Below, piece after piece: positions 1 through 64,000 of a DNA stretch of 64,000 nt; positions within the stretch are counted from its first letter, which is position 1, and the number at the start of each line of letters is the position of its first letter. The notes under the pieces are model-generated. The model was not told the origin of the DNA and searched no databases. It was given only the letters and a program-made list of their open reading frames with translations. Position numbers and translations under genes: made by a program. The stretch comes from Ignavibacteria bacterium (lineage in GTDB: Bacteria > Bacteroidota > Ignavibacteria > Tepidaquicellales > Tepidaquicellaceae), in contig JABAQZ010000005.1 in NCBI GenBank assembly GCA_019187405.1, positions 62,001-126,000 on the forward strand. Direction: 5' to 3'.

Positions 1-587
1 AGAGGCTTAAACTTTTCCACTTTGCTTTTTATTTTTCTCTCTCCGCCAACAAGTTCCGTGAACTTCAGTGCGATTTCTCTGTAAAATTCCTTATTTACAA
101 CTTCAACAGAAAATCTCGAATTCAAATCTTCAAAATCTTTTACTCTGCCTTTCTTTATTAAAAACTCTTCCGGAGTATGCGTCTTAGAATCCGGTCCCAG
201 AAAGAATGAATATCTTCGCGGATTGGAATATTCTTTTTTGACCTTAGTATTTTCGAGACTAAAATTTATAGTTGCAAGCGAAAGTCGGTAATTTGGAGAA
301 TTATCAGATATAAACAGAATTATAGCTTTCTTCGATGAATAATTCCGCATAATCCTGAAAATGTCTTTAGACAAAGAAACTCTCGGATCATACTCCGATG
401 AATGCTTTGCTTCATATATTTTCAATTCAAGAGATTCAACTTTTCCAATGAGGGTAACTTCTTTAATGTGTGAAGGTGTAAATTCCAATGAAAGTATTTC
501 ATCTTCTTCCGAATAATCGTTTGGGAGAAAATGATCCCGAAAAAAACTTATGTAGTCGGATTTGTTATAATGGTTTTTAAAGTTCAA
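1..587 (-). CDS. Eco57I-type restriction-modification methylase, N-terminal part (cut by window edge)
   Basis: An open frame of 195 codons runs to the left edge on the minus strand. An in-frame stop lies at 597-599 and no ATG follows it, so TTG at 587 is the likely start. An AAGGAG at 608-613 sits about 20 nt upstream, which is too far for a normal ribosome site. Recognisable family features are the YSNPRRYSFFLGPD segment, a THTPEEFLIKKGRVKDFEDL-like stretch, and FSVEVVNKEFY. These resemble the N-terminal region of large (usually about 1000 residue) Eco57I-family proteins that join an adenine methylase to a nuclease. The catalytic NPPY-type motif would lie outside the window. It is last in a minus-strand cluster with the helicase at 1999-5283, so a role in restriction of foreign DNA is inferred. 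Confidence 0.7.
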   Translation of the reverse strand, partial: MNFKNHYNKSDYISFFRDHFLPNDYSEEDEILSLEFTPSHIKEVTLIGKVESLELKIYEAKHSSEYDPRVSLSKDIFRIMRNYSSKKAIILFISDNSPNYRLSLATINFSLENTKVKKEYSNPRRYSFFLGPDSKTHTPEEFLIKKGRVKDFEDLNSRFSVEVVNKEFYREIALKFTELVGGERKIKSKVEKFKP

Positions 588-620
588 GATTATTTTTTAT
601 GATTGAACTCCTTAATTATA

Positions 621-890
621 TCATTTTGGAAAATACCGATAAATTTCTTTTCGATGAAGGAATCTCACAAATACGATTGTGCCATACTCAAAAACTATTC
701 CTATTCTGTAATCCCTAATTTTAATTCGATAGTGTATATTATGTCCCTTTAGTTTTTTAATATTAATTATTTCTTTGATATTCTTTGACACTCTCACATT
801 CTCGATACAATCCGCAATAAGATTTAATATCTTCTTATCCCTGATCTTATCGGTGTCTTTTTCAAATGCCTTGTCAATTCTTACATTCAC
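621..890 (-). CDS. RelE/ParE-family toxin
   Basis: An 89-residue protein with the compact RelE/ParE layout: an N-terminal helical part rich in charged residues, then beta strands ending in YRIKIRDYRIGIVFE and a C-terminal LHRKEIYRYFP. The arginines and the terminal His/Arg/Tyr cluster are typical of ribosome-dependent RelE-like mRNA interferases, although ParE-like gyrase poisons share the fold. Its start overlaps the stop of the upstream 65-residue gene by four bases (ATGA), which is the usual antitoxin-then-toxin coupling. It sits between the broken PLD-like gene and the Eco57I-type gene of the defence locus. The choice between RelE and ParE activity cannot be made from sequence alone. Confidence 0.75.
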   Translation of the reverse strand: MNVRIDKAFEKDTDKIRDKKILNLIADCIENVRVSKNIKEIINIKKLKGHNIHYRIKIRDYRIGIVFEYGTIVFVRFLHRKEIYRYFPK

Positions 891-1084
891 CTTCTCAATT
901 TCTTTATATATTTATCCGTATTGACATATTGTTTCGTTCTTCCTTCTTCTATAGCGAATGAAAGCCCAATCTCCTCAATTTCGGATTCACTTAAAACTCT
1001 TGTTTTTATTCCGATTTTCTTTGCCAAATCAACAAGCAGCTTAATATCTGATTTTGATTTGCTGTTTAGAATTACAGTTTCCAT
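887..1084 (-). CDS. Antitoxin of RelE-type pair
   Basis: A 65-residue protein directly upstream of, and overlapping by four bases, the RelE-like toxin. It begins METVILNSKSKSDIKLLVDLAKKIG and contains an acidic helix followed by SFAIEEGRTKQYVNTDKY. This resembles small antitoxins of the kind often annotated as 'addiction module' or DUF2683-like proteins, which wrap the toxin with a C-terminal segment. No clear DNA-binding fold can be assigned by eye. The antitoxin role rests mainly on gene order, size and translational coupling. Confidence 0.65.
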   Translation of the reverse strand: METVILNSKSKSDIKLLVDLAKKIGIKTRVLSESEIEEIGLSFAIEEGRTKQYVNTDKYIKKLRR

Positions 1085-1274
1085 ATTTTTATATATTAAT
1101 CGATTATATTTTTTATTGTTTTTAAAATAACATTTTTTTCTTTTAAACTTAATTCATTTGAAATGTAAGATTTAATTTTAAAACTCTATAATTAATACAC
1201 ACAATCTGAATTTTAATATTTGTGAGTCCTTGAATGACACTGATGATGTCGAACAAATTACAAACACCTTAGAT

Positions 1275-2002
1275 CTATTTTATTACTCCAAATACCTTTT
1301 CTATTTCCACTATTTTTTCGTTGTTCATATTAATAACCCCTCTTTCTTTAAATTCTTCCAATAAATCTTTGTCTTTAAAATCTTCAACTGTTAAATCATA
1401 AAATGAATATTCAATATCTAACTTTTGTAAAATCTCGGTTGGTTCAGGAAATTTAATCTTGTAAATGATAATATTGACTTCATCTTCTATTGTTCTATCA
1501 TCTAAAGGTTTACAATAATTTTTGAATTTATCCGGTGGATTATCTTTTAGAAAAGTTTTTAATTCTTCTTTTATTGTATCTTTGGAGTTCAAAATTTCAT
1601 CCTTCAAAAAATCCAATAAAGATTTTTGTATATTATCTTAACAGCATTAGAAGTCAAATCGCTGTCACTTGATAATATACTGCTTTGTGGAAATAAACAA
1701 TAACCGAAATTATCGTTTATAATAAACGAAACCATATTCCCAGGTTATTCAGAGATTTCAATGTTGTTTTCTTTCAGAAAGGTTACAGCTTTTATGTCAC
1801 CAAATCACGTTCGAAAATTTCTCTCTGAATTATCCAATATTATCTTAACTTCATTAATGTTGTTTTTATTTCTAAATTCAACTATGGTGTGTGCAATTTC
1901 TTCGGTTATGTTTGGCATTGAAATAATCAGAACATTTCGAGCAGAAGAAATTATATCGCAAATATCGTTATAACCAATATGCTTAATTAATTCATAACTC
2001 AT
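1275..2002 (-). pseudogene. Broken PLD-like protein gene of the defence locus
   Basis: Three consecutive minus-strand pieces read as one protein of about 240 residues. Piece 1 (2002-1808) is MSYELIKHIGYNDI..., a PLD-like N-terminus ending NSERNFRT. A TGA at 1807-1805 follows. The same frame continues FGDIKAVTFLKENNIEISE, hits TAA at 1747-1745, then continues PGNMVSFIINDNFGYCLFP to about 1625. A frameshift near 1620 joins it to a 113-codon frame (1616-1275) starting LDFLKDE and containing NPPDKF. Family members I recall have R-x-G-F-G-D-I at the first stop, so TGA probably replaced a glycine codon (GGA to TGA is one change). The start overlaps the helicase stop by four bases, so the gene was once translationally coupled to it. 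The gene is decayed unless the lesions are sequencing errors. Confidence 0.65.
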
Positions 2003-5000
2003 TTAATCTCCTCCGCAAGTATTAGGCTCTCCTCACCTTCTTCAATTTGTGTAGCTTTCTTTATGATTTCGATAATATAATTGTGAGGAATTTCTTCTTT
2101 CATTTTTTTAATATCTGCATCGAGCTTCTTTTCCGAAATTGCTCTTACTTTTCTTGCCATTCCTAATGGCAAAGCATCGAGCTTTTCTATTACATATTTT
2201 ACATCTTCGAGATAATCTTTCTCTCCGGGTAACAGGCGAATGAGGATTTCAAGCTTATCAATTGCTTCACGAATTCCTTTGTCTTTTGCAACTTCTGTTT
2301 TTTTCTTAAATAGATTTGCTTTTGCATTTTCATAAATCTTTTCAAAATTATTACTTACTACTTTTGCATTTTCATTCACTTCTGCTTTAAATAATTCAAA
2401 AGCATCTTCCGCTCCGAGCGCGATTGATTCTTTTTCGTCTATGCCAAGCCTAAATGCAAGTTCGGAAGATTTTTTCCCAAAAAGAACTACACCGGTTCTG
2501 TTTTTCTTTTCAGTTCGCCTTATCCTTGATCTTTTTGGAATTTCCAATGCAGCTTTAATAACTTCCGGATGTTTGTTCTTTAATGAATTATAAAGATTTC
2601 TATATTCGGAATCCCATGATTGCTGTTCATCTTCTGCAAACAGTCTATGAAACTCCTCCTTGAAATAAGCATTAAGTTCTACATCGGAAGTTAGAACTTT
2701 CGTATCTTCACCAAGAAGAGAATTTATCATTTCAAATTTTAAAGTAGTAATTTCTTTAATTCGAACTTCATTTTCCCCGGTAGCAGTCGGGAAAAAATTG
2801 TAAATAAATAGCTTATTAAATACTTTTTTATTAACTCTGTTTATCCTGCCAACTCTCTGAATTACCCTTGTGGGATTATAAGGAATATCATAATTAAATA
2901 TTGTTCCTGCTCTGTGAAGATTATAACCTTCAGATATTGCGTCGGTTGCAATCAAAACATTATAATCATTTTTCTGCTTTGACTGATCAATGCCCGCATC
3001 GAAATTTTCTTTTACAATTTTTTTTGATGACGCATTTGATTCACTTCCTATATATTTATAAATTCTAATATCATTTTCCAAATGCTCATGAACATATCTT
3101 ACCGTATCGGCAAATTCACTGAATACTACTATTTTTCTATCAGGCTCCTTAGCAATTTGCTTAACTATCGATTCTTTAAAATGATTTAGTTTTGGATCCG
3201 GAAGGATTTTACTTTTAAACCATTCGTTTTGAATTTCTTCTAATAATTTTATATCAGATTCAACATCTTTAATGAAATCATCACTCAAGTCTTCTCTATC
3301 GATAAAGACCAAACCTCTTTCATAATATTTTTTTAGATTTTGCTCAATCAATTCTATGTCTAATTCTTTATTTATAAATTCCAGTTCAGTTTGCATGTCG
3401 TCACCCGTTTCCAGATTAAGTTCATCCAAGTCAGGTAACTGACCTTTTTTATAAATCGGAACCTTTTTAAGTTTATCATAATATTCTTTGACTCGCTTTG
3501 AGGAAGCAATCATTGATTCAAGACTAATCCTGAAAGCATCTACTGAGCTTTCGAATCTTCTCACAAGCAATCGTCTCATGAACTTTGATAAGTTTATTTG
3601 TGATTGCAAAACAAGATTTGGATCCTTAAAATCTTCTTCGAGTTTTTTTATAAATTTGCTTGCGTCTTTCAAATAAGCCGTCGGTTTATATCTTGCGCCA
3701 ATCAGTCCACCTTTTTTTTGTACTTCAATTTCATCCTCAGAAGGACAAATTTTTTCGAGGGTGTTCCAGTACAAATCTTTTATTTCATCCAGTTCATAAG
3801 TAAGTTCTTTCGGATCCTCAACAATTGGAAATGATATTTTTTGTTCCTTCAAATCTTTCTTATATTCTTCAATTACTTCGAGGTCAATTCGGGACCTTCT
3901 AATTAGCAATGGTGAGATTACATTTCTGATTTGTTTAGCAAGATTTTGAACACGTTGTTTTACAATTTCCTTATTTTCCTTATCCTTCTTTTGTGTCGCC
4001 CGAATGTCTTTATATTCTCTAATCATTTCCCGGAATTGCAATGATAAATTATCAACTGTTTGAATACTCGAACGCAATGGTATTTGAAAAAGTCTTATTA
4101 ACGAATAAATATCTTGTGGCCTGTTATTAAATGGAGTCGCCGAAAGGAGAACTACTTTGTTTCCCTGACATAGTTGATGCAGCTTTGAATACATGTCGGT
4201 TTCCTCATTTCTATATTTATGTGCTTCATCAATGATTATCAGTATTTCCTCTTCGTATTGATTTTCCTCAAGGGCTTTTTCAATAGAACCGCTTCCGTAA
4301 ACTCTTGCATTAAAATTAAAATCAAATCTGTAATCAGTATTCCATTGTTCATACAGGTGAGGAGGAGCTATTACAATTGTTTTAAGATTCAGATTATACG
4401 CTATTGTTGAAGCAATTATACTTTTCCCAAGCCCTACAACATCAGAAACAATAACTCCATCATGCCTCTCGATAACATTCAAAGCATGCTTAATAGCATC
4501 TGTTTGATATTTAAGATTAATAAATTTCCCTTTTGTAATTTCTTCAGGTAATTTGATCCTGACATTTTCATCAACTTCAAAATATTCTGCTAAGACTCTG
4601 AGAAACATTGAGAATGGCTTTGGAAGTTTATCGATCCAAATTTTTTTTACGACTTTATTCATGAAATCATCTTGATTGTTTCCATTAACGATTTCAACGG
4701 ATGACTCCCAAAGTTCATCAAATAATCTTTTTCCTTCACTGTAATGGTCATCTCGAAAGACGACGTTAATCTCGTATCTATCCTTTAATCCAGAAACGGA
4801 AAGATTACTTGAGCCGGTAATCAGAGTTCCTTTAAACTCACCACCCTGACTATACTCCGTTTTATTTTCAAACAGGTACATCTTAGAATGATTAGATTGT
4901 AGTGTTTTCTTTATCTCTAATGTTCCGTTTATTATTTTCTCAATGTAATATTTAAATGCAGTTTGCTTTTTTTCTGTATCAAAATAATCGGTTTCATTAA

Positions 5001-5283
5001 TAATGCTCACTAAAGAATCAAAATAATTTTGTTTAACTTCGCCTCTTGATTTGTTAACATTTTGCAATATCTCATACTCCCTAATTTTATCAGATAGAAT
5101 TTTTTCGACTTCCATACCGACAAGAATTTTCAAATTCCTATCTTTGACTTCCTGATGGATTTCTTCAAAGCCGGAAAAATAAAAATAACCAACAAGAAAA
5201 TATAAATTTTCTGTTGAGGGAATAATATTCTTAAAAACTTCTGAAAGTAATTTCGATTGATTAGTAATAAATTGACTATTCAA
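1999..5283 (-). CDS. PLD-SNF2 helicase of a defence locus
   Basis: A 1094-residue protein. Residues about 1-200 form a phospholipase-D-like domain with a single HKD-type set: H132-S-K-M-Y and GSSNLS at 157-162. A superfamily 2 helicase of SNF2 type follows: Q motif near Q260, Walker A DVVGLGKS at 281-288, DEAH at 352-355 and SATPFNN at 381-387. A long insert is followed by the C-terminal RecA lobe with VVFSEFAD, ATDAISEGYNLH and motif VI QRVGRINR. The C-terminal about 150 residues are charged and helical. The Walker A reads DVVGLGKS rather than the common DEVGLGKT. Proteins of this type are found beside Eco57I-type methylases; the DISARM systems also combine SNF2 helicases, PLD proteins and methylases but with different gene sets. 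It is probably an ATP-driven DNA translocase that senses or restricts foreign DNA. Confidence 0.8.
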   Translation of the reverse strand: MNSQFITNQSKLLSEVFKNIIPSTENLYFLVGYFYFSGFEEIHQEVKDRNLKILVGMEVEKILSDKIREYEILQNVNKSRGEVKQNYFDSLVSIINETDYFDTEKKQTAFKYYIEKIINGTLEIKKTLQSNHSKMYLFENKTEYSQGGEFKGTLITGSSNLSVSGLKDRYEINVVFRDDHYSEGKRLFDELWESSVEIVNGNNQDDFMNKVVKKIWIDKLPKPFSMFLRVLAEYFEVDENVRIKLPEEITKGKFINLKYQTDAIKHALNVIERHDGVIVSDVVGLGKSIIASTIAYNLNLKTIVIAPPHLYEQWNTDYRFDFNFNARVYGSGSIEKALEENQYEEEILIIIDEAHKYRNEETDMYSKLHQLCQGNKVVLLSATPFNNRPQDIYSLIRLFQIPLRSSIQTVDNLSLQFREMIREYKDIRATQKKDKENKEIVKQRVQNLAKQIRNVISPLLIRRSRIDLEVIEEYKKDLKEQKISFPIVEDPKELTYELDEIKDLYWNTLEKICPSEDEIEVQKKGGLIGARYKPTAYLKDASKFIKKLEEDFKDPNLVLQSQINLSKFMRRLLVRRFESSVDAFRISLESMIASSKRVKEYYDKLKKVPIYKKGQLPDLDELNLETGDDMQTELEFINKELDIELIEQNLKKYYERGLVFIDREDLSDDFIKDVESDIKLLEEIQNEWFKSKILPDPKLNHFKESIVKQIAKEPDRKIVVFSEFADTVRYVHEHLENDIRIYKYIGSESNASSKKIVKENFDAGIDQSKQKNDYNVLIATDAISEGYNLHRAGTIFNYDIPYNPTRVIQRVGRINRVNKKVFNKLFIYNFFPTATGENEVRIKEITTLKFEMINSLLGEDTKVLTSDVELNAYFKEEFHRLFAEDEQQSWDSEYRNLYNSLKNKHPEVIKAALEIPKRSRIRRTEKKNRTGVVLFGKKSSELAFRLGIDEKESIALGAEDAFELFKAEVNENAKVVSNNFEKIYENAKANLFKKKTEVAKDKGIREAIDKLEILIRLLPGEKDYLEDVKYVIEKLDALPLGMARKVRAISEKKLDADIKKMKEEIPHNYIIEIIKKATQIEEGEESLILAEEIK

Positions 5284-5361
5284 TTATAGTATTATCTATG
5301 TTGGATTAAAGATAAGAATATAATGTATTAAACTAAAGAAATAAAATGGAAAATAATATTT

Positions 5362-5544
5362 TTAAAGAAATAACAAGATTTCATTCTTTATACACGATAA
5401 AACTTCTAATGTACTCTTAAACTCAAAAACTAGATTCTCAAAAGAATTTAGAATTTTTGTAAGAAACTCAAGTCCATTTCTAAAAGTACTTTTTTCTTTT
5501 CTGCTATGATTTTTGATTCTGATTTTTATTGATTTAGAAGCCAT
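5362..5544 (-). CDS. Possible small basic ORF
   Basis: A 60-codon frame starting MASKSIKIRIKNHSRKEK, with a lysine/arginine-rich N-terminus and a hydrophobic leucine-rich C-terminal half ending EILLFL. It lies just upstream of the helicase gene on the same strand (78 bp gap), next to an inverted-repeat tract. No family is recognised and no ribosome site is visible. It may be a chance frame in AT-rich DNA or a remnant of a mobile cassette. Confidence 0.2.
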   Translation of the reverse strand: MASKSIKIRIKNHSRKEKSTFRNGLEFLTKILNSFENLVFEFKSTLEVLSCIKNEILLFL

Positions 5545-5552
5545 TGTAAACG

Positions 5553-5745
5553 TTTAGTGAGTTTAACTGCATTGATAAGTTTATAAGAAATAATTAGAGT
5601 AGTTTGCAGTTAAACTCACGTCAATAACAACGTGAAAAAGATGATTATGAAACATTTTTAAGGTCCGTTGTTGGCGACTTTCATTTGCCTGCATAAAACT
5701 CATTTACAAGCAGCACAGTTATTGCAGCAGGTAAGCTCACTAAAT
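5553..5745. repeat. Nested inverted repeats in a non-coding tract
   Basis: A perfect 15-bp inverted repeat occurs at 5557-5571 (GTGAGTTTAACTGCA) and 5605-5619. A second, 16/18 match pairs 5553-5570 with 5728-5745. A 7-bp pair AACAACG/CGTTGTT lies at 5626-5632 and 5666-5672. The inner GTTTAAC...GTTAAAC ends match the simple integron attC core pattern (RYYYAAC...GTTRRRY), but that pattern is weak because GTTTAAAC is itself palindromic. The 336-bp stretch 5545-5880 has no convincing gene. It may be a small mobile-element end (MITE-like) or a recombination site marking the border of the defence island. Confidence 0.45.
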
Positions 5746-5880
5746 ATCAACTACGATATAAAAACATAACTATATCTCAATTTTGATATTATCAGATTAG
5801 CATTTTCTGGTTACCATAACTTTATTCTCTTTATTCCGTTTCATTAGAAAATTTAAATTCGAAAATTTTATTTCTAAATT

Positions 5881-6888
5881 ATGAACATTCTAATAATCGG
5901 AGGAACAATTTTTCTTGGCAGACACATAATTGATTCAGCAATAAAGAGAAATCACAATATAGTATTATTTAACCGCGGAAAACATAATCCTGAATTATTT
6001 CCCGAACTTGAAAAAATCAAAGGCGACCGTGAAGGTGATTTAAGCGAACTGAAAAGAAGAAAATTTGATGCAGTTATCGATACCTGCGGTTATGTACCAA
6101 AAGTTGTCAGAAAATCGGCTGACTATCTCAGAGATTCTGCAGGACATTATACGTTCATATCCAGCATATCCGTTTATAAAAATGCAGGTGATTTGGATTT
6201 AGACGAAACATCGGAAACTGAATCCGTGAAAGACGGCATTACTGATACTATGACTTTGGAAAATTACGGAGCATTAAAGGCATTGTGCGAAAGAGAAGTT
6301 TCTGAAGTTTTTGGGAATGACTCCTCGCTTGTCAGGTCAGGTCTGATAGTTGGTGATGGTGATTTTTCCGACAGGTTTACTTACTGGGTAGAAAGAATAA
6401 GCAGGGGAGGGAAAGTAATTGTCCCTGTTTCAGAAACAAACAATGTTCAGTTTATTGATGTCAAAGACCTTGCTGATTGGGTAATAAAAATGACTGAAGA
6501 AAAAATCAGCGGTGTTTATAATTCTACCGGACCTCTTGAGACACTATCGCTTTATGACCTGATTAACCAGTGCATTGAATTCACGGGAAGCAGAGCAGAT
6601 TTCATCGGCATCGCTGAAGAGTTTTTGCTGAAAGAGAATGTCGTGCCTTATAAAGATTTAACATTGTGGCTGCCGGCTGATTCTGCTGGAATGAATAATG
6701 TCAATATTTCAAAAGCTAAATCCGCAGGAATGAAGATTAGACCTCTTACTGAAACACTCATTGACACAATGAAATATCACCTGTCAAGAGGAAAAGATTT
6801 TAAGCTTAGAACAGGTCTGTCTTCTGAGAGAGAAAAAGAAATATTTGACAAATGGGAAAGTGTTTCAAAATCCAAATTGGTTTGGTGA
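5881..6888 (+). CDS. NAD-dependent epimerase/dehydratase (SDR family)
   Basis: A 335-residue Rossmann protein. The N-terminal MNILIIGGTIFLGRH carries the GGTxFxGxH nucleotide-binding signature of the atypical/extended SDR group. DAVIDTCGYVP follows near residue 85, and TFISSISVY near 115 supplies the catalytic-like serine region. The canonical YxxxK is replaced by a Y-G-A-L-K stretch (NYGALKALCE), which keeps Y and K. It resembles bacterial 'NAD-dependent epimerase' proteins related to chloroplast CSP41 and isoflavone-reductase-like enzymes. The substrate is unknown; a nucleotide-sugar is one possibility. It is a single gene with 147 bp before the ABC-F gene. Confidence 0.8.
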   Translation: MNILIIGGTIFLGRHIIDSAIKRNHNIVLFNRGKHNPELFPELEKIKGDREGDLSELKRRKFDAVIDTCGYVPKVVRKSADYLRDSAGHYTFISSISVYKNAGDLDLDETSETESVKDGITDTMTLENYGALKALCEREVSEVFGNDSSLVRSGLIVGDGDFSDRFTYWVERISRGGKVIVPVSETNNVQFIDVKDLADWVIKMTEEKISGVYNSTGPLETLSLYDLINQCIEFTGSRADFIGIAEEFLLKENVVPYKDLTLWLPADSAGMNNVNISKAKSAGMKIRPLTETLIDTMKYHLSRGKDFKLRTGLSSEREKEIFDKWESVSKSKLVW

Positions 6889-7023
6889 GATGCAGCTAAT
6901 AGTCTGGTATTTTAATCCCAAAAATTAGTAATCATAATTTTAACTTTCCTAACTGTAAAATATTTAGAATAAATTATCATTTCACTTCACACGAATACTA
7001 CTTAAAATAAAATCATATTTGAT

Positions 7024-7031
7024 TAAATTTG
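7024..7031 (+). promoter_or_regulatory. Bacteroidota-type -7 box (TAAATTTG)
   Basis: TAAATTTG matches the TAnnTTTG -7 element of Bacteroidota promoters and lies only 4 nt before the ATG of the ABC-F gene at 7036, implying an almost leaderless transcript. No good TTTG -33 box is seen at the expected distance, so this is tentative. Confidence 0.3.
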
Positions 7032-7035
7032 CATC

Positions 7036-9027
7036 ATGATTTCATTGAACAATATCTCAATGCGGTTTGGTGCAAAGGTTTTATTTAATGATGTTTCACT
7101 CCGCATTTCAGGAAAAGACAGGATATCTTTTGTCGGAAGCAATGGTGCGGGAAAATCCACACTGCTTAAAATTATATGCGGACTGGCAAAAGCTGATGAA
7201 GGTGAAGTTGCCGTATCGAGACATACTACCGTCGGTTATCTTCCACAAGAAGGTATTGTCTATACAGGCAAGACTCTTTATGAGGAAGTTTACAGCTCTG
7301 CCGGCGATATAAACAAAATCCAGTCCGAGATGGAGGAAATCGAAAAAGAGCTTTCCGGAAATCAGGATACCGGAAGCGATGAGTACATGGATCTGCTTTA
7401 TGAATACGGCGAGCTGCAGGAAAGATTCGAGCAGCTTGAAGGATTTAAGCTTAAATCAAAAATAGAAAAAATCCTTACCGGGCTCGGATTTTTTGAAAAA
7501 GATTTTGATAGACTGACTGATGAATTCAGCGGTGGATGGCAGATGAGAATTGAAATTGCAAAATTGCTTTTAAGCAATCCTTCCATTTTACTGCTTGACG
7601 AGCCTACAAACCATCTCGATATAGAATCCCTTATCTGGGTTGAAAATTATTTAATAAATTATCAAGGCGCAGTTGTGCTTGTGTCTCATGACAGAAGTTT
7701 CTTAGATAATATAACCAGAAGGACATTGGAAATTTCGATGGGGAATGTAACGGAATATTCGGGAAATTATTCCTTTTACAAAAAGGAAAAAGAAATTAGA
7801 AAAGAGCATCTTGAAAACCAATTTAACAACCAGCAAAAATATCTGCGGCAGCAGGAAAGATTCATCGAAAGATTCAGATATAAAGCTACAAAGGCAAGGC
7901 AGGTGCAGTCAAGAATAAAGCAGCTCGATAAAGTTGAGCTTGTCGAAATTGAAGATGAAGAATCATCAGTTAATTTCAGATTTCCTCCGGCAACGCATTC
8001 CGGAAAAATCTCTCTGGAAATATCAGACCTGACAAAAAATTATGACGGAGTAAACAATGTAATCGAGAACATCAATCTATTAATCGGAAGAGGGGAAAAA
8101 ATTGCTTTTGTGGGAGTCAATGGCGCGGGGAAATCAACACTAATGAGAATCATTGCCAGACTGGAAAATTTTCAGAAAGGCGATGTTAAGATTGGACATC
8201 TTGTTACTATAAAATTTTATGCGCAGAATCAGGCAGAAGCGCTTAATCCAGAGAAAACAGTTCTGCAAACAATGGAAGAATCGGCTACCGGAGAAATAAC
8301 AAAAAATCTTCGATCAATACTGGGAAGTTTTCTTTTCAGGGGAGATGATGTATTTAAAAAAGTCGGAGTGCTTTCCGGAGGTGAGAAGTCGAGGCTTGCG
8401 CTTGCAAAGATGCTCATCGAGCAGTCAAATTTTCTTGTACTTGACGAGCCGACAAATCATCTTGACATGCGCTCAAAAGAAGTATTAATGAATGCTTTGC
8501 AAAAATATGAAGGAACTGTGGTTATAGTATCTCATGACAGGGAATTCATTGACGGGATTGTGGATAAAGTCATAGAAGTGAAGAATAAAAACATAAAGAC
8601 ATACTACGGGAATGCAGCGGATTATCTCAAAGCAAAAGAAAATGAACTCAAGAAAAGTAATAATATAAATGATAATTTGGTTGAATCCAGGAAATCAGAT
8701 GTGCCAAAGATTAAAAATGAAAGAAACGTTAAAGCAAATCCTAAATCACTGATTAAAGAGATGAATAAAAAAATAGAATCCTCAAAATCCCGTTTAAAGG
8801 TTCAGGAGACTGAAATTTTAAAAATTGAAAATGAAATCAAAACAAAAGAAAACTTAATGTCTGGAGAGGAATTTTATAAAGGCGGATACAATATTATGCA
8901 GTTTACCGGCGAATATAATTTGTTGAAAGATAAATTAAAAAATAAATACACTGAATGGGAAACCGAAACTGCAGAACTTGCCGAACTTGAAAGCAAACTT
9001 GCAGAACTTAAATCTGAAATAAAATGA
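7036..9027 (+). CDS. ABC-F family ATPase (ribosome-associated)
   Basis: A 663-residue protein with two ABC domains and no membrane segments, the mark of ABC-F proteins that act on the ribosome. Domain 1 has Walker A GSNGAGKST at 34-42, signature FSGGW near 168 and LLLDEPTNHLD. Domain 2 has GVNGAGKST near 357, LSGGEKSRLALAKML, and LVLDEPTNHLD. The domains are joined by a charged P-site-tRNA-interaction-motif-type linker (KYLRQQERFIERFRYKATKA). The C-terminal about 110 residues are Lys/Glu-rich coiled coil, as in YdiF/Uup/YheS types. Which subfamily, and whether it gives antibiotic protection or general translation support, is not decidable here. Confidence 0.9.
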   Translation: MISLNNISMRFGAKVLFNDVSLRISGKDRISFVGSNGAGKSTLLKIICGLAKADEGEVAVSRHTTVGYLPQEGIVYTGKTLYEEVYSSAGDINKIQSEMEEIEKELSGNQDTGSDEYMDLLYEYGELQERFEQLEGFKLKSKIEKILTGLGFFEKDFDRLTDEFSGGWQMRIEIAKLLLSNPSILLLDEPTNHLDIESLIWVENYLINYQGAVVLVSHDRSFLDNITRRTLEISMGNVTEYSGNYSFYKKEKEIRKEHLENQFNNQQKYLRQQERFIERFRYKATKARQVQSRIKQLDKVELVEIEDEESSVNFRFPPATHSGKISLEISDLTKNYDGVNNVIENINLLIGRGEKIAFVGVNGAGKSTLMRIIARLENFQKGDVKIGHLVTIKFYAQNQAEALNPEKTVLQTMEESATGEITKNLRSILGSFLFRGDDVFKKVGVLSGGEKSRLALAKMLIEQSNFLVLDEPTNHLDMRSKEVLMNALQKYEGTVVIVSHDREFIDGIVDKVIEVKNKNIKTYYGNAADYLKAKENELKKSNNINDNLVESRKSDVPKIKNERNVKANPKSLIKEMNKKIESSKSRLKVQETEILKIENEIKTKENLMSGEEFYKGGYNIMQFTGEYNLLKDKLKNKYTEWETETAELAELESKLAELKSEIK

Positions 9028-9436
9028 AATTTTGAAATAAGTTCCAAACTCTTTTAAACTCAATTAATACAATTCAATCAGACACATTTTGCAATGGTTC
9101 ATAATATTCGTTTGACTTTACTTCAAAAAATTTATCAGAGTAAAAATAAATGAGAATGAATCCAAATTGCATAGATTAAATTAAGAATTATTTGTTAAAC
9201 TCTGAATTCTATTTTCACACAAGCTTAAAATTCCACACTGAGATTTCAAACTAAAGTTACAATCTTCCGAATAATCCAAACTATAAAAATTCTCATCTAA
9301 AAAAATACAATCAGCAGATATAAAAAATGCGTAGACGTATATTGCAGATTAAAAATGAATGATACATTAAATTTACTGTGATCATGTTTTAAGCTGATTG
9401 TAAAAATAATTTTGAAATTTATGCATTAAATTAAAA

Positions 9437-9467
9437 TTGATATTTGAAATCATTAATCATAAATTTG
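9437..9467 (+). promoter_or_regulatory. Candidate promoter for the secreted sialidase-fold gene
   Basis: TTG at 9437-9439 and TAAATTTG at 9460-9467 are spaced 20 nt apart, matching the Bacteroidota -33/-7 pattern, 37 nt upstream of the ATG at 9505. The rest of the 9028-9504 intergenic region shows no gene or strong hairpin. Confidence 0.4.
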
Positions 9468-9504
9468 CTTCACAAAATTTTTCCAAATCTAATTTTAAGC
9501 AAAC

Positions 9505-12500
9505 ATGAAAAGATTTCTTTTCTTCTTGTCCGTATTATTTACGGGCTCATTACTATTCATGGGGCAAAAATCACAGGATAATCCGGAAAGATGGAATATT
9601 CATCCATCCATGTCCAGAATTTATCCGTCAGGTGAATATTCAACATTGCCTCAAAACGACAATCTTGTATTTTCAGAAAATGACAGGATTATCCCAACGC
9701 CGATTGGAACCTTTGCTGTTTCTCCGAATTTCAGAGTTCATCCGAGTGCAGGTACGCAGAGTGAAACTCCGATAGTAAGGCATCCGACAAATCAGCAGAT
9801 AATGCTGGCTTCTGCAAACACTTTCAGAGGAGGTTCTACATTCAGCACAGGTGTTTATGTAACTACTAACGGCGGATTGAACTGGTTTGGAAGTGATACA
9901 TTAAACAACGGAGGGTTTAACAGCGGAGATCCCGGACCTGTAATTGACAAAGACGGCAGATTTCTTATGTCATACATAACCACCGCATTCTCAATGGGTG
10001 CAAGTTATTCAACAAACAATGGAATAAACTGGGCTCCAACGGTAACATTTCCCGGAGCATCGACAAGCGCTGATAAAAATTTATCTGGAACCGATGACGC
10101 TCCATCGAGTGCATATTATGGAAGAAGTTATACTGTATATACAGAATTTGGCGGTTCTTATGTTAACAGAATTGTAATATCATATACTTCAAATGGAGGA
10201 GTAAGCTGGTCAACTGTTGCGCCTGTAAGTCCTCCAACATCATCAGGACATCATCATCAAGGTTGTGATGTCAGATGCGGACCAAACGGCGAAGTTTATG
10301 TTGTATGGGCAAACTGCACAACGAACGGCCAGAATTCTACTGAAGATTCACTTGGTGTTGCCAAGTCAACAAACGGCGGTGTCAACTGGGTTTTCACGAA
10401 GAACAACGCAAACAACATGAACGGTATCAGGACTTCAGGTTTAATTAACGGAATAAGAGCAAACGGATTTCCGAGAATTGACGTTGACAGATCGGGCGGT
10501 CCGAGAAACGGATGGATATATGTTGTAACAGCAGAAAAAACTGTTGCGCCTGCAACTGACGTTTCAGATGTTATTCTTCACAAATCAACAGACGGCGGAG
10601 TTACATGGACTTCTTCAAGAGTAAATCAGGATGCTGCAGGCAACGGAAAATATCAGTATATGCCTGCCGTAAGAGTTGATGAATACGGCGGAGTAAACGT
10701 AGTTTATTATGATACAAGAAACATTCCTACAAATGATTCGGCTCAGATTTATGTTTCAAGGTCAATTGACGGAGGTAGTACTTGGTCTGACATTCTTATT
10801 TCAGATCATAAGTTTAAGCCCAAACCGATATCAGGACTTGCAGGCGGTTACCAGGGAGATTATATCGGCATTACTTCCGGTAACGGAAAAGTATGGCCTT
10901 ACTGGTGTGAAGATATTACAGGAGCTTATCAAGCATGGACAGCTTATTTTGATATTGGTCCCTCCATTACGCATACACCTTTGCCTAACACCGAACAGTT
11001 AACAGGCAGCTATGCTGTCAACTGTGTAATTACGCCTGCCGGCTCAGGTATTAATCCATCTAAGACAAAATTATACTGGTCAAGGAATAATCCTTCAATT
11101 ACAGACAGCTTGTTAATGACAAACTCCGGCGGCAACAACTGGACTGCAAACATCCCGGCAAACGGCGCTGCTGCTACTTACAGATATTATATTTCCACTA
11201 CTGACAGTTTAAACAGAACGGCAACTTCTCCAAACGGCGCACCGTCTGTTTTAAATTCATTCATTGCATCAACTGACAATAGTGCACCAGTGATTACACA
11301 TACACCTTTACCGGATCAGCCAAAACCCGTTTGGCCGTCAACAGTTTATGCAACAGTTACGGATAATCTCGGACTCGATTCGGTTTGGGTAAGATGGTAC
11401 ATTAATACTCCGGCTGTAATAAAGCATTTCAAATTAAACAATTCAAGCGGAGGCACTTATACTGCTCAGTTTAATTCAGTTAATGCAGATGTTAATGTTG
11501 GCGATATGATTTATTACAAAATATTTGCTCAGGATATTTCATTGGCACATAACAAAGACTCAAGCGCTTTAAACAGTTTTGAAATAATTGATCAATATCT
11601 TTGCGAAGGTTTTTCCGGGACCACTTTCCCGCCAGATTTCTGGACACTGCAGTACAGCGGGACACAATTTTGGACAAGAAACGATGTAAGCAGTTACGGA
11701 GTTGGAAGCGGCTCTGCTAAGTTTGATTTCTGGAGCGCCACAAGCGGAACTCAGCAGTCAATGATATCATTAGCGTTTTCAGCTTCAGTCCCGGGTGATT
11801 CGCTTAAGTTTGATCATGCTTATGCGCCATATTCCAGCGGAACCGATTCGTTAATCATTGAAACTTCAACCAATGCAGGTGCCACATATACTACTTTGGT
11901 AAGAATGTGGGGAAATGCTTCAGGAGGGACTTTGAATACTGCGTCTACTTCAACATCGGCATTTACTCCCACAAGTTCACAATGGGCAACGAAGAGATAT
12001 ACATTACCTACGGGAACAAACATGGTTAAATTCCGTGCTTACAGCGGTTATGGAAACAATCTATACATTGACAGTATATGTAAGGTTCAAGGAGATCCTC
12101 CTCCACCTCCTCCGGTTATAAATACTTCTGATGATTCGCTTGTTGTTTATTTACCATACGGCTCGAATACGACAAACAAAAATCTTGCTATTCAAAATAC
12201 AGGAGGTTCAGCGCTTAACTGGTCGCTTACCGAATTGTCAACGCTTGCCGATAAAATGAAAACACAGAATCCATTTTCTGAAGAGGATATAATCAGAATG
12301 ATGAATCAGCCAAAAGGCGCAGAGGACATTTATCATGGTTCGGAAGTATTGGACGGACAAGGCGGTCCTGACGGATTTGGATACATCTGGATTGACAGTG
12401 ATGAACCGGGAGGTCCTGTATATAATTATGCGGATATTTCAGGAGTAGGGACACAAATTACTGCTTGGTCAAACAGCAATGCCGATGACGGTTATGCAAC

Positions 12501-13791
12501 TGTATCGCTTCCATTTAATTTTAATTATTATGGAACAGATTATTCCCAATTAAAGATATGTACAAATGGATGGGTATCATTTGATGTTGCTTCGTCAAGC
12601 GTTGCATATGCAAATACTTCAATACCATCTTCTTCGGAGCCGAATAATGCTCTATTTGGATTTTGGGATGATCTCGATATTAGATCATCAGGAGCAGTGT
12701 ATTATTATTATGACTCGCCAAATAACAGATTTATCGTTGAATTCAAAAATGTTCCTCATTACAGCTCTGGCGGACCATATACTTTTGAAATCATACTTAA
12801 TAGCAACGGACAGATCCTTTATAAATATCAAAGCATTGTATCATTGGATAATTCGGCAACAATTGGCAATGAAAATTCCGGAGGCACTGACGGACTTCAG
12901 ATGGTTTACAATAATACTTATGTTCATAACAATCTTGCAGTTCTCATTAAACTGGGAGGAATAGATTGGGTAGATGAAAATCCTGTATCTGGTTCTGTTC
13001 CAATCAGCGGAAATCAGAATGTGGATGTCGAATTCAACAGTACCGGATTAGCGGTTGGTACATATACCGGTCTTCTAAAAATTGCCTCAAACGATCCTGT
13101 CACTCCGCTTAAAAATGTGCTTGTAAAACTAAATGTCGGATTGTCGGTTGCATCTGAGATAACTCTTGCTCTTGAAGGATTTTACAATAATTCTATCAGC
13201 GCTTTGAATTTACGGGACACTACCAGCATTTATCTCAGAAATACTTCCCCTCCGTATGCAATAATTGATTCAGCAACGGGAGTAATTGATTCCGTTACTT
13301 TTGCCGGATCATTTTTATTTCAGAATGCTCCTTCGGGGACTTATTATCTGCAGGTAAAAACAAGAAACGGACTTGAAACCTGGAGCAAGAACGGCGGTGA
13401 AGTTTATACGCAAGGTTCATTATTTACGTATGATTTTACGACAGCTGCCTCGCAGGCATACGGAAGCAATCAGATTTCGGTATCGTCTTATTTCATGATT
13501 TACAGCGGAGATATAAATGGTGATGGAGTAATTGACGGAGTAGATCTTGGCGGAATAGATAATGATGCTTCTATCTTCAATTCAGGCTATTTGGTAACTG
13601 ACCTTAACGGAGATTACATCATCGATGGAGGAGATCTCTCCATCTGCGATAACAATGCATCAAACTTCATTGCAAAAATTGTACCTCCCGGAGCAGGTCC
13701 GACAAAAGGAAATGATCCTTCGAGCAGGTATCAAAGCAAAAATTTAAAAACTGCAAATAAGAATTCGCAAAGAGAAACTCAACGGAAATAA
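9505..13791 (+). CDS. Large secreted sialidase-fold protein with dockerin-like C-terminus
   Basis: A 1428-residue protein beginning with a signal peptide (MKRFLFFLSVLFTGSLLF). Residues about 70-490 contain repeated Asp-box-like motifs (STNGGVNWV, STDGGVTWT, SIDGGSTWS), indicating a six-bladed sialidase/BNR propeller. Next come Ig-like segments, a jelly-roll or adhesion module (CEGFSGTTFPPDFW) near 690-860, and another beta module with a D-G-Y-A-T-V-x-LPFNF-like stretch near 1000. An immunoglobulin-like 'ASH/choice' segment (NVDVEFNSTGLAVGTYTG) follows. Residues about 1334-1389 hold two calcium-loop repeats (DINGDGVIDGVD and DLNGDYIIDGGD), as in type I dockerins. The last 39 residues are polar, and no type IX sorting domain is seen. 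It is probably an extracellular glycan-binding or degrading protein. The exact enzyme activity is unknown because Asp-box propellers are also found in non-enzymes. Confidence 0.8.
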   Translation: MKRFLFFLSVLFTGSLLFMGQKSQDNPERWNIHPSMSRIYPSGEYSTLPQNDNLVFSENDRIIPTPIGTFAVSPNFRVHPSAGTQSETPIVRHPTNQQIMLASANTFRGGSTFSTGVYVTTNGGLNWFGSDTLNNGGFNSGDPGPVIDKDGRFLMSYITTAFSMGASYSTNNGINWAPTVTFPGASTSADKNLSGTDDAPSSAYYGRSYTVYTEFGGSYVNRIVISYTSNGGVSWSTVAPVSPPTSSGHHHQGCDVRCGPNGEVYVVWANCTTNGQNSTEDSLGVAKSTNGGVNWVFTKNNANNMNGIRTSGLINGIRANGFPRIDVDRSGGPRNGWIYVVTAEKTVAPATDVSDVILHKSTDGGVTWTSSRVNQDAAGNGKYQYMPAVRVDEYGGVNVVYYDTRNIPTNDSAQIYVSRSIDGGSTWSDILISDHKFKPKPISGLAGGYQGDYIGITSGNGKVWPYWCEDITGAYQAWTAYFDIGPSITHTPLPNTEQLTGSYAVNCVITPAGSGINPSKTKLYWSRNNPSITDSLLMTNSGGNNWTANIPANGAAATYRYYISTTDSLNRTATSPNGAPSVLNSFIASTDNSAPVITHTPLPDQPKPVWPSTVYATVTDNLGLDSVWVRWYINTPAVIKHFKLNNSSGGTYTAQFNSVNADVNVGDMIYYKIFAQDISLAHNKDSSALNSFEIIDQYLCEGFSGTTFPPDFWTLQYSGTQFWTRNDVSSYGVGSGSAKFDFWSATSGTQQSMISLAFSASVPGDSLKFDHAYAPYSSGTDSLIIETSTNAGATYTTLVRMWGNASGGTLNTASTSTSAFTPTSSQWATKRYTLPTGTNMVKFRAYSGYGNNLYIDSICKVQGDPPPPPPVINTSDDSLVVYLPYGSNTTNKNLAIQNTGGSALNWSLTELSTLADKMKTQNPFSEEDIIRMMNQPKGAEDIYHGSEVLDGQGGPDGFGYIWIDSDEPGGPVYNYADISGVGTQITAWSNSNADDGYATVSLPFNFNYYGTDYSQLKICTNGWVSFDVASSSVAYANTSIPSSSEPNNALFGFWDDLDIRSSGAVYYYYDSPNNRFIVEFKNVPHYSSGGPYTFEIILNSNGQILYKYQSIVSLDNSATIGNENSGGTDGLQMVYNNTYVHNNLAVLIKLGGIDWVDENPVSGSVPISGNQNVDVEFNSTGLAVGTYTGLLKIASNDPVTPLKNVLVKLNVGLSVASEITLALEGFYNNSISALNLRDTTSIYLRNTSPPYAIIDSATGVIDSVTFAGSFLFQNAPSGTYYLQVKTRNGLETWSKNGGEVYTQGSLFTYDFTTAASQAYGSNQISVSSYFMIYSGDINGDGVIDGVDLGGIDNDASIFNSGYLVTDLNGDYIIDGGDLSICDNNASNFIAKIVPPGAGPTKGNDPSSRYQSKNLKTANKNSQRETQRK

Positions 13792-13820
13792 ACATAATTG
13801 ATTTCGTTTAACGGCTAAGT

Positions 13821-13859
13821 TTCGGGGATAGAGTATCGACTTTATCCCCGAATTTTTTT
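13821..13859 (+). terminator. Rho-independent terminator
   Basis: A perfect 10-bp stem TTCGGGGATA/TATCCCCGAA (13821-13830 and 13843-13852) with a 12-nt loop is followed by a run of seven T, 29 bp after the stop of the 1428-residue gene. Confidence 0.85.
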
Positions 13860-14418
13860 AATGAAGTTTGATCTTTTAAATTTAAATAGAAAGTTTAGAC
13901 AATTCAAAAATTTTTATTTGACTAAAAAAGTATAATAAATAATTTCACAAAAGTCATAAGAATAGTTTCGCTAAAGTTATACTAATTTAAATTAAAGCGT
14001 AATCCGATTACAGTTTAATCTTAGCATTGGCAGATTTTGTATTGCTGAAGTTTTTTTTTGTTAGAGGAAGAGTTTTCAAGTAACTTAAAAATATTAAAAA
14101 TGTTTGCGGCAGATATTAGATCAACTTTGATACAGGCGGCAATTCAAGAGTATTATATTTTTCAAATCAAGCTACAGAGAATTTAATCTGACAAGTAAAA
14201 TTAAATTACTTAAGAAAATTTTAATTATTTATTAAACTAAATTATCATGCAATATAATGTCACAATTTATTATTAAAAAAATATTGGACTCATAATTTTA
14301 TCTTAAAAAATAATGATGAAAACAGGTAAATCCTTTTATCAAGTTTCAAACATTTGTAATTAATTGTATTTCAGAATTCAAAGAATTATATTTACACACT
14401 TTTAAAATTTAAAATAAT
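13860..14418. other. Non-coding stretch, nothing recognised
   Basis: About 560 bp of very AT-rich DNA between the terminator and the OppF-type gene. I see no gene, repeat or RNA. TATATTTA at 14388-14395, about 25 nt before the ATG, is a one-mismatch -7 box and may be the promoter of the next gene. Confidence 0.4.
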
Positions 14419-15414
14419 ATGTCGGATATTCTTGTAGAAGTCAACGGGTTAAAAAAATATTTTCCTATTAAAAAAGGCGTATTCTCCAAAACTATCGGGA
14501 ATGTTAAAGCGGTGGATGATGTAACTTTTAAGATTAAAAAGGGAGAAACACTTGGTCTTGTCGGAGAATCCGGATGCGGAAAAACAACCGTAGGCAGAAC
14601 GATATTAAGATTGATTGAACCTACAGCTGGTGAAGTTATTTTTGACGGGAAAAATATTACTAAGATGGATACAAAAGAGTTAAAGCAATACAGAAAACAG
14701 ATGCAGATAATTTTTCAGGATCCTTATTCATCTTTAAATCCAAGAATTACAGTCGGAGGCATGTTGACTGAAATACTTAAGTTCCATGAAATAGCCGAAG
14801 GTGCAGCAGCCGAAAAGAAAGTTGAAGATTTACTTGAGAAAGTAGGGCTGCGAAAAATTCACGCAAGAAGATATCCGCACGAATTTTCAGGAGGTCAGAG
14901 ACAAAGAATAGGAGTAGCAAGAGCATTATCTGTGGAACCAAAATTTATTGTTTGCGATGAACCTGTCTCTGCGCTTGACGTGTCGATACAGTCACAGATT
15001 ATAAATTTACTTCAGGATCTGCAAAAAGAATTTGGAATTACTTACTTATTTATTTCACATGATCTTTCTGTAGTAGAACATATTTCAGACAGAGTCTGTG
15101 TAATGTATCTTGGTCAGCTTGTGGAGGTTGCCGACAGTAAAGAGCTGTATGCTAATCCAAAGCATCCATATACACAGGCATTGCTTTCAGCCGTTCCGAT
15201 CCCTGATCCGAAGAATAAATCCAAAAGAATCATACTTTCCGGAGACGTACCTTCGCCTGCAAATGTACCGACGGGATGTTATTTCCATCCACGATGTCCA
15301 AAAGTTTTTGCTGATTGTTCCGTTATTCATCCGGAGTTAGCCGGAACCGGAGGACATGAGCAAAGCTGCTTATTGTTTCCCGAAAGCTATCCTAAAGATG
15401 TAAAAGCTGCGTAA
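14419..15414 (+). CDS. Oligopeptide/dipeptide ABC transporter ATPase (OppF/DppF-type)
   Basis: A 331-residue ATPase with Walker A GESGCGKTT near residue 53, Q-loop QDPYSSLNPR, signature EFSGGQRQRIGVARAL, Walker B FIVCDEPVSALDVS and the switch histidine in FISHDLSVVEHI. The C-terminal about 80 residues carry the OppF/DppF extension with GDVPSPANVPTGC and a cysteine cluster (C-x6-C-x4-DC) that often binds an iron-sulfur cluster or zinc. It would power import of peptides together with two permeases, an OppD-type ATPase and a binding protein. None of these is in the window, so it is an orphan gene here. Confidence 0.9.
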   Translation: MSDILVEVNGLKKYFPIKKGVFSKTIGNVKAVDDVTFKIKKGETLGLVGESGCGKTTVGRTILRLIEPTAGEVIFDGKNITKMDTKELKQYRKQMQIIFQDPYSSLNPRITVGGMLTEILKFHEIAEGAAAEKKVEDLLEKVGLRKIHARRYPHEFSGGQRQRIGVARALSVEPKFIVCDEPVSALDVSIQSQIINLLQDLQKEFGITYLFISHDLSVVEHISDRVCVMYLGQLVEVADSKELYANPKHPYTQALLSAVPIPDPKNKSKRIILSGDVPSPANVPTGCYFHPRCPKVFADCSVIHPELAGTGGHEQSCLLFPESYPKDVKAA

Positions 15415-15550
15415 AAGAAAGATCTTTTTTATAGGTCATTTCACACAGGTTTTTTCATTTATCATTTTTTTCTTCAAAGAAAATATAGTGAAACTAATCA
15501 ATTTGTAATTTCGTTTGAGACTATGAGTTTCATGTCTATTCAGCAAAGCA

Positions 15551-18097
15551 ATGCATAAAATCTTAATCATTATTTTACTTATTGTCATATATTCAAGCGA
15601 GATTTATTCTCAAAATAATTCCGTACTTAAAAAATCATTATTATTTGGATCAGTAAAAAATGAAAAAGATGAATCACTTAAGGGAGCTGAAATCAACATT
15701 AAGAATCAATCCAGTTATTACTCTGTAAGATCAGATTTTTCCGGAAAATTTAGAATTGAAATCAATCCCGGAGTTTATAATATAAGCGTTGTGCTGCAGG
15801 GATTTAACAACTACAGCTTTAATAATTTCAAAATTGATTCCGGAGAAACCGGGGAATTAAATATCGTATTACTTGAAAAAATTGTCAGTACGGAGGAGAT
15901 TGAAGTAGAAGGTTTGTTCAGACAATCTCAGGATGATTTGAGAACAAGTGTGTACAATCTAAGACCTACAGAAGTAAAAATATTACCCGGAGCTGTAGAA
16001 GATGTGCTTAGGTCTCTCAGGTCACTGCCAGGTGTTTCATCACTGAATGATTTTTCATCTCAGATAGTAGTCCGCGGTTCAGGTCCCGATGAAAATCTCA
16101 TTATCATGGATGATGTGGAGATATTTAATCCGTACAGATTATACGGACTGGTAAGTATGTTTAATCCTGAAACGCTTAATGACATTACTTTGATTACCGG
16201 AGGTTTCCCGGCAAAATACGGTGACAGATTATCGGCAGTTCTCGATGTAACAAACAAGGAAGGAGATAAAAGCAATTACTTCAACGGGATAATTAATACG
16301 AGCATAACAAATGCAAACCTGATTTTCAACGGAAAGAATCCATTTGATATACCCGGCTCATGGCTTATCTCCAGCAGAAGGACATATTACGATCTTATCA
16401 TCGGTCCGTTTGCAAAAAAAGCTGGCTTGATAACCGATGATTCTTCTTTGCCGAATTTCAGAGATTTGCAATTTAAGCTTGCCTTTGGTCCATTTGGAAA
16501 AAACAGATTCTTTGCAAACGGAATATTTTCACAAGATGGAGTTGATATTATACCAGGCGAAGATAACGATCAGCCTGACAGCATTGCTGTTACAGATGTA
16601 ACAAAAAACAATATGGCTTCTTTATCATGGCATTACAATCCCGATAAAGAATTCATTTCACGAACAACATTTTCATGGTATCAGAATAAAGGTGATAATG
16701 ATTTTGACAGCGAACTTCTTGATCCGCTAATAGACCAGGAAGGATATACACCCGAGCAAAGAGACAGCTTGAGACAAATCGGAGCATTGCTTGGATTGAG
16801 CTTTAATTCTACTTACACTTTCAGTAAAATTTCATTGGGAAACAAATCTGTATTGCTTTCCAAAAAGACTGATTTTGAATTCGGCGGCGGAGTTGACTTT
16901 GTTAAGACTGATCTGAAATATAACCTCAAAGTTGATGACCAGTTCAGATCGATATTCAACAGTCTGCCAGGCGCGTCGGCATTTCTCGATGACTTTAATC
17001 TGACAGGTGAATATAAGGCAAGAGCTTATATTTACGGACAGGCGAATTACAAAATTAACAAAAGATATTTCATTCAACCTTCTTTAAGACTGGATTACTT
17101 TGATATAATTAAAACTCCTTATCTTGCTCCGAGAATTAATATCGGATATGCCATTGATCCACTGACGACACTCAGAACTTCACTTGGTGTTTATTACCAG
17201 TCTCCGGGACTTGAAAAACTTGTTGACGGAAGGACATTTTATGATTTACGTGATGCAGATGAGAAGGGAATTAAAGCCGAAAAAGCTTATCATCTAATTG
17301 CCGGGATTGACAGGTGGATCAGCAATGAATGGTTTGCTAAGATTGAAGGTTATTATAAAAAATTCAGCGATCTGCTCGAGCAGGAAAAACTGAAAGGTTA
17401 TAGATATGAGTTTACTCTTAATGATCCTTCAAATCAGAATCCTGCATATATAAAAAATTATTCAAATTGGATAAGGTCATCGGAAAAACTTGCTTATGAT
17501 TCACTAACTACAAATCCGATTAATATCGGAAGCGGCGAGGCATACGGCTTTGAAATAAGTTTGGAAAAAAAATACACGACTGCAGATTCAAAATTTTCTG
17601 GTTGGATTAATTACTCGCTTTCATTCTCCAATCGGGAAAAATACGGAATAACAAATCCATACAGATTTGACCAAAGGCATGCTGCCAATGTCGTTTTGAA
17701 TTTCAGAACAACAAGCTGGCTCGAGCTTGGAATGAGATGGACTTATGCTTCAAACTTTCCCGTAACAACACCGGTAGGAATAACACCGAGACTTGTTGCC
17801 GATTCTATCGCAGTAAATCCGCTGACAAGAGAAGTATTGTTTAATCTCGATTTTGGGTCTGATGAAAATCAGTTCAGCGACACTCGTCCGGCTTATCACA
17901 GATTGGATTTCCGCGCAACTGCTTACACTCATTTCTGGTCAACCGACTGGGCATTTTATATAGATGTAATTAATGTATATAACAGGAAAAACGTACTCGG
18001 GTATGACTATTCGATTACAAATGATCTGCAGATAAAGCGAAAAACAATCGGAATGTTTCCGATTCTGCCGACGATTGGCGTGAACGCGAGGTTTTAA
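15551..18097 (+). CDS. TonB-dependent receptor with carboxypeptidase-regulatory N-domain
   Basis: An 848-residue outer-membrane protein. A signal peptide ends near SSEIYSQ. Residues about 28-115 are a carboxypeptidase-regulatory-like beta sandwich (LFGSVKNEKDESLKGAEINIKN). A plug domain follows (PGAVEDVLRSLRSLPGV, then VVRGSGPDENLIIMDDVEI), then a beta barrel of about 600 residues rich in aromatic strand ends, finishing at an ARF terminus. Such receptors import large ligands (siderophores, glycans, peptides) using the TonB-ExbBD system. It stands alone: no SusD partner or substrate gene is nearby, so the ligand is unknown. There are 136 bp between it and the upstream ATPase gene. Confidence 0.88.
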   Translation: MHKILIIILLIVIYSSEIYSQNNSVLKKSLLFGSVKNEKDESLKGAEINIKNQSSYYSVRSDFSGKFRIEINPGVYNISVVLQGFNNYSFNNFKIDSGETGELNIVLLEKIVSTEEIEVEGLFRQSQDDLRTSVYNLRPTEVKILPGAVEDVLRSLRSLPGVSSLNDFSSQIVVRGSGPDENLIIMDDVEIFNPYRLYGLVSMFNPETLNDITLITGGFPAKYGDRLSAVLDVTNKEGDKSNYFNGIINTSITNANLIFNGKNPFDIPGSWLISSRRTYYDLIIGPFAKKAGLITDDSSLPNFRDLQFKLAFGPFGKNRFFANGIFSQDGVDIIPGEDNDQPDSIAVTDVTKNNMASLSWHYNPDKEFISRTTFSWYQNKGDNDFDSELLDPLIDQEGYTPEQRDSLRQIGALLGLSFNSTYTFSKISLGNKSVLLSKKTDFEFGGGVDFVKTDLKYNLKVDDQFRSIFNSLPGASAFLDDFNLTGEYKARAYIYGQANYKINKRYFIQPSLRLDYFDIIKTPYLAPRINIGYAIDPLTTLRTSLGVYYQSPGLEKLVDGRTFYDLRDADEKGIKAEKAYHLIAGIDRWISNEWFAKIEGYYKKFSDLLEQEKLKGYRYEFTLNDPSNQNPAYIKNYSNWIRSSEKLAYDSLTTNPINIGSGEAYGFEISLEKKYTTADSKFSGWINYSLSFSNREKYGITNPYRFDQRHAANVVLNFRTTSWLELGMRWTYASNFPVTTPVGITPRLVADSIAVNPLTREVLFNLDFGSDENQFSDTRPAYHRLDFRATAYTHFWSTDWAFYIDVINVYNRKNVLGYDYSITNDLQIKRKTIGMFPILPTIGVNARF

Positions 18098-18233
18098 ATC
18101 TTTCCGAAATCAAAAATTCTTGAAAATCTGTATTAAATTAAAATTCTTCGGATCAGTTGCGTATTCAAAATCAATTGAATAAAAACCGCAAAATAACTAA
18201 ATTGCACTCTAATTAATTAAAACTACTCTGAAA

Positions 18234-18617
18234 ATGAATTTTCCAGTTGCATTAAAGTATACTAAGGAACATGAATGGATAAAAGCAGAAGCAAACATCT
18301 GTACCATTGGAATAACCGATTTTGCACAGAGCGAGTTAGGAGATATTATTTATCTCGACATAACATCTGAAACCGGAAGTGAAGTAAAACAAGGTGATGT
18401 ACTTGGTTCTATTGAAGCAGTTAAAACTGTATCAGAAGTTTACAGTCCTGTTTCAGGAAAAATAACGGCAGTGAATACGGGGATTAATGATAATCCTTCA
18501 ATTGTGAATACTGATCCTTACGAAGGCGGATGGATTATCAAAATAGAAATATCCGATAAAAACGAACTTAATAGTCTCATGGATTCTGAAACTTACAAGT
18601 CTCAGATAGGAGCATAA
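18234..18617 (+). CDS. gcvH: Glycine cleavage system H protein
   Basis: A 127-residue lipoyl carrier, the normal family length. The start KYTKEHEWIK and the lipoylation motif IEAVKTVSEVYSP, with lysine about K64, are diagnostic. It shuttles the aminomethyl group between the P, T and L proteins of glycine cleavage and may also serve in lipoate relay. The other gcv genes are not in the window; instead it precedes the yceD-rpmF-plsX cluster. The -7-like TAAATTGC upstream is imperfect. Confidence 0.93.
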   Translation: MNFPVALKYTKEHEWIKAEANICTIGITDFAQSELGDIIYLDITSETGSEVKQGDVLGSIEAVKTVSEVYSPVSGKITAVNTGINDNPSIVNTDPYEGGWIIKIEISDKNELNSLMDSETYKSQIGA

Positions 18618-18694
18618 TTTTTTTCAGAATTTTTTGTTCTTTTAAATAGCAGACCAAATTTTTTTTGTTCTTTGAATTTTAAATTAGAAAAGCC

Positions 18695-19204
18695 ATGATG
18701 AAAATTAAAATAAGCAATCTGCAGGATGGAGAACACAATTACGATTTTATTGTTGAAGGCGGGGAGATTGATCTGGATGATGTTGAACTTTTTGGAGATA
18801 TATCTGTAAAAGTTAATCTGTATAAATCCGGGAATCAGTTTGATTTAAAAATAAATGTAAGCGGCAGAATGAAATTTGAATGCGACCGATGTCTGGATGA
18901 ATACGGATATGACTTCGCTAATTCTTACGAAATGATATATAAATTTGATTTTACACATGAGATGGTAGGAGATGAAAATGAATCTGATGACATCAGGTAT
19001 TTAAATCCGAATACAGCTTTCATTGACTTAAAGAACGATGTGCGTGATTTTATACTGCTTTCTGTTCCTCTGAAGCATGCACCTGAAGAAAAAGACGGAG
19101 TATGTACGCTATGCAAAAGAAACATTGCTGATATACTTAAGATAGATAAAGAGGAAGAAATAAATCCCGTATGGGAACAATTATTAAAAATAAAAACAAA
19201 ATAA
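18695..19204 (+). CDS. yceD: DUF177/YceD family protein (rRNA accumulation factor)
   Basis: A 169-residue acidic protein with two CxxC pairs, CDRC near residue 67 and CTLC near 145, as in DUF177. The family lies almost always directly upstream of rpmF and is linked to 23S rRNA accumulation or L32 supply. Here the rpmF ATG lies 9 bp downstream, so the two are probably co-translated. Start chosen at MMKIKISNL; the second Met is an equal alternative. Confidence 0.85.
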   Translation: MMKIKISNLQDGEHNYDFIVEGGEIDLDDVELFGDISVKVNLYKSGNQFDLKINVSGRMKFECDRCLDEYGYDFANSYEMIYKFDFTHEMVGDENESDDIRYLNPNTAFIDLKNDVRDFILLSVPLKHAPEEKDGVCTLCKRNIADILKIDKEEEINPVWEQLLKIKTK

Positions 19205-19213
19205 AATAAATAT

Positions 19214-19393
19214 ATGCCAAATCCTAAACGAAGACATTCCAAAGCAAGAGGCAGAAAAAGAAGGACTCATTACAAAGCTTCATCTCCGACTTTAATGGCC
19301 TGCCCAAATTGCGGCGAAATGAAGCAATCCCATAGAGTATGTCCATCATGTGGTTTCTATGACGGTAAGAATATACTTATACCAAAAAAATAA
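19214..19393 (+). CDS. rpmF: 50S ribosomal protein L32
   Basis: A 59-residue protein starting [17 protein letters not shown], with a zinc ribbon made of CPNC and CPSC (the C+ form). It belongs to the large ribosomal subunit. It sits in the standard yceD-rpmF-plsX order and is short enough to be missed by length-filtered gene calling. Confidence 0.97.
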
Positions 19394-19463
19394 TTCTTTT
19401 TTCCGTTCTGAATAAATCTTCCTTGATTTGTTTTTCTGTAACCGGTAAAATTATTTCTCTAAT

Positions 19464-20480
19464 TTGGAAAAGATAAGAATAGTTGTTGATGCAATGGGTG
19501 GAGATTTTGCTCCTCTAAATGATGTATCCGGAGCAATAATTGCTGCTGAAGAAAAACCGGATTCACTGGAAATCATACTCTCTGGAAAAGAGAAGCTTAT
19601 AAAGGAGGAAATACTCAAACATAAAGTCAGTCTGAAAAATCTGACGATTGTGAATGCCGAAGAGATTGTTACAATGCATGATTCTCCCACAGAATCGCTT
19701 AAATCCAAAGCTGATTCTTCAATCAGCGTTGGAATCAATCTTGTAAAGGAAAAAAAAGCAGATGCATTTATCAGCGCAGGAAATACCGGTGCAGTCATGA
19801 CAGCTGCTGTTTTAAAACTTGGAAGAATTGCCGGAGTAGGAAGACCAACCATTGGCTCTTTGTTCCCGACAGACAAAGGTAAAACAATGGTATTTGATGT
19901 CGGAGCTTCGGTGGACTGTAAAGCAGTACATCTTCTTGAATTTGCCGTGATGGGAAGCATCTACATGAGAAATGTTCACGATATTCAAAATCCCCGCGTT
20001 GGACTTTTAAGTGTCGGAGAAGAAAAAACTAAAGGTGATACTTTAACGATTGAAGCTAATGAACTGCTGGAAAAATCAAATCTGAATTTTATTGGAAATG
20101 TTGAAGGCAGGGATGTATTAAGCGGTAAAGCCGATATCGTAATATGCGACGGATTTGTGGGAAACGTAATATTAAAATTTGTAGAAAGTGTACTTGATGT
20201 TCTGAAAAATAAATTCCGTAGTTATGCAGCGGAGGGATTTCTGAAAAAACTATGGGTAGGGTTGATTTCCGGAACACTGAAAAAAGTTGTCTTAAAGGAT
20301 TTTGATTATCAGGAATACGGAGGTGTTCCTTTGTTAGGAGTAAACGGAGTGGTTATTATCGGGCATGGAAAGTCTTCGCCGATTGCTATAAAAAACATGA
20401 TTTATAAAGCCGAAGAGATTATAAGAAAAAACATAAATGCGAAAATCTCTGAAGAGCTCTCATCTTTTGAGAAAAAGTGA
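19464..20480 (+). CDS. plsX: Phosphate acyltransferase PlsX
   Basis: A 338-residue protein using a TTG start (LEKIRIVVDAMGGDFAP). The VDAMGGDFAP opening, SAGNTGAVMTAAV and GFVGNVILK are family hallmarks. It makes acyl-phosphate from acyl-ACP for PlsY in phospholipid synthesis and is a peripheral membrane enzyme. It lies 70 bp after rpmF. Unusually, fabH does not follow; the next genes are a small unknown ORF and rpmB. The TTG start is favoured because the first conserved residues come immediately after it. Confidence 0.95.
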   Translation: MEKIRIVVDAMGGDFAPLNDVSGAIIAAEEKPDSLEIILSGKEKLIKEEILKHKVSLKNLTIVNAEEIVTMHDSPTESLKSKADSSISVGINLVKEKKADAFISAGNTGAVMTAAVLKLGRIAGVGRPTIGSLFPTDKGKTMVFDVGASVDCKAVHLLEFAVMGSIYMRNVHDIQNPRVGLLSVGEEKTKGDTLTIEANELLEKSNLNFIGNVEGRDVLSGKADIVICDGFVGNVILKFVESVLDVLKNKFRSYAAEGFLKKLWVGLISGTLKKVVLKDFDYQEYGGVPLLGVNGVVIIGHGKSSPIAIKNMIYKAEEIIRKNINAKISEELSSFEKK

Positions 20481-20557
20481 TGTTTAATAACAATAGGTAT
20501 TTGTGAAATTAAGTCAGCATTTGGATTAAAAAAGCTCAAGTCAGTAAATATTAAGAC

Positions 20558-20588
20558 TTTATTTTTAAGCCCTTTAAAATTATATTTG
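20558..20588 (+). promoter_or_regulatory. Candidate promoter for the small ORF-rpmB pair
   Basis: TATATTTG (20581-20588) matches the TAnnTTTG -7 element. TTTA at 20558-20561 lies 19 nt upstream as a weak -33 box. The ATG at 20614 is 25 nt downstream. Confidence 0.4.
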
Positions 20589-20613
20589 TAAAAATTTTTC
20601 AAATTAAATAATA

Positions 20614-20820
20614 ATGGCAAAACAGCAGACATTCGCGGACAAAGCTAATAAATTAGCAAAGAAATCAGATAATCTGGTAATTTGTCCCGATACGAATAAA
20701 GAAACAAGGATCATAAGCGTCAGAATGGTTGATGCCGTAAAGACCGGCAAAGGTACATATAAATTTCTGGACAGAAACATGAAAGTTTATGAATCCACTT
20801 ATAAACCATATACACCATAA
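20614..20820 (+). CDS. Small basic protein of unknown function, next to rpmB
   Basis: A 68-residue lysine-rich protein: MAKQQTFADKANKLAKKS, then VICPDTNKETRIISVRMVDA and a C-terminal KFLDRNMKVYESTYKPY. One cysteine, no signal peptide and no membrane segment. It has its own candidate promoter and lies 29 bp before rpmB, in the place where rpmG (L33) often sits next to rpmB. It is not L33: the YTTxKNRRNTP motif is absent. Size, charge and position suggest a ribosome-linked or RNA-binding role, but this is inference from context. Confidence 0.7.
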   Translation: MAKQQTFADKANKLAKKSDNLVICPDTNKETRIISVRMVDAVKTGKGTYKFLDRNMKVYESTYKPYTP

Positions 20821-20849
20821 AGAAGAAAACGACTTAAGGAGAATAATTA

Positions 20850-21062
20850 ATGTCAAAAATTTGTGTAGTAACTGGGAAAAAACCTTTAACCGGAAATAAC
20901 GTTTCCCATGCAAATAATAAAACGAAAATGAGACAGCTTCCGAATCTTCAGAAAAAAAGAATCTGGCTCGAAGATAAAAAGAAATGGGTAACGGTGAAAG
21001 TATCCGCTAAAGGACTTAAAACGCTTGATAAGAAAGGTTATAAAAATCTTATAAATGCCTGA
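20850..21062 (+). CDS. rpmB: 50S ribosomal protein L28
   Basis: A 70-residue protein, with [22 protein letters not shown] and [10 protein letters not shown] matching bacterial L28. It has a good ribosome site, AAGGAG at 20836-20841, 8 nt before the ATG, one of the few clear ones in the window. Its last eight bases overlap the start of the next gene, a glycosyltransferase. Confidence 0.96.
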
Positions 21063-21804
21063 TGCTCTCATTAAGGGCAGAAAGATAAGCATTGTAATAC
21101 CTGCGCTTAATGAAGAAAAATTAATTATTAATGTATTAAAGCAGTTTAACGAAAGCATAAAGAAAGATTACGATGTTGAGATAATTGTAAGTGACGGCGG
21201 CAGCAGTGACAATACAGTTAATATCGCAGGAAAATATGCAGACAAAGTTTTAAATTATAATAAAGAAGATTCACAGAACATCTCCCGGGGCAGGAATGAA
21301 GGTGCCAGAAAATCTCAGGGAGATGTTCTTATTTTTTTAAATGCAGATACGAGATTTGAAAATTTGAAATACATATTGGATGAATCGTTGAGGGAAATTT
21401 ATGAAAATAATGTAAAGGCAATTGCATGTGCAGTTTATGTTTATCCGGAAGAGGAGTTATTATCTGATAAGATTTTTCACTTTTTATACAATAAGTACAC
21501 TTCATTTCTTGTAAGCTTTTTTACGGGAATGGGAAGAGGCGAGTGTCATATCATCGAGAGAGAAATTTTTTTTAAGATTGGCGGATACAATGAAAGTATT
21601 ATTGCCGGAGAGGATTTTGAATTATACATGAGACTAAAAAAAGCAGGTAAATTAAAATTCAGAAATGATTTTGTGATTTATGAATCGCCGAGGAGATACA
21701 GAAAATACGGTTATTTAAGAATCTTATGGGAATGGTTGAAGAATTCGTTATCTGTTTTCTTTTTTGGAAAATCTGTTTCAGTAAAATGGGAAGAAGTTAG
21801 GTAA
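21055..21804 (+). CDS. Glycosyltransferase family 2
   Basis: A 249-residue GT-A fold enzyme: [14 protein letters not shown] at the N-terminus, [13 protein letters not shown] near 50, and the DxD-like LNADTRF near 95. [21 protein letters not shown] is the acceptor-loop/E-D region, followed by [17 protein letters not shown] basic or hydrophobic C-terminal tail ([18 protein letters not shown]) may touch the membrane. It resembles the TIGR04283-like glycosyltransferases, but the donor and acceptor are unknown. It is coupled to rpmB by an eight-base overlap and followed by tgt 16 bp later. Confidence 0.85.
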
Positions 21805-21820
21805 GTGAAGCAGCAATCTA

Positions 21821-22975
21821 ATGACAGGGAATAAGTTTTTTAGTGTTCTTTCAAATAATGTCGAAGGTATAAAAGCAAGAGCCGGAAAGATAAGTACTCC
21901 ACATTCGGAGATATTGACACCGGTTTTCATGCCCGTAGGAACGCTTGGAAGCGTTAAAGCTGTTGAGCAGAGAGAGCTTTATGAATTAGATACAAGAATT
22001 ATTCTTGGAAATACATACCACTTGTATCTTAGACCCGGAATGGAGGTCGTTGAAAATGCCGGAGGACTTCACAAATTTATGAATTGGAATAAAAGCATTC
22101 TTACCGACAGCGGAGGTTTTCAGATTTTCAGTTTGTCAAAGCTGAAGAAAATAAACAATGACGGAGTGGAGTTTGCGTCTCATCTAAACGGAGATAAAAT
22201 ATTTTTTTCGCCTGAAAAAGTAATTGATATACAAAGGATTATCGGGTCGGATATTATGATGCCTCTTGACGAATGCCTGCCATTTCCTTCTGAGAAAAGC
22301 ATGGTAAAAAAGTCCATAGAGCTGACATCAAAATGGGAAAAAAGGTGCTTTGAACATTTTAAGAAAACATCAGACAGAGGGATTGACATACAAAGATTGT
22401 TTTCAATAAACCAGGGCGGCACGTTTCCCGATTTAAGAGCCGAGAGCATTAAAGACTTAACGCAGACTGAGTTTGACGGTCATGCAATCGGCGGACTTGC
22501 GGTAGGCGAAGAGAATGAACTTATGTATGATATTGTAGATATGTCAACTGATATGCTGCCGGAAGATAAACCCAGATATCTAATGGGAGTTGGAACACCC
22601 GAAGATTTACTCGAATGTGTTGAAAGAGGAATCGACATGTTTGATTGTGTTATGCCGACAAGGAATGCCAGACACGGCAGGCTTTTTACCACTAACGGAG
22701 AGATTAATATCATGAACTCTAAATACAAAAATGATTTTAATTCTCCCGATGAGGAGTTTAAAAGTTATACTTCAGAAAATTTTTCATTGGCTTACTTAAG
22801 GCATTTGTTTATTTCAAATGAAATACTTGGATTTCAGTTAGCTTCGCTGCATAATGTCGGATTTTATCTGAATTTAATGAACAGAATCAGGGAATCAATT
22901 CTAAACGGAAATTTCAAAAATTTTAAAAAAGAATTTTTAAGAAAATATTTATTAAATAAAAACAGTAAACAATAA
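21821..22975 (+). CDS. tgt: tRNA-guanine transglycosylase, zinc ligands substituted
   Basis: A 384-residue protein of normal length that swaps guanine-34 of GUN tRNAs for a queuosine precursor. The catalytic residues are present: D96 in DSGGFQ and the nucleophile D275 in FDCVMPTR; GGLAVGE is also seen. The usual zinc site is CxCxxC plus His. Here the corresponding positions near YLRHLF read F313, S315 and S318, while H344 (SLHN) is kept. The structural zinc site is therefore lost by substitution, not by truncation. The flanking SLAYLRHLF and EILGFQL segments are normal. The window holds no queuosine synthesis gene. It sits between the GT2 gene and yajC, and tgt-yajC order is common. Confidence 0.93.
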   Translation: MTGNKFFSVLSNNVEGIKARAGKISTPHSEILTPVFMPVGTLGSVKAVEQRELYELDTRIILGNTYHLYLRPGMEVVENAGGLHKFMNWNKSILTDSGGFQIFSLSKLKKINNDGVEFASHLNGDKIFFSPEKVIDIQRIIGSDIMMPLDECLPFPSEKSMVKKSIELTSKWEKRCFEHFKKTSDRGIDIQRLFSINQGGTFPDLRAESIKDLTQTEFDGHAIGGLAVGEENELMYDIVDMSTDMLPEDKPRYLMGVGTPEDLLECVERGIDMFDCVMPTRNARHGRLFTTNGEINIMNSKYKNDFNSPDEEFKSYTSENFSLAYLRHLFISNEILGFQLASLHNVGFYLNLMNRIRESILNGNFKNFKKEFLRKYLLNKNSKQ

Positions 22976-23323
22976 ATGAATTTCACAGAAAGATTAGTAT
23001 TTTTACAACAAGCTCCCGGTGGAATGGAATCAATACTTTCATCCATAGTACCATTTTTGCTTATAATAGTAATATTTTATTTTTTAATATTAAGACCGCA
23101 GCAGAAGAGACAAAAAGATAGAGCAAAGCTGCTTGAGTCCATCAAAAAAGGCGACAAAGTAATTACAGCAGGCGGAGTTCATGGAACCGTAGAAGGCTTA
23201 GAGGATAAAACCTTGCTTTTAAAGATTGCTGAAAATGTGAAAATAAAAGTTGAAAGGTCCAGTATTACAACTATAATCGGAGTTACGGATGTTGAACCCG
23301 AAAAAAAATCAATGTTTGGTTGA
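22976..23323 (+). CDS. yajC: Preprotein translocase subunit YajC
   Basis: A 115-residue protein. One membrane segment (IVPFLLIIVIFYFLILRPQ) is followed by the conserved QQKRQKDRAKLLESIKKGDKV and a small beta domain. It associates with SecDF. It starts at the base after the tgt stop, so it is probably co-translated. It starts with MNFTERLVFLQQAPGG; an internal Met is less likely because the pre-membrane segment is usual for the family. Confidence 0.92.
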   Translation: MNFTERLVFLQQAPGGMESILSSIVPFLLIIVIFYFLILRPQQKRQKDRAKLLESIKKGDKVITAGGVHGTVEGLEDKTLLLKIAENVKIKVERSSITTIIGVTDVEPEKKSMFG

Positions 23324-23343
23324 TTAATTTTAATTTATAAATT

Positions 23344-24624
23344 TTGAAAGTCAAAAGTCTGAAGAAATATTCGTTAAGTTCAATTGAATCTGCATTAAAG
23401 GATTTTAAAAAAGGCAGAATTGTAATTGTAGTGGATGACGAAGACAGAGAAAACGAAGGAGATATGATTTATTCTGCAGAAAAATCAACTCCAGAACTTG
23501 TAAATTTTCTGTCAAAATACGGCAGAGGATTAGTCTGCGTTCCGATGGAAGACGGAAGACTTAATGAACTCGAGCTTTCCATGATGACTAAAAACAATAC
23601 GTCATTACATGAGACAGCATTTACAATCAGCGTAGATTATATTCACGGAACTACAACCGGTATTTCAGCATACGACAGAAATAAAACTATACTTTCACTA
23701 ATTAATAAAAAGACTAAACCTGCGGATCTGGGAAGACCGGGACATATATTTCCATTGAGATCAGCGCCCGGGGGAGTATTGAGAAGAGCAGGTCATACTG
23801 AAGCGACTGTAGATCTTTCCAAACTTGCAGGACATTTTCCTGCGGGGGTACTTTGTGAAGTTATGAAAGATAATGGTGAGATGGCAAGACTACCTGACTT
23901 ATTTGAAATAGCATCGAAATTTAATCTGAAAATAATTTCGATAAAAGATCTTATACATTACAGATTTGAAAGGGAAAAGCTTGTGGAGAAAATGGTGGAT
24001 ACAGGATTACCTTCGAAGTTCGGCAATTTCAAAATTATATTGTATAAAAGCAAAGTTGATTCAAAAGAGCATATTGCGATAGTAAAGGGAAAAATTTCAG
24101 GTTCAAAGCCGGTACTTGTAAGAGTTCATTCCGAATGTCTTACAGGAGATGTATTTGGTTCATTAAGATGCGACTGCAGGGAACAGCTTCATGAATCGCT
24201 CAGGATGATTGAAGAAAATGAAAACGGCGTTGTTCTTTATATGAGACAGGAAGGCAGGGGAATAGGCTTACATAACAAGCTTAAAGCATACAGGCTACAG
24301 GAACAAGGGCTTGATACTGTCGAAGCAAACGAAAACCTTGGGTTTAAACCTGACTTAAGGGATTACGGAATAGGTGCGCAGATATTGAGAGATCTCGGTG
24401 TAAGAAAAATGAGACTGATGACTAATAATCCGAAGAAGATAGTTGGATTGAATGCTTACGGGCTTGAGATTTCTGAGAGAGTTCCGATAGAAATAAAATC
24501 CAATCCTATTAACGAAAATTATCTAATGACAAAAAGAGATAAGCTTGGTCATTTGATACTTATTAATTCAAAAAAATTAAATACTAAAAATATTAACAGA
24601 AGAAAAAAAAGTAATCAAGAATGA
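23344..24624 (+). CDS. ribBA: Bifunctional DHBP synthase / GTP cyclohydrolase II
   Basis: A 426-residue fusion with a TTG start. The N-terminal half is 3,4-dihydroxy-2-butanone-4-phosphate synthase, with [10 protein letters not shown] near 36-45 and a LRRAGHTEA motif. The C-terminal half is GTP cyclohydrolase II, with the zinc site C-x10-C-x-C ([14 protein letters not shown]), [11 protein letters not shown] and a NPKK segment. It supplies both precursors of riboflavin. The rest of the rib pathway is not in the window. No FMN riboswitch-like structure is seen in the 20-bp gap after yajC. The tail overlaps greA by four bases. Confidence 0.94.
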
Positions 24625-25106
24625 AAATCTCAGAAGTAGTCTATTTGACAAAATCACGACTCGTGGAAATCGAAAATGAATTAAAGGAACTAAAGACAAC
24701 GGGAAGGAAATCCATAGCGCAAAAAATAGCTGAAGCCCGTTCTCACGGAGACTTGAGTGAGAATGCAGAATATGATGCAGCTAAAGAAGAACAGAGTCAT
24801 CATGAAATGAAAATCGGCAAGCTTGAATTGCTGCTTTCAAGAGTAAAAATTATAGCGCCTGAAGACATGCCTTCAGATGAAGTTTACATACTTTCAACTG
24901 TAAAAGTACGAGACCTTGTATATAACGAAGAGTTTTCTTTTTCATTGGTTTCACCTGAAGAGGCGGATTTTGAGCAGGATAAAATTTCAGTTACTTCACC
25001 GATTGGAAGTGCGCTGCTCGGGAAGAAGATTAATGATATTGTTGAAATTAATGTCCCTGCGGGATTGGTAAAATATAAAATTCTGGAAATATCTAAAATA
25101 ATCTGA
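24621..25106 (+). CDS. greA: Transcription elongation factor GreA
   Basis: A 161-residue protein. The N-terminal coiled coil carries the acidic tip region [14 protein letters not shown], and the C-terminal FKBP-like domain ends with [20 protein letters not shown]. It rescues backtracked RNA polymerase by stimulating transcript cleavage. It overlaps ribBA by four bases (ATGA) and lies 4 bp before the MCE gene. Confidence 0.95.
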
Positions 25107-25110
25107 TAAA

Positions 25111-26022
25111 ATGTCTAAACCAAAAATTTCTGAATTTAAAGTCGGGATTTTTGTATTCATTGCATTTTTAATTGTCATGACAACAATTTTCTGGGCTAAG
25201 GGATTTACCGTAGGATTATCAAAGGAAAATTATACTGTATATTTCCCAAGAGTAAGCGGCATAAATGCCGGTGATCAGGTTAGTGTCAACGGAGTTCGAA
25301 AAGGAACTATTGATGCTCTCGAGCTTGAAGGTGACTCGGTAAAAATAAAATTCAATCTTGAAAAAGAAATCAAAATTAAAAGCGATTACAATATTTACAT
25401 TGCAGCTACCGAACTGACAGGAGGTAAAGTATTGTATATCGAGCCAGGGAAAAATTCCCAAGAAGTAAGCCCCGAAACTGCTTTGCATGGAACTCCCGGA
25501 GCAGATTTTGCAACTATACTGAACTCTTTCAGCGATATTACAAAAAATGTTCAGGATCTCCTTGCGGATTTTAAGAAATCATCCGAAAATCTTAACAGTG
25601 TTCTTACAAATATAAATGAAGTTGTCGCAGATGGTAATTTAAAGAGCGACATTAAAACAACACTTTCTAATCTTGCAGCTTCATCAAACAATCTGAATCA
25701 GCTCGTAAGCGAGAGCAGAAACGGAATAAGCGGAATTACAGGGAAATTAAGCAATACCGTGAGTAACATAGATCTTGCCATCGGTTCAAACAGCGAAGAA
25801 TTGAAAAATACCTTAAGAGATATTCAGTCATTAACTACACAGGTTGATACGCTGGTATCAAATCTGAACATTGCTGTAGGAAATATTAACAATAAAGAAA
25901 AGGGTATCGGAAAGTTTCTTTCTGATGATGATTTTTATAAAAATATAAACAAGGCTCTGATAGAAATTGAGAAACTTACAAAGAATATCAGAACCAACGG
26001 TGTAAAGCTGAATATTTTTTAA
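25111..26022 (+). CDS. MlaD/MCE-family lipid-transport protein
   Basis: A 303-residue protein with an N-terminal membrane anchor (VGIFVFIAFLIVMTTIFWAKG), one MCE domain at about 35-120 (VYFPRVSGINAGDQVSVNGVRKG) and a long C-terminal helical region rich in Asn/Ser (about 130-300) that could form a tunnel or bundle. MlaD proteins carry phospholipids between membranes with MlaE and MlaF. Those partners are absent here, so the gene is either an orphan or works with partners elsewhere. It is the last gene of the plus-strand run and converges on porQ. Confidence 0.85.
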   Translation: MSKPKISEFKVGIFVFIAFLIVMTTIFWAKGFTVGLSKENYTVYFPRVSGINAGDQVSVNGVRKGTIDALELEGDSVKIKFNLEKEIKIKSDYNIYIAATELTGGKVLYIEPGKNSQEVSPETALHGTPGADFATILNSFSDITKNVQDLLADFKKSSENLNSVLTNINEVVADGNLKSDIKTTLSNLAASSNNLNQLVSESRNGISGITGKLSNTVSNIDLAIGSNSEELKNTLRDIQSLTTQVDTLVSNLNIAVGNINNKEKGIGKFLSDDDFYKNINKALIEIEKLTKNIRTNGVKLNIF

Positions 26023-26045
26023 ACTGACAGGAAAGTATGGTTTAG

Positions 26046-27002
26046 CTATTTCCAGTTAAACCCGACATCTATTCTGTGAGTTGATCCAACATTCCCCAGT
26101 GAATTAAATGCATAATCTAAGGAGTAATTTTTCATAAATTTAAAACCAAGCCCTGCGGAAAAACCTGCAATGCCCAGTGAACTTCCGGTTTTAAGATCCT
26201 GCCGTTCACGATTATTATATCCAATCCTGAATTTAACGTATTCGCTGAAATCAAATTCTCCGCCGATAGAAAGATTTTTAAATCTGTCAAAAAGATCTTC
26301 CTGAGAAGACGCAAGATCATCCAGTTCAAAATGCACTCTCAATGGAAGATGTTCAAGCTTTTTACTGACACCAAATCTAAGGTCGAGAGGAAGATTCTCA
26401 TTTGTGCTGCCGTATTTTGACAGCTGGAATCCTGCATTAAGAAGACTAAGCCCGAAATTCCATTGAGATTGGGGGATAGTATATAATACTCCAAGATCAA
26501 CCGCAAGAGCTGATGATGAGAATTCATCAATTCCCGAATAAATGTATTTTAAGTTAATGCCGTAATGAAAATCGCTCTTATACATATTTGAATATCCAAG
26601 CGATACGGCAATCTCATTTGCAGAGAATGTACCGAGATTATTTGACTGTTCGTCAAATTTTTCAAAACTACCGTAATTTATGAACCTGATACCCCCTCCG
26701 AAATATCCCATATCTTTATATCTCTGGCTGAATGATAAGTGTCCTGAATTTATATCTAACAGATATTTAAAGAAACCGGCTGATGCCTGCTTGTCTGATA
26801 AAGTTGATAGAGCTGCGGGATTATAAAAAATTGAATTTACATCGCCTGTATTTGAATTGAAGCTGCCACCCAAAGCTGAAGCTCTTGCTCCAATATCGAG
26901 TCTGAGAAAATCATAAGTTGTATTGCTTTGTGAAACTGCTCTTCCGTTTAAGATTAGAAGAGAAAGAAAAACTAGTACCGCGGGTTTTTGTATTATATTC
27001 AT
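26046..27002 (-). CDS. porQ: PorQ-like type IX secretion outer-membrane protein
   Basis: A 318-residue protein with a signal peptide (up to about GRAVSQ), then YDFLRLDIGARASALGG and DVNSIFYNPAAL, which mark the PorV/PorQ beta-barrel group. DINSGHLSFSQRY, INYGSFEKFDE and GTFSANEIAVSLGYS resemble PorQ rather than PorV. PorQ belongs to the attachment complex that anchors T9SS cargo to the surface with PorU, PorV and PorZ. This fits the sorting-domain proteins in the window. It is a single gene, followed tail-to-tail by the MCE gene. Confidence 0.8.
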   Translation of the reverse strand: MNIIQKPAVLVFLSLLILNGRAVSQSNTTYDFLRLDIGARASALGGSFNSNTGDVNSIFYNPAALSTLSDKQASAGFFKYLLDINSGHLSFSQRYKDMGYFGGGIRFINYGSFEKFDEQSNNLGTFSANEIAVSLGYSNMYKSDFHYGINLKYIYSGIDEFSSSALAVDLGVLYTIPQSQWNFGLSLLNAGFQLSKYGSTNENLPLDLRFGVSKKLEHLPLRVHFELDDLASSQEDLFDRFKNLSIGGEFDFSEYVKFRIGYNNRERQDLKTGSSLGIAGFSAGLGFKFMKNYSLDYAFNSLGNVGSTHRIDVGFNWK

Positions 27003-27141
27003 TGCTTTTAACAGTTATCTGATTTTAAATTATTGAAAATCAGTAACCAGTTTTCATATTCTCCGTGTTTTTATTTAAAAAATTTAAGCAATAATAAAGT
27101 TTTAACTTGTTAGATTCAATTGAATTTTTATACAATCAGAA

Positions 27142-27414
27142 TTATGAAATAGTAAAATCCAAAAATTCATTATTAAATTCCAATTCTTCTACAGAGACAG
27201 AATTTACATAAGCATTTGCCGGTCCTATTTTAAGATCATTGATAAAATCGGACAAAAGTCCCTTTTCGCCTTCAACTACAAGATCAACATTTCCGTTAAA
27301 ATTGTTTTTTGCATAACCTTTAACGGAATATTCTTTTGCCTTTCGGTAACAAAAGTATCTATATCCTACTCCCTGAACGGATCCTTTTACTGTAATTTTA
27401 TATTTTGCTTTCAC
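27142..27414 (-). CDS. acyP: Acylphosphatase
   Basis: A 90-residue protein with the phosphate loop VKGSVQGVGYR (catalytic Arg about 19) and the catalytic Asn about 37 in GYAKNNFNG. It hydrolyses acyl phosphates. Its start overlaps the end of the EamA gene by 17 bp, so it is the last gene of a five-gene minus-strand operon. Confidence 0.92.
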   Translation of the reverse strand: MKAKYKITVKGSVQGVGYRYFCYRKAKEYSVKGYAKNNFNGNVDLVVEGEKGLLSDFINDLKIGPANAYVNSVSVEELEFNNEFLDFTIS

Positions 27415-28345
27415 CGGTAATTTTAAATTTAATTAAGCCGTAAAATTCGGATACTAACAAACCTGCAGCCATTATCAAAGCTCCCGTAACCTGACTTAAA
27501 TTTAAAACTTCTTTTAGAATAATGTAAGAAAAAAATACGGCAAATATTGATTCCATATTGTAAATTATTCCTGCTCTTAATGGTGTAGTTTGTTTCTGAT
27601 ACTTTGTCATGAGAATAATACTTAGCAGTATAGATAAAATTGAGGTGTAAAGTATTGATGATATGAAAACAGCATTAAGATTAAAAAAGAAATCTTTAAA
27701 AATGAAAATATCAAACATCAGCATGAAAAGTATGCTTAAAACAAATCCTGCTAAATACTGCCCGAACAGGAGATAATACAAACCGAAATCACGGGAATAC
27801 TTATCGAGCAGAACTATATGAACAGCAAAACATAAAGCACAAATCAAAGTCAGCAAATCGCCGGGATTCAGAGATATGAAATATGCTTCAGACAAAATAT
27901 ATAATCCGATCATTACCAGCAAAGCACCTGCAATGTTTTCAGCTCTAGGTTTTTTACCGAGGATTAAATACTGAATAAAAGGAATGAATACGAGACTTGT
28001 TCCTGTTATGAAAGCTGATTTAGATGCAGATGTATATTTCATTCCTAAAGTCTGAAAAGCAAAACCCGTTGACATGAAAATTCCAAGTATGAGTCCAGGT
28101 TTCCATTTTTTAAAATTCAATAAATCTATTTTCCTAAAATAAATCAGGCAGAATAAAAGAAAGGCAAGAGCAAATCTAACTGAATTAAAAAAGAAAGGCG
28201 AAGATTCGTTTAGAGTTATTTTTATTAAGGGAAATGATCCTCCCCAGATTATGGTTACACTCAGCAGTATCAGCTCGGCTTTATACTGACTAAATAAAGG
28301 TTTAAGCTGACTATTGCTACCTTTAAGAATCAATTTAAAATCCAA
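27398..28345 (-). CDS. EamA/DMT-family transporter
   Basis: A 315-residue inner-membrane protein with ten predicted hydrophobic segments in two EamA repeats. The first opens SVTIIWGGSFPLIK. The second lies around ILYTSILSILLSIILMTKYQK and LRAGIIYNMESIFAVFFSYIIL. DMT exporters move small metabolites or exogenous compounds; a lipid-linked sugar flippase role is also known in this fold. It overlaps the UbiA gene by 11 bp and acyP by 17 bp, so the three are probably co-translated. The substrate is unknown. Confidence 0.85.
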   Translation of the reverse strand: MDFKLILKGSNSQLKPLFSQYKAELILLSVTIIWGGSFPLIKITLNESSPFFFNSVRFALAFLLFCLIYFRKIDLLNFKKWKPGLILGIFMSTGFAFQTLGMKYTSASKSAFITGTSLVFIPFIQYLILGKKPRAENIAGALLVMIGLYILSEAYFISLNPGDLLTLICALCFAVHIVLLDKYSRDFGLYYLLFGQYLAGFVLSILFMLMFDIFIFKDFFFNLNAVFISSILYTSILSILLSIILMTKYQKQTTPLRAGIIYNMESIFAVFFSYIILKEVLNLSQVTGALIMAAGLLVSEFYGLIKFKITGESKI

Positions 28346-29225
28346 ACTTTGATTTATATATAATCAAAGCACAAGCGATCAGCCAGAGTATTGAATTCAG
28401 GATTATAGGAATATCTTTTGTAACAATCTGAGTCGGACTTTCTCCCATGTTTTTTTGGTGAAGGAGATAAAGATATCTGAATATTCCGTAAATGACAAAA
28501 GGCGTTGTATAAATCAGCTTATCCGAATGAAATGCCGATAATGCTTTGTCAGAAACGGTGTATAAAGCATAAGAGAGTATCGTGCCAGTAGCTGCGATTG
28601 TATTCAGCTGATCTACGAATGTTACATCATAGTCACTTAGAACTTTCCTCTGTTTTTCGAGATTTTCCTGATTGGGACCGGAAAGTTCGGCGCGCCTTTT
28701 TGAAATTCCCAGAAAGAGAGAAATAAAAATTGTAGTAATTATCATCCAGCTCGATACACTGACATCAATTGCAACCGCTCCTGCAATTACCCTTAGAATA
28801 AATCCTATCGATATCGAGAATACGTCGAGAAGAACGACATTTTTAATTTTAAACGAATAAAGAAGATTGTTTATAAAATAAAATGTGATTGTTATACCGA
28901 ATAAGTAAGGAAGATTCAGTGAAAGAGCTATTGTAAGGAAAAGCAGCACCGTAAAAATTATTTTTGCCTGATTTATTGACACATCGCCTGAAGCTATCGG
29001 TCTGTATCTTTTCTTTTTGTGAATTCTGTCTGATTCAACGTCTATGATATCATTCAGCACATATACACAACTTGAAATGCAGCAAAAGGCAATAAATGCC
29101 TGTAAGTTTGTCATAAGCATCGGCAAGTCCATCAGCTTGGCTGCAAAAAGTATAGGAGCAAAAACAAACAGGTTCTTTACCCATTGTTTAGGTCGTATCA
29201 GTTCTATTACTTTGATGAATTTCAA
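28335..29225 (-). CDS. UbiA-family decaprenyl-phosphate phosphoribosyltransferase-like enzyme
   Basis: A 296-residue membrane enzyme with about eight helices. The N-terminal LIRPKQWVKNLFVFAPILFA and the metal motif NDxxDxxxD at N58-D59-D62-D66 (NDIIDVESD), followed by RIHKKKRYRPIASG, match the DPPR-synthase branch of UbiA. A second Asp-rich site lies near LSDYDVTFVDQL. Known members attach phosphoribose to polyprenyl phosphate to start decaprenyl-phosphoryl-arabinose synthesis in actinobacteria. Here it sits directly between a GT-C glycosyltransferase (12 bp) and a DMT transporter (11-bp overlap), suggesting a polyprenyl-linked pentose pathway. That reading is inference. Confidence 0.8.
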   Translation of the reverse strand: MKFIKVIELIRPKQWVKNLFVFAPILFAAKLMDLPMLMTNLQAFIAFCCISSCVYVLNDIIDVESDRIHKKKRYRPIASGDVSINQAKIIFTVLLFLTIALSLNLPYLFGITITFYFINNLLYSFKIKNVVLLDVFSISIGFILRVIAGAVAIDVSVSSWMIITTIFISLFLGISKRRAELSGPNQENLEKQRKVLSDYDVTFVDQLNTIAATGTILSYALYTVSDKALSAFHSDKLIYTTPFVIYGIFRYLYLLHQKNMGESPTQIVTKDIPIILNSILWLIACALIIYKSKFGF

Positions 29226-29237
29226 TCTACTTTCCGA

Positions 29238-30794
29238 TTAAAAATTTGTTTTATAAACTTTCATTTCTATGCCTCCGCAGATTGTATTATCTTCCAGTAC
29301 TGCGCTTGTAATAAAAGTAAGTTCATTCCCGTATTCCCGAAGATATTCCTTAAACCAGTTGTCGTAAATTATCAAATAAGTGACTTTATTATTCTTTAAT
29401 AATAAATTCAGTGAATCGAGATTATCCTTCCATTGGTATTTTCTGTAATTTAAAACTTCAGGTGTTATAAGTCCTGCCATGTCAATTACTCTGTTTTTAC
29501 TGATAAAGGTAATTGCACCGATATCATTGACGGCAATAGTCTCATTTCGTTTCACGTTATCTCTGACCCATCCCGCAAGATAAACCTGCTGATCGTTAAT
29601 ATTATCCGTATTCTTGCCAAGTGCTAAGGCAAAGACAATGTAATATATAAAAGAAAACAGTACAATAAATGAGATTAAATATTTCCTTCGTAAAATAATA
29701 TTTTTTAAACCTGCAAGAAACTCACTATTAAGCAAAATTAGTAAAACCCAGACTGATGCAAAATTTATATAAGGTATTAAAGGGATTAAATATCTTACAT
29801 GATGCCTCCAATTAGGGACCAAAACTGAAAGCGCAACAGGTAAAATAATTATCCATAAGAAAATCAGATTTACATATCTGAATTCAGAAAAATATTTTTT
29901 AATATTAGCGAGGTAGTAAACAATGGAAAAGAAATATAGCAATGCCGTGATAAAATTATCCCTGAAAAAATAAATCGCAGCTATTCTCAGGAATTCGAAT
30001 TCCGGAACAAATCTGAAAAAACCTCCCTGCCCTCTGAAAGTGTTTGGGAAAAAATCTCCGCTTACGAGGTAAGAAAATACAAGATAAGGAACCGTAATAA
30101 CTGAATACAAAATTAATGATGAAATTAACATCAACATTTTTTTCTTAAACTCACCGGTATAAATCATATTCAATACAAAATCCAGAAAATAAAACAAGGA
30201 CAGCAGATATCCTTCAGGTCTTGAAACAGAAGCAAAAGCAAACATCAGCGCCGGAAGCAAAGTAAAATTTCCCTTCTTAAGGTTTTTTATATGAGAATAA
30301 ACTCCTGCGAGACAGAAAAAAATAAAAATCGTTGTTTCCATGCCTGACAGGGAAGCCCAGGCAATCCTTCCGGAGAATACTGTCAGCATTGTAATAATTA
30401 AAGAAATATATTCTGAAGTATAGGAATTACTGAATGGTATTAAAGGTGAATTGGCTTCCGAAAAAATAAAGAATGAAATTTTATAAACTGCAAAACAGGA
30501 GAGAATATAGAATGCAAATGACAGTATAAGTGAAGAAATCATGAAATTTCCGAAAAAAAAATTGAATGTGCCAAGGATTACAACATAAAGAGGAGATGTT
30601 GTGCCTGCAGTTAATTCTCCGGGATTATACTGAAAAAAAAATCCTTTAGAAAAATTATCTGCAAACTGAAAATGAATCCATGTGTCATCAAGAGGCACTC
30701 CCATTTTGCCTTCGGTAAGAAAGAATTCAAATGATAAATAAATGATCAGAGTAATCAGGCAAAAAGAGAAAATTCTGATGTTACTGCTTTTCAA
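29238..30794 (-). CDS. GT-C-type membrane glycosyltransferase
   Basis: A 518-residue protein with about ten membrane segments. The first periplasmic loop carries GVPLDDTWIHFQFADNF; the DD pair is the usual metal or donor site of GT-C enzymes that use polyprenyl-phosphate sugars. A soluble C-terminal domain of about 110 residues (VRDNVKRNETIAVNDIGAI) follows. It is in an operon with the DPPR-like UbiA enzyme, so a polyprenyl-phosphate pentose is a plausible donor. The acceptor is unknown. Only 13 bp separate it from the mutase upstream. Confidence 0.75.
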   Translation of the reverse strand: MKSSNIRIFSFCLITLIIYLSFEFFLTEGKMGVPLDDTWIHFQFADNFSKGFFFQYNPGELTAGTTSPLYVVILGTFNFFFGNFMISSLILSFAFYILSCFAVYKISFFIFSEANSPLIPFSNSYTSEYISLIITMLTVFSGRIAWASLSGMETTIFIFFCLAGVYSHIKNLKKGNFTLLPALMFAFASVSRPEGYLLSLFYFLDFVLNMIYTGEFKKKMLMLISSLILYSVITVPYLVFSYLVSGDFFPNTFRGQGGFFRFVPEFEFLRIAAIYFFRDNFITALLYFFSIVYYLANIKKYFSEFRYVNLIFLWIIILPVALSVLVPNWRHHVRYLIPLIPYINFASVWVLLILLNSEFLAGLKNIILRRKYLISFIVLFSFIYYIVFALALGKNTDNINDQQVYLAGWVRDNVKRNETIAVNDIGAITFISKNRVIDMAGLITPEVLNYRKYQWKDNLDSLNLLLKNNKVTYLIIYDNWFKEYLREYGNELTFITSAVLEDNTICGGIEMKVYKTNF

Positions 30795-30807
30795 ATTTTA
30801 TTCAGAT

Positions 30808-32472
30808 TTAAAAAACTGCCTGCTCTTCATATACACCGAAAACTTCTTTAAGTTCATTGCACATTTCACCAAGAGTAACATATTTTCTTGCACATTCGAG
30901 TACAGGCGGCATGAGATTTTTACCGTCAGCTGCAGACTGCTTCAGTGAATTTAGAGATGATTTAACATCGTCGTTATTTCGAGAAGCTTTAAGCTCTTTT
31001 AAGCGTCTAATCTGTTTATCCTCAACTTCTTTTGAAATCTGAAGAATTGGAATTTCTATTTTTTCCTCTTCTTCAATAAATTCATTTACGCCTACGACTA
31101 TTTTTTCTTTTTTATCGAGTTCCTGCTGATATCTGTAAGCTGCATCTGCAATTTCCCTCTGGAAGAATCCATTCTCAATGCAGGCTACAACCCCGCCTTG
31201 TGCGTCAATAAGGTCAAAGTATTTTTCAGCTTCGGCTTCAATGTCGTCGGTAAGTTTTTCAACGAAATAACTTCCTCCGAGAGGATCTGCAACATTAATT
31301 ACCCCATGTTCATACGCAATAATCTGCTGTGTCCTAAGAGCAATTTTCACTGCTTTGTCCGATGGAAGGGCTAGTGTTTCATCCATGGAATTTGTATGAA
31401 GACTTTGAGTTCCTCCTAAAACACCGGCAAGCGCTTCGATTGCTGTTCTGACAATATTGTTTTCCGGTTGCTGAGCCGTAAGAGAGCATCCGGCAGTTTG
31501 TGTATGAAATCTTAGAGTCCATGATTTAGGATTTTTTGCTTTATATTTATTCTTCATTCTCTTTGCATAGATCCTTCTTGCTGCTCTGAACTTTGCGATC
31601 TCTTCAAAGAAGTCAAGATGAGAATTGAAGAAGTGTGAAATTCTGGGTGCAAAAGTATCAACATCCATTCCTCTTTCTATACATGCTTCTATATAAGCAA
31701 ATCCGTCTGCGAGTGTAAAAGCCAGTTCCTGTGCGGCAGTTGATCCGGCTTCTCTGATATGATAACCGCTGACACTGACTGGATTGAACTGCGGAACTTC
31801 ATTTGTGCAATATTCAATCATGTCGGTAATAATTCTCATGGATTCTTTTGGCGGATAAATATATTCTTTCTGAGCAATATATTCTTTCAAAATATCATTC
31901 TGAAGAGTTCCTCTCAATTTATTGAAAGGCACGCCCTGCTTTTCGGCTACCGCAAGGTAATAAGCAAAAATAACAATGGCAGGGGAGTTAATTGTCATTG
32001 AGGTGGAAACCTGATCCAGAGGAATCCCGCTGAAAAGAATTTCCATATCCTGCAGTGATGATACGGCAACACCGCAGATACCTACCTCACCTTCCGAAAC
32101 AGGTGCATCTGCATCCCATCCCATTAATGTCGGCATATCAAAAGCAGTTGACAGTCCCGTTTGACCATGAGCAAGAAGATATTTGAATCTCTGATTAGTA
32201 TCTTCCGGCGTTCCGAATCCGGCGAACTGTCTCATTGTCCAGATTTTACCTCTGTACATATTATGATGAATGCCTCTTGTATAAGGATATTCACCTGGAT
32301 AACCTATTTCATTATAATAATTTGTTTCCTTTATGTCTTCGGGTGTGTAGCAAATATCAAGGTCTCTTCCGCTGAGCGAAGTAAATTTCATTCCGCTGTT
32401 TTTTGCTTTTGATGCTTCTTTCATCCATTCAGATTTGGACGTGCTTTTTTTAGGCGTTGAATTGTTTTTCAT
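30808..32472 (-). CDS. Acyl-CoA mutase large subunit (isobutyryl-CoA-mutase-like)
   Basis: A 554-residue B12-dependent mutase with the catalytic TIM barrel but no C-terminal cobalamin-binding (DxHxxG) domain. [33 protein letters not shown] and [15 protein letters not shown] are hallmarks. By alignment, methylmalonyl-CoA mutase has Tyr89 and Arg207. Here the equivalents are F83 (TMRQFAG) and Q201 ([12 protein letters not shown]), the pair seen in isobutyryl-CoA mutase. It should therefore be called an ICM-like mutase, not simply methylmalonyl-CoA mutase. A separate small B12-binding subunit is needed and is not in the window. It is the first gene of a five-gene operon with GT-C, UbiA, EamA and acyP genes. 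Confidence 0.85.
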
Positions 32473-32492
32473 TAAATTGTTTTTAATTGCAG

Positions 32493-32500
32493 CAAATATA
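32493..32500 (-). promoter_or_regulatory. Bacteroidota-type -7 box upstream of the mutase
   Basis: On the minus strand this reads TATATTTG, a match to TAnnTTTG, 20 nt before the ATG at 32472. The -33 box is not clear. Confidence 0.4.
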
Positions 32501-32557
32501 AATTAAATTGAACGGAAAAGTAATTCATAAAAATTTTGGCTTTAGTCGAGGGAAGCT

Positions 32558-32601
32558 CGGGAGGGTTTTTAAACCGTTTAAACGGTTTACAAACCCTCCC
32601 G
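32558..32601. repeat. 44-bp near-perfect palindrome
   Basis: Two 22-nt arms (32558-32579 and 32580-32601) with one mismatch and no spacer, built around AAACCGTTTAAACGGTTT and capped by CGGGAGGG/CCCTCCCG. It lies 19 bp after the stop of the secreted gene at 32621 and before the mutase promoter. It has no T-run, so it is not a classic terminator. It could be a termination aid or an interspersed palindromic element. Confidence 0.75.
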
Positions 32602-32620
32602 GCAATTAAATCAATTATCT

Positions 32621-33766
32621 TTATTTGATCAAAACCATTCTCTTTACGACAGAATAAACCGGTGATTCGAGTTTGTAAAAATATATTCCGCCGGGGAGAT
32701 TCTCTCCATTCCATTCAAATGAATAACTTCCTTTGGATTTTTCTTCGTCAACCAAAGTTTCCACATACTTTCCAAGAACGTCATAGACTTTTAAAATAAC
32801 ATAATTTTTTTTGGGACAATGGAAGCTTATAATTGTCTTAGGATTAAACGGATTCGGATAATTCTGATATAAAATGAAATCCTCTGCAGATTGTTCCGTT
32901 TCTTTCACAGATACAGGATACGGGTGCCCCGTATAAATCATTAAAAAATAATTCGATGATAATCTGATGACTGCCGGATCGCCCCCGATTATGTTTGTAT
33001 TAAAAAATCCCGACCACATACCGCCGTTGGAACTATAAGAATACCAGATTCTTGTTCCGCTTCCGTAAAATCTCAATTCAGATGAATCCATAATTGTAAA
33101 ATTTCCTATCCACGAATGCTGAATGTCAGAGAAAATGTCCTGCACTCTGATAAAATCCAGACCGTTACCGGAAATATTATGATATGCACCTGTTGCTCCC
33201 AATGTTGCCGGATTTACAAGATGCCACATGCCGTTGAATTTAATAATTGCCGGATCAATTACCGGTCTGTCAGGAAGAGAAAATCTTATATTGCCTTCAA
33301 AAGTATAATTTATTCCGTCATCCGAAACTGCCGAATAAGTGTTAATTGATGTATCGAGAAAGCTGCTCAACCCACTCGAATAATACATCCTTATCTTTCC
33401 GCTGTCAGTTAATGCGAGTGCGGGATCAAACGGTCTTTGAAAGTTTGAGGGAAATCCAATCATGACAACAGGTACTGGGTCTGTCCAGGTTAAACCGTCA
33501 TTACTTGAAAACTTTACTGCAACTTTGTCCCATGTTGGAGAACCTACGGGCTGTCTGAACCATTGGAAAGCGCTGATAAGTTGACCACTCTGGAGTTTAA
33601 TTACACAAGGAACTCCCGCTGAATCCTGAAATGTACTTATATCTGTAAAATTACTTCCATCCTGGCTTTGACAAATCTTCAAAGGCCGTTTCCAAGGCGG
33701 CTGACCTTGCGAAAATGCTGTATTACAAAAAAACAAAACAGCTGACAAAAAGATAATAAATTTCAC
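32621..33766 (-). CDS. Secreted sialidase-fold protein with T9SS sorting domain
   Basis: A 381-residue protein with a signal peptide (ends about NTAFSQ). Residues about 25-285 form a propeller-like region: FQWFRQPVGSPTWDKVAVKFSSNDGLTWTDP has an Asp-box, and SAVSDDGINYTF is another. Residues about 302-381 are a type A sorting domain: the YPNPFNPKTIISF core, VYDVLGKYVETLV, then PGGIYFYKLES and the VKRMVLIK end. The domain directs export through the type IX system and surface attachment. The function is not clear; glycan binding or hydrolysis is possible. It is a monocistronic gene, with the 44-bp palindrome downstream and no clear promoter seen. Confidence 0.8.
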   Translation of the reverse strand: MKFIIFLSAVLFFCNTAFSQGQPPWKRPLKICQSQDGSNFTDISTFQDSAGVPCVIKLQSGQLISAFQWFRQPVGSPTWDKVAVKFSSNDGLTWTDPVPVVMIGFPSNFQRPFDPALALTDSGKIRMYYSSGLSSFLDTSINTYSAVSDDGINYTFEGNIRFSLPDRPVIDPAIIKFNGMWHLVNPATLGATGAYHNISGNGLDFIRVQDIFSDIQHSWIGNFTIMDSSELRFYGSGTRIWYSYSSNGGMWSGFFNTNIIGGDPAVIRLSSNYFLMIYTGHPYPVSVKETEQSAEDFILYQNYPNPFNPKTIISFHCPKKNYVILKVYDVLGKYVETLVDEEKSKGSYSFEWNGENLPGGIYFYKLESPVYSVVKRMVLIK

Positions 33767-33908
33767 ATGATTATTTTTTGTAATTTATGTTATCGAAGAG
33801 ATTAATTCAGCATAATTCCGGAATAATCTCAATATAATAAAGCAGAACTCTCCAAAACATTAAAGAAAGATTGAGCTGTAAGAAAATGTAATTTATTTTC
33901 AAAAATAA

Positions 33909-33945
33909 AAAATGGAAGCAAGTTGCATTGCTTCCATTTTTAATG
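33909..33945 (-). terminator. Terminator after the six-gene surface operon
   Basis: A 12-bp stem AAAATGGAAGCA/TGCTTCCATTTT (33909-33920 and 33929-33940) with an 8-nt loop and an A-run or T-run on both sides, so it can act in both directions. It lies 20 bp beyond the stop of the secreted PLD gene at 33961. Confidence 0.8.
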
Positions 33946-33960
33946 AATTTAAATATGATG

Positions 33961-36333
33961 TTATTTTACAAGGATCATTTTCTTAGTCTGTACAAAATTG
34001 TCAGCTCTCAGTGTGTAATAATAAACACCGCTGGGAAGTCCGCCTGAAATCGAGGATGTATTGAAAGTTACCTTATATGTACCCGCTCCGACCAAAGCAG
34101 ATTGATTTTCACTAATAAGCGAAGCAACATGTCTGCCTAATGCGTCATAAACATTTAAGCTTACGTTTTGTGATTCAGGAATGCTGAATGTAATTGATGT
34201 AACCGGATTAAAAGGATTCGGATAATTTTGTCCAAGATAATAATCTTCAGGTATTACTGCAGATATCTGCTTAATGTCAATTGATCCGCCTGCAAGCGTA
34301 TATCTCTTTGCAAAATCCTGGAGATACTGATTAGCCGCAAGTGAATCATAAATGAATAATAGATTTTCATCATTTCCCGTTGTGGCAGCGGTTGAATAAT
34401 TGTATGATCCTGTCTGCAATATCGGATTGCTTGAAGGCATATCAGAATCAATCAGAATGTATTTACTGTGCATAAGTCCCGTCTGACCGTCAAGGTAAAC
34501 TGGTGCCGGCGGATTCCACGGTATCGATCCGCCAATTCCTTTCATTTCCGGATAAACACTCGAAGGATCAGTTCCGTTACCGTCATCAAATACTCCTCTG
34601 ACCATTTTTGAAGGAGGATTAAACTGCGCTTTCATTTTATTTGCAATGTTAAATCTGGTAAATGCAAAGGCACAGAAAAATATTGATTTGTTTGTATTAA
34701 ACTCTATCATATTTTCAACCATTGTCGAAGTGTTATCGGAAGGTGAAAAATAACATTCGACTCTTTTACCGTTAATATTGAAAATATGAGGTGTGTTATC
34801 AAGCTTCGATGTTCCGAATTTTGCATTTGAAGGATTATTAATTTCATTATGAGAACCCCACATTTCCTCAAATTCTCTTGTATAAGCATTGCACAATGCC
34901 TGATCCTGTATGAAAATCACGTTTTGAGCATCTGTATAAAACTGGTCATTTGTAATATTTGCAGATCCTGTCCAAAGCCAGTCATCGCTGAATGAATTGT
35001 CATTTCGAGCATCAAATATGAAAAACTTATTGTGCATTATGTTTGATCCCTGCGGTCTTTGCTGAACTTTCACGCCCGCATTTATCAGATCCTGCACAAG
35101 CTGTTGAATGCTTCCGTCTCTGTGATCATATACCATCCTTACTTTTACTCCGCGAATCAGCGCGTTAATTAATTTATCTTTTATTTGTGTAACCTCATTA
35201 AAAGAATACATTGCAAGATCAATCGAATAATCAGCAGAATCTATTCTCTGTCCTAATCTCACTTTTAAATCAACATCCCCAACTGCGTTGTTTCCCGGCA
35301 TTGCAAAAGAATTATCCACCGGTTTGTTAAAGTAAATTTCAAATTTTCCCGTTGATGAAGGATGTGATGCAGTCGAAAAATACTTGGGTGAACTTACACT
35401 TGTACCCTGTGCGTTTGTCGAGTATGCCAAAGCATAATAAATTTTTCCGGGAGATAGACTCGTCAGTGTTACGCTGTGGTTTGTTGTCTGCACAGCGCTG
35501 TAAACAGAATCAGTGAATACTACATTCTGATTTGACGAATCAGACCTGAAATACTTTAGTTTTGTATCGCCGGCGTTTTGAGTTGTCCAGTTAAGTGTGA
35601 TGCTTGTTGGAGAAATGTTGGTCTCAGAAGGAGGTGTCTGTATTATCGGACCCCCGCTTTGAAAAATGTCCGTTGTAAATCTTGGCAGAAACTGATATCC
35701 TGAATTATATGGCGCTGAAGATTTAAATTGTGATGCAGCTGCAATACAGTCAAATGTACCCGTAGGTATCAACGTTCCTACGAGATTACTATTATTGTCA
35801 ATTCTTAACTGTGTATTTCCAGTAGCATCGCCGACATTGTAGTTAGTATTTGGCTGAAATGTACCAGTGCCTGTTATTGTAAGACCGTTTATTCTGATCA
35901 ATCTCCCTTCCCATTCCTCATGTCCGTTCCATGCCTGATTTATAAATTGTGATACGGTAATTGTATATATCTGATATGAATTACCAGAACTTACAATGCT
36001 GAATGAAGGCGTTCCGCCGTTTGTAGAATAAACAAGTTCTGTCAGACCGTTAAAATGAGACAACTTAGCTGTAACAATTACGCTGTCGCCTATAGATACT
36101 GCTGCTGATAATTCGTTATAAAACACGGCAATTCCGCCTGTATTGTCCTGAAGATATGAAGGTCCGCCAAACTGGTTAGCTACTGTTACCACTCCTGTAA
36201 CAGTTTTAAACTGTCCTGTATCAGTCGGAACTCCGTTTGAATTATTTATCGTAATTGAGCTGATCGGTACTACCTGTCCATAAATTTCCGTAATTAGAAG
36301 CAGGAAAAATATTATTGAAAAACATTTTTTCAT
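33961..36333 (-). CDS. Secreted phospholipase-D-fold protein with FN3 and T9SS sorting domain
   Basis: A 790-residue protein with a signal peptide (to about TEIYGQ). An OB-fold-like segment at about 25-220 (GVVTVANQFGGPSYLQDNTGGI) resembles those on secreted nucleases. A fibronectin III domain follows at about 230-325, then a PLD domain with two full HKD motifs: HNKFFIFD with GSANI, and HSKYILID with GSYNYS. The C-terminal type A sorting domain has YPNPFNPVTSITF and ends KKMILVK. Two HKD motifs in one chain form one active site, acting on phosphodiesters: DNA, RNA or phospholipids. It is the last gene of an operon that starts at 44487; it follows the membrane protein by 6 bp. Confidence 0.85.
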   Translation of the reverse strand: MKKCFSIIFFLLLITEIYGQVVPISSITINNSNGVPTDTGQFKTVTGVVTVANQFGGPSYLQDNTGGIAVFYNELSAAVSIGDSVIVTAKLSHFNGLTELVYSTNGGTPSFSIVSSGNSYQIYTITVSQFINQAWNGHEEWEGRLIRINGLTITGTGTFQPNTNYNVGDATGNTQLRIDNNSNLVGTLIPTGTFDCIAAASQFKSSAPYNSGYQFLPRFTTDIFQSGGPIIQTPPSETNISPTSITLNWTTQNAGDTKLKYFRSDSSNQNVVFTDSVYSAVQTTNHSVTLTSLSPGKIYYALAYSTNAQGTSVSSPKYFSTASHPSSTGKFEIYFNKPVDNSFAMPGNNAVGDVDLKVRLGQRIDSADYSIDLAMYSFNEVTQIKDKLINALIRGVKVRMVYDHRDGSIQQLVQDLINAGVKVQQRPQGSNIMHNKFFIFDARNDNSFSDDWLWTGSANITNDQFYTDAQNVIFIQDQALCNAYTREFEEMWGSHNEINNPSNAKFGTSKLDNTPHIFNINGKRVECYFSPSDNTSTMVENMIEFNTNKSIFFCAFAFTRFNIANKMKAQFNPPSKMVRGVFDDGNGTDPSSVYPEMKGIGGSIPWNPPAPVYLDGQTGLMHSKYILIDSDMPSSNPILQTGSYNYSTAATTGNDENLLFIYDSLAANQYLQDFAKRYTLAGGSIDIKQISAVIPEDYYLGQNYPNPFNPVTSITFSIPESQNVSLNVYDALGRHVASLISENQSALVGAGTYKVTFNTSSISGGLPSGVYYYTLRADNFVQTKKMILVK

Positions 36334-36339
36334 TATAAA

Positions 36340-38148
36340 TTATTTGTTTAAAAGTTTTTGGGAATAATTATTATTAATGGTTGAGATAATAAGTCCGTTT
36401 GGATCCTCGGATAATTTTCTTTTAATTTCGGTTTTAAGCGTTTCGGGATTATCTTTAACTGCTTTTTCGAGTACGTTTTTATTATAAATAAGATTATACG
36501 GCGAAGCAAATTTATATTCATATTTATCTATGATTTCCTTAAACTTAGGCAAGTTTTTTAAAAATAAAAAGGATTTATCATCCCAAAAAACAAGCTTCCA
36601 TTCATCAGGATGCCTGCTGAAATATGAAATAATTGTTTGTTCCATTTCCTGAGGCGCTCTTACCAGATCAGGCGCAAGATAAAGGGCATAATCAATTTCA
36701 TAATCACTAAGCTTCTTTTCAAAACCGGGTTTTTTAGAAACAATTTGACTATACTCGTTAAATATTTCATCATTAAGGTTTCTGCTGTCAATGAAATTTT
36801 TGCTTTCGGGAAAATTCCATACAAGGAAACCTCCCGTACCGAAATGATTCAGAGGTCTTGAACCCGTTTGCGGAATGTTGTTTGCTTTCATGAAATCAAA
36901 CATCTGTGTCGGGATAAATTCTGAATTAATTCCGAATCCGGAAACTCTGTAGTATTTCAGCAGGTCAAGATAAAATTTGTCGTTTATAATGCTGATAATA
37001 AAAAATACAAGCATTGCTTCCAAAACCAATTTCGGCAGGGGATTTCTGTTTATGAAATCCTTCATAACGTTTCCTTTAAAAGATGAAATGATAAAGCTTA
37101 TTGATAAAATCAGGAAAATATTTATTATTATAATATAGTCAACAGTAAACCTGACGGCTCTTACGGAATACAATGCAAAGCCGATATATAACAAAGCCGG
37201 GAACAAATCTTTTTTCTTAATTGCATAATAAAGCACAAGCAGTCCGCCGAACAGATATATTTTATAAATCACAGTTACAAATCCGCCGCCAAACATTTCG
37301 TCAAAAGGTGATCTCCATTCGTTTATGGTCTCAAGCAGCTTCATCTTTGTATGCTCATAAGCATAAATGTAGGTCGAATAAAAATTAGGATTTATAAAAA
37401 GCGTAATTGCCGAAACAGCAAAAATTATCACGAGTCTTCTGAGCTCAATTTTACTTAATGCTGGTATTTCCTTAGTAGAATATTTTTGAGGCTTAAAATA
37501 GATTACTATTTCAGAAAGTACAAAAATTCCAAAAAGAAACAATCCTGCAAGTATTCCCATGTGAAGATTTGCCCAAAAAAGAAAAATCAACGGAATAAAA
37601 TACAGGATTTTATGATTGCTCCGGTTGAAGTATCTGTATTCGATCAGTATGTAAAGTAGAATGACAAAAAACAGCAGTGATAATATGTGCGGACGCGGAG
37701 TAAGTCTGTCCATTATTCCGAATGCAAGCATTGTCAGAAATAAAAATATAAGTGTATAGCTTACATTAAATTTTCTGAGAATCAGGAAATTAATTCCGAA
37801 GATTAACAGGAATATTATTGTTCTGAATACGGATATTGCCGTGTATCCACCGATGTTATACAATCCGTAAGTTATTACGTCCCATCCCCATTCAAACGGC
37901 ATCCACTCCTGCCCTTGAGTTACAAAACCAAATATATCTGTCGAAGGTACGTGAAGATTTTCAACTATGTATCTTCCGGTTGCAAGATGCCAGAATACAT
38001 CATCATCACCGGTGATTTTAAATGTTGTCAATAGAATGATGAAAACAGTAAAGAGAGCTATTAATCCGTAGTTATAAAGGGGATTATCTATGAAGACTTT
38101 TTTTTCCGGCTGTTTGCTGTGTGAGCTTTTGGATTTTGCCTTTGCCAC
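36340..38148 (-). CDS. GT-C-like polytopic membrane protein
   Basis: A 602-residue protein with a charged N-terminal tail (KAKSKSSHSKQPEKK) and about 12 hydrophobic segments. TGDDDVFWHLATGRYI after the first helix carries the acidic and WH residues typical of GT-C glycosyltransferase first loops. A soluble C-terminal part (about 400-602) holds NHFGTGGFLVWNFPESKNFIDSRN. It starts with GTG and overlaps the upstream NHL gene stop by one base (TAGTG). No specific family is named. It may transfer a sugar to, or be part of, the surface assembly built by its operon. Confidence 0.7.
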   Translation of the reverse strand: MAKAKSKSSHSKQPEKKVFIDNPLYNYGLIALFTVFIILLTTFKITGDDDVFWHLATGRYIVENLHVPSTDIFGFVTQGQEWMPFEWGWDVITYGLYNIGGYTAISVFRTIIFLLIFGINFLILRKFNVSYTLIFLFLTMLAFGIMDRLTPRPHILSLLFFVILLYILIEYRYFNRSNHKILYFIPLIFLFWANLHMGILAGLFLFGIFVLSEIVIYFKPQKYSTKEIPALSKIELRRLVIIFAVSAITLFINPNFYSTYIYAYEHTKMKLLETINEWRSPFDEMFGGGFVTVIYKIYLFGGLLVLYYAIKKKDLFPALLYIGFALYSVRAVRFTVDYIIIINIFLILSISFIISSFKGNVMKDFINRNPLPKLVLEAMLVFFIISIINDKFYLDLLKYYRVSGFGINSEFIPTQMFDFMKANNIPQTGSRPLNHFGTGGFLVWNFPESKNFIDSRNLNDEIFNEYSQIVSKKPGFEKKLSDYEIDYALYLAPDLVRAPQEMEQTIISYFSRHPDEWKLVFWDDKSFLFLKNLPKFKEIIDKYEYKFASPYNLIYNKNVLEKAVKDNPETLKTEIKRKLSEDPNGLIISTINNNYSQKLLNK

Positions 38149-39221
38149 TAATTCAGATCTGTTGACAATTTATAACGAACTATTCTGTTGTTCCCAGTAT
38201 CTGCTATGTAAAGCACTTTGTCAAAAAATGAAACTCCTCGCGGTCCTCTGAGCTGATTTTCTCCGGAACCAGTTCCTCCGAATGATTCATTCTTAAATTT
38301 ACCCGCACTACTAAATTTATAAAGTGAATCATAAGTGTTGTCGACTACATAAACATTTTTATTATTATCAACGCAAACTCCGACCGGAGTGCCGACAGCT
38401 CTGCTTAAAATATCCACATCGCTTTCTGGAAAAAACTTTGGATCGTATGTACCTTTTGTATTATTAAATAAAAACCATTCTATCTTAAATCCGAAATCTG
38501 TAGTATTTCTTGTAATTATGAAATCAGTAAGTTCATTATTGAATGTTGTAATCGCATAAACTTTTTCAATGGAATAAATCCCGTTACCGGTTACCTGAAA
38601 TCCGCTTAGGTTTTCAACTGATGTTACAGTATTAATTCCATGTATCTTTAATAATGCATTGTCCGGATCGAGCGAACTTGTATTGTCTGGTCCTGTCCTG
38701 GTAACAATGTATCCGTTATCAGAAAATACTCCGATACCATTGAATCTTCTTTTTCTGCTTGTAAGCGGAGTAGGATAATCGCTTTTGATCAGCGGAAGTA
38801 ATACGGCATTAGAAATAATACCGCCGATTTCCACAAGTTTGATTCTGTATAATACGCTGATAGTATCATTTGTAAGTGTCAGTATCGAATCGCCGATTAC
38901 AAGCAAATCAAAATTATAATCCTGAGCAAGCGCTCTGGGATTGTACACGCTGATACTTCCGATTTCCACTCCCGATAAATCCAACTGAACAACCCTGTTA
39001 TTTTTTGTATCCGCAACATATACAAGTGGCTCTCTGCCGACTAAGACAGCTTCAGGCTGATTAAACTGGCTCCAAGCAGGATATTGCTGAACGTAAAGAG
39101 TATCGTTTACCGAAGTTCCTCCGCCATTATTAGATATAGGAAATTGAGAAAGATCAGTCTTTTGTGTACATGAGTAAATCGAAAAAAATATTACCGGAAT
39201 TATTATGTATAAATATTTCAT
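38148..39221 (-). CDS. NHL-repeat lipoprotein
   Basis: A 357-residue protein with a lipoprotein signal (MKYLYIIIPVIFFSIYSC, the cysteine at about position 18). NHL repeats include VYVADTKNNRVVQLDL near the start and LYIADTGNNRIVRYKL at the end, with others between, so a six-bladed propeller is likely. Such proteins bind partner proteins or glycans. It lies 4 bp after the PorV-like gene and shares one base with the membrane protein gene, so its expression is coupled to both. Confidence 0.8.
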   Translation of the reverse strand: MKYLYIIIPVIFFSIYSCTQKTDLSQFPISNNGGGTSVNDTLYVQQYPAWSQFNQPEAVLVGREPLVYVADTKNNRVVQLDLSGVEIGSISVYNPRALAQDYNFDLLVIGDSILTLTNDTISVLYRIKLVEIGGIISNAVLLPLIKSDYPTPLTSRKRRFNGIGVFSDNGYIVTRTGPDNTSSLDPDNALLKIHGINTVTSVENLSGFQVTGNGIYSIEKVYAITTFNNELTDFIITRNTTDFGFKIEWFLFNNTKGTYDPKFFPESDVDILSRAVGTPVGVCVDNNKNVYVVDNTYDSLYKFSSAGKFKNESFGGTGSGENQLRGPRGVSFFDKVLYIADTGNNRIVRYKLSTDLN

Positions 39222-39225
39222 GATA

Positions 39226-40275
39226 TTATTTTCTGCCCGGGAATAAAATGTTTAATGTAAATCTTTGTGCAAGTCCGAGATCCGTATAATTAGCAATTGA
39301 GTAATCAAGATTTGCATAAGCAAAGGAAATTGGTACTTTAAATCCTACGCCGCCAGAAAAATTTTCCGCATCAACGTTTAGCTTGTATCCTGCTCTGAAA
39401 AATAAAAATTCTTTGTAAGCATATTCCGCACCAAATACAAGATTTTCGGCATTGTCATTCGGACTGTTAAGCTGAATCGAAGTTGTCAGACGGTTTTTGG
39501 AATCCATAATCGGTTCGATGGCAAAACCAAAATTGAATGCAGTCGGGGGAGGGAATTGCTGAAATGAATTCGCTGTTCTCCCGCCGACAAGATTTACGCT
39601 GCCTGATGGACTTATCTGACCTCCGAAATTTGAAATCATTATTGCAAATCTCGAAGTACCAAGTCCTGTTTTGTAAAATGTGGCAAGATCGCCCAAAACT
39701 CCTTTCATTGTCAGCTCTCCTAAATCTTCTTGTACAAATTTAACAGTTGCCCCGAATGAAAACTGATCTGTAAGCTGCTTTGCAAATGAAAGTCCTGCAG
39801 ACAAATCAGAAAATCTGAAATATTCACCTGTACCTTCCGGATGAAATTCGGTCGTAACTTTCATATCTTCGGTTTGAAGAGATGTTATATTAAGTCCTAT
39901 TGCATTGCTGCCGCCGAAATGATATACGCCTCCGAAATTTACCAGCTTTGTATCAACAAACCATTGAGTGAATGAAAATGTAACTCCATTTTCCTTAAAT
40001 GCAGCCAGACCGGCAGGATTCCATTGAAGAGAAGAAATGTCGTCCGATACAGCAACAAAACTTTCGGCCATGCCGGTAGCTCTTGCACTCGTACCGATTT
40101 TCAAAAACTGCAATGAAGCTGTTCCTGTCCTCTGTCCTCCTAAATTAGGAAAAAGCTGTGAATATGTATTGCCTGATGAGAGCAGAACGATTAACATTAT
40201 CAAAAATAATCTTATAGCTGTTGAGTTCAGTTTCATTTTTTTATTTACAAAAAGTATTTTGCTGGAATTCATCAT
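39226..40275 (-). CDS. PorV-like outer-membrane protein (T9SS/UPF0164 group)
   Basis: A 349-residue beta barrel of the FadL/PorV group. After the signal peptide come FPNLGGQRTGTASLQFLKIG, SARATGMAESFVAVSDDISSLQWNPAGLA and alternating amphipathic strands, ending LGLAQRFTLNILFPGRK. PorV shuttles and anchors T9SS cargo. The start overlaps the TonB receptor stop (ATGATGA). A downstream Met (MKLNSTAIRLFLIML, start about 40236) would give a more usual signal peptide, so the true start could be either. It differs from the PorQ-like protein at 26046. Confidence 0.75.
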   Translation of the reverse strand: MMNSSKILFVNKKMKLNSTAIRLFLIMLIVLLSSGNTYSQLFPNLGGQRTGTASLQFLKIGTSARATGMAESFVAVSDDISSLQWNPAGLAAFKENGVTFSFTQWFVDTKLVNFGGVYHFGGSNAIGLNITSLQTEDMKVTTEFHPEGTGEYFRFSDLSAGLSFAKQLTDQFSFGATVKFVQEDLGELTMKGVLGDLATFYKTGLGTSRFAIMISNFGGQISPSGSVNLVGGRTANSFQQFPPPTAFNFGFAIEPIMDSKNRLTTSIQLNSPNDNAENLVFGAEYAYKEFLFFRAGYKLNVDAENFSGGVGFKVPISFAYANLDYSIANYTDLGLAQRFTLNILFPGRK

Positions 40276-43082
40276 AGCTTCAACGATATACCAAATTTAA
40301 TATTTCGAGGAGTAAGATATCTCGACGGATTATATGGATATGGATTCAACGGCGCTTGTAAATCGGGATATAAAGGATCGTTAATATAATTCGGTGTAGG
40401 ATCGCCATATTCATAAGCTCTGCCGGTTACGGGATTTATGATCGTAGAGTTCTGTGCATTAAAAAGATTTGTAATGTATAATCCGACTACCATCTGCATC
40501 GAGCTGAAATCAATATACTTCTCGAGGTCAAGATCTACCCAGAACCAGTTTTCTCCAACTTCACCGTTTATGTTGGCATAATCCGGAGTATATTCTGGAC
40601 GTCCGTTTTCAAGCGTCCCTGTCCTGAGCTGCTGCGTATATCTTTTCCCTGACTGAAAAAACAATCTGGTCTTAAGCGTTATATCATCGAGTACATTTCT
40701 TCCGAATCCGTAAATGCCTTTTCCTTTCTCGAGATTGAAATAAAGATTTGCGCTTGCCTGTATCGGCTTATCCCAGGAAAGATAATATTCGGAAATGGTT
40801 TCAGGTGCTCCTGTGGTAGCAACAACATATCCCTGATCGGATGAATTGCTTTTCCCGGTTGCTACCGAATATGTGAAATTAAATTTTCCGTTAAACCATG
40901 TACTGTATCTCTTTTTATATTCTAATTCAATTCCTCTTGTCCGGGAATAATCCTGATTAAAATATGTTATAAAAGACTGTCCTAAATATCTGCCGCTGTT
41001 TATCAAAATACTTTTTGTAGCCACATAATCATATATGTTTTTGTAATAAGCCGTAATGGTAAGTACATCATCGTTGGTAAACTGATTTCTTATACCGAGT
41101 TCGTATGCAACTGTTGTTTCGGGATTTAGATTTGGATTGCCGAATTTCTGATAAGTTGACTTTGCAGTCTGCGGATTCAGCTTTGCATATATAAACTGCG
41201 GTTTTGGTCTTTTCGAAAAATGTCCGTATGAGAAAAACAATGTTTGATTGTTTGTTACGGGATGAGATATTCCGATTCTTGGCGCGAGATTTAACTTAAC
41301 ATTCCTGCCAAAGATTGTGTAAGTATCACTTTCATAAGCGCTTCTGATTTCATCGGGAATAGTTTCGATATCCGGATTTTTAACTGCATCATCTACGAAT
41401 TTTCCCGGAAGCCAGTAATCAAGCCTGAGTCCGTAATTCAGAATCATTCCTTTAAATGTAAGATTATGCTGTGCGTAAAGGTCTCCGAATGCAGGATAAA
41501 CTTTATATACATCATTATTTAGACCAAAAGGTTTTATCCACGGCTGATATATATCTACAAGCTGCATCTCCTGAAAACTCGACTCGATGCCGGCTTTGAA
41601 TTTGCTCTTTGTCGAAAAGTTATGAGAGTAATCTGCTTTGACCGACCATTCATCAACATAATGATCATGCCATGTATAAGGATTTCCGACATCATAAAAT
41701 CCGTCACCCGGTATTATTCCCGTTCTCAAACTGTCGATGTAATAATACTGAAAAGGAGGTCTTATAAGATCGAGCGGTTCTGTGTATTGATCCCAGTTTA
41801 ATCCGTTTGCATCTACTCTTAATGTAGTAAAAAATTTATTAAGCTTAACTTCGTAATAACTGCTGGGACTCGTTGTATGCGTCCATGTTACAGTATGGAA
41901 AAAACTGTTTTGAGTATATGTGTTTGCGTTATCGAGAATTTTCTGAAAATCAAACTGATATCCGGGAGAAGGCTCTACATATTCAAGATTAGTCTGAAGT
42001 GAACTTGAATTCTGATTTATTACTACAGACTGATTGAATGAATATCCGAGCTTCATTGTAGGATTGAATCTCGAAGTAATTTTACCAAGCCAGTACCAGT
42101 TATTATCCTGACGCGGAGCAAATCGTGTTCCGCCGAAAGTAGAAGAATTCACATAGTTTGCTTTGTATCCGCCGTTGTTTACAAAAAAACCGTCCGAGAG
42201 TCCCATAAAGAAACTGCCGAACAAAGTAATCTCAGGAGGATTTTTTACGTTTAACGCTCTCAGTAGATATTTTGAAATCGGCTCGGGTCCGCTGAGATTC
42301 ATTTCGAGAATGTCGGTATTAAAACTTGAACCTGAATTTTTATTTATTCCAAAATTATCCCGCTTGTATGAAATGAAAAAATTTACCTCATTGTATTTGC
42401 CTTCTTTGGTTCTTACGTTTACGACGCCGCTGGTTGCCTGTCCGAATTCAGCGTTGTATCCTCCTGTTATGACTTCCACTTCCTCGAGAGAATTTGCCGA
42501 AAGCTGAAGTCCGTAACCTGTCCCGGACAGCGGATCCTGTACTGATACACCGTCTATTAGAAAAGAATTTTCATAACTCCGACCGCCTCTGATAAAAATT
42601 TCGTTGTTTTCCTTTACTACTCCCGCTTGCTGTGTTACTACATCGGTCAGATTAGTTGCAATGGATTTTGAAATATCATCACTTGAAACAATATGACTGC
42701 TGCTGGTCTGTTCTATATCCATTAAAGGACGATCTCCTACTACTTCAATCTCCTGGTCAACTGAAAATGAAGTGGATTTTAAAATAATATTAAACTCTTT
42801 TTTTGCGCCAGAAGAAATAACAATGTCGGTGTATTCCACGGTTTTAAACCCTTCGGCAGAAACCTGCAAAATATAACCTGCCGGAATTATGTCATTAATC
42901 GAATAAGTACCATCGTAGTCGCTTACTGCGCCGAGATAAGTACCTTTGAGTTTAATTGTTACTCCGTCAAGGGGAATGCCTGCAGAATCTGTAACTTTCC
43001 CGTACATTGAACCAGGCTGCTCCTGCGAATGAATTTGAGAATTAATAACAAAGATTAAAATTAACAGTATAAATTTTCTCAT
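40272..43082 (-). CDS. TonB-dependent receptor with carboxypeptidase-regulatory N-domain
   Basis: A 936-residue outer-membrane receptor with a signal peptide (to about NSQIHSQ). The carboxypeptidase-regulatory domain GSMYGKVTDSAGIPLDGVTIKLKG lies near 20-110. A plug follows (SIATNLTDVVTQQAGV, IRGGRSYENSFLIDGVSV), with a sequence typical of the SusC-like/'TonB-dependent receptor' set common in Ignavibacteria. The barrel ends RNIKFGISLKL. The ligand is unknown. It is the second gene of the six-gene operon, 37 bp after the lipoprotein at 43120, and overlaps the PorV-like gene by four bases. Confidence 0.85.
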   Translation of the reverse strand: MRKFILLILIFVINSQIHSQEQPGSMYGKVTDSAGIPLDGVTIKLKGTYLGAVSDYDGTYSINDIIPAGYILQVSAEGFKTVEYTDIVISSGAKKEFNIILKSTSFSVDQEIEVVGDRPLMDIEQTSSSHIVSSDDISKSIATNLTDVVTQQAGVVKENNEIFIRGGRSYENSFLIDGVSVQDPLSGTGYGLQLSANSLEEVEVITGGYNAEFGQATSGVVNVRTKEGKYNEVNFFISYKRDNFGINKNSGSSFNTDILEMNLSGPEPISKYLLRALNVKNPPEITLFGSFFMGLSDGFFVNNGGYKANYVNSSTFGGTRFAPRQDNNWYWLGKITSRFNPTMKLGYSFNQSVVINQNSSSLQTNLEYVEPSPGYQFDFQKILDNANTYTQNSFFHTVTWTHTTSPSSYYEVKLNKFFTTLRVDANGLNWDQYTEPLDLIRPPFQYYYIDSLRTGIIPGDGFYDVGNPYTWHDHYVDEWSVKADYSHNFSTKSKFKAGIESSFQEMQLVDIYQPWIKPFGLNNDVYKVYPAFGDLYAQHNLTFKGMILNYGLRLDYWLPGKFVDDAVKNPDIETIPDEIRSAYESDTYTIFGRNVKLNLAPRIGISHPVTNNQTLFFSYGHFSKRPKPQFIYAKLNPQTAKSTYQKFGNPNLNPETTVAYELGIRNQFTNDDVLTITAYYKNIYDYVATKSILINSGRYLGQSFITYFNQDYSRTRGIELEYKKRYSTWFNGKFNFTYSVATGKSNSSDQGYVVATTGAPETISEYYLSWDKPIQASANLYFNLEKGKGIYGFGRNVLDDITLKTRLFFQSGKRYTQQLRTGTLENGRPEYTPDYANINGEVGENWFWVDLDLEKYIDFSSMQMVVGLYITNLFNAQNSTIINPVTGRAYEYGDPTPNYINDPLYPDLQAPLNPYPYNPSRYLTPRNIKFGISLKL

Positions 43083-43119
43083 GTTAAAATTAATTTAGCT
43101 CTATTTAATAAATTTACTC

Positions 43120-44487
43120 TCATCTATATCCGAATTCTTGTATTAAAATTTTATCAAACAATTGCTTCGAAGCATTTACATCCGCATTGATGTAATAAAC
43201 CGGCATAGTCATAAGTATGTTGTTTGGATTTGATGCTGAGTTTTTTACCGCAACCACTGTATTAGTCTGGCAAACTGTGCTTATGGGTAATCTATAAATT
43301 ATTCTTGTCGGTTCCGTGGATTTAATCCCCCTTACTCTTTGAATAAATAATCCGCCTGGTGTAGTAATCAGCACGGGATATGAATTATCCTCATTTATAA
43401 GACTTACATTTCCCGATACAAAACCAATGGTACATGAACTTATGCTGTCGATAGGAGCCCAGTTAATCAGAGTGCCTTGTCCCTGTGTCTCGGCATTTGG
43501 CAGACCGGTAGTGAAAAATAGTTTTCCTCCCGACTGCAGATAAAATGGCAGTGAGTTTTGTCCAAGCTCAAAATTTGCATTATCTGTTGAAGCATTTCCC
43601 TGATTAGCGCTCCATATAACAATCTCAAAAAGTTTAAGCGTCTCTGTAAACATTGGATTTACAATTTTGGGAATCAGTGCGCCGTTGTTTGATTTAATGT
43701 CGAGTACATCGTAGCTGATTGTATCGAGAGCTGATTCGAAATAAGAATTTGCAATACCAAACTGGCTTAAAGGCATGTCTTTTATAAGCAGGATTTTTGA
43801 AGTATTATTTCTTACATGCCAGTGTCTGCTTGTATCAGGCATTCTTATTACGGGACTTAATGCGCCTGCATCATCTTCTGCTCTGAGATAAAAAATATTA
43901 TCTGCATCCGTAACAAGTCCGCTGTCCTTTGTAAGCGTGAGAAGATTTACCGACCCCGGAATTCTTCTGAAGTTATTTGTATCATTGATTGCCCACTGGT
44001 AATATTTTATGTTAGCCACACCGTCAGTATCGGAGCCTGTCCATTTAAAGGTAGCAATCGGAAATGTCGTATCTGGTATTTCTGTTCCCGCATCAAAAAC
44101 AACAGACGGAGCAGAGTTTTCTACAGGATAAAGATTTGTTGCCGGTGTAGGGTCGATCAGATCTTGTTCGTCGATTGCTGCAACATAAAATCTGAATGTA
44201 CTGTCATTCCCGGTGATATGAAGAGCAAATGTGCTGTCATTCTGAGTCGTGTAGTTCCAGTTCAGTGAATCAAATGAAATATAATATCCCTTTATGAATC
44301 CGTCCGGATCGTCACCCCACCATCTGATAGTTTTCAGCGTGGTTCCCGGAGCAATGATACTGTCAGGTCTTAAAGAAAGATATGTATCCGGAGGAAGGTT
44401 TTCAATTTTTCCCGAAGTTGGGTCGCTGCATGAATTCAAATAAAATAATAAAGCAGTCAGGCAAAAGGATGTAAAGTATCTAATCAA
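43120..44487 (-). CDS. Lipoprotein with Ig-like repeats and a C-terminal alpha/beta region
   Basis: A 455-residue protein with a lipoprotein signal (FCLTALLFYLNSC, cysteine about position 20). Two immunoglobulin-like repeats share an IRWWGDDPDGFIKGYYISFDS pattern near 50 and FKWTGSDTDGVANIKYYQWAI near 150. A more alpha/beta C-terminal half (ILLIKDMPLSQFGI, VIWSANQGNAS, GGKLFFTTGLPN) resembles a GATase-like or flavodoxin-type fold by eye. It is the first gene of the operon; no clear TAnnTTTG box is seen upstream. The function is unknown; a periplasmic or surface partner of the TonB receptor is inferred. Confidence 0.7.
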   Translation of the reverse strand: MIRYFTSFCLTALLFYLNSCSDPTSGKIENLPPDTYLSLRPDSIIAPGTTLKTIRWWGDDPDGFIKGYYISFDSLNWNYTTQNDSTFALHITGNDSTFRFYVAAIDEQDLIDPTPATNLYPVENSAPSVVFDAGTEIPDTTFPIATFKWTGSDTDGVANIKYYQWAINDTNNFRRIPGSVNLLTLTKDSGLVTDADNIFYLRAEDDAGALSPVIRMPDTSRHWHVRNNTSKILLIKDMPLSQFGIANSYFESALDTISYDVLDIKSNNGALIPKIVNPMFTETLKLFEIVIWSANQGNASTDNANFELGQNSLPFYLQSGGKLFFTTGLPNAETQGQGTLINWAPIDSISSCTIGFVSGNVSLINEDNSYPVLITTPGGLFIQRVRGIKSTEPTRIIYRLPISTVCQTNTVVAVKNSASNPNNILMTMPVYYINADVNASKQLFDKILIQEFGYR

Positions 44488-45069
44488 TATCAGGAGTAAA
44501 TAAAAATTATTTCTGGTTTTGTTTAAATTTTAAGTGGCAAAAAATAAGATAACTTTTTATAAATTAAAACATTGAAATATAGTTACAATGCATTTTTTTT
44601 ATTACAAATTTAAACCCGTTAGAAACTGAATCTGCAAAAATATGAGTTCCTTATTTTCAGCTATATTTAAAAAACATGTTTTTTTATAATCATATTTTCC
44701 GGAGTATTATTTCAGTGCATTCTTACTAGCTTTTGTCAATCATACTCTTCTTCAATTTCGACTTTAGCACGAAGTCATTGATTTGTTTCTTCTGATTCGT
44801 AATTGAATATTAAAAAACTCCGATACACTTTTATAGTAATCTTAAAATTGTATGTTAAATAAACAATGCGATTAATGGTAAACTTTTTTTCTATAATTTT
44901 AAGATTCCGGTCCAGCTAATTTATTCTACTTAGAGTTTCTGTAAGAGTAAATCATTTAATATTCATTGCAACTCTTATTTATCAAAATCTTCCGGTAAAA
45001 TCTAAATTAAACTTTTTCATAATATTGTTGTCTTAAATACATTTAAAACTTAAACTTAAAATAGATAAC
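44488..45069. other. Divergent intergenic region
   Basis: About 580 bp between the start of the six-gene surface operon (minus) and the LTxxQ gene (plus), so it must hold both promoters. I see no good TAnnTTTG box, no strong hairpin and no gene. Confidence 0.4.
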
Positions 45070-45459
45070 ATGAAAATTAAAAAAATAAAATTGACATTAA
45101 TAACGTCAATAATGCTAATAGCGTATTCAGGGATTGCTTTTGCTCAAAATCAGGAACTTTCCAAAAAATCTCCCGAAGAAATTGCAACGAAAATAACGGA
45201 CAAAATGAAGGATATGCTTTTATTAACAGATGAGCAATACAAACAGATCTATAATCTTAATCTTGAACAAATAAATTCTAAAATAAACAACAAGGAAAAG
45301 TATAAAAACCTTGATAAGGAGAGTAAAAAAAATTTAAAGAGACAGATGAAAGAGGAGTACAATAAAAGTCTCGAGAACATTTTAACGTCGGATCAAATAA
45401 ATATATACAAGAAATATATAACTGATAAAAAGAGTTCAAAAAAGCGCAAGAATGAATGA
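45070..45459 (+). CDS. Small periplasmic LTxxQ (Spy/CpxP-like) protein
   Basis: A 129-residue protein with a signal peptide ending near GIAFAQ. The mature part is helical and lysine-rich and holds two LTxxQ motifs (LTDEQ and LTSDQ), the sign of the Spy/CpxP/LTXXQ family of periplasmic chaperones or stress sensors. The spacing between the motifs (about 55 residues) fits. It is a single gene, divergent from the surface operon. Confidence 0.75.
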   Translation: MKIKKIKLTLITSIMLIAYSGIAFAQNQELSKKSPEEIATKITDKMKDMLLLTDEQYKQIYNLNLEQINSKINNKEKYKNLDKESKKNLKRQMKEEYNKSLENILTSDQINIYKKYITDKKSSKKRKNE

Positions 45460-45568
45460 AGGGCATTGCTCTGAAAGATTATTAAAAATTACAGTTTCCG
45501 AAAAGAATGTTGAAACTATAAATTAACTAAAACTTATTATTTAAAACAAATTGGCTCGAAGGAAAAAA

Positions 45569-47080
45569 TTATGCAACCTTATTTTTTTTAAAGTTCGCAA
45601 ATATTTCGCCGTTTTTTTCCAAGAGCCAGTTTTTATCAAAGACATTCGATGCGTTTAACAATTTTTCCCTGAAGAAAATAATCCCGCTTTTCGTTGCATC
45701 AGTCCTGAGTTTTATGAGCTTTTGTGAATAGGAGATAAAATTTTTGTGAAGCTCTTTCCGGCTTTCGGAAATCAATTGATTGTTTTTAAGAAAATGCTTG
45801 TATGTATCGATTATTGAAATTGCCGATTCAAAATACTCAAGCTCATAATTTATTTTGAGCTGAAGATTCTTCATATCCAGTTTATAAACAAACTGGTCAA
45901 ACTTTACTTTGTTCAGATAATTCAGGGCTTTTAGAAATTGCTTTTTCTCGAAATAAAGCAGGGCATAACTATAATTCTCCACATTTTGAATATGCTGTGG
46001 AATTAGTTTTTTTGAATACTCGGCAATAAAATCTTCCATATATTTCAGCTCTTTCACTGAAATACAATTAAGCAATACATTCCTGTATAAATCAAAAGTA
46101 AGGTAAGAGTTTATATCAGTTTTGAAGTATTCATTTTTTAAAAAAATATCATGAAGCTTAAATATTTCTCTGTCTAAGTTTAATTGTTTGGTTTCGCCTA
46201 AGTTTTTCTTTAAGATACAATAGTCAATTAATTTTGAATGTAAAAAGTTATTATCTATAATGCCAAGATTTTTTGAACTTTCTATAAGCAAATTCTTAAA
46301 TTCCAGGTACTCTTTTTCATTTTTCAGGTTCAAAAAAGTTTTCAACAGTTTGTGGTAAATCTCAATTATAGGCACTTTTATCCCTGAATGTTTATTGAAG
46401 AAATGAATTATTTTTTCAAAGTTAAACAATTCAAGAAATTCTTTTACGGTATCAATATTCTTGTTTATATTGTAAGATCTCGAATATTTAAGAAGTATAT
46501 CATTGTGCTTTACGGATTCAATAACGAAATAACAAAGTATAAAGGTAATACCTTTTATTAATTTTTCGGATTCAGAAGTAACATAAGATTTTTTTAAAAC
46601 TTTTTGAGTAAGCAGATTAAGATAGAATCTGTCAGTTTCAATTCTAAATTTGTTAATAAAATATTCTCCGTCAATTTGATCTCTATTCTCGAGTAAATTT
46701 TCGCTGCGGCTCATTTCATTCATAAAAAGATTCACTGAGCCTCTGCTGAATAATTCATGAGTAAGATAAAATGAAGATTCAATTTCCTTTTTCTTAATAC
46801 CTTCTTCTTTTAAGAAATTCTTAACGAGTTTTAATAAATCAGACATAAGGTTTCTGAAAGTGGAGTCATTATATTTGATATTTTTGTACAATAAAGAAAA
46901 TATCTTTTCCTTTTCAAAATTTTTATTGTCAAAATCCGGGTGGTATCTTTTGAGGATGTTAAACAGACGAACCAGCATTTTCCTGTTATTAAAATAAGGG
47001 GAATTTAAATATTTCCCTAATCTCATTAACTCCTTCTTATCAAAGGATTTAAGCAATTCTGTTAACGGATGTGTATACAT
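45569..47080 (-). CDS. Uncharacterised helical-repeat protein
   Basis: A 503-residue cytosolic protein with no signal or membrane segment. It is rich in Lys, Phe, Leu and Tyr and almost wholly helical. It opens MYTHPLTELLKSFDKKELMRLGKYLNSPYFNNRK, a start seen in a group of unnamed Ignavibacteria/Bacteroidota proteins. The central and C-terminal parts look like TPR-type helices (YALLYFEKKQFLKALNYLNKV). The function is unknown; it could be a scaffold. It is a single minus-strand gene. Confidence 0.6.
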   Translation of the reverse strand: MYTHPLTELLKSFDKKELMRLGKYLNSPYFNNRKMLVRLFNILKRYHPDFDNKNFEKEKIFSLLYKNIKYNDSTFRNLMSDLLKLVKNFLKEEGIKKKEIESSFYLTHELFSRGSVNLFMNEMSRSENLLENRDQIDGEYFINKFRIETDRFYLNLLTQKVLKKSYVTSESEKLIKGITFILCYFVIESVKHNDILLKYSRSYNINKNIDTVKEFLELFNFEKIIHFFNKHSGIKVPIIEIYHKLLKTFLNLKNEKEYLEFKNLLIESSKNLGIIDNNFLHSKLIDYCILKKNLGETKQLNLDREIFKLHDIFLKNEYFKTDINSYLTFDLYRNVLLNCISVKELKYMEDFIAEYSKKLIPQHIQNVENYSYALLYFEKKQFLKALNYLNKVKFDQFVYKLDMKNLQLKINYELEYFESAISIIDTYKHFLKNNQLISESRKELHKNFISYSQKLIKLRTDATKSGIIFFREKLLNASNVFDKNWLLEKNGEIFANFKKNKVA

Positions 47081-47235
47081 TTTAATTAAAAGTTTGATGT
47101 AAATAAACTAATATCTGCGACATTTTTATGTGAGAACGATTTAAAAATACATTGAATATTGCAAAAAATCAATACTTATTTAACGGTAGAATAAGATAAT
47201 GGTTAAATAATCTGCGACAAATGGGAATAATTTTC

Positions 47236-47265
47236 TTTGTTTTAAGTAAAATATGTTATTAATTT
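47236..47265 (+). promoter_or_regulatory. Candidate promoter for the 70-residue gene
   Basis: TTTG at 47236-47239 and TTAATTTG at 47258-47265, 18 nt apart, match the Bacteroidota -33/-7 pattern with one mismatch in the -7 box. An AAGGAG ribosome site follows at 47284-47289, 9 nt before the ATG at 47299. Confidence 0.45.
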
Positions 47266-47298
47266 GCATTAAACATTTATCGAAAGGAGATTTTTAAA

Positions 47299-47511
47299 AT
47301 GAAAAAATCATTATTTTACTTAGTCGCAGTTATAATTATTGCAGTATCAAGTTGTTTTATCACAAACAACAGTGAAGCAAAAACAAGCGTTACATCCGAG
47401 AAAAATGAAAGCATTGATTTAGTAGTAGTAAGGACAGTTGAAGACGGGGTGCATTACATTAACATATATACTGATTCTGGAACATTAATCTTGAAGTTCG
47501 AAGAGTTATAA
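47299..47511 (+). CDS. Small exported protein of unknown function
   Basis: A 70-residue protein with an N-terminal signal segment MKKSLFYLVAVIIIAVSSC, whose SSC end may be a lipobox, then about 50 residues that form beta strands (DLVVVRTVEDGVHYINIYTD and GTLILKFEEL). No family is recognised. It has a strong ribosome site (AAGGAG), rare in this genome, and a candidate promoter, so it is probably well expressed. The 3' side has a large hairpin at 47618-47681. Confidence 0.6.
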   Translation: MKKSLFYLVAVIIIAVSSCFITNNSEAKTSVTSEKNESIDLVVVRTVEDGVHYINIYTDSGTLILKFEEL

Positions 47512-47617
47512 AAAATATAGAAGTTTTCTGAAAATAAAATAATAGATTATAGAAAAAGAATTTTACAAATTCCTTTTGATAAATTGGTTCTTTAAAAATT
47601 TGGGTATTAAATAAAAA

Positions 47618-47681
47618 ATACATCCCTCATTTCTCCTTTCACCGTTCAAAATTTGGGGTTGAACGGCCTTGAGGGATGTAT
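47618..47681 (+). promoter_or_regulatory. Nested hairpin with an anti-Shine-Dalgarno-like segment
   Basis: A perfect 12-bp outer stem ATACATCCCTCA/TGAGGGATGTAT (47618-47629 and 47670-47681) encloses an 8-bp inner stem CCGTTCAA/TTGAACGG (47642-47649 and 47659-47666). Between them TCTCCTTTC (47632-47640) is exactly complementary to GAAAGGAGA (47282-47290), the ribosome site of the 70-residue gene. It is about 107 nt past that gene's stop. It could be a terminator without a T-run, a small RNA, or a control element. Confidence 0.5.
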
Positions 47682-47780
47682 CTTATTTAACTTTTTGGGT
47701 TAGTCTATGCAATTCTAATGTATTTTATTTTAAAAGTAAAGTAAAAATATTATACATTACGATTTTTTTTTTAGGCAGGA

Positions 47781-48161
47781 TTATAACCACTTCTGATCTG
47801 CTTTCCAGTTTCTAATCATTTTTTCAATTTCATATCAGGATAGATTTTCATCAGCAGCTTTCATTGATATATCATTATTCTCTCATTTGAAGCAAATCTT
47901 AAAGCAATAGTCTGAGCATTTTTTTATTTTTTATAAAGAAATTTTCCATTTTTTAGATAATTTCTTATACTTTTTCCCAAAATTATAAGGACATGCCTTG
48001 AGCTTTAATCAGTAAAGACCTCATTTAAAAAAAACTAAAACCAATGACAATGCTGAGATATAAATAAAGCTAAACTTGTATATCTCGGTCTTTTCGCTTA
48101 AAGAATTATATGTTTGAAAACAGTTATTACAGTAAGGACAAAAAGCAATAATACCTTTACA
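47781..48161 (-). pseudogene. Possible decayed zinc-ribbon-type gene remnant
   Basis: On the minus strand, pieces in different frames look protein-like. IIAFCPYCNNCFQTYN, followed by a hydrophobic segment, lies at 48161-48021. KACPYNFGKKYKKLSKKW follows. Further on are AQTIALRFASNERIM, a frame change and EIEKMIRNWKADQKWL, ending with TAA at 47783-47781. Stops and shifts separate the pieces and no start codon is seen. It may be a decayed zinc-ribbon membrane protein. The 47512-48206 tract has no other gene. Confidence 0.25.
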
Positions 48162-48206
48162 TTACAATTTCAGTTGACAAACTTTTTGTGATTTCTAAAA
48201 TTTAGT

Positions 48207-48899
48207 TCATTCATATTTAAAAGGCATAAATAAATTGTCGAGTAATCCATAATAGTACCAGCTAGCTCCTGCAGTTTCACCGCCTGTAATATCAAACTCT
48301 TTATAATTAGTTCTTTTTGTTTTTAAAGTATAGGTAACCGGATTATAACCTGTTTGAAGATTGAGTGAAACATTGTATTTAAATGAATCTGCATTAAAGA
48401 TAGACAAATAATTTCCCGTAAAATTTTCATTTGCATTGCAGTAAAGATACGAAATTGAGTAATCACCTATTTCCATATTATTATTTGTAATATATCTGTT
48501 TGATTTCATGAGATTGCCGCTAAAGTATGAAGAATCGGAGCTGTAAGTATTACTGAAAAGAAAATTACCCATTGCGGCTGAACTGAAGTTATTATCATTT
48601 GGAATGAATGAAAATAAATCAGCGAGATTCCTCAAAACGTTATTTGGCGGAGCAGACAGATTAATGCTGAATGCGCCGCTGCTTGTTGCAGTATCAGTTC
48701 CGGCTAAAAAAGTAAGCGAATCATTTGAGATTTCAGATTTAATGATTCTTGAATTTGCAGGTAAGCCATTTATTGTACCTCCAATTGATGTAACAACAGA
48801 AGGATTTGTATTATTTCCTGTAGAATCATCACTGCAGGAATAAAGAAATAAAAATAATGCCGGGATGACCAGCAGTACAGCTAATTTAGATTTTTTCAT
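48207..48899 (-). CDS. Lipoprotein of unknown function
   Basis: A 230-residue protein with a lipoprotein signal (LVIPALFLFLYSC, cysteine at 22) and then SDDSTGNNTNPS, a typical exposed Asp/Asn linker. The mature part is beta-rich: SIGGTINGLPANS resembles a carboxypeptidase-regulatory-like strand, and the end is EFDITGGETAGASWYYYGLL. No enzyme motif. It lies 20 bp after the thioredoxin-like gene on the same strand, so the two may be one operon. Confidence 0.6.
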   Translation of the reverse strand: MKKSKLAVLLVIPALFLFLYSCSDDSTGNNTNPSVVTSIGGTINGLPANSRIIKSEISNDSLTFLAGTDTATSSGAFSINLSAPPNNVLRNLADLFSFIPNDNNFSSAAMGNFLFSNTYSSDSSYFSGNLMKSNRYITNNNMEIGDYSISYLYCNANENFTGNYLSIFNADSFKYNVSLNLQTGYNPVTYTLKTKRTNYKEFDITGGETAGASWYYYGLLDNLFMPFKYE

Positions 48900-48919
48900 A
48901 ATTATGTTTTTTTAATTAA

Positions 48920-49996
48920 TTAATTTTTTGCTTCGCTCTTATTAATTTTTTCTTTCTGATCTCTATATGATTTTTTGTCATAAATGGATATTGCTTTATC
49001 TATGAATTCACCCGCTTTTTTAATGTCCTTGTTCTGAAAATACAATTCAGACATCATATAATATGTGCTGGCTTCATTTACGGTTCCTTTAACATAGTCA
49101 ACACATTTCTCAAGTGTCTTTATGGCATCATCTCTTTCTTGTTTAGTCGAGTTTTCAGCTTTCATTGTCTTGTAAGCTTTTCCGATCAGATAATTGCCGT
49201 AATTCTGAACAAGGTCAAAATCGCTTTTCCCGTATTTGTCAAACGCTTCAGCGAAATATTTCTCGGCTGTTACATCATCGTTTTTATCGGAATAATATGA
49301 TGCAAGATTTATATAGCCTTCTTTAACTTTTTCACTTTCGGGATATTCCTTAATTAAATTTTTCAAAGCATCAGCATCATTATTAAGATAGGCAAGCATA
49401 AATTTTGAGTCATCAGTATATCCTTTTAGATTTTCGGGATCGGTTGAAATTGTTTTGTTAAGATAAATTTTTACATCCTCTTCAAGCCCGTTGTTTGTAA
49501 TCTTTTCCGCCATTTTGAAATTTAATTCAGGATCATCGGGAGTTTTATCCAGCATTTGTCTGAAATAACTATATGTGTTAATGCCTGAATTATAATCCTT
49601 CATTAATTTAAGAAACTGTTCTGCCGGAACGAAACCGTAAATCCTGTCAATTTCTTCGCCATTAGATTTTGTAAAAACAATAGTAGGGAATCCCTTTACG
49701 GAATATTTCTTTGCAAGCTCAGGACCTTCACCTTTTTCGGCATCAATTTTCCAATTGATCTGGTTTAGGTTTGCAAAAGACGCAACATCAGGATTTGTAT
49801 AGACTTTTCTGTCGGTTTCAACGCACCATTTGCACCAATCGGTAACAAAGTCTATCATTATTACTTTATCCTGTTGTTTTGCGAGATCAAGAATTTCCTG
49901 ATAAGTACCGTTTGAAAAACTTACATCTTCGGCATAGATTTTTCCGGTAAAAAATAAAATAAGTATTAAAAATAATATTTTGAAAATTGGTTTCAT
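48920..49996 (-). CDS. Exported thioredoxin-fold protein with TPR repeats
   Basis: A 358-residue protein. I chose the ATG at 49996 (MKPIFKILFLILILFF) because it starts a good signal peptide and has AGGAG 6 nt upstream; a longer frame from 50053 adds 19 unlikely residues. The signal ends near KIYA. A thioredoxin domain carries the CxxC motif DWCKWC, with the cis-proline in KGFPTIVF. The C-terminal about 200 residues are TPR-like helices (YFAEAFDKYGKSDFDLVQNY). It probably works in the periplasm as a redox or chaperone protein. Confidence 0.8.
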   Translation of the reverse strand: MKPIFKILFLILILFFTGKIYAEDVSFSNGTYQEILDLAKQQDKVIMIDFVTDWCKWCVETDRKVYTNPDVASFANLNQINWKIDAEKGEGPELAKKYSVKGFPTIVFTKSNGEEIDRIYGFVPAEQFLKLMKDYNSGINTYSYFRQMLDKTPDDPELNFKMAEKITNNGLEEDVKIYLNKTISTDPENLKGYTDDSKFMLAYLNNDADALKNLIKEYPESEKVKEGYINLASYYSDKNDDVTAEKYFAEAFDKYGKSDFDLVQNYGNYLIGKAYKTMKAENSTKQERDDAIKTLEKCVDYVKGTVNEASTYYMMSELYFQNKDIKKAGEFIDKAISIYDKKSYRDQKEKINKSEAKN

Positions 49997-50096
49997 TTTT
50001 TTCTCCTGTTTAAATTTTTTTTTTAACTTAATAATATAGCAATATAACTGCAATGTTATTTATTATATTAGATAAAATTATATACGAATTAAGAAA

Positions 50097-51377
50097 TTAT
50101 TTACCAAACTGCTCGGTTTCAGTCGATCCTTCAAGGGCAGTTGTTGCAGTATGTCCTGAAGTAATTGTTAGTTGTACTTTGTCAAAATAACCAGTACCTA
50201 CAAATGACTGATGCTTGATCGCTTTAAATCCGGATGTTCTTTCAAGCTCAAACTCAAGTTCCTGAAGTTTAGTAAAAGCGCTCATTCCATAATCTTTATA
50301 ATCCATTGCGAGCTGAAACATTGTAGTATTAAGAGCATGGAATCCGGCAAGAGTAATAAACTGATACTTGTAACCCATTTCAGCAAGTTTCTCCTGAAAA
50401 TCCGCTATCTGATTATCGTTTAGATTTCTCTTCCAATTAAACGAAGGTGAACAATTATACGCCAGTAGTTTTCCCGGAAATTGTTCGTGGATTCCATCGG
50501 CAAATTCTTTTGCTTCAATTAAATCCGGATGTGCAGTTTCACACCATATTACATCTGCATAAGGCGAATATGAAAGTCCTCTTTCGATTGCGCATTCCAA
50601 ACCGCCTTTGATATTGAAAAAGCCTTCGAAAGTTCTTTTACCGTAAATAAATTTCTGATCTCTCTCATCAATATCATTGGTAAGTAAATTTGCGCTGTTT
50701 GCATCTGTTCTCGCAATTAATACCGTAGGCACACCCATAATATCAGACGCAAGTCTTGCTGAAACCAGCGTGTTGATAAATTCTCTTGTAGGAACCAAAA
50801 CTTTCCCGCCAAGATGACCGCATTTTTTTGCCGAGCTAAGCTGATCTTCAAAATGAACTCCGGCAGCTCCCGCCTCTATCGTTGCTTTCATTAACTCGAA
50901 AACATTTAATGATCCTCCGAATCCTGCTTCAGCATCTGCAACAATTGGAGCAAACCAGTAAATGTCATCTTTACCTTCCAAATGTGATATCTGATCAGCC
51001 CTTGATAAAGCATTATTAATTCTTTTCACAACCGACGGAACACTGTTTGCCGGATACAAACTCTGATCCGGATAAGTATGTCCTGCATTGTTTGCGTCAG
51101 CAGCTACTTGCCAGCCGCTTAAATAAATTGATTTTAATCCTGCCTGTACCTGCTGAACAGCCTGATTTCCCGTCAATGCGCCAAGAGCTCTTACAAATTT
51201 ATCATGCGTGAGCAACTTCCAAAGTCTTTCTGCTCCAAGCATGGCAAGCGTGTATTCAATTTTTACTGATCCTCGTAAATCATAAACTTCTTTAGCATTG
51301 TAAGGACGTTCAATGCCTTCCCATCTGCTGCTGTTCCAAGCATTCTGTATTTTTTCTATTTGCGATTTTTTATTCAT
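50097..51377 (-). CDS. aceA: Isocitrate lyase
   Basis: A 426-residue enzyme of the short bacterial class. The catalytic loop KKCGH is at residues 184-188, [21 protein letters not shown] is the conserved context, and the metal-binding [11 protein letters not shown] lies near 145. It splits isocitrate into glyoxylate and succinate, the first step of the glyoxylate shunt. It follows malate synthase by 21 bp on the same strand, so they form an aceB-aceA operon. This supports growth on acetate or fatty acids. Confidence 0.96.
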
Positions 51378-51398
51378 TTAGTATGTGAGTTTAAATTA

Positions 51399-52979
51399 TT
51401 AAATAAAGTCGTAAGCAATTAAAGTTAAAAATTCATTGAAATTTTTGTCTGTTGAAAGTTTATTAAAAAGTTTTACTGCCGTCTCATATTTGCCATCACG
51501 GTAATTCTGATCTCCAACAATACTCTTGATTTTTACGAGTTCTTCTTCAAGCAGCTTTTTATACAACTCTTCAGTAACTTTTCTTCCGTCTTTTAATATT
51601 CCTTTTTCGTGATGAATCCACTGCCATATCTGAGCTCTTGATATTTCCACAGTAGCTGCATCCTCCATTAAATTATATATAGGTACACAGCCGTTGCCTT
51701 TGAGCCAGGCTTCGAGATATTGTATGGACACATTTATATTCTGTCTTAATCCATCTTCAGTAATTTCTCCTTCGGGTACTTCGAGTAAATCTTTGGCTGT
51801 AACATTTACATCGTTTCTTTTATTTGAAATCTGATTTGCTTCAGGCATTAGGTTGTCAAAAATATCCTTAGCAATACCGATAAGACCGGGATGAGCAACC
51901 CAGGTGCCGTCATGTCCGTCGTTTGCTTCTCTTTCTTTATCGGCTTTAATCTTAGCAATTGCTTCATTGTTTTTTTCGGGATTGTTTTTTATAGGAATTT
52001 GCGCAGCCATGCCTCCCATTGCATGAATACCTCGCTTGTGGCAGGTTTTTATCACAAGTTGTGAATAAGATTTTAGAAAATGAACATTCATTGTTACAAG
52101 GCTTCTGTCAGGTAAAACAAACTCGCTGAAGTTTCTGAATTTTTTTATAAAACTGAAAATATAATCCCAGCGACCGCAATTTAATCCAGACGAATGATCC
52201 TTAAGTTCATATAAAATTTCATCCATTTCAAAAGCTGCAAGAATTGTTTCAATGAGGACAGTTGCTCTGATAGTTCCTCGCGGAATCCCTATATAATCCT
52301 GTGCAAAGTCAAACGCGTCATTCCATAGCCGCGCTTCAAGGTGATTTTCCAGTTTAGGAAGATAGAAATACGGACCGGTTCCGCTTTGCAAAAGTTTTTT
52401 TGCATTATGAAAGAAATATAAACCGAAATCAAAAAATGATCCTGAAATTTCCTGACCATCCGATTTTGCATTTTTTTCATTCAAATGCAATCCTCTTGGA
52501 CGAACCATTAAAACAGCGGTCTTCTCATTAAGTTTATAAAGTTTGCCGTCGGGATTTGTAAAAGAGATAGTCCTTTCGATTGCATCTTTTAGATTTATTT
52601 GTCCTTCAATAATATTTTCCCAGGTTGGTGAATTTGAATCTTCAAAATCAGCCATAAAAACATTTGCACCGGAATTAAGAGCATTAATTATCATTTTTCT
52701 GTCAACAGGTCCGGTAATTTCCACTCTTCTGTCTTTTAAATCATCTGGAATTTCAGCAACAGTCCAGTTCCCTTCGCGGATTGATTTTGTTTCAGGAAGG
52801 AAATCAGGCATGATTCCGGAATTTATCTGTTGCTGTCTTTCTTCTCTTTTTCTTAACAGCTCTAATCTTCTTTCATTAAAATTTTTATGCAACTCGTGGA
52901 CAAAATCTAATGCATCATCACTTAAAATTTCCGCATAATTATTTTTCAGGATACCGGTAATTTGAATTTTATTTTTCAT
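51399..52979 (-). CDS. aceB: Malate synthase A
   Basis: A 526-residue malate synthase A. ANVFMADFEDSNSPTWEN near 108, IRATVLIETILAAFEMDEI near 240 and GLNCGRWDYIFSFIKKF hold the catalytic Arg/Glu/Asp set. It condenses glyoxylate with acetyl-CoA. It starts the aceBA operon, with a 171-bp gap to the divergent RmlD-like gene. No aceK is seen. Confidence 0.96.
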   Translation of the reverse strand: MKNKIQITGILKNNYAEILSDDALDFVHELHKNFNERRLELLRKREERQQQINSGIMPDFLPETKSIREGNWTVAEIPDDLKDRRVEITGPVDRKMIINALNSGANVFMADFEDSNSPTWENIIEGQINLKDAIERTISFTNPDGKLYKLNEKTAVLMVRPRGLHLNEKNAKSDGQEISGSFFDFGLYFFHNAKKLLQSGTGPYFYLPKLENHLEARLWNDAFDFAQDYIGIPRGTIRATVLIETILAAFEMDEILYELKDHSSGLNCGRWDYIFSFIKKFRNFSEFVLPDRSLVTMNVHFLKSYSQLVIKTCHKRGIHAMGGMAAQIPIKNNPEKNNEAIAKIKADKEREANDGHDGTWVAHPGLIGIAKDIFDNLMPEANQISNKRNDVNVTAKDLLEVPEGEITEDGLRQNINVSIQYLEAWLKGNGCVPIYNLMEDAATVEISRAQIWQWIHHEKGILKDGRKVTEELYKKLLEEELVKIKSIVGDQNYRDGKYETAVKLFNKLSTDKNFNEFLTLIAYDFI

Positions 52980-53120
52980 AAATTGAATATGGTTATCGTT
53001 ATTTTTTGGGGATATTGGGAGCTCAATTAAAATATTACTGACAGTAGAATGTCAATCTTAATTAAGTAAAATATAATTAAATTGAATGCAATTTTCAGTT
53101 CAGATTTTTATAAAACATGT

Positions 53121-53128
53121 TAACTTTG
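53121..53128 (+). promoter_or_regulatory. Bacteroidota-type -7 box (TAACTTTG)
   Basis: TAACTTTG matches TAnnTTTG and lies 22 nt before the TTG start at 53151. The -33 box is not clear. Confidence 0.35.
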
Positions 53129-53150
53129 TGTAAAATAAATAAAGCGAAAT

Positions 53151-54047
53151 TTGAAAATTTTAATTACCGGCGGCAGCGGTCTTCTCGGACAATATCTTAA
53201 CGAGATTCTTTCAAAAGAAAATGAAATATGCACATTGTATAATGAGAATCTCGGCAACTGCAAAGTATATAATTCTTTTAAGATTAATCTCACTGATTTC
53301 GAAAGTCTTAAAGAATTTATTACGTCTTATAAACCTGGAGTAATTATTCACACAGCTGCAATATCAAGGCCGGAGTCATGTGATAAGCTCCCGAAGGAGA
53401 TTGTAGAATCGATTAATATAGATACTACAAAGTTTTTTGCCGAATATTGTGAAAAGAATAATTCAAAATTGATTTTTACATCCACGGATCTGGTTTATGA
53501 CGGTGAACAGGGAATGTATCTTGACGAAAATGCAAATCTAAAACCTGTGTCATTATATGCCGAAACCAAGGTTAAGTCTGAAAATGAAATCAGAAATGTA
53601 TTTGAAAATTATATTATACTCAGAGTATCATTGCTTTACGGGATGGGATTAAACCATAGTGTGAATAACTTCCATATAATGCTCAATAATTTTTTACAAA
53701 ACAGAAAATCAAAATTATTCCATGATCAGTACAGAACTCCGCTTTCGCTATTGGATGCGGCTGAATTAATCAGGAAGTTGATAAAGGCAGATATTAAAAA
53801 TGAAACAATAAATTTCGGAGGCAGGGAAAGAATCTCACGCGCCGAGCTTGGAGAGATAGTTTGTAGTGCAGGAAACTTTGATCCAAATCTTATTGATAAA
53901 ATTTCAATGAATGAAATTAAAGATCTACATAAAGTTGCCGATGTGTCTATGAATACGAGCAAGCTGAATTCGTTTGGATTAGTTCAGAAGACAGTTGAAG
54001 AATCCGTCATAGAAATATTGAATAAGTTTTTTAATATTTATCGTTAG
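53151..54047 (+). CDS. RmlD-like SDR (dTDP-4-dehydrorhamnose reductase family)
   Basis: A 298-residue enzyme with a TTG start. GGSGLLGQY is the GxxGxxG nucleotide site; HTAAISRPESCD near 63 and STDLVYDGEQG near 108 are typical of the RmlD/MAT2B group. The catalytic pair is Y-A-E-T-K (YxxxK). RmlD makes dTDP-L-rhamnose, but no rmlA, rmlB or rmlC is nearby and many members have other roles. It lies 39 bp before clpB. Confidence 0.75.
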   Translation: MKILITGGSGLLGQYLNEILSKENEICTLYNENLGNCKVYNSFKINLTDFESLKEFITSYKPGVIIHTAAISRPESCDKLPKEIVESINIDTTKFFAEYCEKNNSKLIFTSTDLVYDGEQGMYLDENANLKPVSLYAETKVKSENEIRNVFENYIILRVSLLYGMGLNHSVNNFHIMLNNFLQNRKSKLFHDQYRTPLSLLDAAELIRKLIKADIKNETINFGGRERISRAELGEIVCSAGNFDPNLIDKISMNEIKDLHKVADVSMNTSKLNSFGLVQKTVEESVIEILNKFFNIYR

Positions 54048-54086
54048 AATTCAAATGAATATATTTACAAAATTTTTTTTTTCATC

Positions 54087-55397
54087 ATGGCAATAAATTT
54101 TAACAAGTTTACAATTAAGTCACAGGAAGCAGTTCAAAATGCGCAGGAAATTGCTTCTACATATTCCAATCAGCAGATAGAGCCGGAACACATATTTGCG
54201 GCATTGATTCAGGACCCCGAGGGGATTGTAGCTTCTACGCTTCAGAAGTTGGGAGCAAACAAGGATTTTCTACAGGCAAAAACCGGAGAATTGTTAGAGA
54301 GGCTTCCAAAAGTTTCCGGCTCAGGAATGAGTCAGACATTTTCAAGAGAAGGAACCGAAGCGTTAGAAAATGCTGTAAAAGAAGCAAGCTCCTTGAAAGA
54401 TGAATATGTTTCTACAGAGCATATACTTTTAGGATTGACTGACGTAAAAAAATCAGGAGTAACAGAGCTTCTCAAATCCCAGGGTATAAATAAAAACGGA
54501 GTTTTAAAAGCATTAAAAGAAATCAGGGGTTCTAACAGAGTTACGGGACAAAATCCCGAAGATACGTATCAGGCTTTAATGAAATACGGAAGGAATCTGA
54601 ATGAGCTTGCAGAAAAGGGAAAACTTGATCCGGTAATAGGAAGGGAAGATGAAATCAGAAGAGTACTGCAGGTGCTTTCAAGAAGGACTAAAAATAATCC
54701 CGTTCTAATTGGCGAGCCTGGTGTAGGAAAGACGGCGATTGCAGAAGGACTTGCATTCAGGATTATACAGGGTGATGTTCCGGAAAATCTGAGAACAAAA
54801 AAAATTATTGCGCTTGACATGGGATCGCTTGTTGCGGGAGCGCAGTTCAGAGGACAATTTGAAGAGAGACTTAAAGCAGTATTAAAAGAAGTACAGGAAT
54901 CGAACGGAGAAATTATACTTTTCATTGACGAGCTTCACACAGTAGTTGGAGCAGGAGCTGCGCAAGGTTCGGTGGATGCATCAAACATGCTTAAGCCGGC
55001 GCTTGCAAGAGGGGATTTAAGGACAATCGGAGCTACGACATTGGATGAATACAGAAAATACATTGAGAAAGATCCGGCGCTTGAAAGAAGATTTCAGCCT
55101 GTGTTTGTGGGCGAACCCGACATTGAAGATACAATTTCGATTTTGAGAGGATTAAAAGAAAAGTATGAAGTTCACCACGGTGTAAGGATAACCGACGGAG
55201 CAATTGTCGCAGCAGCACAATTATCAGATAGATACATATCTGACAGATTTCTGCCTGACAAAGCCATTGATCTTGTTGATGAAGCTGCATCGAAGTTAAG
55301 GATAGAGATTGATTCGATGCCAGAAGAGCTTGACAACATTGAAAGAAAGATAAAGCAGCTGGAGATTGAAAAGGAAGCTTTGAAGAGGGAGTTGTAA
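54087..55397 (+). CDS. clpB: ClpB N-domain and first AAA+ domain only (truncated)
   Basis: A 436-residue protein; full ClpB is about 860. The N-domain (about 1-145) starts [23 protein letters not shown]-1 has Walker A GEPGVGKT at 209-216, Walker [10 protein letters not shown], sensor region [14 protein letters not shown] and the Arg finger in ALERRFQPV, then [17 protein letters not shown]. The frame stops at KEALKREL, the start of the middle coiled coil; AAA-2 (second Walker A) is missing. The 741 bp downstream show no trace of the remainder in any frame. It is either a real deletion or rearrangement, or an assembly join. A single AAA-1 lacks the aggregate-remodelling cycle of ClpB, so the function is doubtful. 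Confidence 0.9.
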
Positions 55398-56138
55398 CAG
55401 AAAGGCATTCAAGTATTATTTTAATAATAAAAGTCCGGCGTTTCTTTATTTTGAAAACAGAATTATTCTTCCACTCTTAAAAAAATATTCTCCAACCCAA
55501 ATTATATATTTCTCGAAACAGAAAAAATCTTTTAATCTGTAAATAGTTAAATAGATTTTTCAGATATACATGAAATGCAAATTCATTCTGAGATTGAATA
55601 AAAAAACTAAATTAAGTACAGCTTAAATATTCAGTTTAAAATCCTCCTGATGTTAAATTTAAATTACTCAAAAAAAAAATTAAGCATTGTTAGAAATGCA
55701 TTGGAAAATGAATTATTTTATATTATGTTAGGCAAAAGGAATTATCTAATTTGTAAGACTTAAAGAAAATTCAGGAAAACATAAAGGACAATAAACTCTT
55801 CTTTCATTCATTTTCTGAGTTAAATAAAGGCAGTCGTTAACTTGTTCCTTTAATTAAGTTTGTATCAAATATGATTGAATAATTTAAAACAAGGAGGTTC
55901 ACATTATTTCTCATTTTTTTCAGATAAGCTATAACAAATAGTATTATCTTATCTTAAATTCTCATTTTCTTTTTTTCTCATCTGATTTTTTGTCAGAGTT
56001 TTTCTTTTAAAAAGAAAAATATCAATTTATAAAAGATACTTTAATCTGGTTTTAGCCGGGGAGTATCCTCATATAATTCTTTACTCACAATCTTCCCGGA
56101 TTTTAATTCACTTATTATAAAAATTAAATTCAAAATTT
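55398..56138. other. Non-coding stretch before the giant gene
   Basis: About 740 bp, very AT-rich, with no gene or clpB remnant. It has a small AT hairpin near 55999-56022 and a weak GC pair CCGGGGA / TCTTCCCGG at 56057-56099. It begins at the clpB truncation point. Confidence 0.45.
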
Positions 56139-59100
56139 ATGTTTACGAATTTTACAAATTTACGTAACATTCAAACTTTGATTCTTATGCTGGTCATGTT
56201 TATTCAAGTTTCTTTTTTATCGGCACAGGAATCAAATCCGGTAGATCTCAAGGAAAGAATAAAATCAAGAAAAATTTCCGATCAGAATACCGGTAAAAGC
56301 GGACAAAACTCACAAATGTCCATAATCATTAATGTTCCGTTAAATTATCCCACGATACAGGGAGCTATAAATGCTGCCAATAACGGTGACATTATAAATA
56401 TAAGTGCAGGCACTTATAGAGAAGATATAACATTAAACAAACCGATACAAATCAGGGGAGCCAATTATGGTATTAACCCAAATACGGGAATGAGGGGACC
56501 TGAAACTATCATTCAGCCGGCAACATCTGATCCTGATCCTTACAGCCCGACGGCTGTAACCTTTTTTTATATCGGCAGCAACGGCAGCGGAGCAGTTATT
56601 GACGGTATAACATTTGACGGAGACAATCCGACACTTACAAGTTCAGTAAACATAAACGGTGCAAACATAGATGCGGCTGAGGCAATCGGAGCTTATGACG
56701 GGCTTGCAAATATCATGATCAGCAATAACATAATTAAGAATGTTAATTATGCGGGAATTGATTTATACAATTATACAAACGGAGGAGCATCTACATACGA
56801 CAACACGGTAAGCGACAACAAATTTGATAATATAATGCCTTCAATATTCGGCATAGGAGTACTTATATACAATAATTGTTACTGCAGTATTTCGGATAAT
56901 GTAATGACAAGAGTTAGAGTAGGCGTTCAAACGGGAAACTTCTACAATGCCGATCTTGGATTAAATCACTCAATAAACAACAATGAAATCGAATCATCTC
57001 GTTTGGGTATTTGGTATAACCTTTCATATACAAATGCATCAACCTTTATTATCTCAAATAATGAAATAACAACTTATTCCGGCGCAACAAACAACAATGG
57101 AATTTCAGTTACATCCGTTCAAAGTTCGGTAAGCGTAACAGTAACAGACAATATAATTTCAGATGCCAGAAATGGATACAATCTTTGGAATTGTCCAACT
57201 ACGAGCAATGTAACAATAACCGGAGGGACAGTAACGAATTGCAATGTCGGAGTATTTGCAAATAATTATGACGGATATTCTTCAAATGCGGATCCTTCTT
57301 CGTATGCAATGACGGGAATAACTTTAACAAACTGTGATACGGGAGTCTGGGTAAGAGATAACAGTCTTAACACAAATAATTCAACGGTAGCATTAAGCAT
57401 AAACAATACAACCAACATTATTTCCGGTACAGGAATTGGCGTATTGCTTGAAGGAGGAGATGCATCTTTAGCATTTTCCGGAGCAGTTCCGGTGGATTTC
57501 AGTACATCGCTCAGCAAATATATAAGACTTGCATCAAATACAATCAACACACCAACAGGTATGGTAAATGCAGAGAATGTAACCTTTGGAGGGTTAGCAG
57601 GATCTGCAATGACAAATGCACAGCTCTTTGCGGTAGAAGATAAGATTGACCATAAAATAGACTGGAGCAGTCTTGGTTTTGTATCAATAAAAATTTACAA
57701 CAAGTATTTAACATTAAACAGTTACTATACACCCGAAACAACTTCACCTTTAATATCGAGAGGAATAGATGCAGCGGCATCCGGAGATACATTAAATTTA
57801 GGTGCAGGTACATTTAATGAAAGCGTTACAATAAACAAATCAATAACATTAAAAGGAAGCGGAACATCGGTTACGATACTTGCACCGAGTGTAATTTGTA
57901 CCGGTGATGGTATTAATGTCAATACATCGAATGTTAACGTTAATGATTTAACTGTAAAAGAATTCAACTATGGTTTAAGGACATCAGCTTCGAACATAAA
58001 ATTTTATAATGTAGAAAGCATATTAAACTGTCAATATGCAATTACAACGAATACAGGAACTAACGGACTTACAATATTAAAATGTAAATTCAACAGCAAC
58101 GTTGTTGGAGGATGGAGGGCAGGAACAGGTGATTTAATCAACAACGTATTAATAGACAGCAGTGAAGTAAAGTACAACGGAACGGGAGGCAACGGATTTG
58201 GAATCTTTGCCGCAGCGTCAACACCGGCTGCAAATACATTTGATAATATTACCATTAAGAATTCCGATTTCAGCAGAAATCTTAGAAAAGGAATGTATTT
58301 TGAAAAGTTAAGATATGCATTGATTGACAATGTAATTATGGACAGCAGCGGAACAGATGCCACATACGGATTTAACAATGGAATAGATATCAACTTGAAA
58401 TATGATTCTTATACTGATATTACAATTCAGAATTGCTCAATTACAAACTGCGGATTTAACGGAACTGCGACAAATCCCGATAATCCTTCGGCAGTTACCA
58501 TAAAAGCAAGAGATGACAGTCCGTCATACAGCTCGGATCCTGCAACATTATCGACAGTTGCGTTTAAGAATAATTTTGTAAGCGGACCAAGAAACGGACT
58601 GAGATTTGGTGAATTTGATAAAGTGAATAATACGCCTTCCGGAATTACGGTAATTGAAAATGATTTCGGCAACGGATATTTAAACAAGGCAGTTCTTAAC
58701 AAAACAGCAAGCAATATCGCGATAAGCTGTAATTGGTATGGTACTGCCATTGCGTCATCGGTAGTAGCTCTTCACGGAAGTAATTTAACATTTCTTCCAT
58801 ACCTTGTAAACGGGACTGATAATAATCTTTCACTTCCGGGATTTCAGCCGGTTCCAGGAAGTTGTACGGGTACAGGTCCAGTTGTCAATCTGACACAAAG
58901 CACGGATTATGTAACAATACAGTCTGCAATTAATGCGGCAAATCCTTTTGATGTTATACAAGCAAGTGAAGGAACATACAACGAGCGCGTAACAATCACA
59001 AAGTCATTGACACTTCAGGGAGTAAACGAAGTTAACTGCAAGGTTGACGGCACGGGATTATCCGGAACGGGCAGGGGAATTCTGATATCCAACGGAATAA

Positions 59101-62100
59101 CCGACGTCATAATAAAGAGACTTACGGTACAGAATTTTGCAGGAGCAAGCGGTAACACGGATGCGGGAATATATGCTATAGGAGGCAACAACAGTCTTTT
59201 GATCGAACATGTAACGATAAAGAATAATGTAGGAGGCAGCGGATTTTATGCAAACGGACCGATAAACAATGTAACGATAGATTCAGTAACCTCATCGGGA
59301 CATACATCAGGAGCCAGAGGAATAGTAATATGGAACGGCTTGAAGGAAAACATAAGCATAACCAATTGTACAGTATTCAACAACAACTGCTGCGGAATAG
59401 AGCTTCAGGACGGTCAGGCAAGCGGAGTAACGATAACGGGAAACAATATACATGACAATGGAGACAACGGCATAGGAGTAGTAGGACTACAGGGACCGGG
59501 CGAGAATCTGATTAAGCTGAATACATTGCTCAATAACGGCAGATTCGGGATAGAGCTTAAGAATCCGAATGGAAGCGGAGCAGTAAGCGGAGCAGGAAGG
59601 ATAGTAGTAGAGGATAATAATGTATCGAGGACAATAGCAATAGTGGACAACCGCGATATATGCGGTATAGCTTCATTCAGAAGGAGCGTGTTAGTTGGAA
59701 ATGTTGACATACCGACCGGAACAGTGATACAGAACAATACAGTAAGCGGCTATACACAGCCGAGCACAAGCGAAGGCTTTGGAATAGTAGTAGAGGGAAT
59801 GAATCACACAGTAACGGGAAACAATGTAAGCGGATGTGATGTAGGCATACAGCGTCAGGCGGGACATCTGCCGTATCCCGGAGACGGAGATCAGAGCAAT
59901 CTTGCAGACACATATTTTGGCAGAGGCAATTCGCCGATGACATGCGGAGTGACCGTAAGCGGCAACATACTATCGAATACGATAAACACGAGAGACGTCG
60001 GAACGACGGGATCGGGAATAGTAAAGAATCTCAATACCGGGGAAATGTTTTGCTCTATTCAGTCTGCAATTAATGATGCGAACACGGCTAATGGAGACAC
60101 AATCAGCGTTGAGGAAGGTACATATAATGAGCAGGTATTGGTAACAAAAGGTGTCTTAATCAGAGGCGAAGGAAGTCCAAAACCTGTGATTGACTTTACC
60201 GGAACAGTATCAGGCAAACCGACATTATTTGATGTATCCGTACGAGACGTTAGATTAGAAAATCTGCGCATGAGAGTAGATATGACAAAACTAAACAGCG
60301 CAATAATAGCAAGCGGAACTGATATTGATAACATAACAGTAAAGAATGATTCAATTGAGGCTTATGGTTCAAGCGCAGCAGCAACGTTTGGGAGTTACGG
60401 AAACAGAAATGCAATAAGTATTAATTACGGCGGACCGATAAATTACAGAATAGCAGCCGGAGGAGTTGATAATGTATTGGTTGAAGGAAGTTATGTATCG
60501 GGAGTACCTGATGACGGATTTGGAGTTGCACGTTATTTCCGATCGGCAGTATCCGGAGATGAATGCGGCGGAGACTTTAACGGAAATACATTTCAGACAA
60601 TTAATCATGATGTGCTTGTAAGGTTTGGCAGTAATGGTAACGTAAATATTTTGGGAAATAATTTAATCGGCGGCGGAGCAGAAATATCAGACATGAATGC
60701 AGGAGCCGGAGTTATTACAATTTCCGATAACAGCTTTGATGCTGCATTTGCAAATGTCTCAGCTCCAAACTCGGCAGTCTTGAGATTGAAGAATAATTAT
60801 TATTCAAAAACGACTTTGGTCTCTGGAAATATATTTACAAATCATCAATGGGCTATAAGTTCGGAGAATTACAATACTCTTACTATTGACAGCAATACAT
60901 TCACCCCATACAGTGGTTCAACGATATTTCATCATATTGCGATTAATACAAAATCAATTTCTACGAATTCTAATACGATATTACAAGTTCCGGTAAATGC
61001 TGTTTTGACAAACAATACTTTTAATTATTCAGGGACAGCCGGCGGAACTGCTTTAAGTTTTCATAATCATGATAATGATGCAGCTTCGATTGGAACGTTT
61101 ACTGTTGGGACAACAGGAAATGAGAATATTTTCAACAATGGCATTGCTAATTTTGTATTGCTTGACAGTCAAACCGGAGCAAGCAGTGGTTCGACTTTCC
61201 CGGCATATACATCTTTGATAGGTGTAGGTGCAGGCGCAATAACGACAATGGCTTGCTGGTCAAACGATGTGAATGTCGAGAATAATCTTTTTGATGTAGG
61301 TTCGGGACTTCAGCTACCTTCAGCAATGAATTTTTCTGAAAGGAGTACACTTGAGACTAATCTATATCATAAGCCTGACAATTCATGTTTAGGAAATCTC
61401 ACTTTCTTTTTACCGGTACATAATCTGACACAAAATACTTATTACATGACAATTCAGAGCGCCGTTAATGCAGCTAATCCGTTTGATGTGATAGAATGTG
61501 CGGAGTATACATACAACGAGCGCGTAACAATCACAAAGTCATTGACACTTCAGGGAGTAAACGAAGTTAACTGCAAGGTTGACGGCACGGGATTATCCGG
61601 AACGGGCAGGGGAATTCTGATATCCAACGGAATAACCGACGTCATAATAAAGAGACTTACGGTACAGAATTTTGCAGGAGCAAGCGGTAACACGGATGCG
61701 GGAATATATGCTATAGGAGGCAACAACAGTCTTTTGATCGAACATGTAACGATAAAGAATAATGTAGGAGGCAGCGGATTTTATGCAAACGGACCGATAA
61801 ACAATGTAACGATAGATTCAGTAACCTCATCGGGACATACATCAGGAGCCAGAGGAATAGTAATATGGAACGGCTTGAAGGAAAACATAAGCATAACCAA
61901 TTGTACAGTATTCAACAACAACTGCTGCGGAATAGAGCTTCAGGACGGTCAGGCAAGCGGAGTAACGATAACGGGAAACAATATACATGACAATGGAGAC
62001 AACGGCATAGGAGTAGTAGGACTACAGGGACCGGGCGAGAATCTGATTAAGCTGAATACATTGCTCAATAACGGCAGATTCGGGATAGAGCTTAAGAATC

Positions 62101-64000
62101 CGAATGGAAGCGGAGCAGTAAGCGGAGCAGGAAGGATAGTAGTAGAGGATAATAATGTATCGAGGACAATAGCAATAGTGGACAACCGCGATATATGCGG
62201 TATAGCTTCATTCAGAAGGAGCGTGTTAGTTGGAAATGTTGACATACCGACCGGAACAGTGATACAGAACAATACAGTAAGCGGCTATACACAGCCGAGC
62301 ACAAGCGAAGGCTTTGGAATAGTAGTAGAGGGAATGAATCACACAGTAACGGGAAACAATGTAAGCGGATGTGATGTAGGCATACAGCGTCAGGCGGGAC
62401 ATCTGCCGTATCCCGGAGACGGAGATCAGAGCAATCTTGCAGACACATATTTTGGCAGAGGCAATTCGCCGATGACATGCGGAGTAACCGTAAGCGGCAA
62501 CATACTATCGAATACGATAAACACGAGAGACGTCGGAACGACGGGATCGGGAATAGTAAAGAATCTCAATACCGGAAAGATGTTTTGCTCGATACAGTCT
62601 GCCATAGATGATGCGACAACATTGAATACTCATGTTATTGATATAGATTCCGCAAATTATACCGAAAGCGTAGTTGTAAACAAAGAGTTAACAATAAGAG
62701 GAAACGGAGGATCTCCGAATTCAAAACCAGTTGTTGAAGGAGTTTCCGGACAGACATTTTCTGTAACAGCTCCAAATGTTACGATTGATAATGTTTTGGT
62801 AAGATTTAATCAGACGACAGTTAATACCGGAATCAGAGCAGCAACGTCTGGAAGTTTTAATAACCTTACAATAAAAAACAGCTGTATATACGGAACAGCA
62901 ACAACCGGAGTTGTAATCTTTGCAAGTTTCGGGATTCAGCTTGGTACATTTGGCGGAGCGCTTTATGATAATGTAAGTCTTGACAGTAATGAAATTAAAC
63001 ATACAGGTACTTCTCCATTGGGAAGGGGAGTCAAAACATATAATTGTTACGGTGACTGGAAGAACAGCATTGTTGAAGGATATTACTCATACCAGTCCGG
63101 AGATATTCAGGGCGGTATCCTCAACATCACCGGAAACACAATGAAAGGTGAAACTGAAATAAATTATCTTGGTAGCGGCTCACACAGCTTCTCTGGTAAT
63201 ACATCAAGTCCGTCGAATGCATTTGGTTCAGGTACAGATTTTGCGATGCTTGAACTAAAAAACATTTCTTTAGCGGGTGCAAATATTATAGTTTCAAATA
63301 ATAATTTCCTTAACTATACAAACTTCGGAGTATTTTCCGGAAGGTCAAACAATGTTACGATTGACAATAACATTTTTACTCCGGATCCTACTGCCGTAAT
63401 TTTTAAATCTGTAAGGATTGATACAAAGCAAAGGACGATAGCGCCACAGCCAGCTTTTGTAAGCGGAGCAACAATTACAAAAAATACATTTAACGGAAAC
63501 ACAGCATTAGGTCAAACAGGAATTTCGGTTGAAATTGCAAACTCGGATAGTTTATCGAGTATCGGAACTGTAATTCTTGGAACTGCAGGAAATGAGAATA
63601 ACTTTAGTAATAATGTCAGCAAGCGCATCGTATTGAACAATGAAACTACTTCAACATCAGGCGATCCTTATTGGACTGGTACTTACATTTCTACAAAAGC
63701 AAAAGTTACTGCAGATATAGATGCCATAAATAATAAGTATGATGTTGGCTCAGGGCTGGAATTTCCTTTATCGATGTCAATTACAAATCTGTTTTCACTT
63801 GAAGACAAGATTCAGCATGTTATAGATGATGGAGGACTTGGATTAGTTACGGTAAAAGCTAATAATGATTATGTAACAGTGAACAGTTTTGTCTCGCCGG
63901 CTACAACAACTCCTTCTATTCAAAGAGGAATAGATGCAGCTTCATCGGGATTTACGGTAAATGTAGGACCGGGTAGTTTTACGGAACAATTGGAGATCAA
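56139..64000 (+). CDS. Giant secreted parallel beta-helix repeat protein (3' end cut by window)
   Basis: An open frame of 2620 codons from ATG at 56139 to the right edge with no stop. The signal segment is IQTLILMLVMFIQVSFLSAQ. Seven modules share an opening of the type IQxAIxxAxxGDxIxVxxGxYxExxxIxKxxxIxG, starting near 56340, 57720, 58890, 60050, 61430, 62590 and 63890. Each is followed by Asn/Gly-rich strands (GNNIHDN, ENNVSR and similar) of a right-handed parallel beta helix, as in DUF1565 and pectate-lyase-like proteins, and one NWYG motif is seen near 58735. Linkers of the type VEDKIxHxID precede modules 2 and 7. It is probably a surface adhesin or carbohydrate-binding protein. The C-terminus, perhaps with a sorting domain, is outside the window. 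Confidence 0.8.
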   Translation, partial: MFTNFTNLRNIQTLILMLVMFIQVSFLSAQESNPVDLKERIKSRKISDQNTGKSGQNSQMSIIINVPLNYPTIQGAINAANNGDIINISAGTYREDITLNKPIQIRGANYGINPNTGMRGPETIIQPATSDPDPYSPTAVTFFYIGSNGSGAVIDGITFDGDNPTLTSSVNINGANIDAAEAIGAYDGLANIMISNNIIKNVNYAGIDLYNYTNGGASTYDNTVSDNKFDNIMPSIFGIGVLIYNNCYCSISDNVMTRVRVGVQTGNFYNADLGLNHSINNNEIESSRLGIWYNLSYTNASTFIISNNEITTYSGATNNNGISVTSVQSSVSVTVTDNIISDARNGYNLWNCPTTSNVTITGGTVTNCNVGVFANNYDGYSSNADPSSYAMTGITLTNCDTGVWVRDNSLNTNNSTVALSINNTTNIISGTGIGVLLEGGDASLAFSGAVPVDFSTSLSKYIRLASNTINTPTGMVNAENVTFGGLAGSAMTNAQLFAVEDKIDHKIDWSSLGFVSIKIYNKYLTLNSYYTPETTSPLISRGIDAAASGDTLNLGAGTFNESVTINKSITLKGSGTSVTILAPSVICTGDGINVNTSNVNVNDLTVKEFNYGLRTSASNIKFYNVESILNCQYAITTNTGTNGLTILKCKFNSNVVGGWRAGTGDLINNVLIDSSEVKYNGTGGNGFGIFAAASTPAANTFDNITIKNSDFSRNLRKGMYFEKLRYALIDNVIMDSSGTDATYGFNNGIDINLKYDSYTDITIQNCSITNCGFNGTATNPDNPSAVTIKARDDSPSYSSDPATLSTVAFKNNFVSGPRNGLRFGEFDKVNNTPSGITVIENDFGNGYLNKAVLNKTASNIAISCNWYGTAIASSVVALHGSNLTFLPYLVNGTDNNLSLPGFQPVPGSCTGTGPVVNLTQSTDYVTIQSAINAANPFDVIQASEGTYNERVTITKSLTLQGVNEVNCKVDGTGLSGTGRGILISNGITDVIIKRLTVQNFAGASGNTDAGIYAIGGNNSLLIEHVTIKNNVGGSGFYANGPINNVTIDSVTSSGHTSGARGIVIWNGLKENISITNCTVFNNNCCGIELQDGQASGVTITGNNIHDNGDNGIGVVGLQGPGENLIKLNTLLNNGRFGIELKNPNGSGAVSGAGRIVVEDNNVSRTIAIVDNRDICGIASFRRSVLVGNVDIPTGTVIQNNTVSGYTQPSTSEGFGIVVEGMNHTVTGNNVSGCDVGIQRQAGHLPYPGDGDQSNLADTYFGRGNSPMTCGVTVSGNILSNTINTRDVGTTGSGIVKNLNTGEMFCSIQSAINDANTANGDTISVEEGTYNEQVLVTKGVLIRGEGSPKPVIDFTGTVSGKPTLFDVSVRDVRLENLRMRVDMTKLNSAIIASGTDIDNITVKNDSIEAYGSSAAATFGSYGNRNAISINYGGPINYRIAAGGVDNVLVEGSYVSGVPDDGFGVARYFRSAVSGDECGGDFNGNTFQTINHDVLVRFGSNGNVNILGNNLIGGGAEISDMNAGAGVITISDNSFDAAFANVSAPNSAVLRLKNNYYSKTTLVSGNIFTNHQWAISSENYNTLTIDSNTFTPYSGSTIFHHIAINTKSISTNSNTILQVPVNAVLTNNTFNYSGTAGGTALSFHNHDNDAASIGTFTVGTTGNENIFNNGIANFVLLDSQTGASSGSTFPAYTSLIGVGAGAITTMACWSNDVNVENNLFDVGSGLQLPSAMNFSERSTLETNLYHKPDNSCLGNLTFFLPVHNLTQNTYYMTIQSAVNAANPFDVIECAEYTYNERVTITKSLTLQGVNEVNCKVDGTGLSGTGRGILISNGITDVIIKRLTVQNFAGASGNTDAGIYAIGGNNSLLIEHVTIKNNVGGSGFYANGPINNVTIDSVTSSGHTSGARGIVIWNGLKENISITNCTVFNNNCCGIELQDGQASGVTITGNNIHDNGDNGIGVVGLQGPGENLIKLNTLLNNGRFGIELKNPNGSGAVSGAGRIVVEDNNVSRTIAIVDNRDICGIASFRRSVLVGNVDIPTGTVIQNNTVSGYTQPSTSEGFGIVVEGMNHTVTGNNVSGCDVGIQRQAGHLPYPGDGDQSNLADTYFGRGNSPMTCGVTVSGNILSNTINTRDVGTTGSGIVKNLNTGKMFCSIQSAIDDATTLNTHVIDIDSANYTESVVVNKELTIRGNGGSPNSKPVVEGVSGQTFSVTAPNVTIDNVLVRFNQTTVNTGIRAATSGSFNNLTIKNSCIYGTATTGVVIFASFGIQLGTFGGALYDNVSLDSNEIKHTGTSPLGRGVKTYNCYGDWKNSIVEGYYSYQSGDIQGGILNITGNTMKGETEINYLGSGSHSFSGNTSSPSNAFGSGTDFAMLELKNISLAGANIIVSNNNFLNYTNFGVFSGRSNNVTIDNNIFTPDPTAVIFKSVRIDTKQRTIAPQPAFVSGATITKNTFNGNTALGQTGISVEIANSDSLSSIGTVILGTAGNENNFSNNVSKRIVLNNETTSTSGDPYWTGTYISTKAKVTADIDAINNKYDVGSGLEFPLSMSITNLFSLEDKIQHVIDDGGLGLVTVKANNDYVTVNSFVSPATTTPSIQRGIDAASSGFTVNVGPGSFTEQLEI
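58974..60040 (+). repeat. 1067-bp repeat copy 1 inside the beta-helix gene
   Basis: This segment is identical to 61509-62575 (offset 2535 bp, 845 codons, in frame) except at 59951/62486 (G to A), a synonymous change in a valine codon. The identity stops sharply at both ends, while outside the ends the protein is still similar but the DNA differs. It covers most of module 3 and stops just before module 4. Confidence 0.9.
61509..62575 (+). repeat. 1067-bp repeat copy 2 inside the beta-helix gene
   Basis: The second copy, in module 5 of the same frame. It has A at 62486 where copy 1 has G. The upstream flank (TIQSAVNAANPFDVIECAEYT versus TIQSAINAANPFDVIQASEGT) is similar in protein but differs in many bases, so the modules are old and the core looks newly homogenised. 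Confidence 0.9.

Follow-up and report, generated by a model that had tools for sequence, protein, structure and literature searches.

A 3,985-amino-acid open reading frame (ORF) on the forward strand of the window (the whole 64,000-nucleotide stretch of Ignavibacteria DNA that was analysed) contains two nearly identical copies of a domain, X. These copies probably occupy old, separate contexts in a modular secreted protein and were recently homogenised by homologous recombination (gene conversion). Direct comparison of X core copy 1 (X1, 58974–60040) with copy 2 (X2, 61509–62575) gave 1066 identical positions out of 1067 bp, with abrupt edges. The single mismatch, at offset 978 (59951 G, 62486 A), is silent, the valine codon being GTG in X1 and GTA in X2. 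The copies are spaced by 2535 bp and share one frame within one ORF. Both the near identity and the in-frame spacing had been claimed in a preliminary description of this DNA and are confirmed here; the ORF exits the window. The assembled genome (3.78 Mb, 38 contigs) holds these two copies of the 1067-bp stretch and no further ones, and chance similarity is excluded as the source of the match.

The ORF occupies 56139–64000 of the window, ends at the window equivalent of 68096, and matches Pfam Beta_helix and DUF1565. Its product is predicted to be a secreted multi-domain right-handed beta-helix protein with a hydrophobic N-terminal leader, judged by eye; the leader and domains together suggest a surface location. 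Pfam Beta_helix (PF13229) scored 53.3 bits against a curated cut-off of 25.9, with its best stretch inside X1. The model TIGR04247 for the copper maturation protein NosD reached 83.5 bits on the ORF, far under the NCBIfam cut-off of 300. No Por_Secre_tail-type match was found in the giant ORF by domain search; type IX sorting signals are present in the genome, and a PLD-like protein with Por_Secre_tail is encoded at 33961–36333 on the reverse strand.

Self and cross comparison gave the module order M1-M2-X1-Y1-X2-Y2-M3-M4-M5-Cterm, all on the forward strand. M1, a beta-helix module (approximate limits 56316–57653), is 63–68% identical in amino acid sequence to its relatives, and M2 (approximate limits 57654–58883) is 66–68% identical to its counterparts in genomes G009 and G011. 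The repeated core corresponds to the 355-amino-acid domain X without its first coil, the head (90 bp), which is head A (58884–58973) for X1 and head B (61419–61508) for X2. X1 is followed by Y1 (60041–61418) and X2 by Y2 (62576–63863). X is the sole homogenised module of the ORF. A second old module pair, M3/M5, lies past the window end (L003:8978–10077 and 11315–12414) and shows 69% DNA identity and no homogenisation; G001 and G016 have one M3/M5-like module at this place and no M4, as if recombination had deleted it.

Outside the cores, similarity falls away. The two heads agree at 59 of 90 bases and differ at 31, and downstream of the cores a brief similar stretch is followed by the end of DNA similarity. 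Y1 and Y2 share approximately 31–36% amino acid identity, and beyond the heads the relationship between modules is visible at the protein level only. The earlier suggestion that similar but diverged flanks record an old module duplication therefore holds insofar as the heads have diverged and Y1 and Y2 are old paralogues, but the similar flanks themselves are just the short module heads.

Between species, 54–78% of fourfold sites in X differ, whereas a single silent change separates X1 from X2 over 355 codons. Because X differs from its G009 counterpart at 54% of fourfold sites, the identity of X1 and X2 does not reflect shared slow evolution. These sequence comparisons indicate that recombination between the copies, or a young duplication, is needed to account for their likeness, which protein-level selection could not produce. 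The within-genome copies are closer to each other than to their orthologues, silent sites included, as in concerted evolution. That the duplication predates the homogenisation is indicated by the diverged heads and Y modules and by the occurrence of the X-Y1, Y1-X, and X-Y2 linkages elsewhere.

X was present in seven of the 294 class genomes sampled, its own included, and in scattered Bacteroidota, with the phylum sample adding just one more X, in single copy. With Y2 as the tracer, the gene was found in six of 29 family genomes (own included), and X directly adjoins Y2 in all five of the others. The M2-head A-X junction also occurs in G009 and G011, the X-Y1 junction in G248/L012 (Y1 at 63–64% identity), and the Y1-head-X junction in L013 (Y1 at 52%, its head at 78% amino acid identity to head B); a further Y1 orthologue is found in G012. 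Since the X-Y1, Y1-head-X, M2-head-X, and X-Y2 linkages all exist in other genomes, both X contexts are old. The modules preceding X vary greatly among relatives, even within one genus: M1-M2 in G001; M1, an M3-like module, and then a Y1-like head in G016; and M1, another module, and then Y1 in G012. In G009, M1 is itself tandemly duplicated (L011:4026–5353 and 5424–6751, 70% DNA identity). In G011 and G012, an ORF upstream of the giant gene (L050:1–2103 and L079:189–1448) ends in the same C-terminal domain at 47–48% identity, so such genes may be paired.

In four of the five relatives with the gene (G001, G016, G203, and G011), a contig begins inside X and continues through Y2. The probability of at least four of five genomes breaking inside X by chance is approximately 6.4e-5, calculated from rounded contig counts. 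In G011, only the first 57 bp of X lie on the upstream contig (73.8 kb), and the downstream one (54.6 kb) picks up again approximately 130 bp short of the X end. Such breaks would be expected if X were repeated in those relatives too, and strain variation or sequence common to several genomes can also cause them. No second X was seen in the relatives, the predicted linking contigs being absent from the bins, and the search for linking contigs in G016/G001 and G011 gave nothing beyond the known ends. The smallest of the 40 G011 contigs viewed was 5.4 kb, so the bin probably omits short contigs made of repeats. A site-specific exchange boundary at the identity edge ACATACAAC (TYNE) was also considered, because two contigs stop at nearly the same distance past the TYNE motif, G016:C191 at exactly 55 bp and G011:C40 at 57 bp. 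The idea was dropped: many contig pairs in G011 share exactly 23–24 bp tails, which would place the repeat start there approximately 33 bp inside X, and what lies at the end of the G016 contig is a Y1-like head rather than X.

In the sequence of events that we favour, X1 and X2 would have come to sit in separate, old contexts, and non-reciprocal gene conversion would recently have made them identical, with the conversion tract ending near where X1/X2 homology ends. Less firmly, the present X sequence may have come into one of the two places from a lineage of different codon composition and then been copied to the other. Identical copies would in turn favour loss or gain of the intervening Y1 segment, and the M2-X-Y2 arrangement of G009 would be the product expected of X1/X2 recombination. 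The preliminary description had already proposed that gene conversion or recent exchange keeps the core uniform; with old contexts around copies that are 99.9% identical, this is the best-supported reading, and a young duplication remains its rival.

X also stands apart in codon composition. Its GC3 is 0.44, compared with 0.29 for the rest of the ORF, 0.28 for Y1, which is host-like, and 0.28–0.35 for twelve other genes in the window. Corrected for amino acid content, the GC3 excess of X has a z score of 7.66, against -1.95 to 1.61 for other equal-sized windows of the ORF. The best-scoring raised-GC3 segments, 58977–60113 and 61500–62603, have 5' edges close to the identity limits and 3' edges 28–73 bp past them. 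In L018, a Saprospiraceae gene, the GC3 of X is strongly lowered relative to the rest of the gene (z = -6.3, segment 7926–9110), and this opposite anomaly suggests that X moves as a unit and is replaced from outside. Between the congeners G001 and G016, silent divergence of X exceeds that of M3 (45/84 versus 75/221, p = 0.002); its excess over Y2 is not significant. Composition and this divergence fit unit replacement of X from other lineages. A scan of viral contigs found no relative, no close donor of X was found, and the tree of X lacks the resolution to prove horizontal transfer. Because most X modules have mildly raised GC3, the excess might also stem from GC-biased conversion or codon selection rather than import. 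Of these, GC-biased conversion through repeated X1/X2 exchange would change only the compositional part of the preferred account, and we regard it as possible but doubtful. The confinement of raised GC3 to the converted tract speaks for it, as does G001, where X is inferred to be repeated and is also raised (z = 5.2). In G016 and G203, however, X is likewise inferred to be repeated and its GC3 is not raised, and the single-copy X of L018 deviates downward.

A recent insertion or duplication is unlikely, although it fares best among the explanations that dispense with conversion. Here the ancestor would have been M2-X-Y2, and a block of Y1-head B with a fresh X would have been inserted, leaving two young X copies. 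G009 does have M2-X-Y2 with one X, and the search for Y1 in G001, G009, G011, and G016 gave nothing apart from matches of Y2 type and one short head resembling that of Y1. Against this, the linkages of Y1 to X on either side are old (G248/L012 for X-Y1, L013 for Y1-head-X), the 31 differences between heads A and B show that the heads were not duplicated together with X, and the GC3 of Y1 is host-like and that of X is not.

Slightly less probable still is that X is a mobile beta-helix cassette, which would travel whole from one giant protein to another, unrelated one in Bacteroidota and Ignavibacteria, overwrite the resident X and, through recombination between its copies, swap the variable Y modules that separate them, making surface-protein variants.

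An assembly artefact, either one collapsed repeat entered twice or a chimeric join, with true X copies that differ or another copy number, is improbable to a similar or somewhat greater degree. Short reads cannot resolve an exact repeat nearly 1 kb long, and the contigs of four relatives break at X. All four junctions of M2-X1-Y1-X2-Y2 are, however, seen independently in other assemblies, which argues strongly against a mis-join; furthermore, the frame is intact over 3985 codons, one silent base distinguishes the copies, and the genome is in just 38 contigs. The concern raised at the outset that reads may have been mis-joined is thus largely cleared for module order and stands for collapsed reads. 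Purifying selection alone, which would draw on X being the most conserved module between species (71–85% amino acid identity), can be dismissed for practical purposes, because protein selection does not fix silent sites and the fourfold differences between species contrast with one silent site between X1 and X2.

AlphaFold confidently models X as a beta-helix over most of its length (pLDDT 85). The best Foldseek matches were AlgE6, the RbmB lyase, and tailspikes, with modest TM-scores and 10–16% sequence identity. The predicted model thus shares a right-handed beta-helix fold with the A-modules of the mannuronan C5 epimerases AlgE4/AlgE6, polysaccharide lyase, and phage tailspikes, but the likeness is one of fold alone; Pfam Beta_helix PF13229, DUF1565, and NosD likewise resemble X in fold. 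The RGIVIWNG, CCGIELQDG, PYPGD, and YFGRGN blocks of X are well conserved across Bacteroidota, which suggests a binding or active surface, and from the modelled fold X may act on glycans. The protein would likely serve as a long extracellular stalk that displays this conserved module twice, perhaps for binding or acting on glycans.

Two known systems are comparable. Periscope Proteins are variable-length bacterial surface proteins with near-identical DNA repeats, proposed to promote intragenic recombination and repeat gain or loss (PMC8201768). The giant ORF similarly encodes a large predicted surface protein whose repeats are almost the same at the DNA level, but its identical units are whole 355-amino-acid beta-helix domains that are non-adjacent, with a diverged domain between them. 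Prokaryotic duplicate genes such as tufA/tufB show long-lasting concerted evolution by gene conversion, in that paralogues resemble each other more than they do orthologues, at replacement and silent sites alike (PMC6053082). X1 and X2 are likewise closer to each other than to orthologues; they differ in being two domains inside one gene rather than two genes, and recurrence across species is here read from contig breaks alone. X1/X2 would represent concerted evolution within one gene, whose product is a modular surface protein with shuffling domains; the kind of process is already known, and the system is not a new one. New here are the codon composition peculiar to X, with edges nearly matching the identity edges, the breaks of relatives' contigs inside X, and the variation in module order between relatives. 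The locus offers a clean natural case of domain-by-domain homogenisation in one bacterial gene, with a compositional signature, in the little-studied Ignavibacteria. Short-read metagenome-assembled genomes of this group may under-count such modules, the repeat breaking the assembly where the biology happens.

Elsewhere in the window, a ClpC-like ORF of 436 amino acids (54087–55397, forward strand) carries Clp_N, AAA_lid_9, and a single AAA domain; with no second such domain before 56139, the ORF looks truncated or a short form. On the reverse strand, an SNF2-type helicase of 1094 amino acids with a PLD nuclease-like domain is encoded at 1999–5283, and isocitrate lyase adjoins malate synthase at 50097–52979, forming a glyoxylate-shunt pair.
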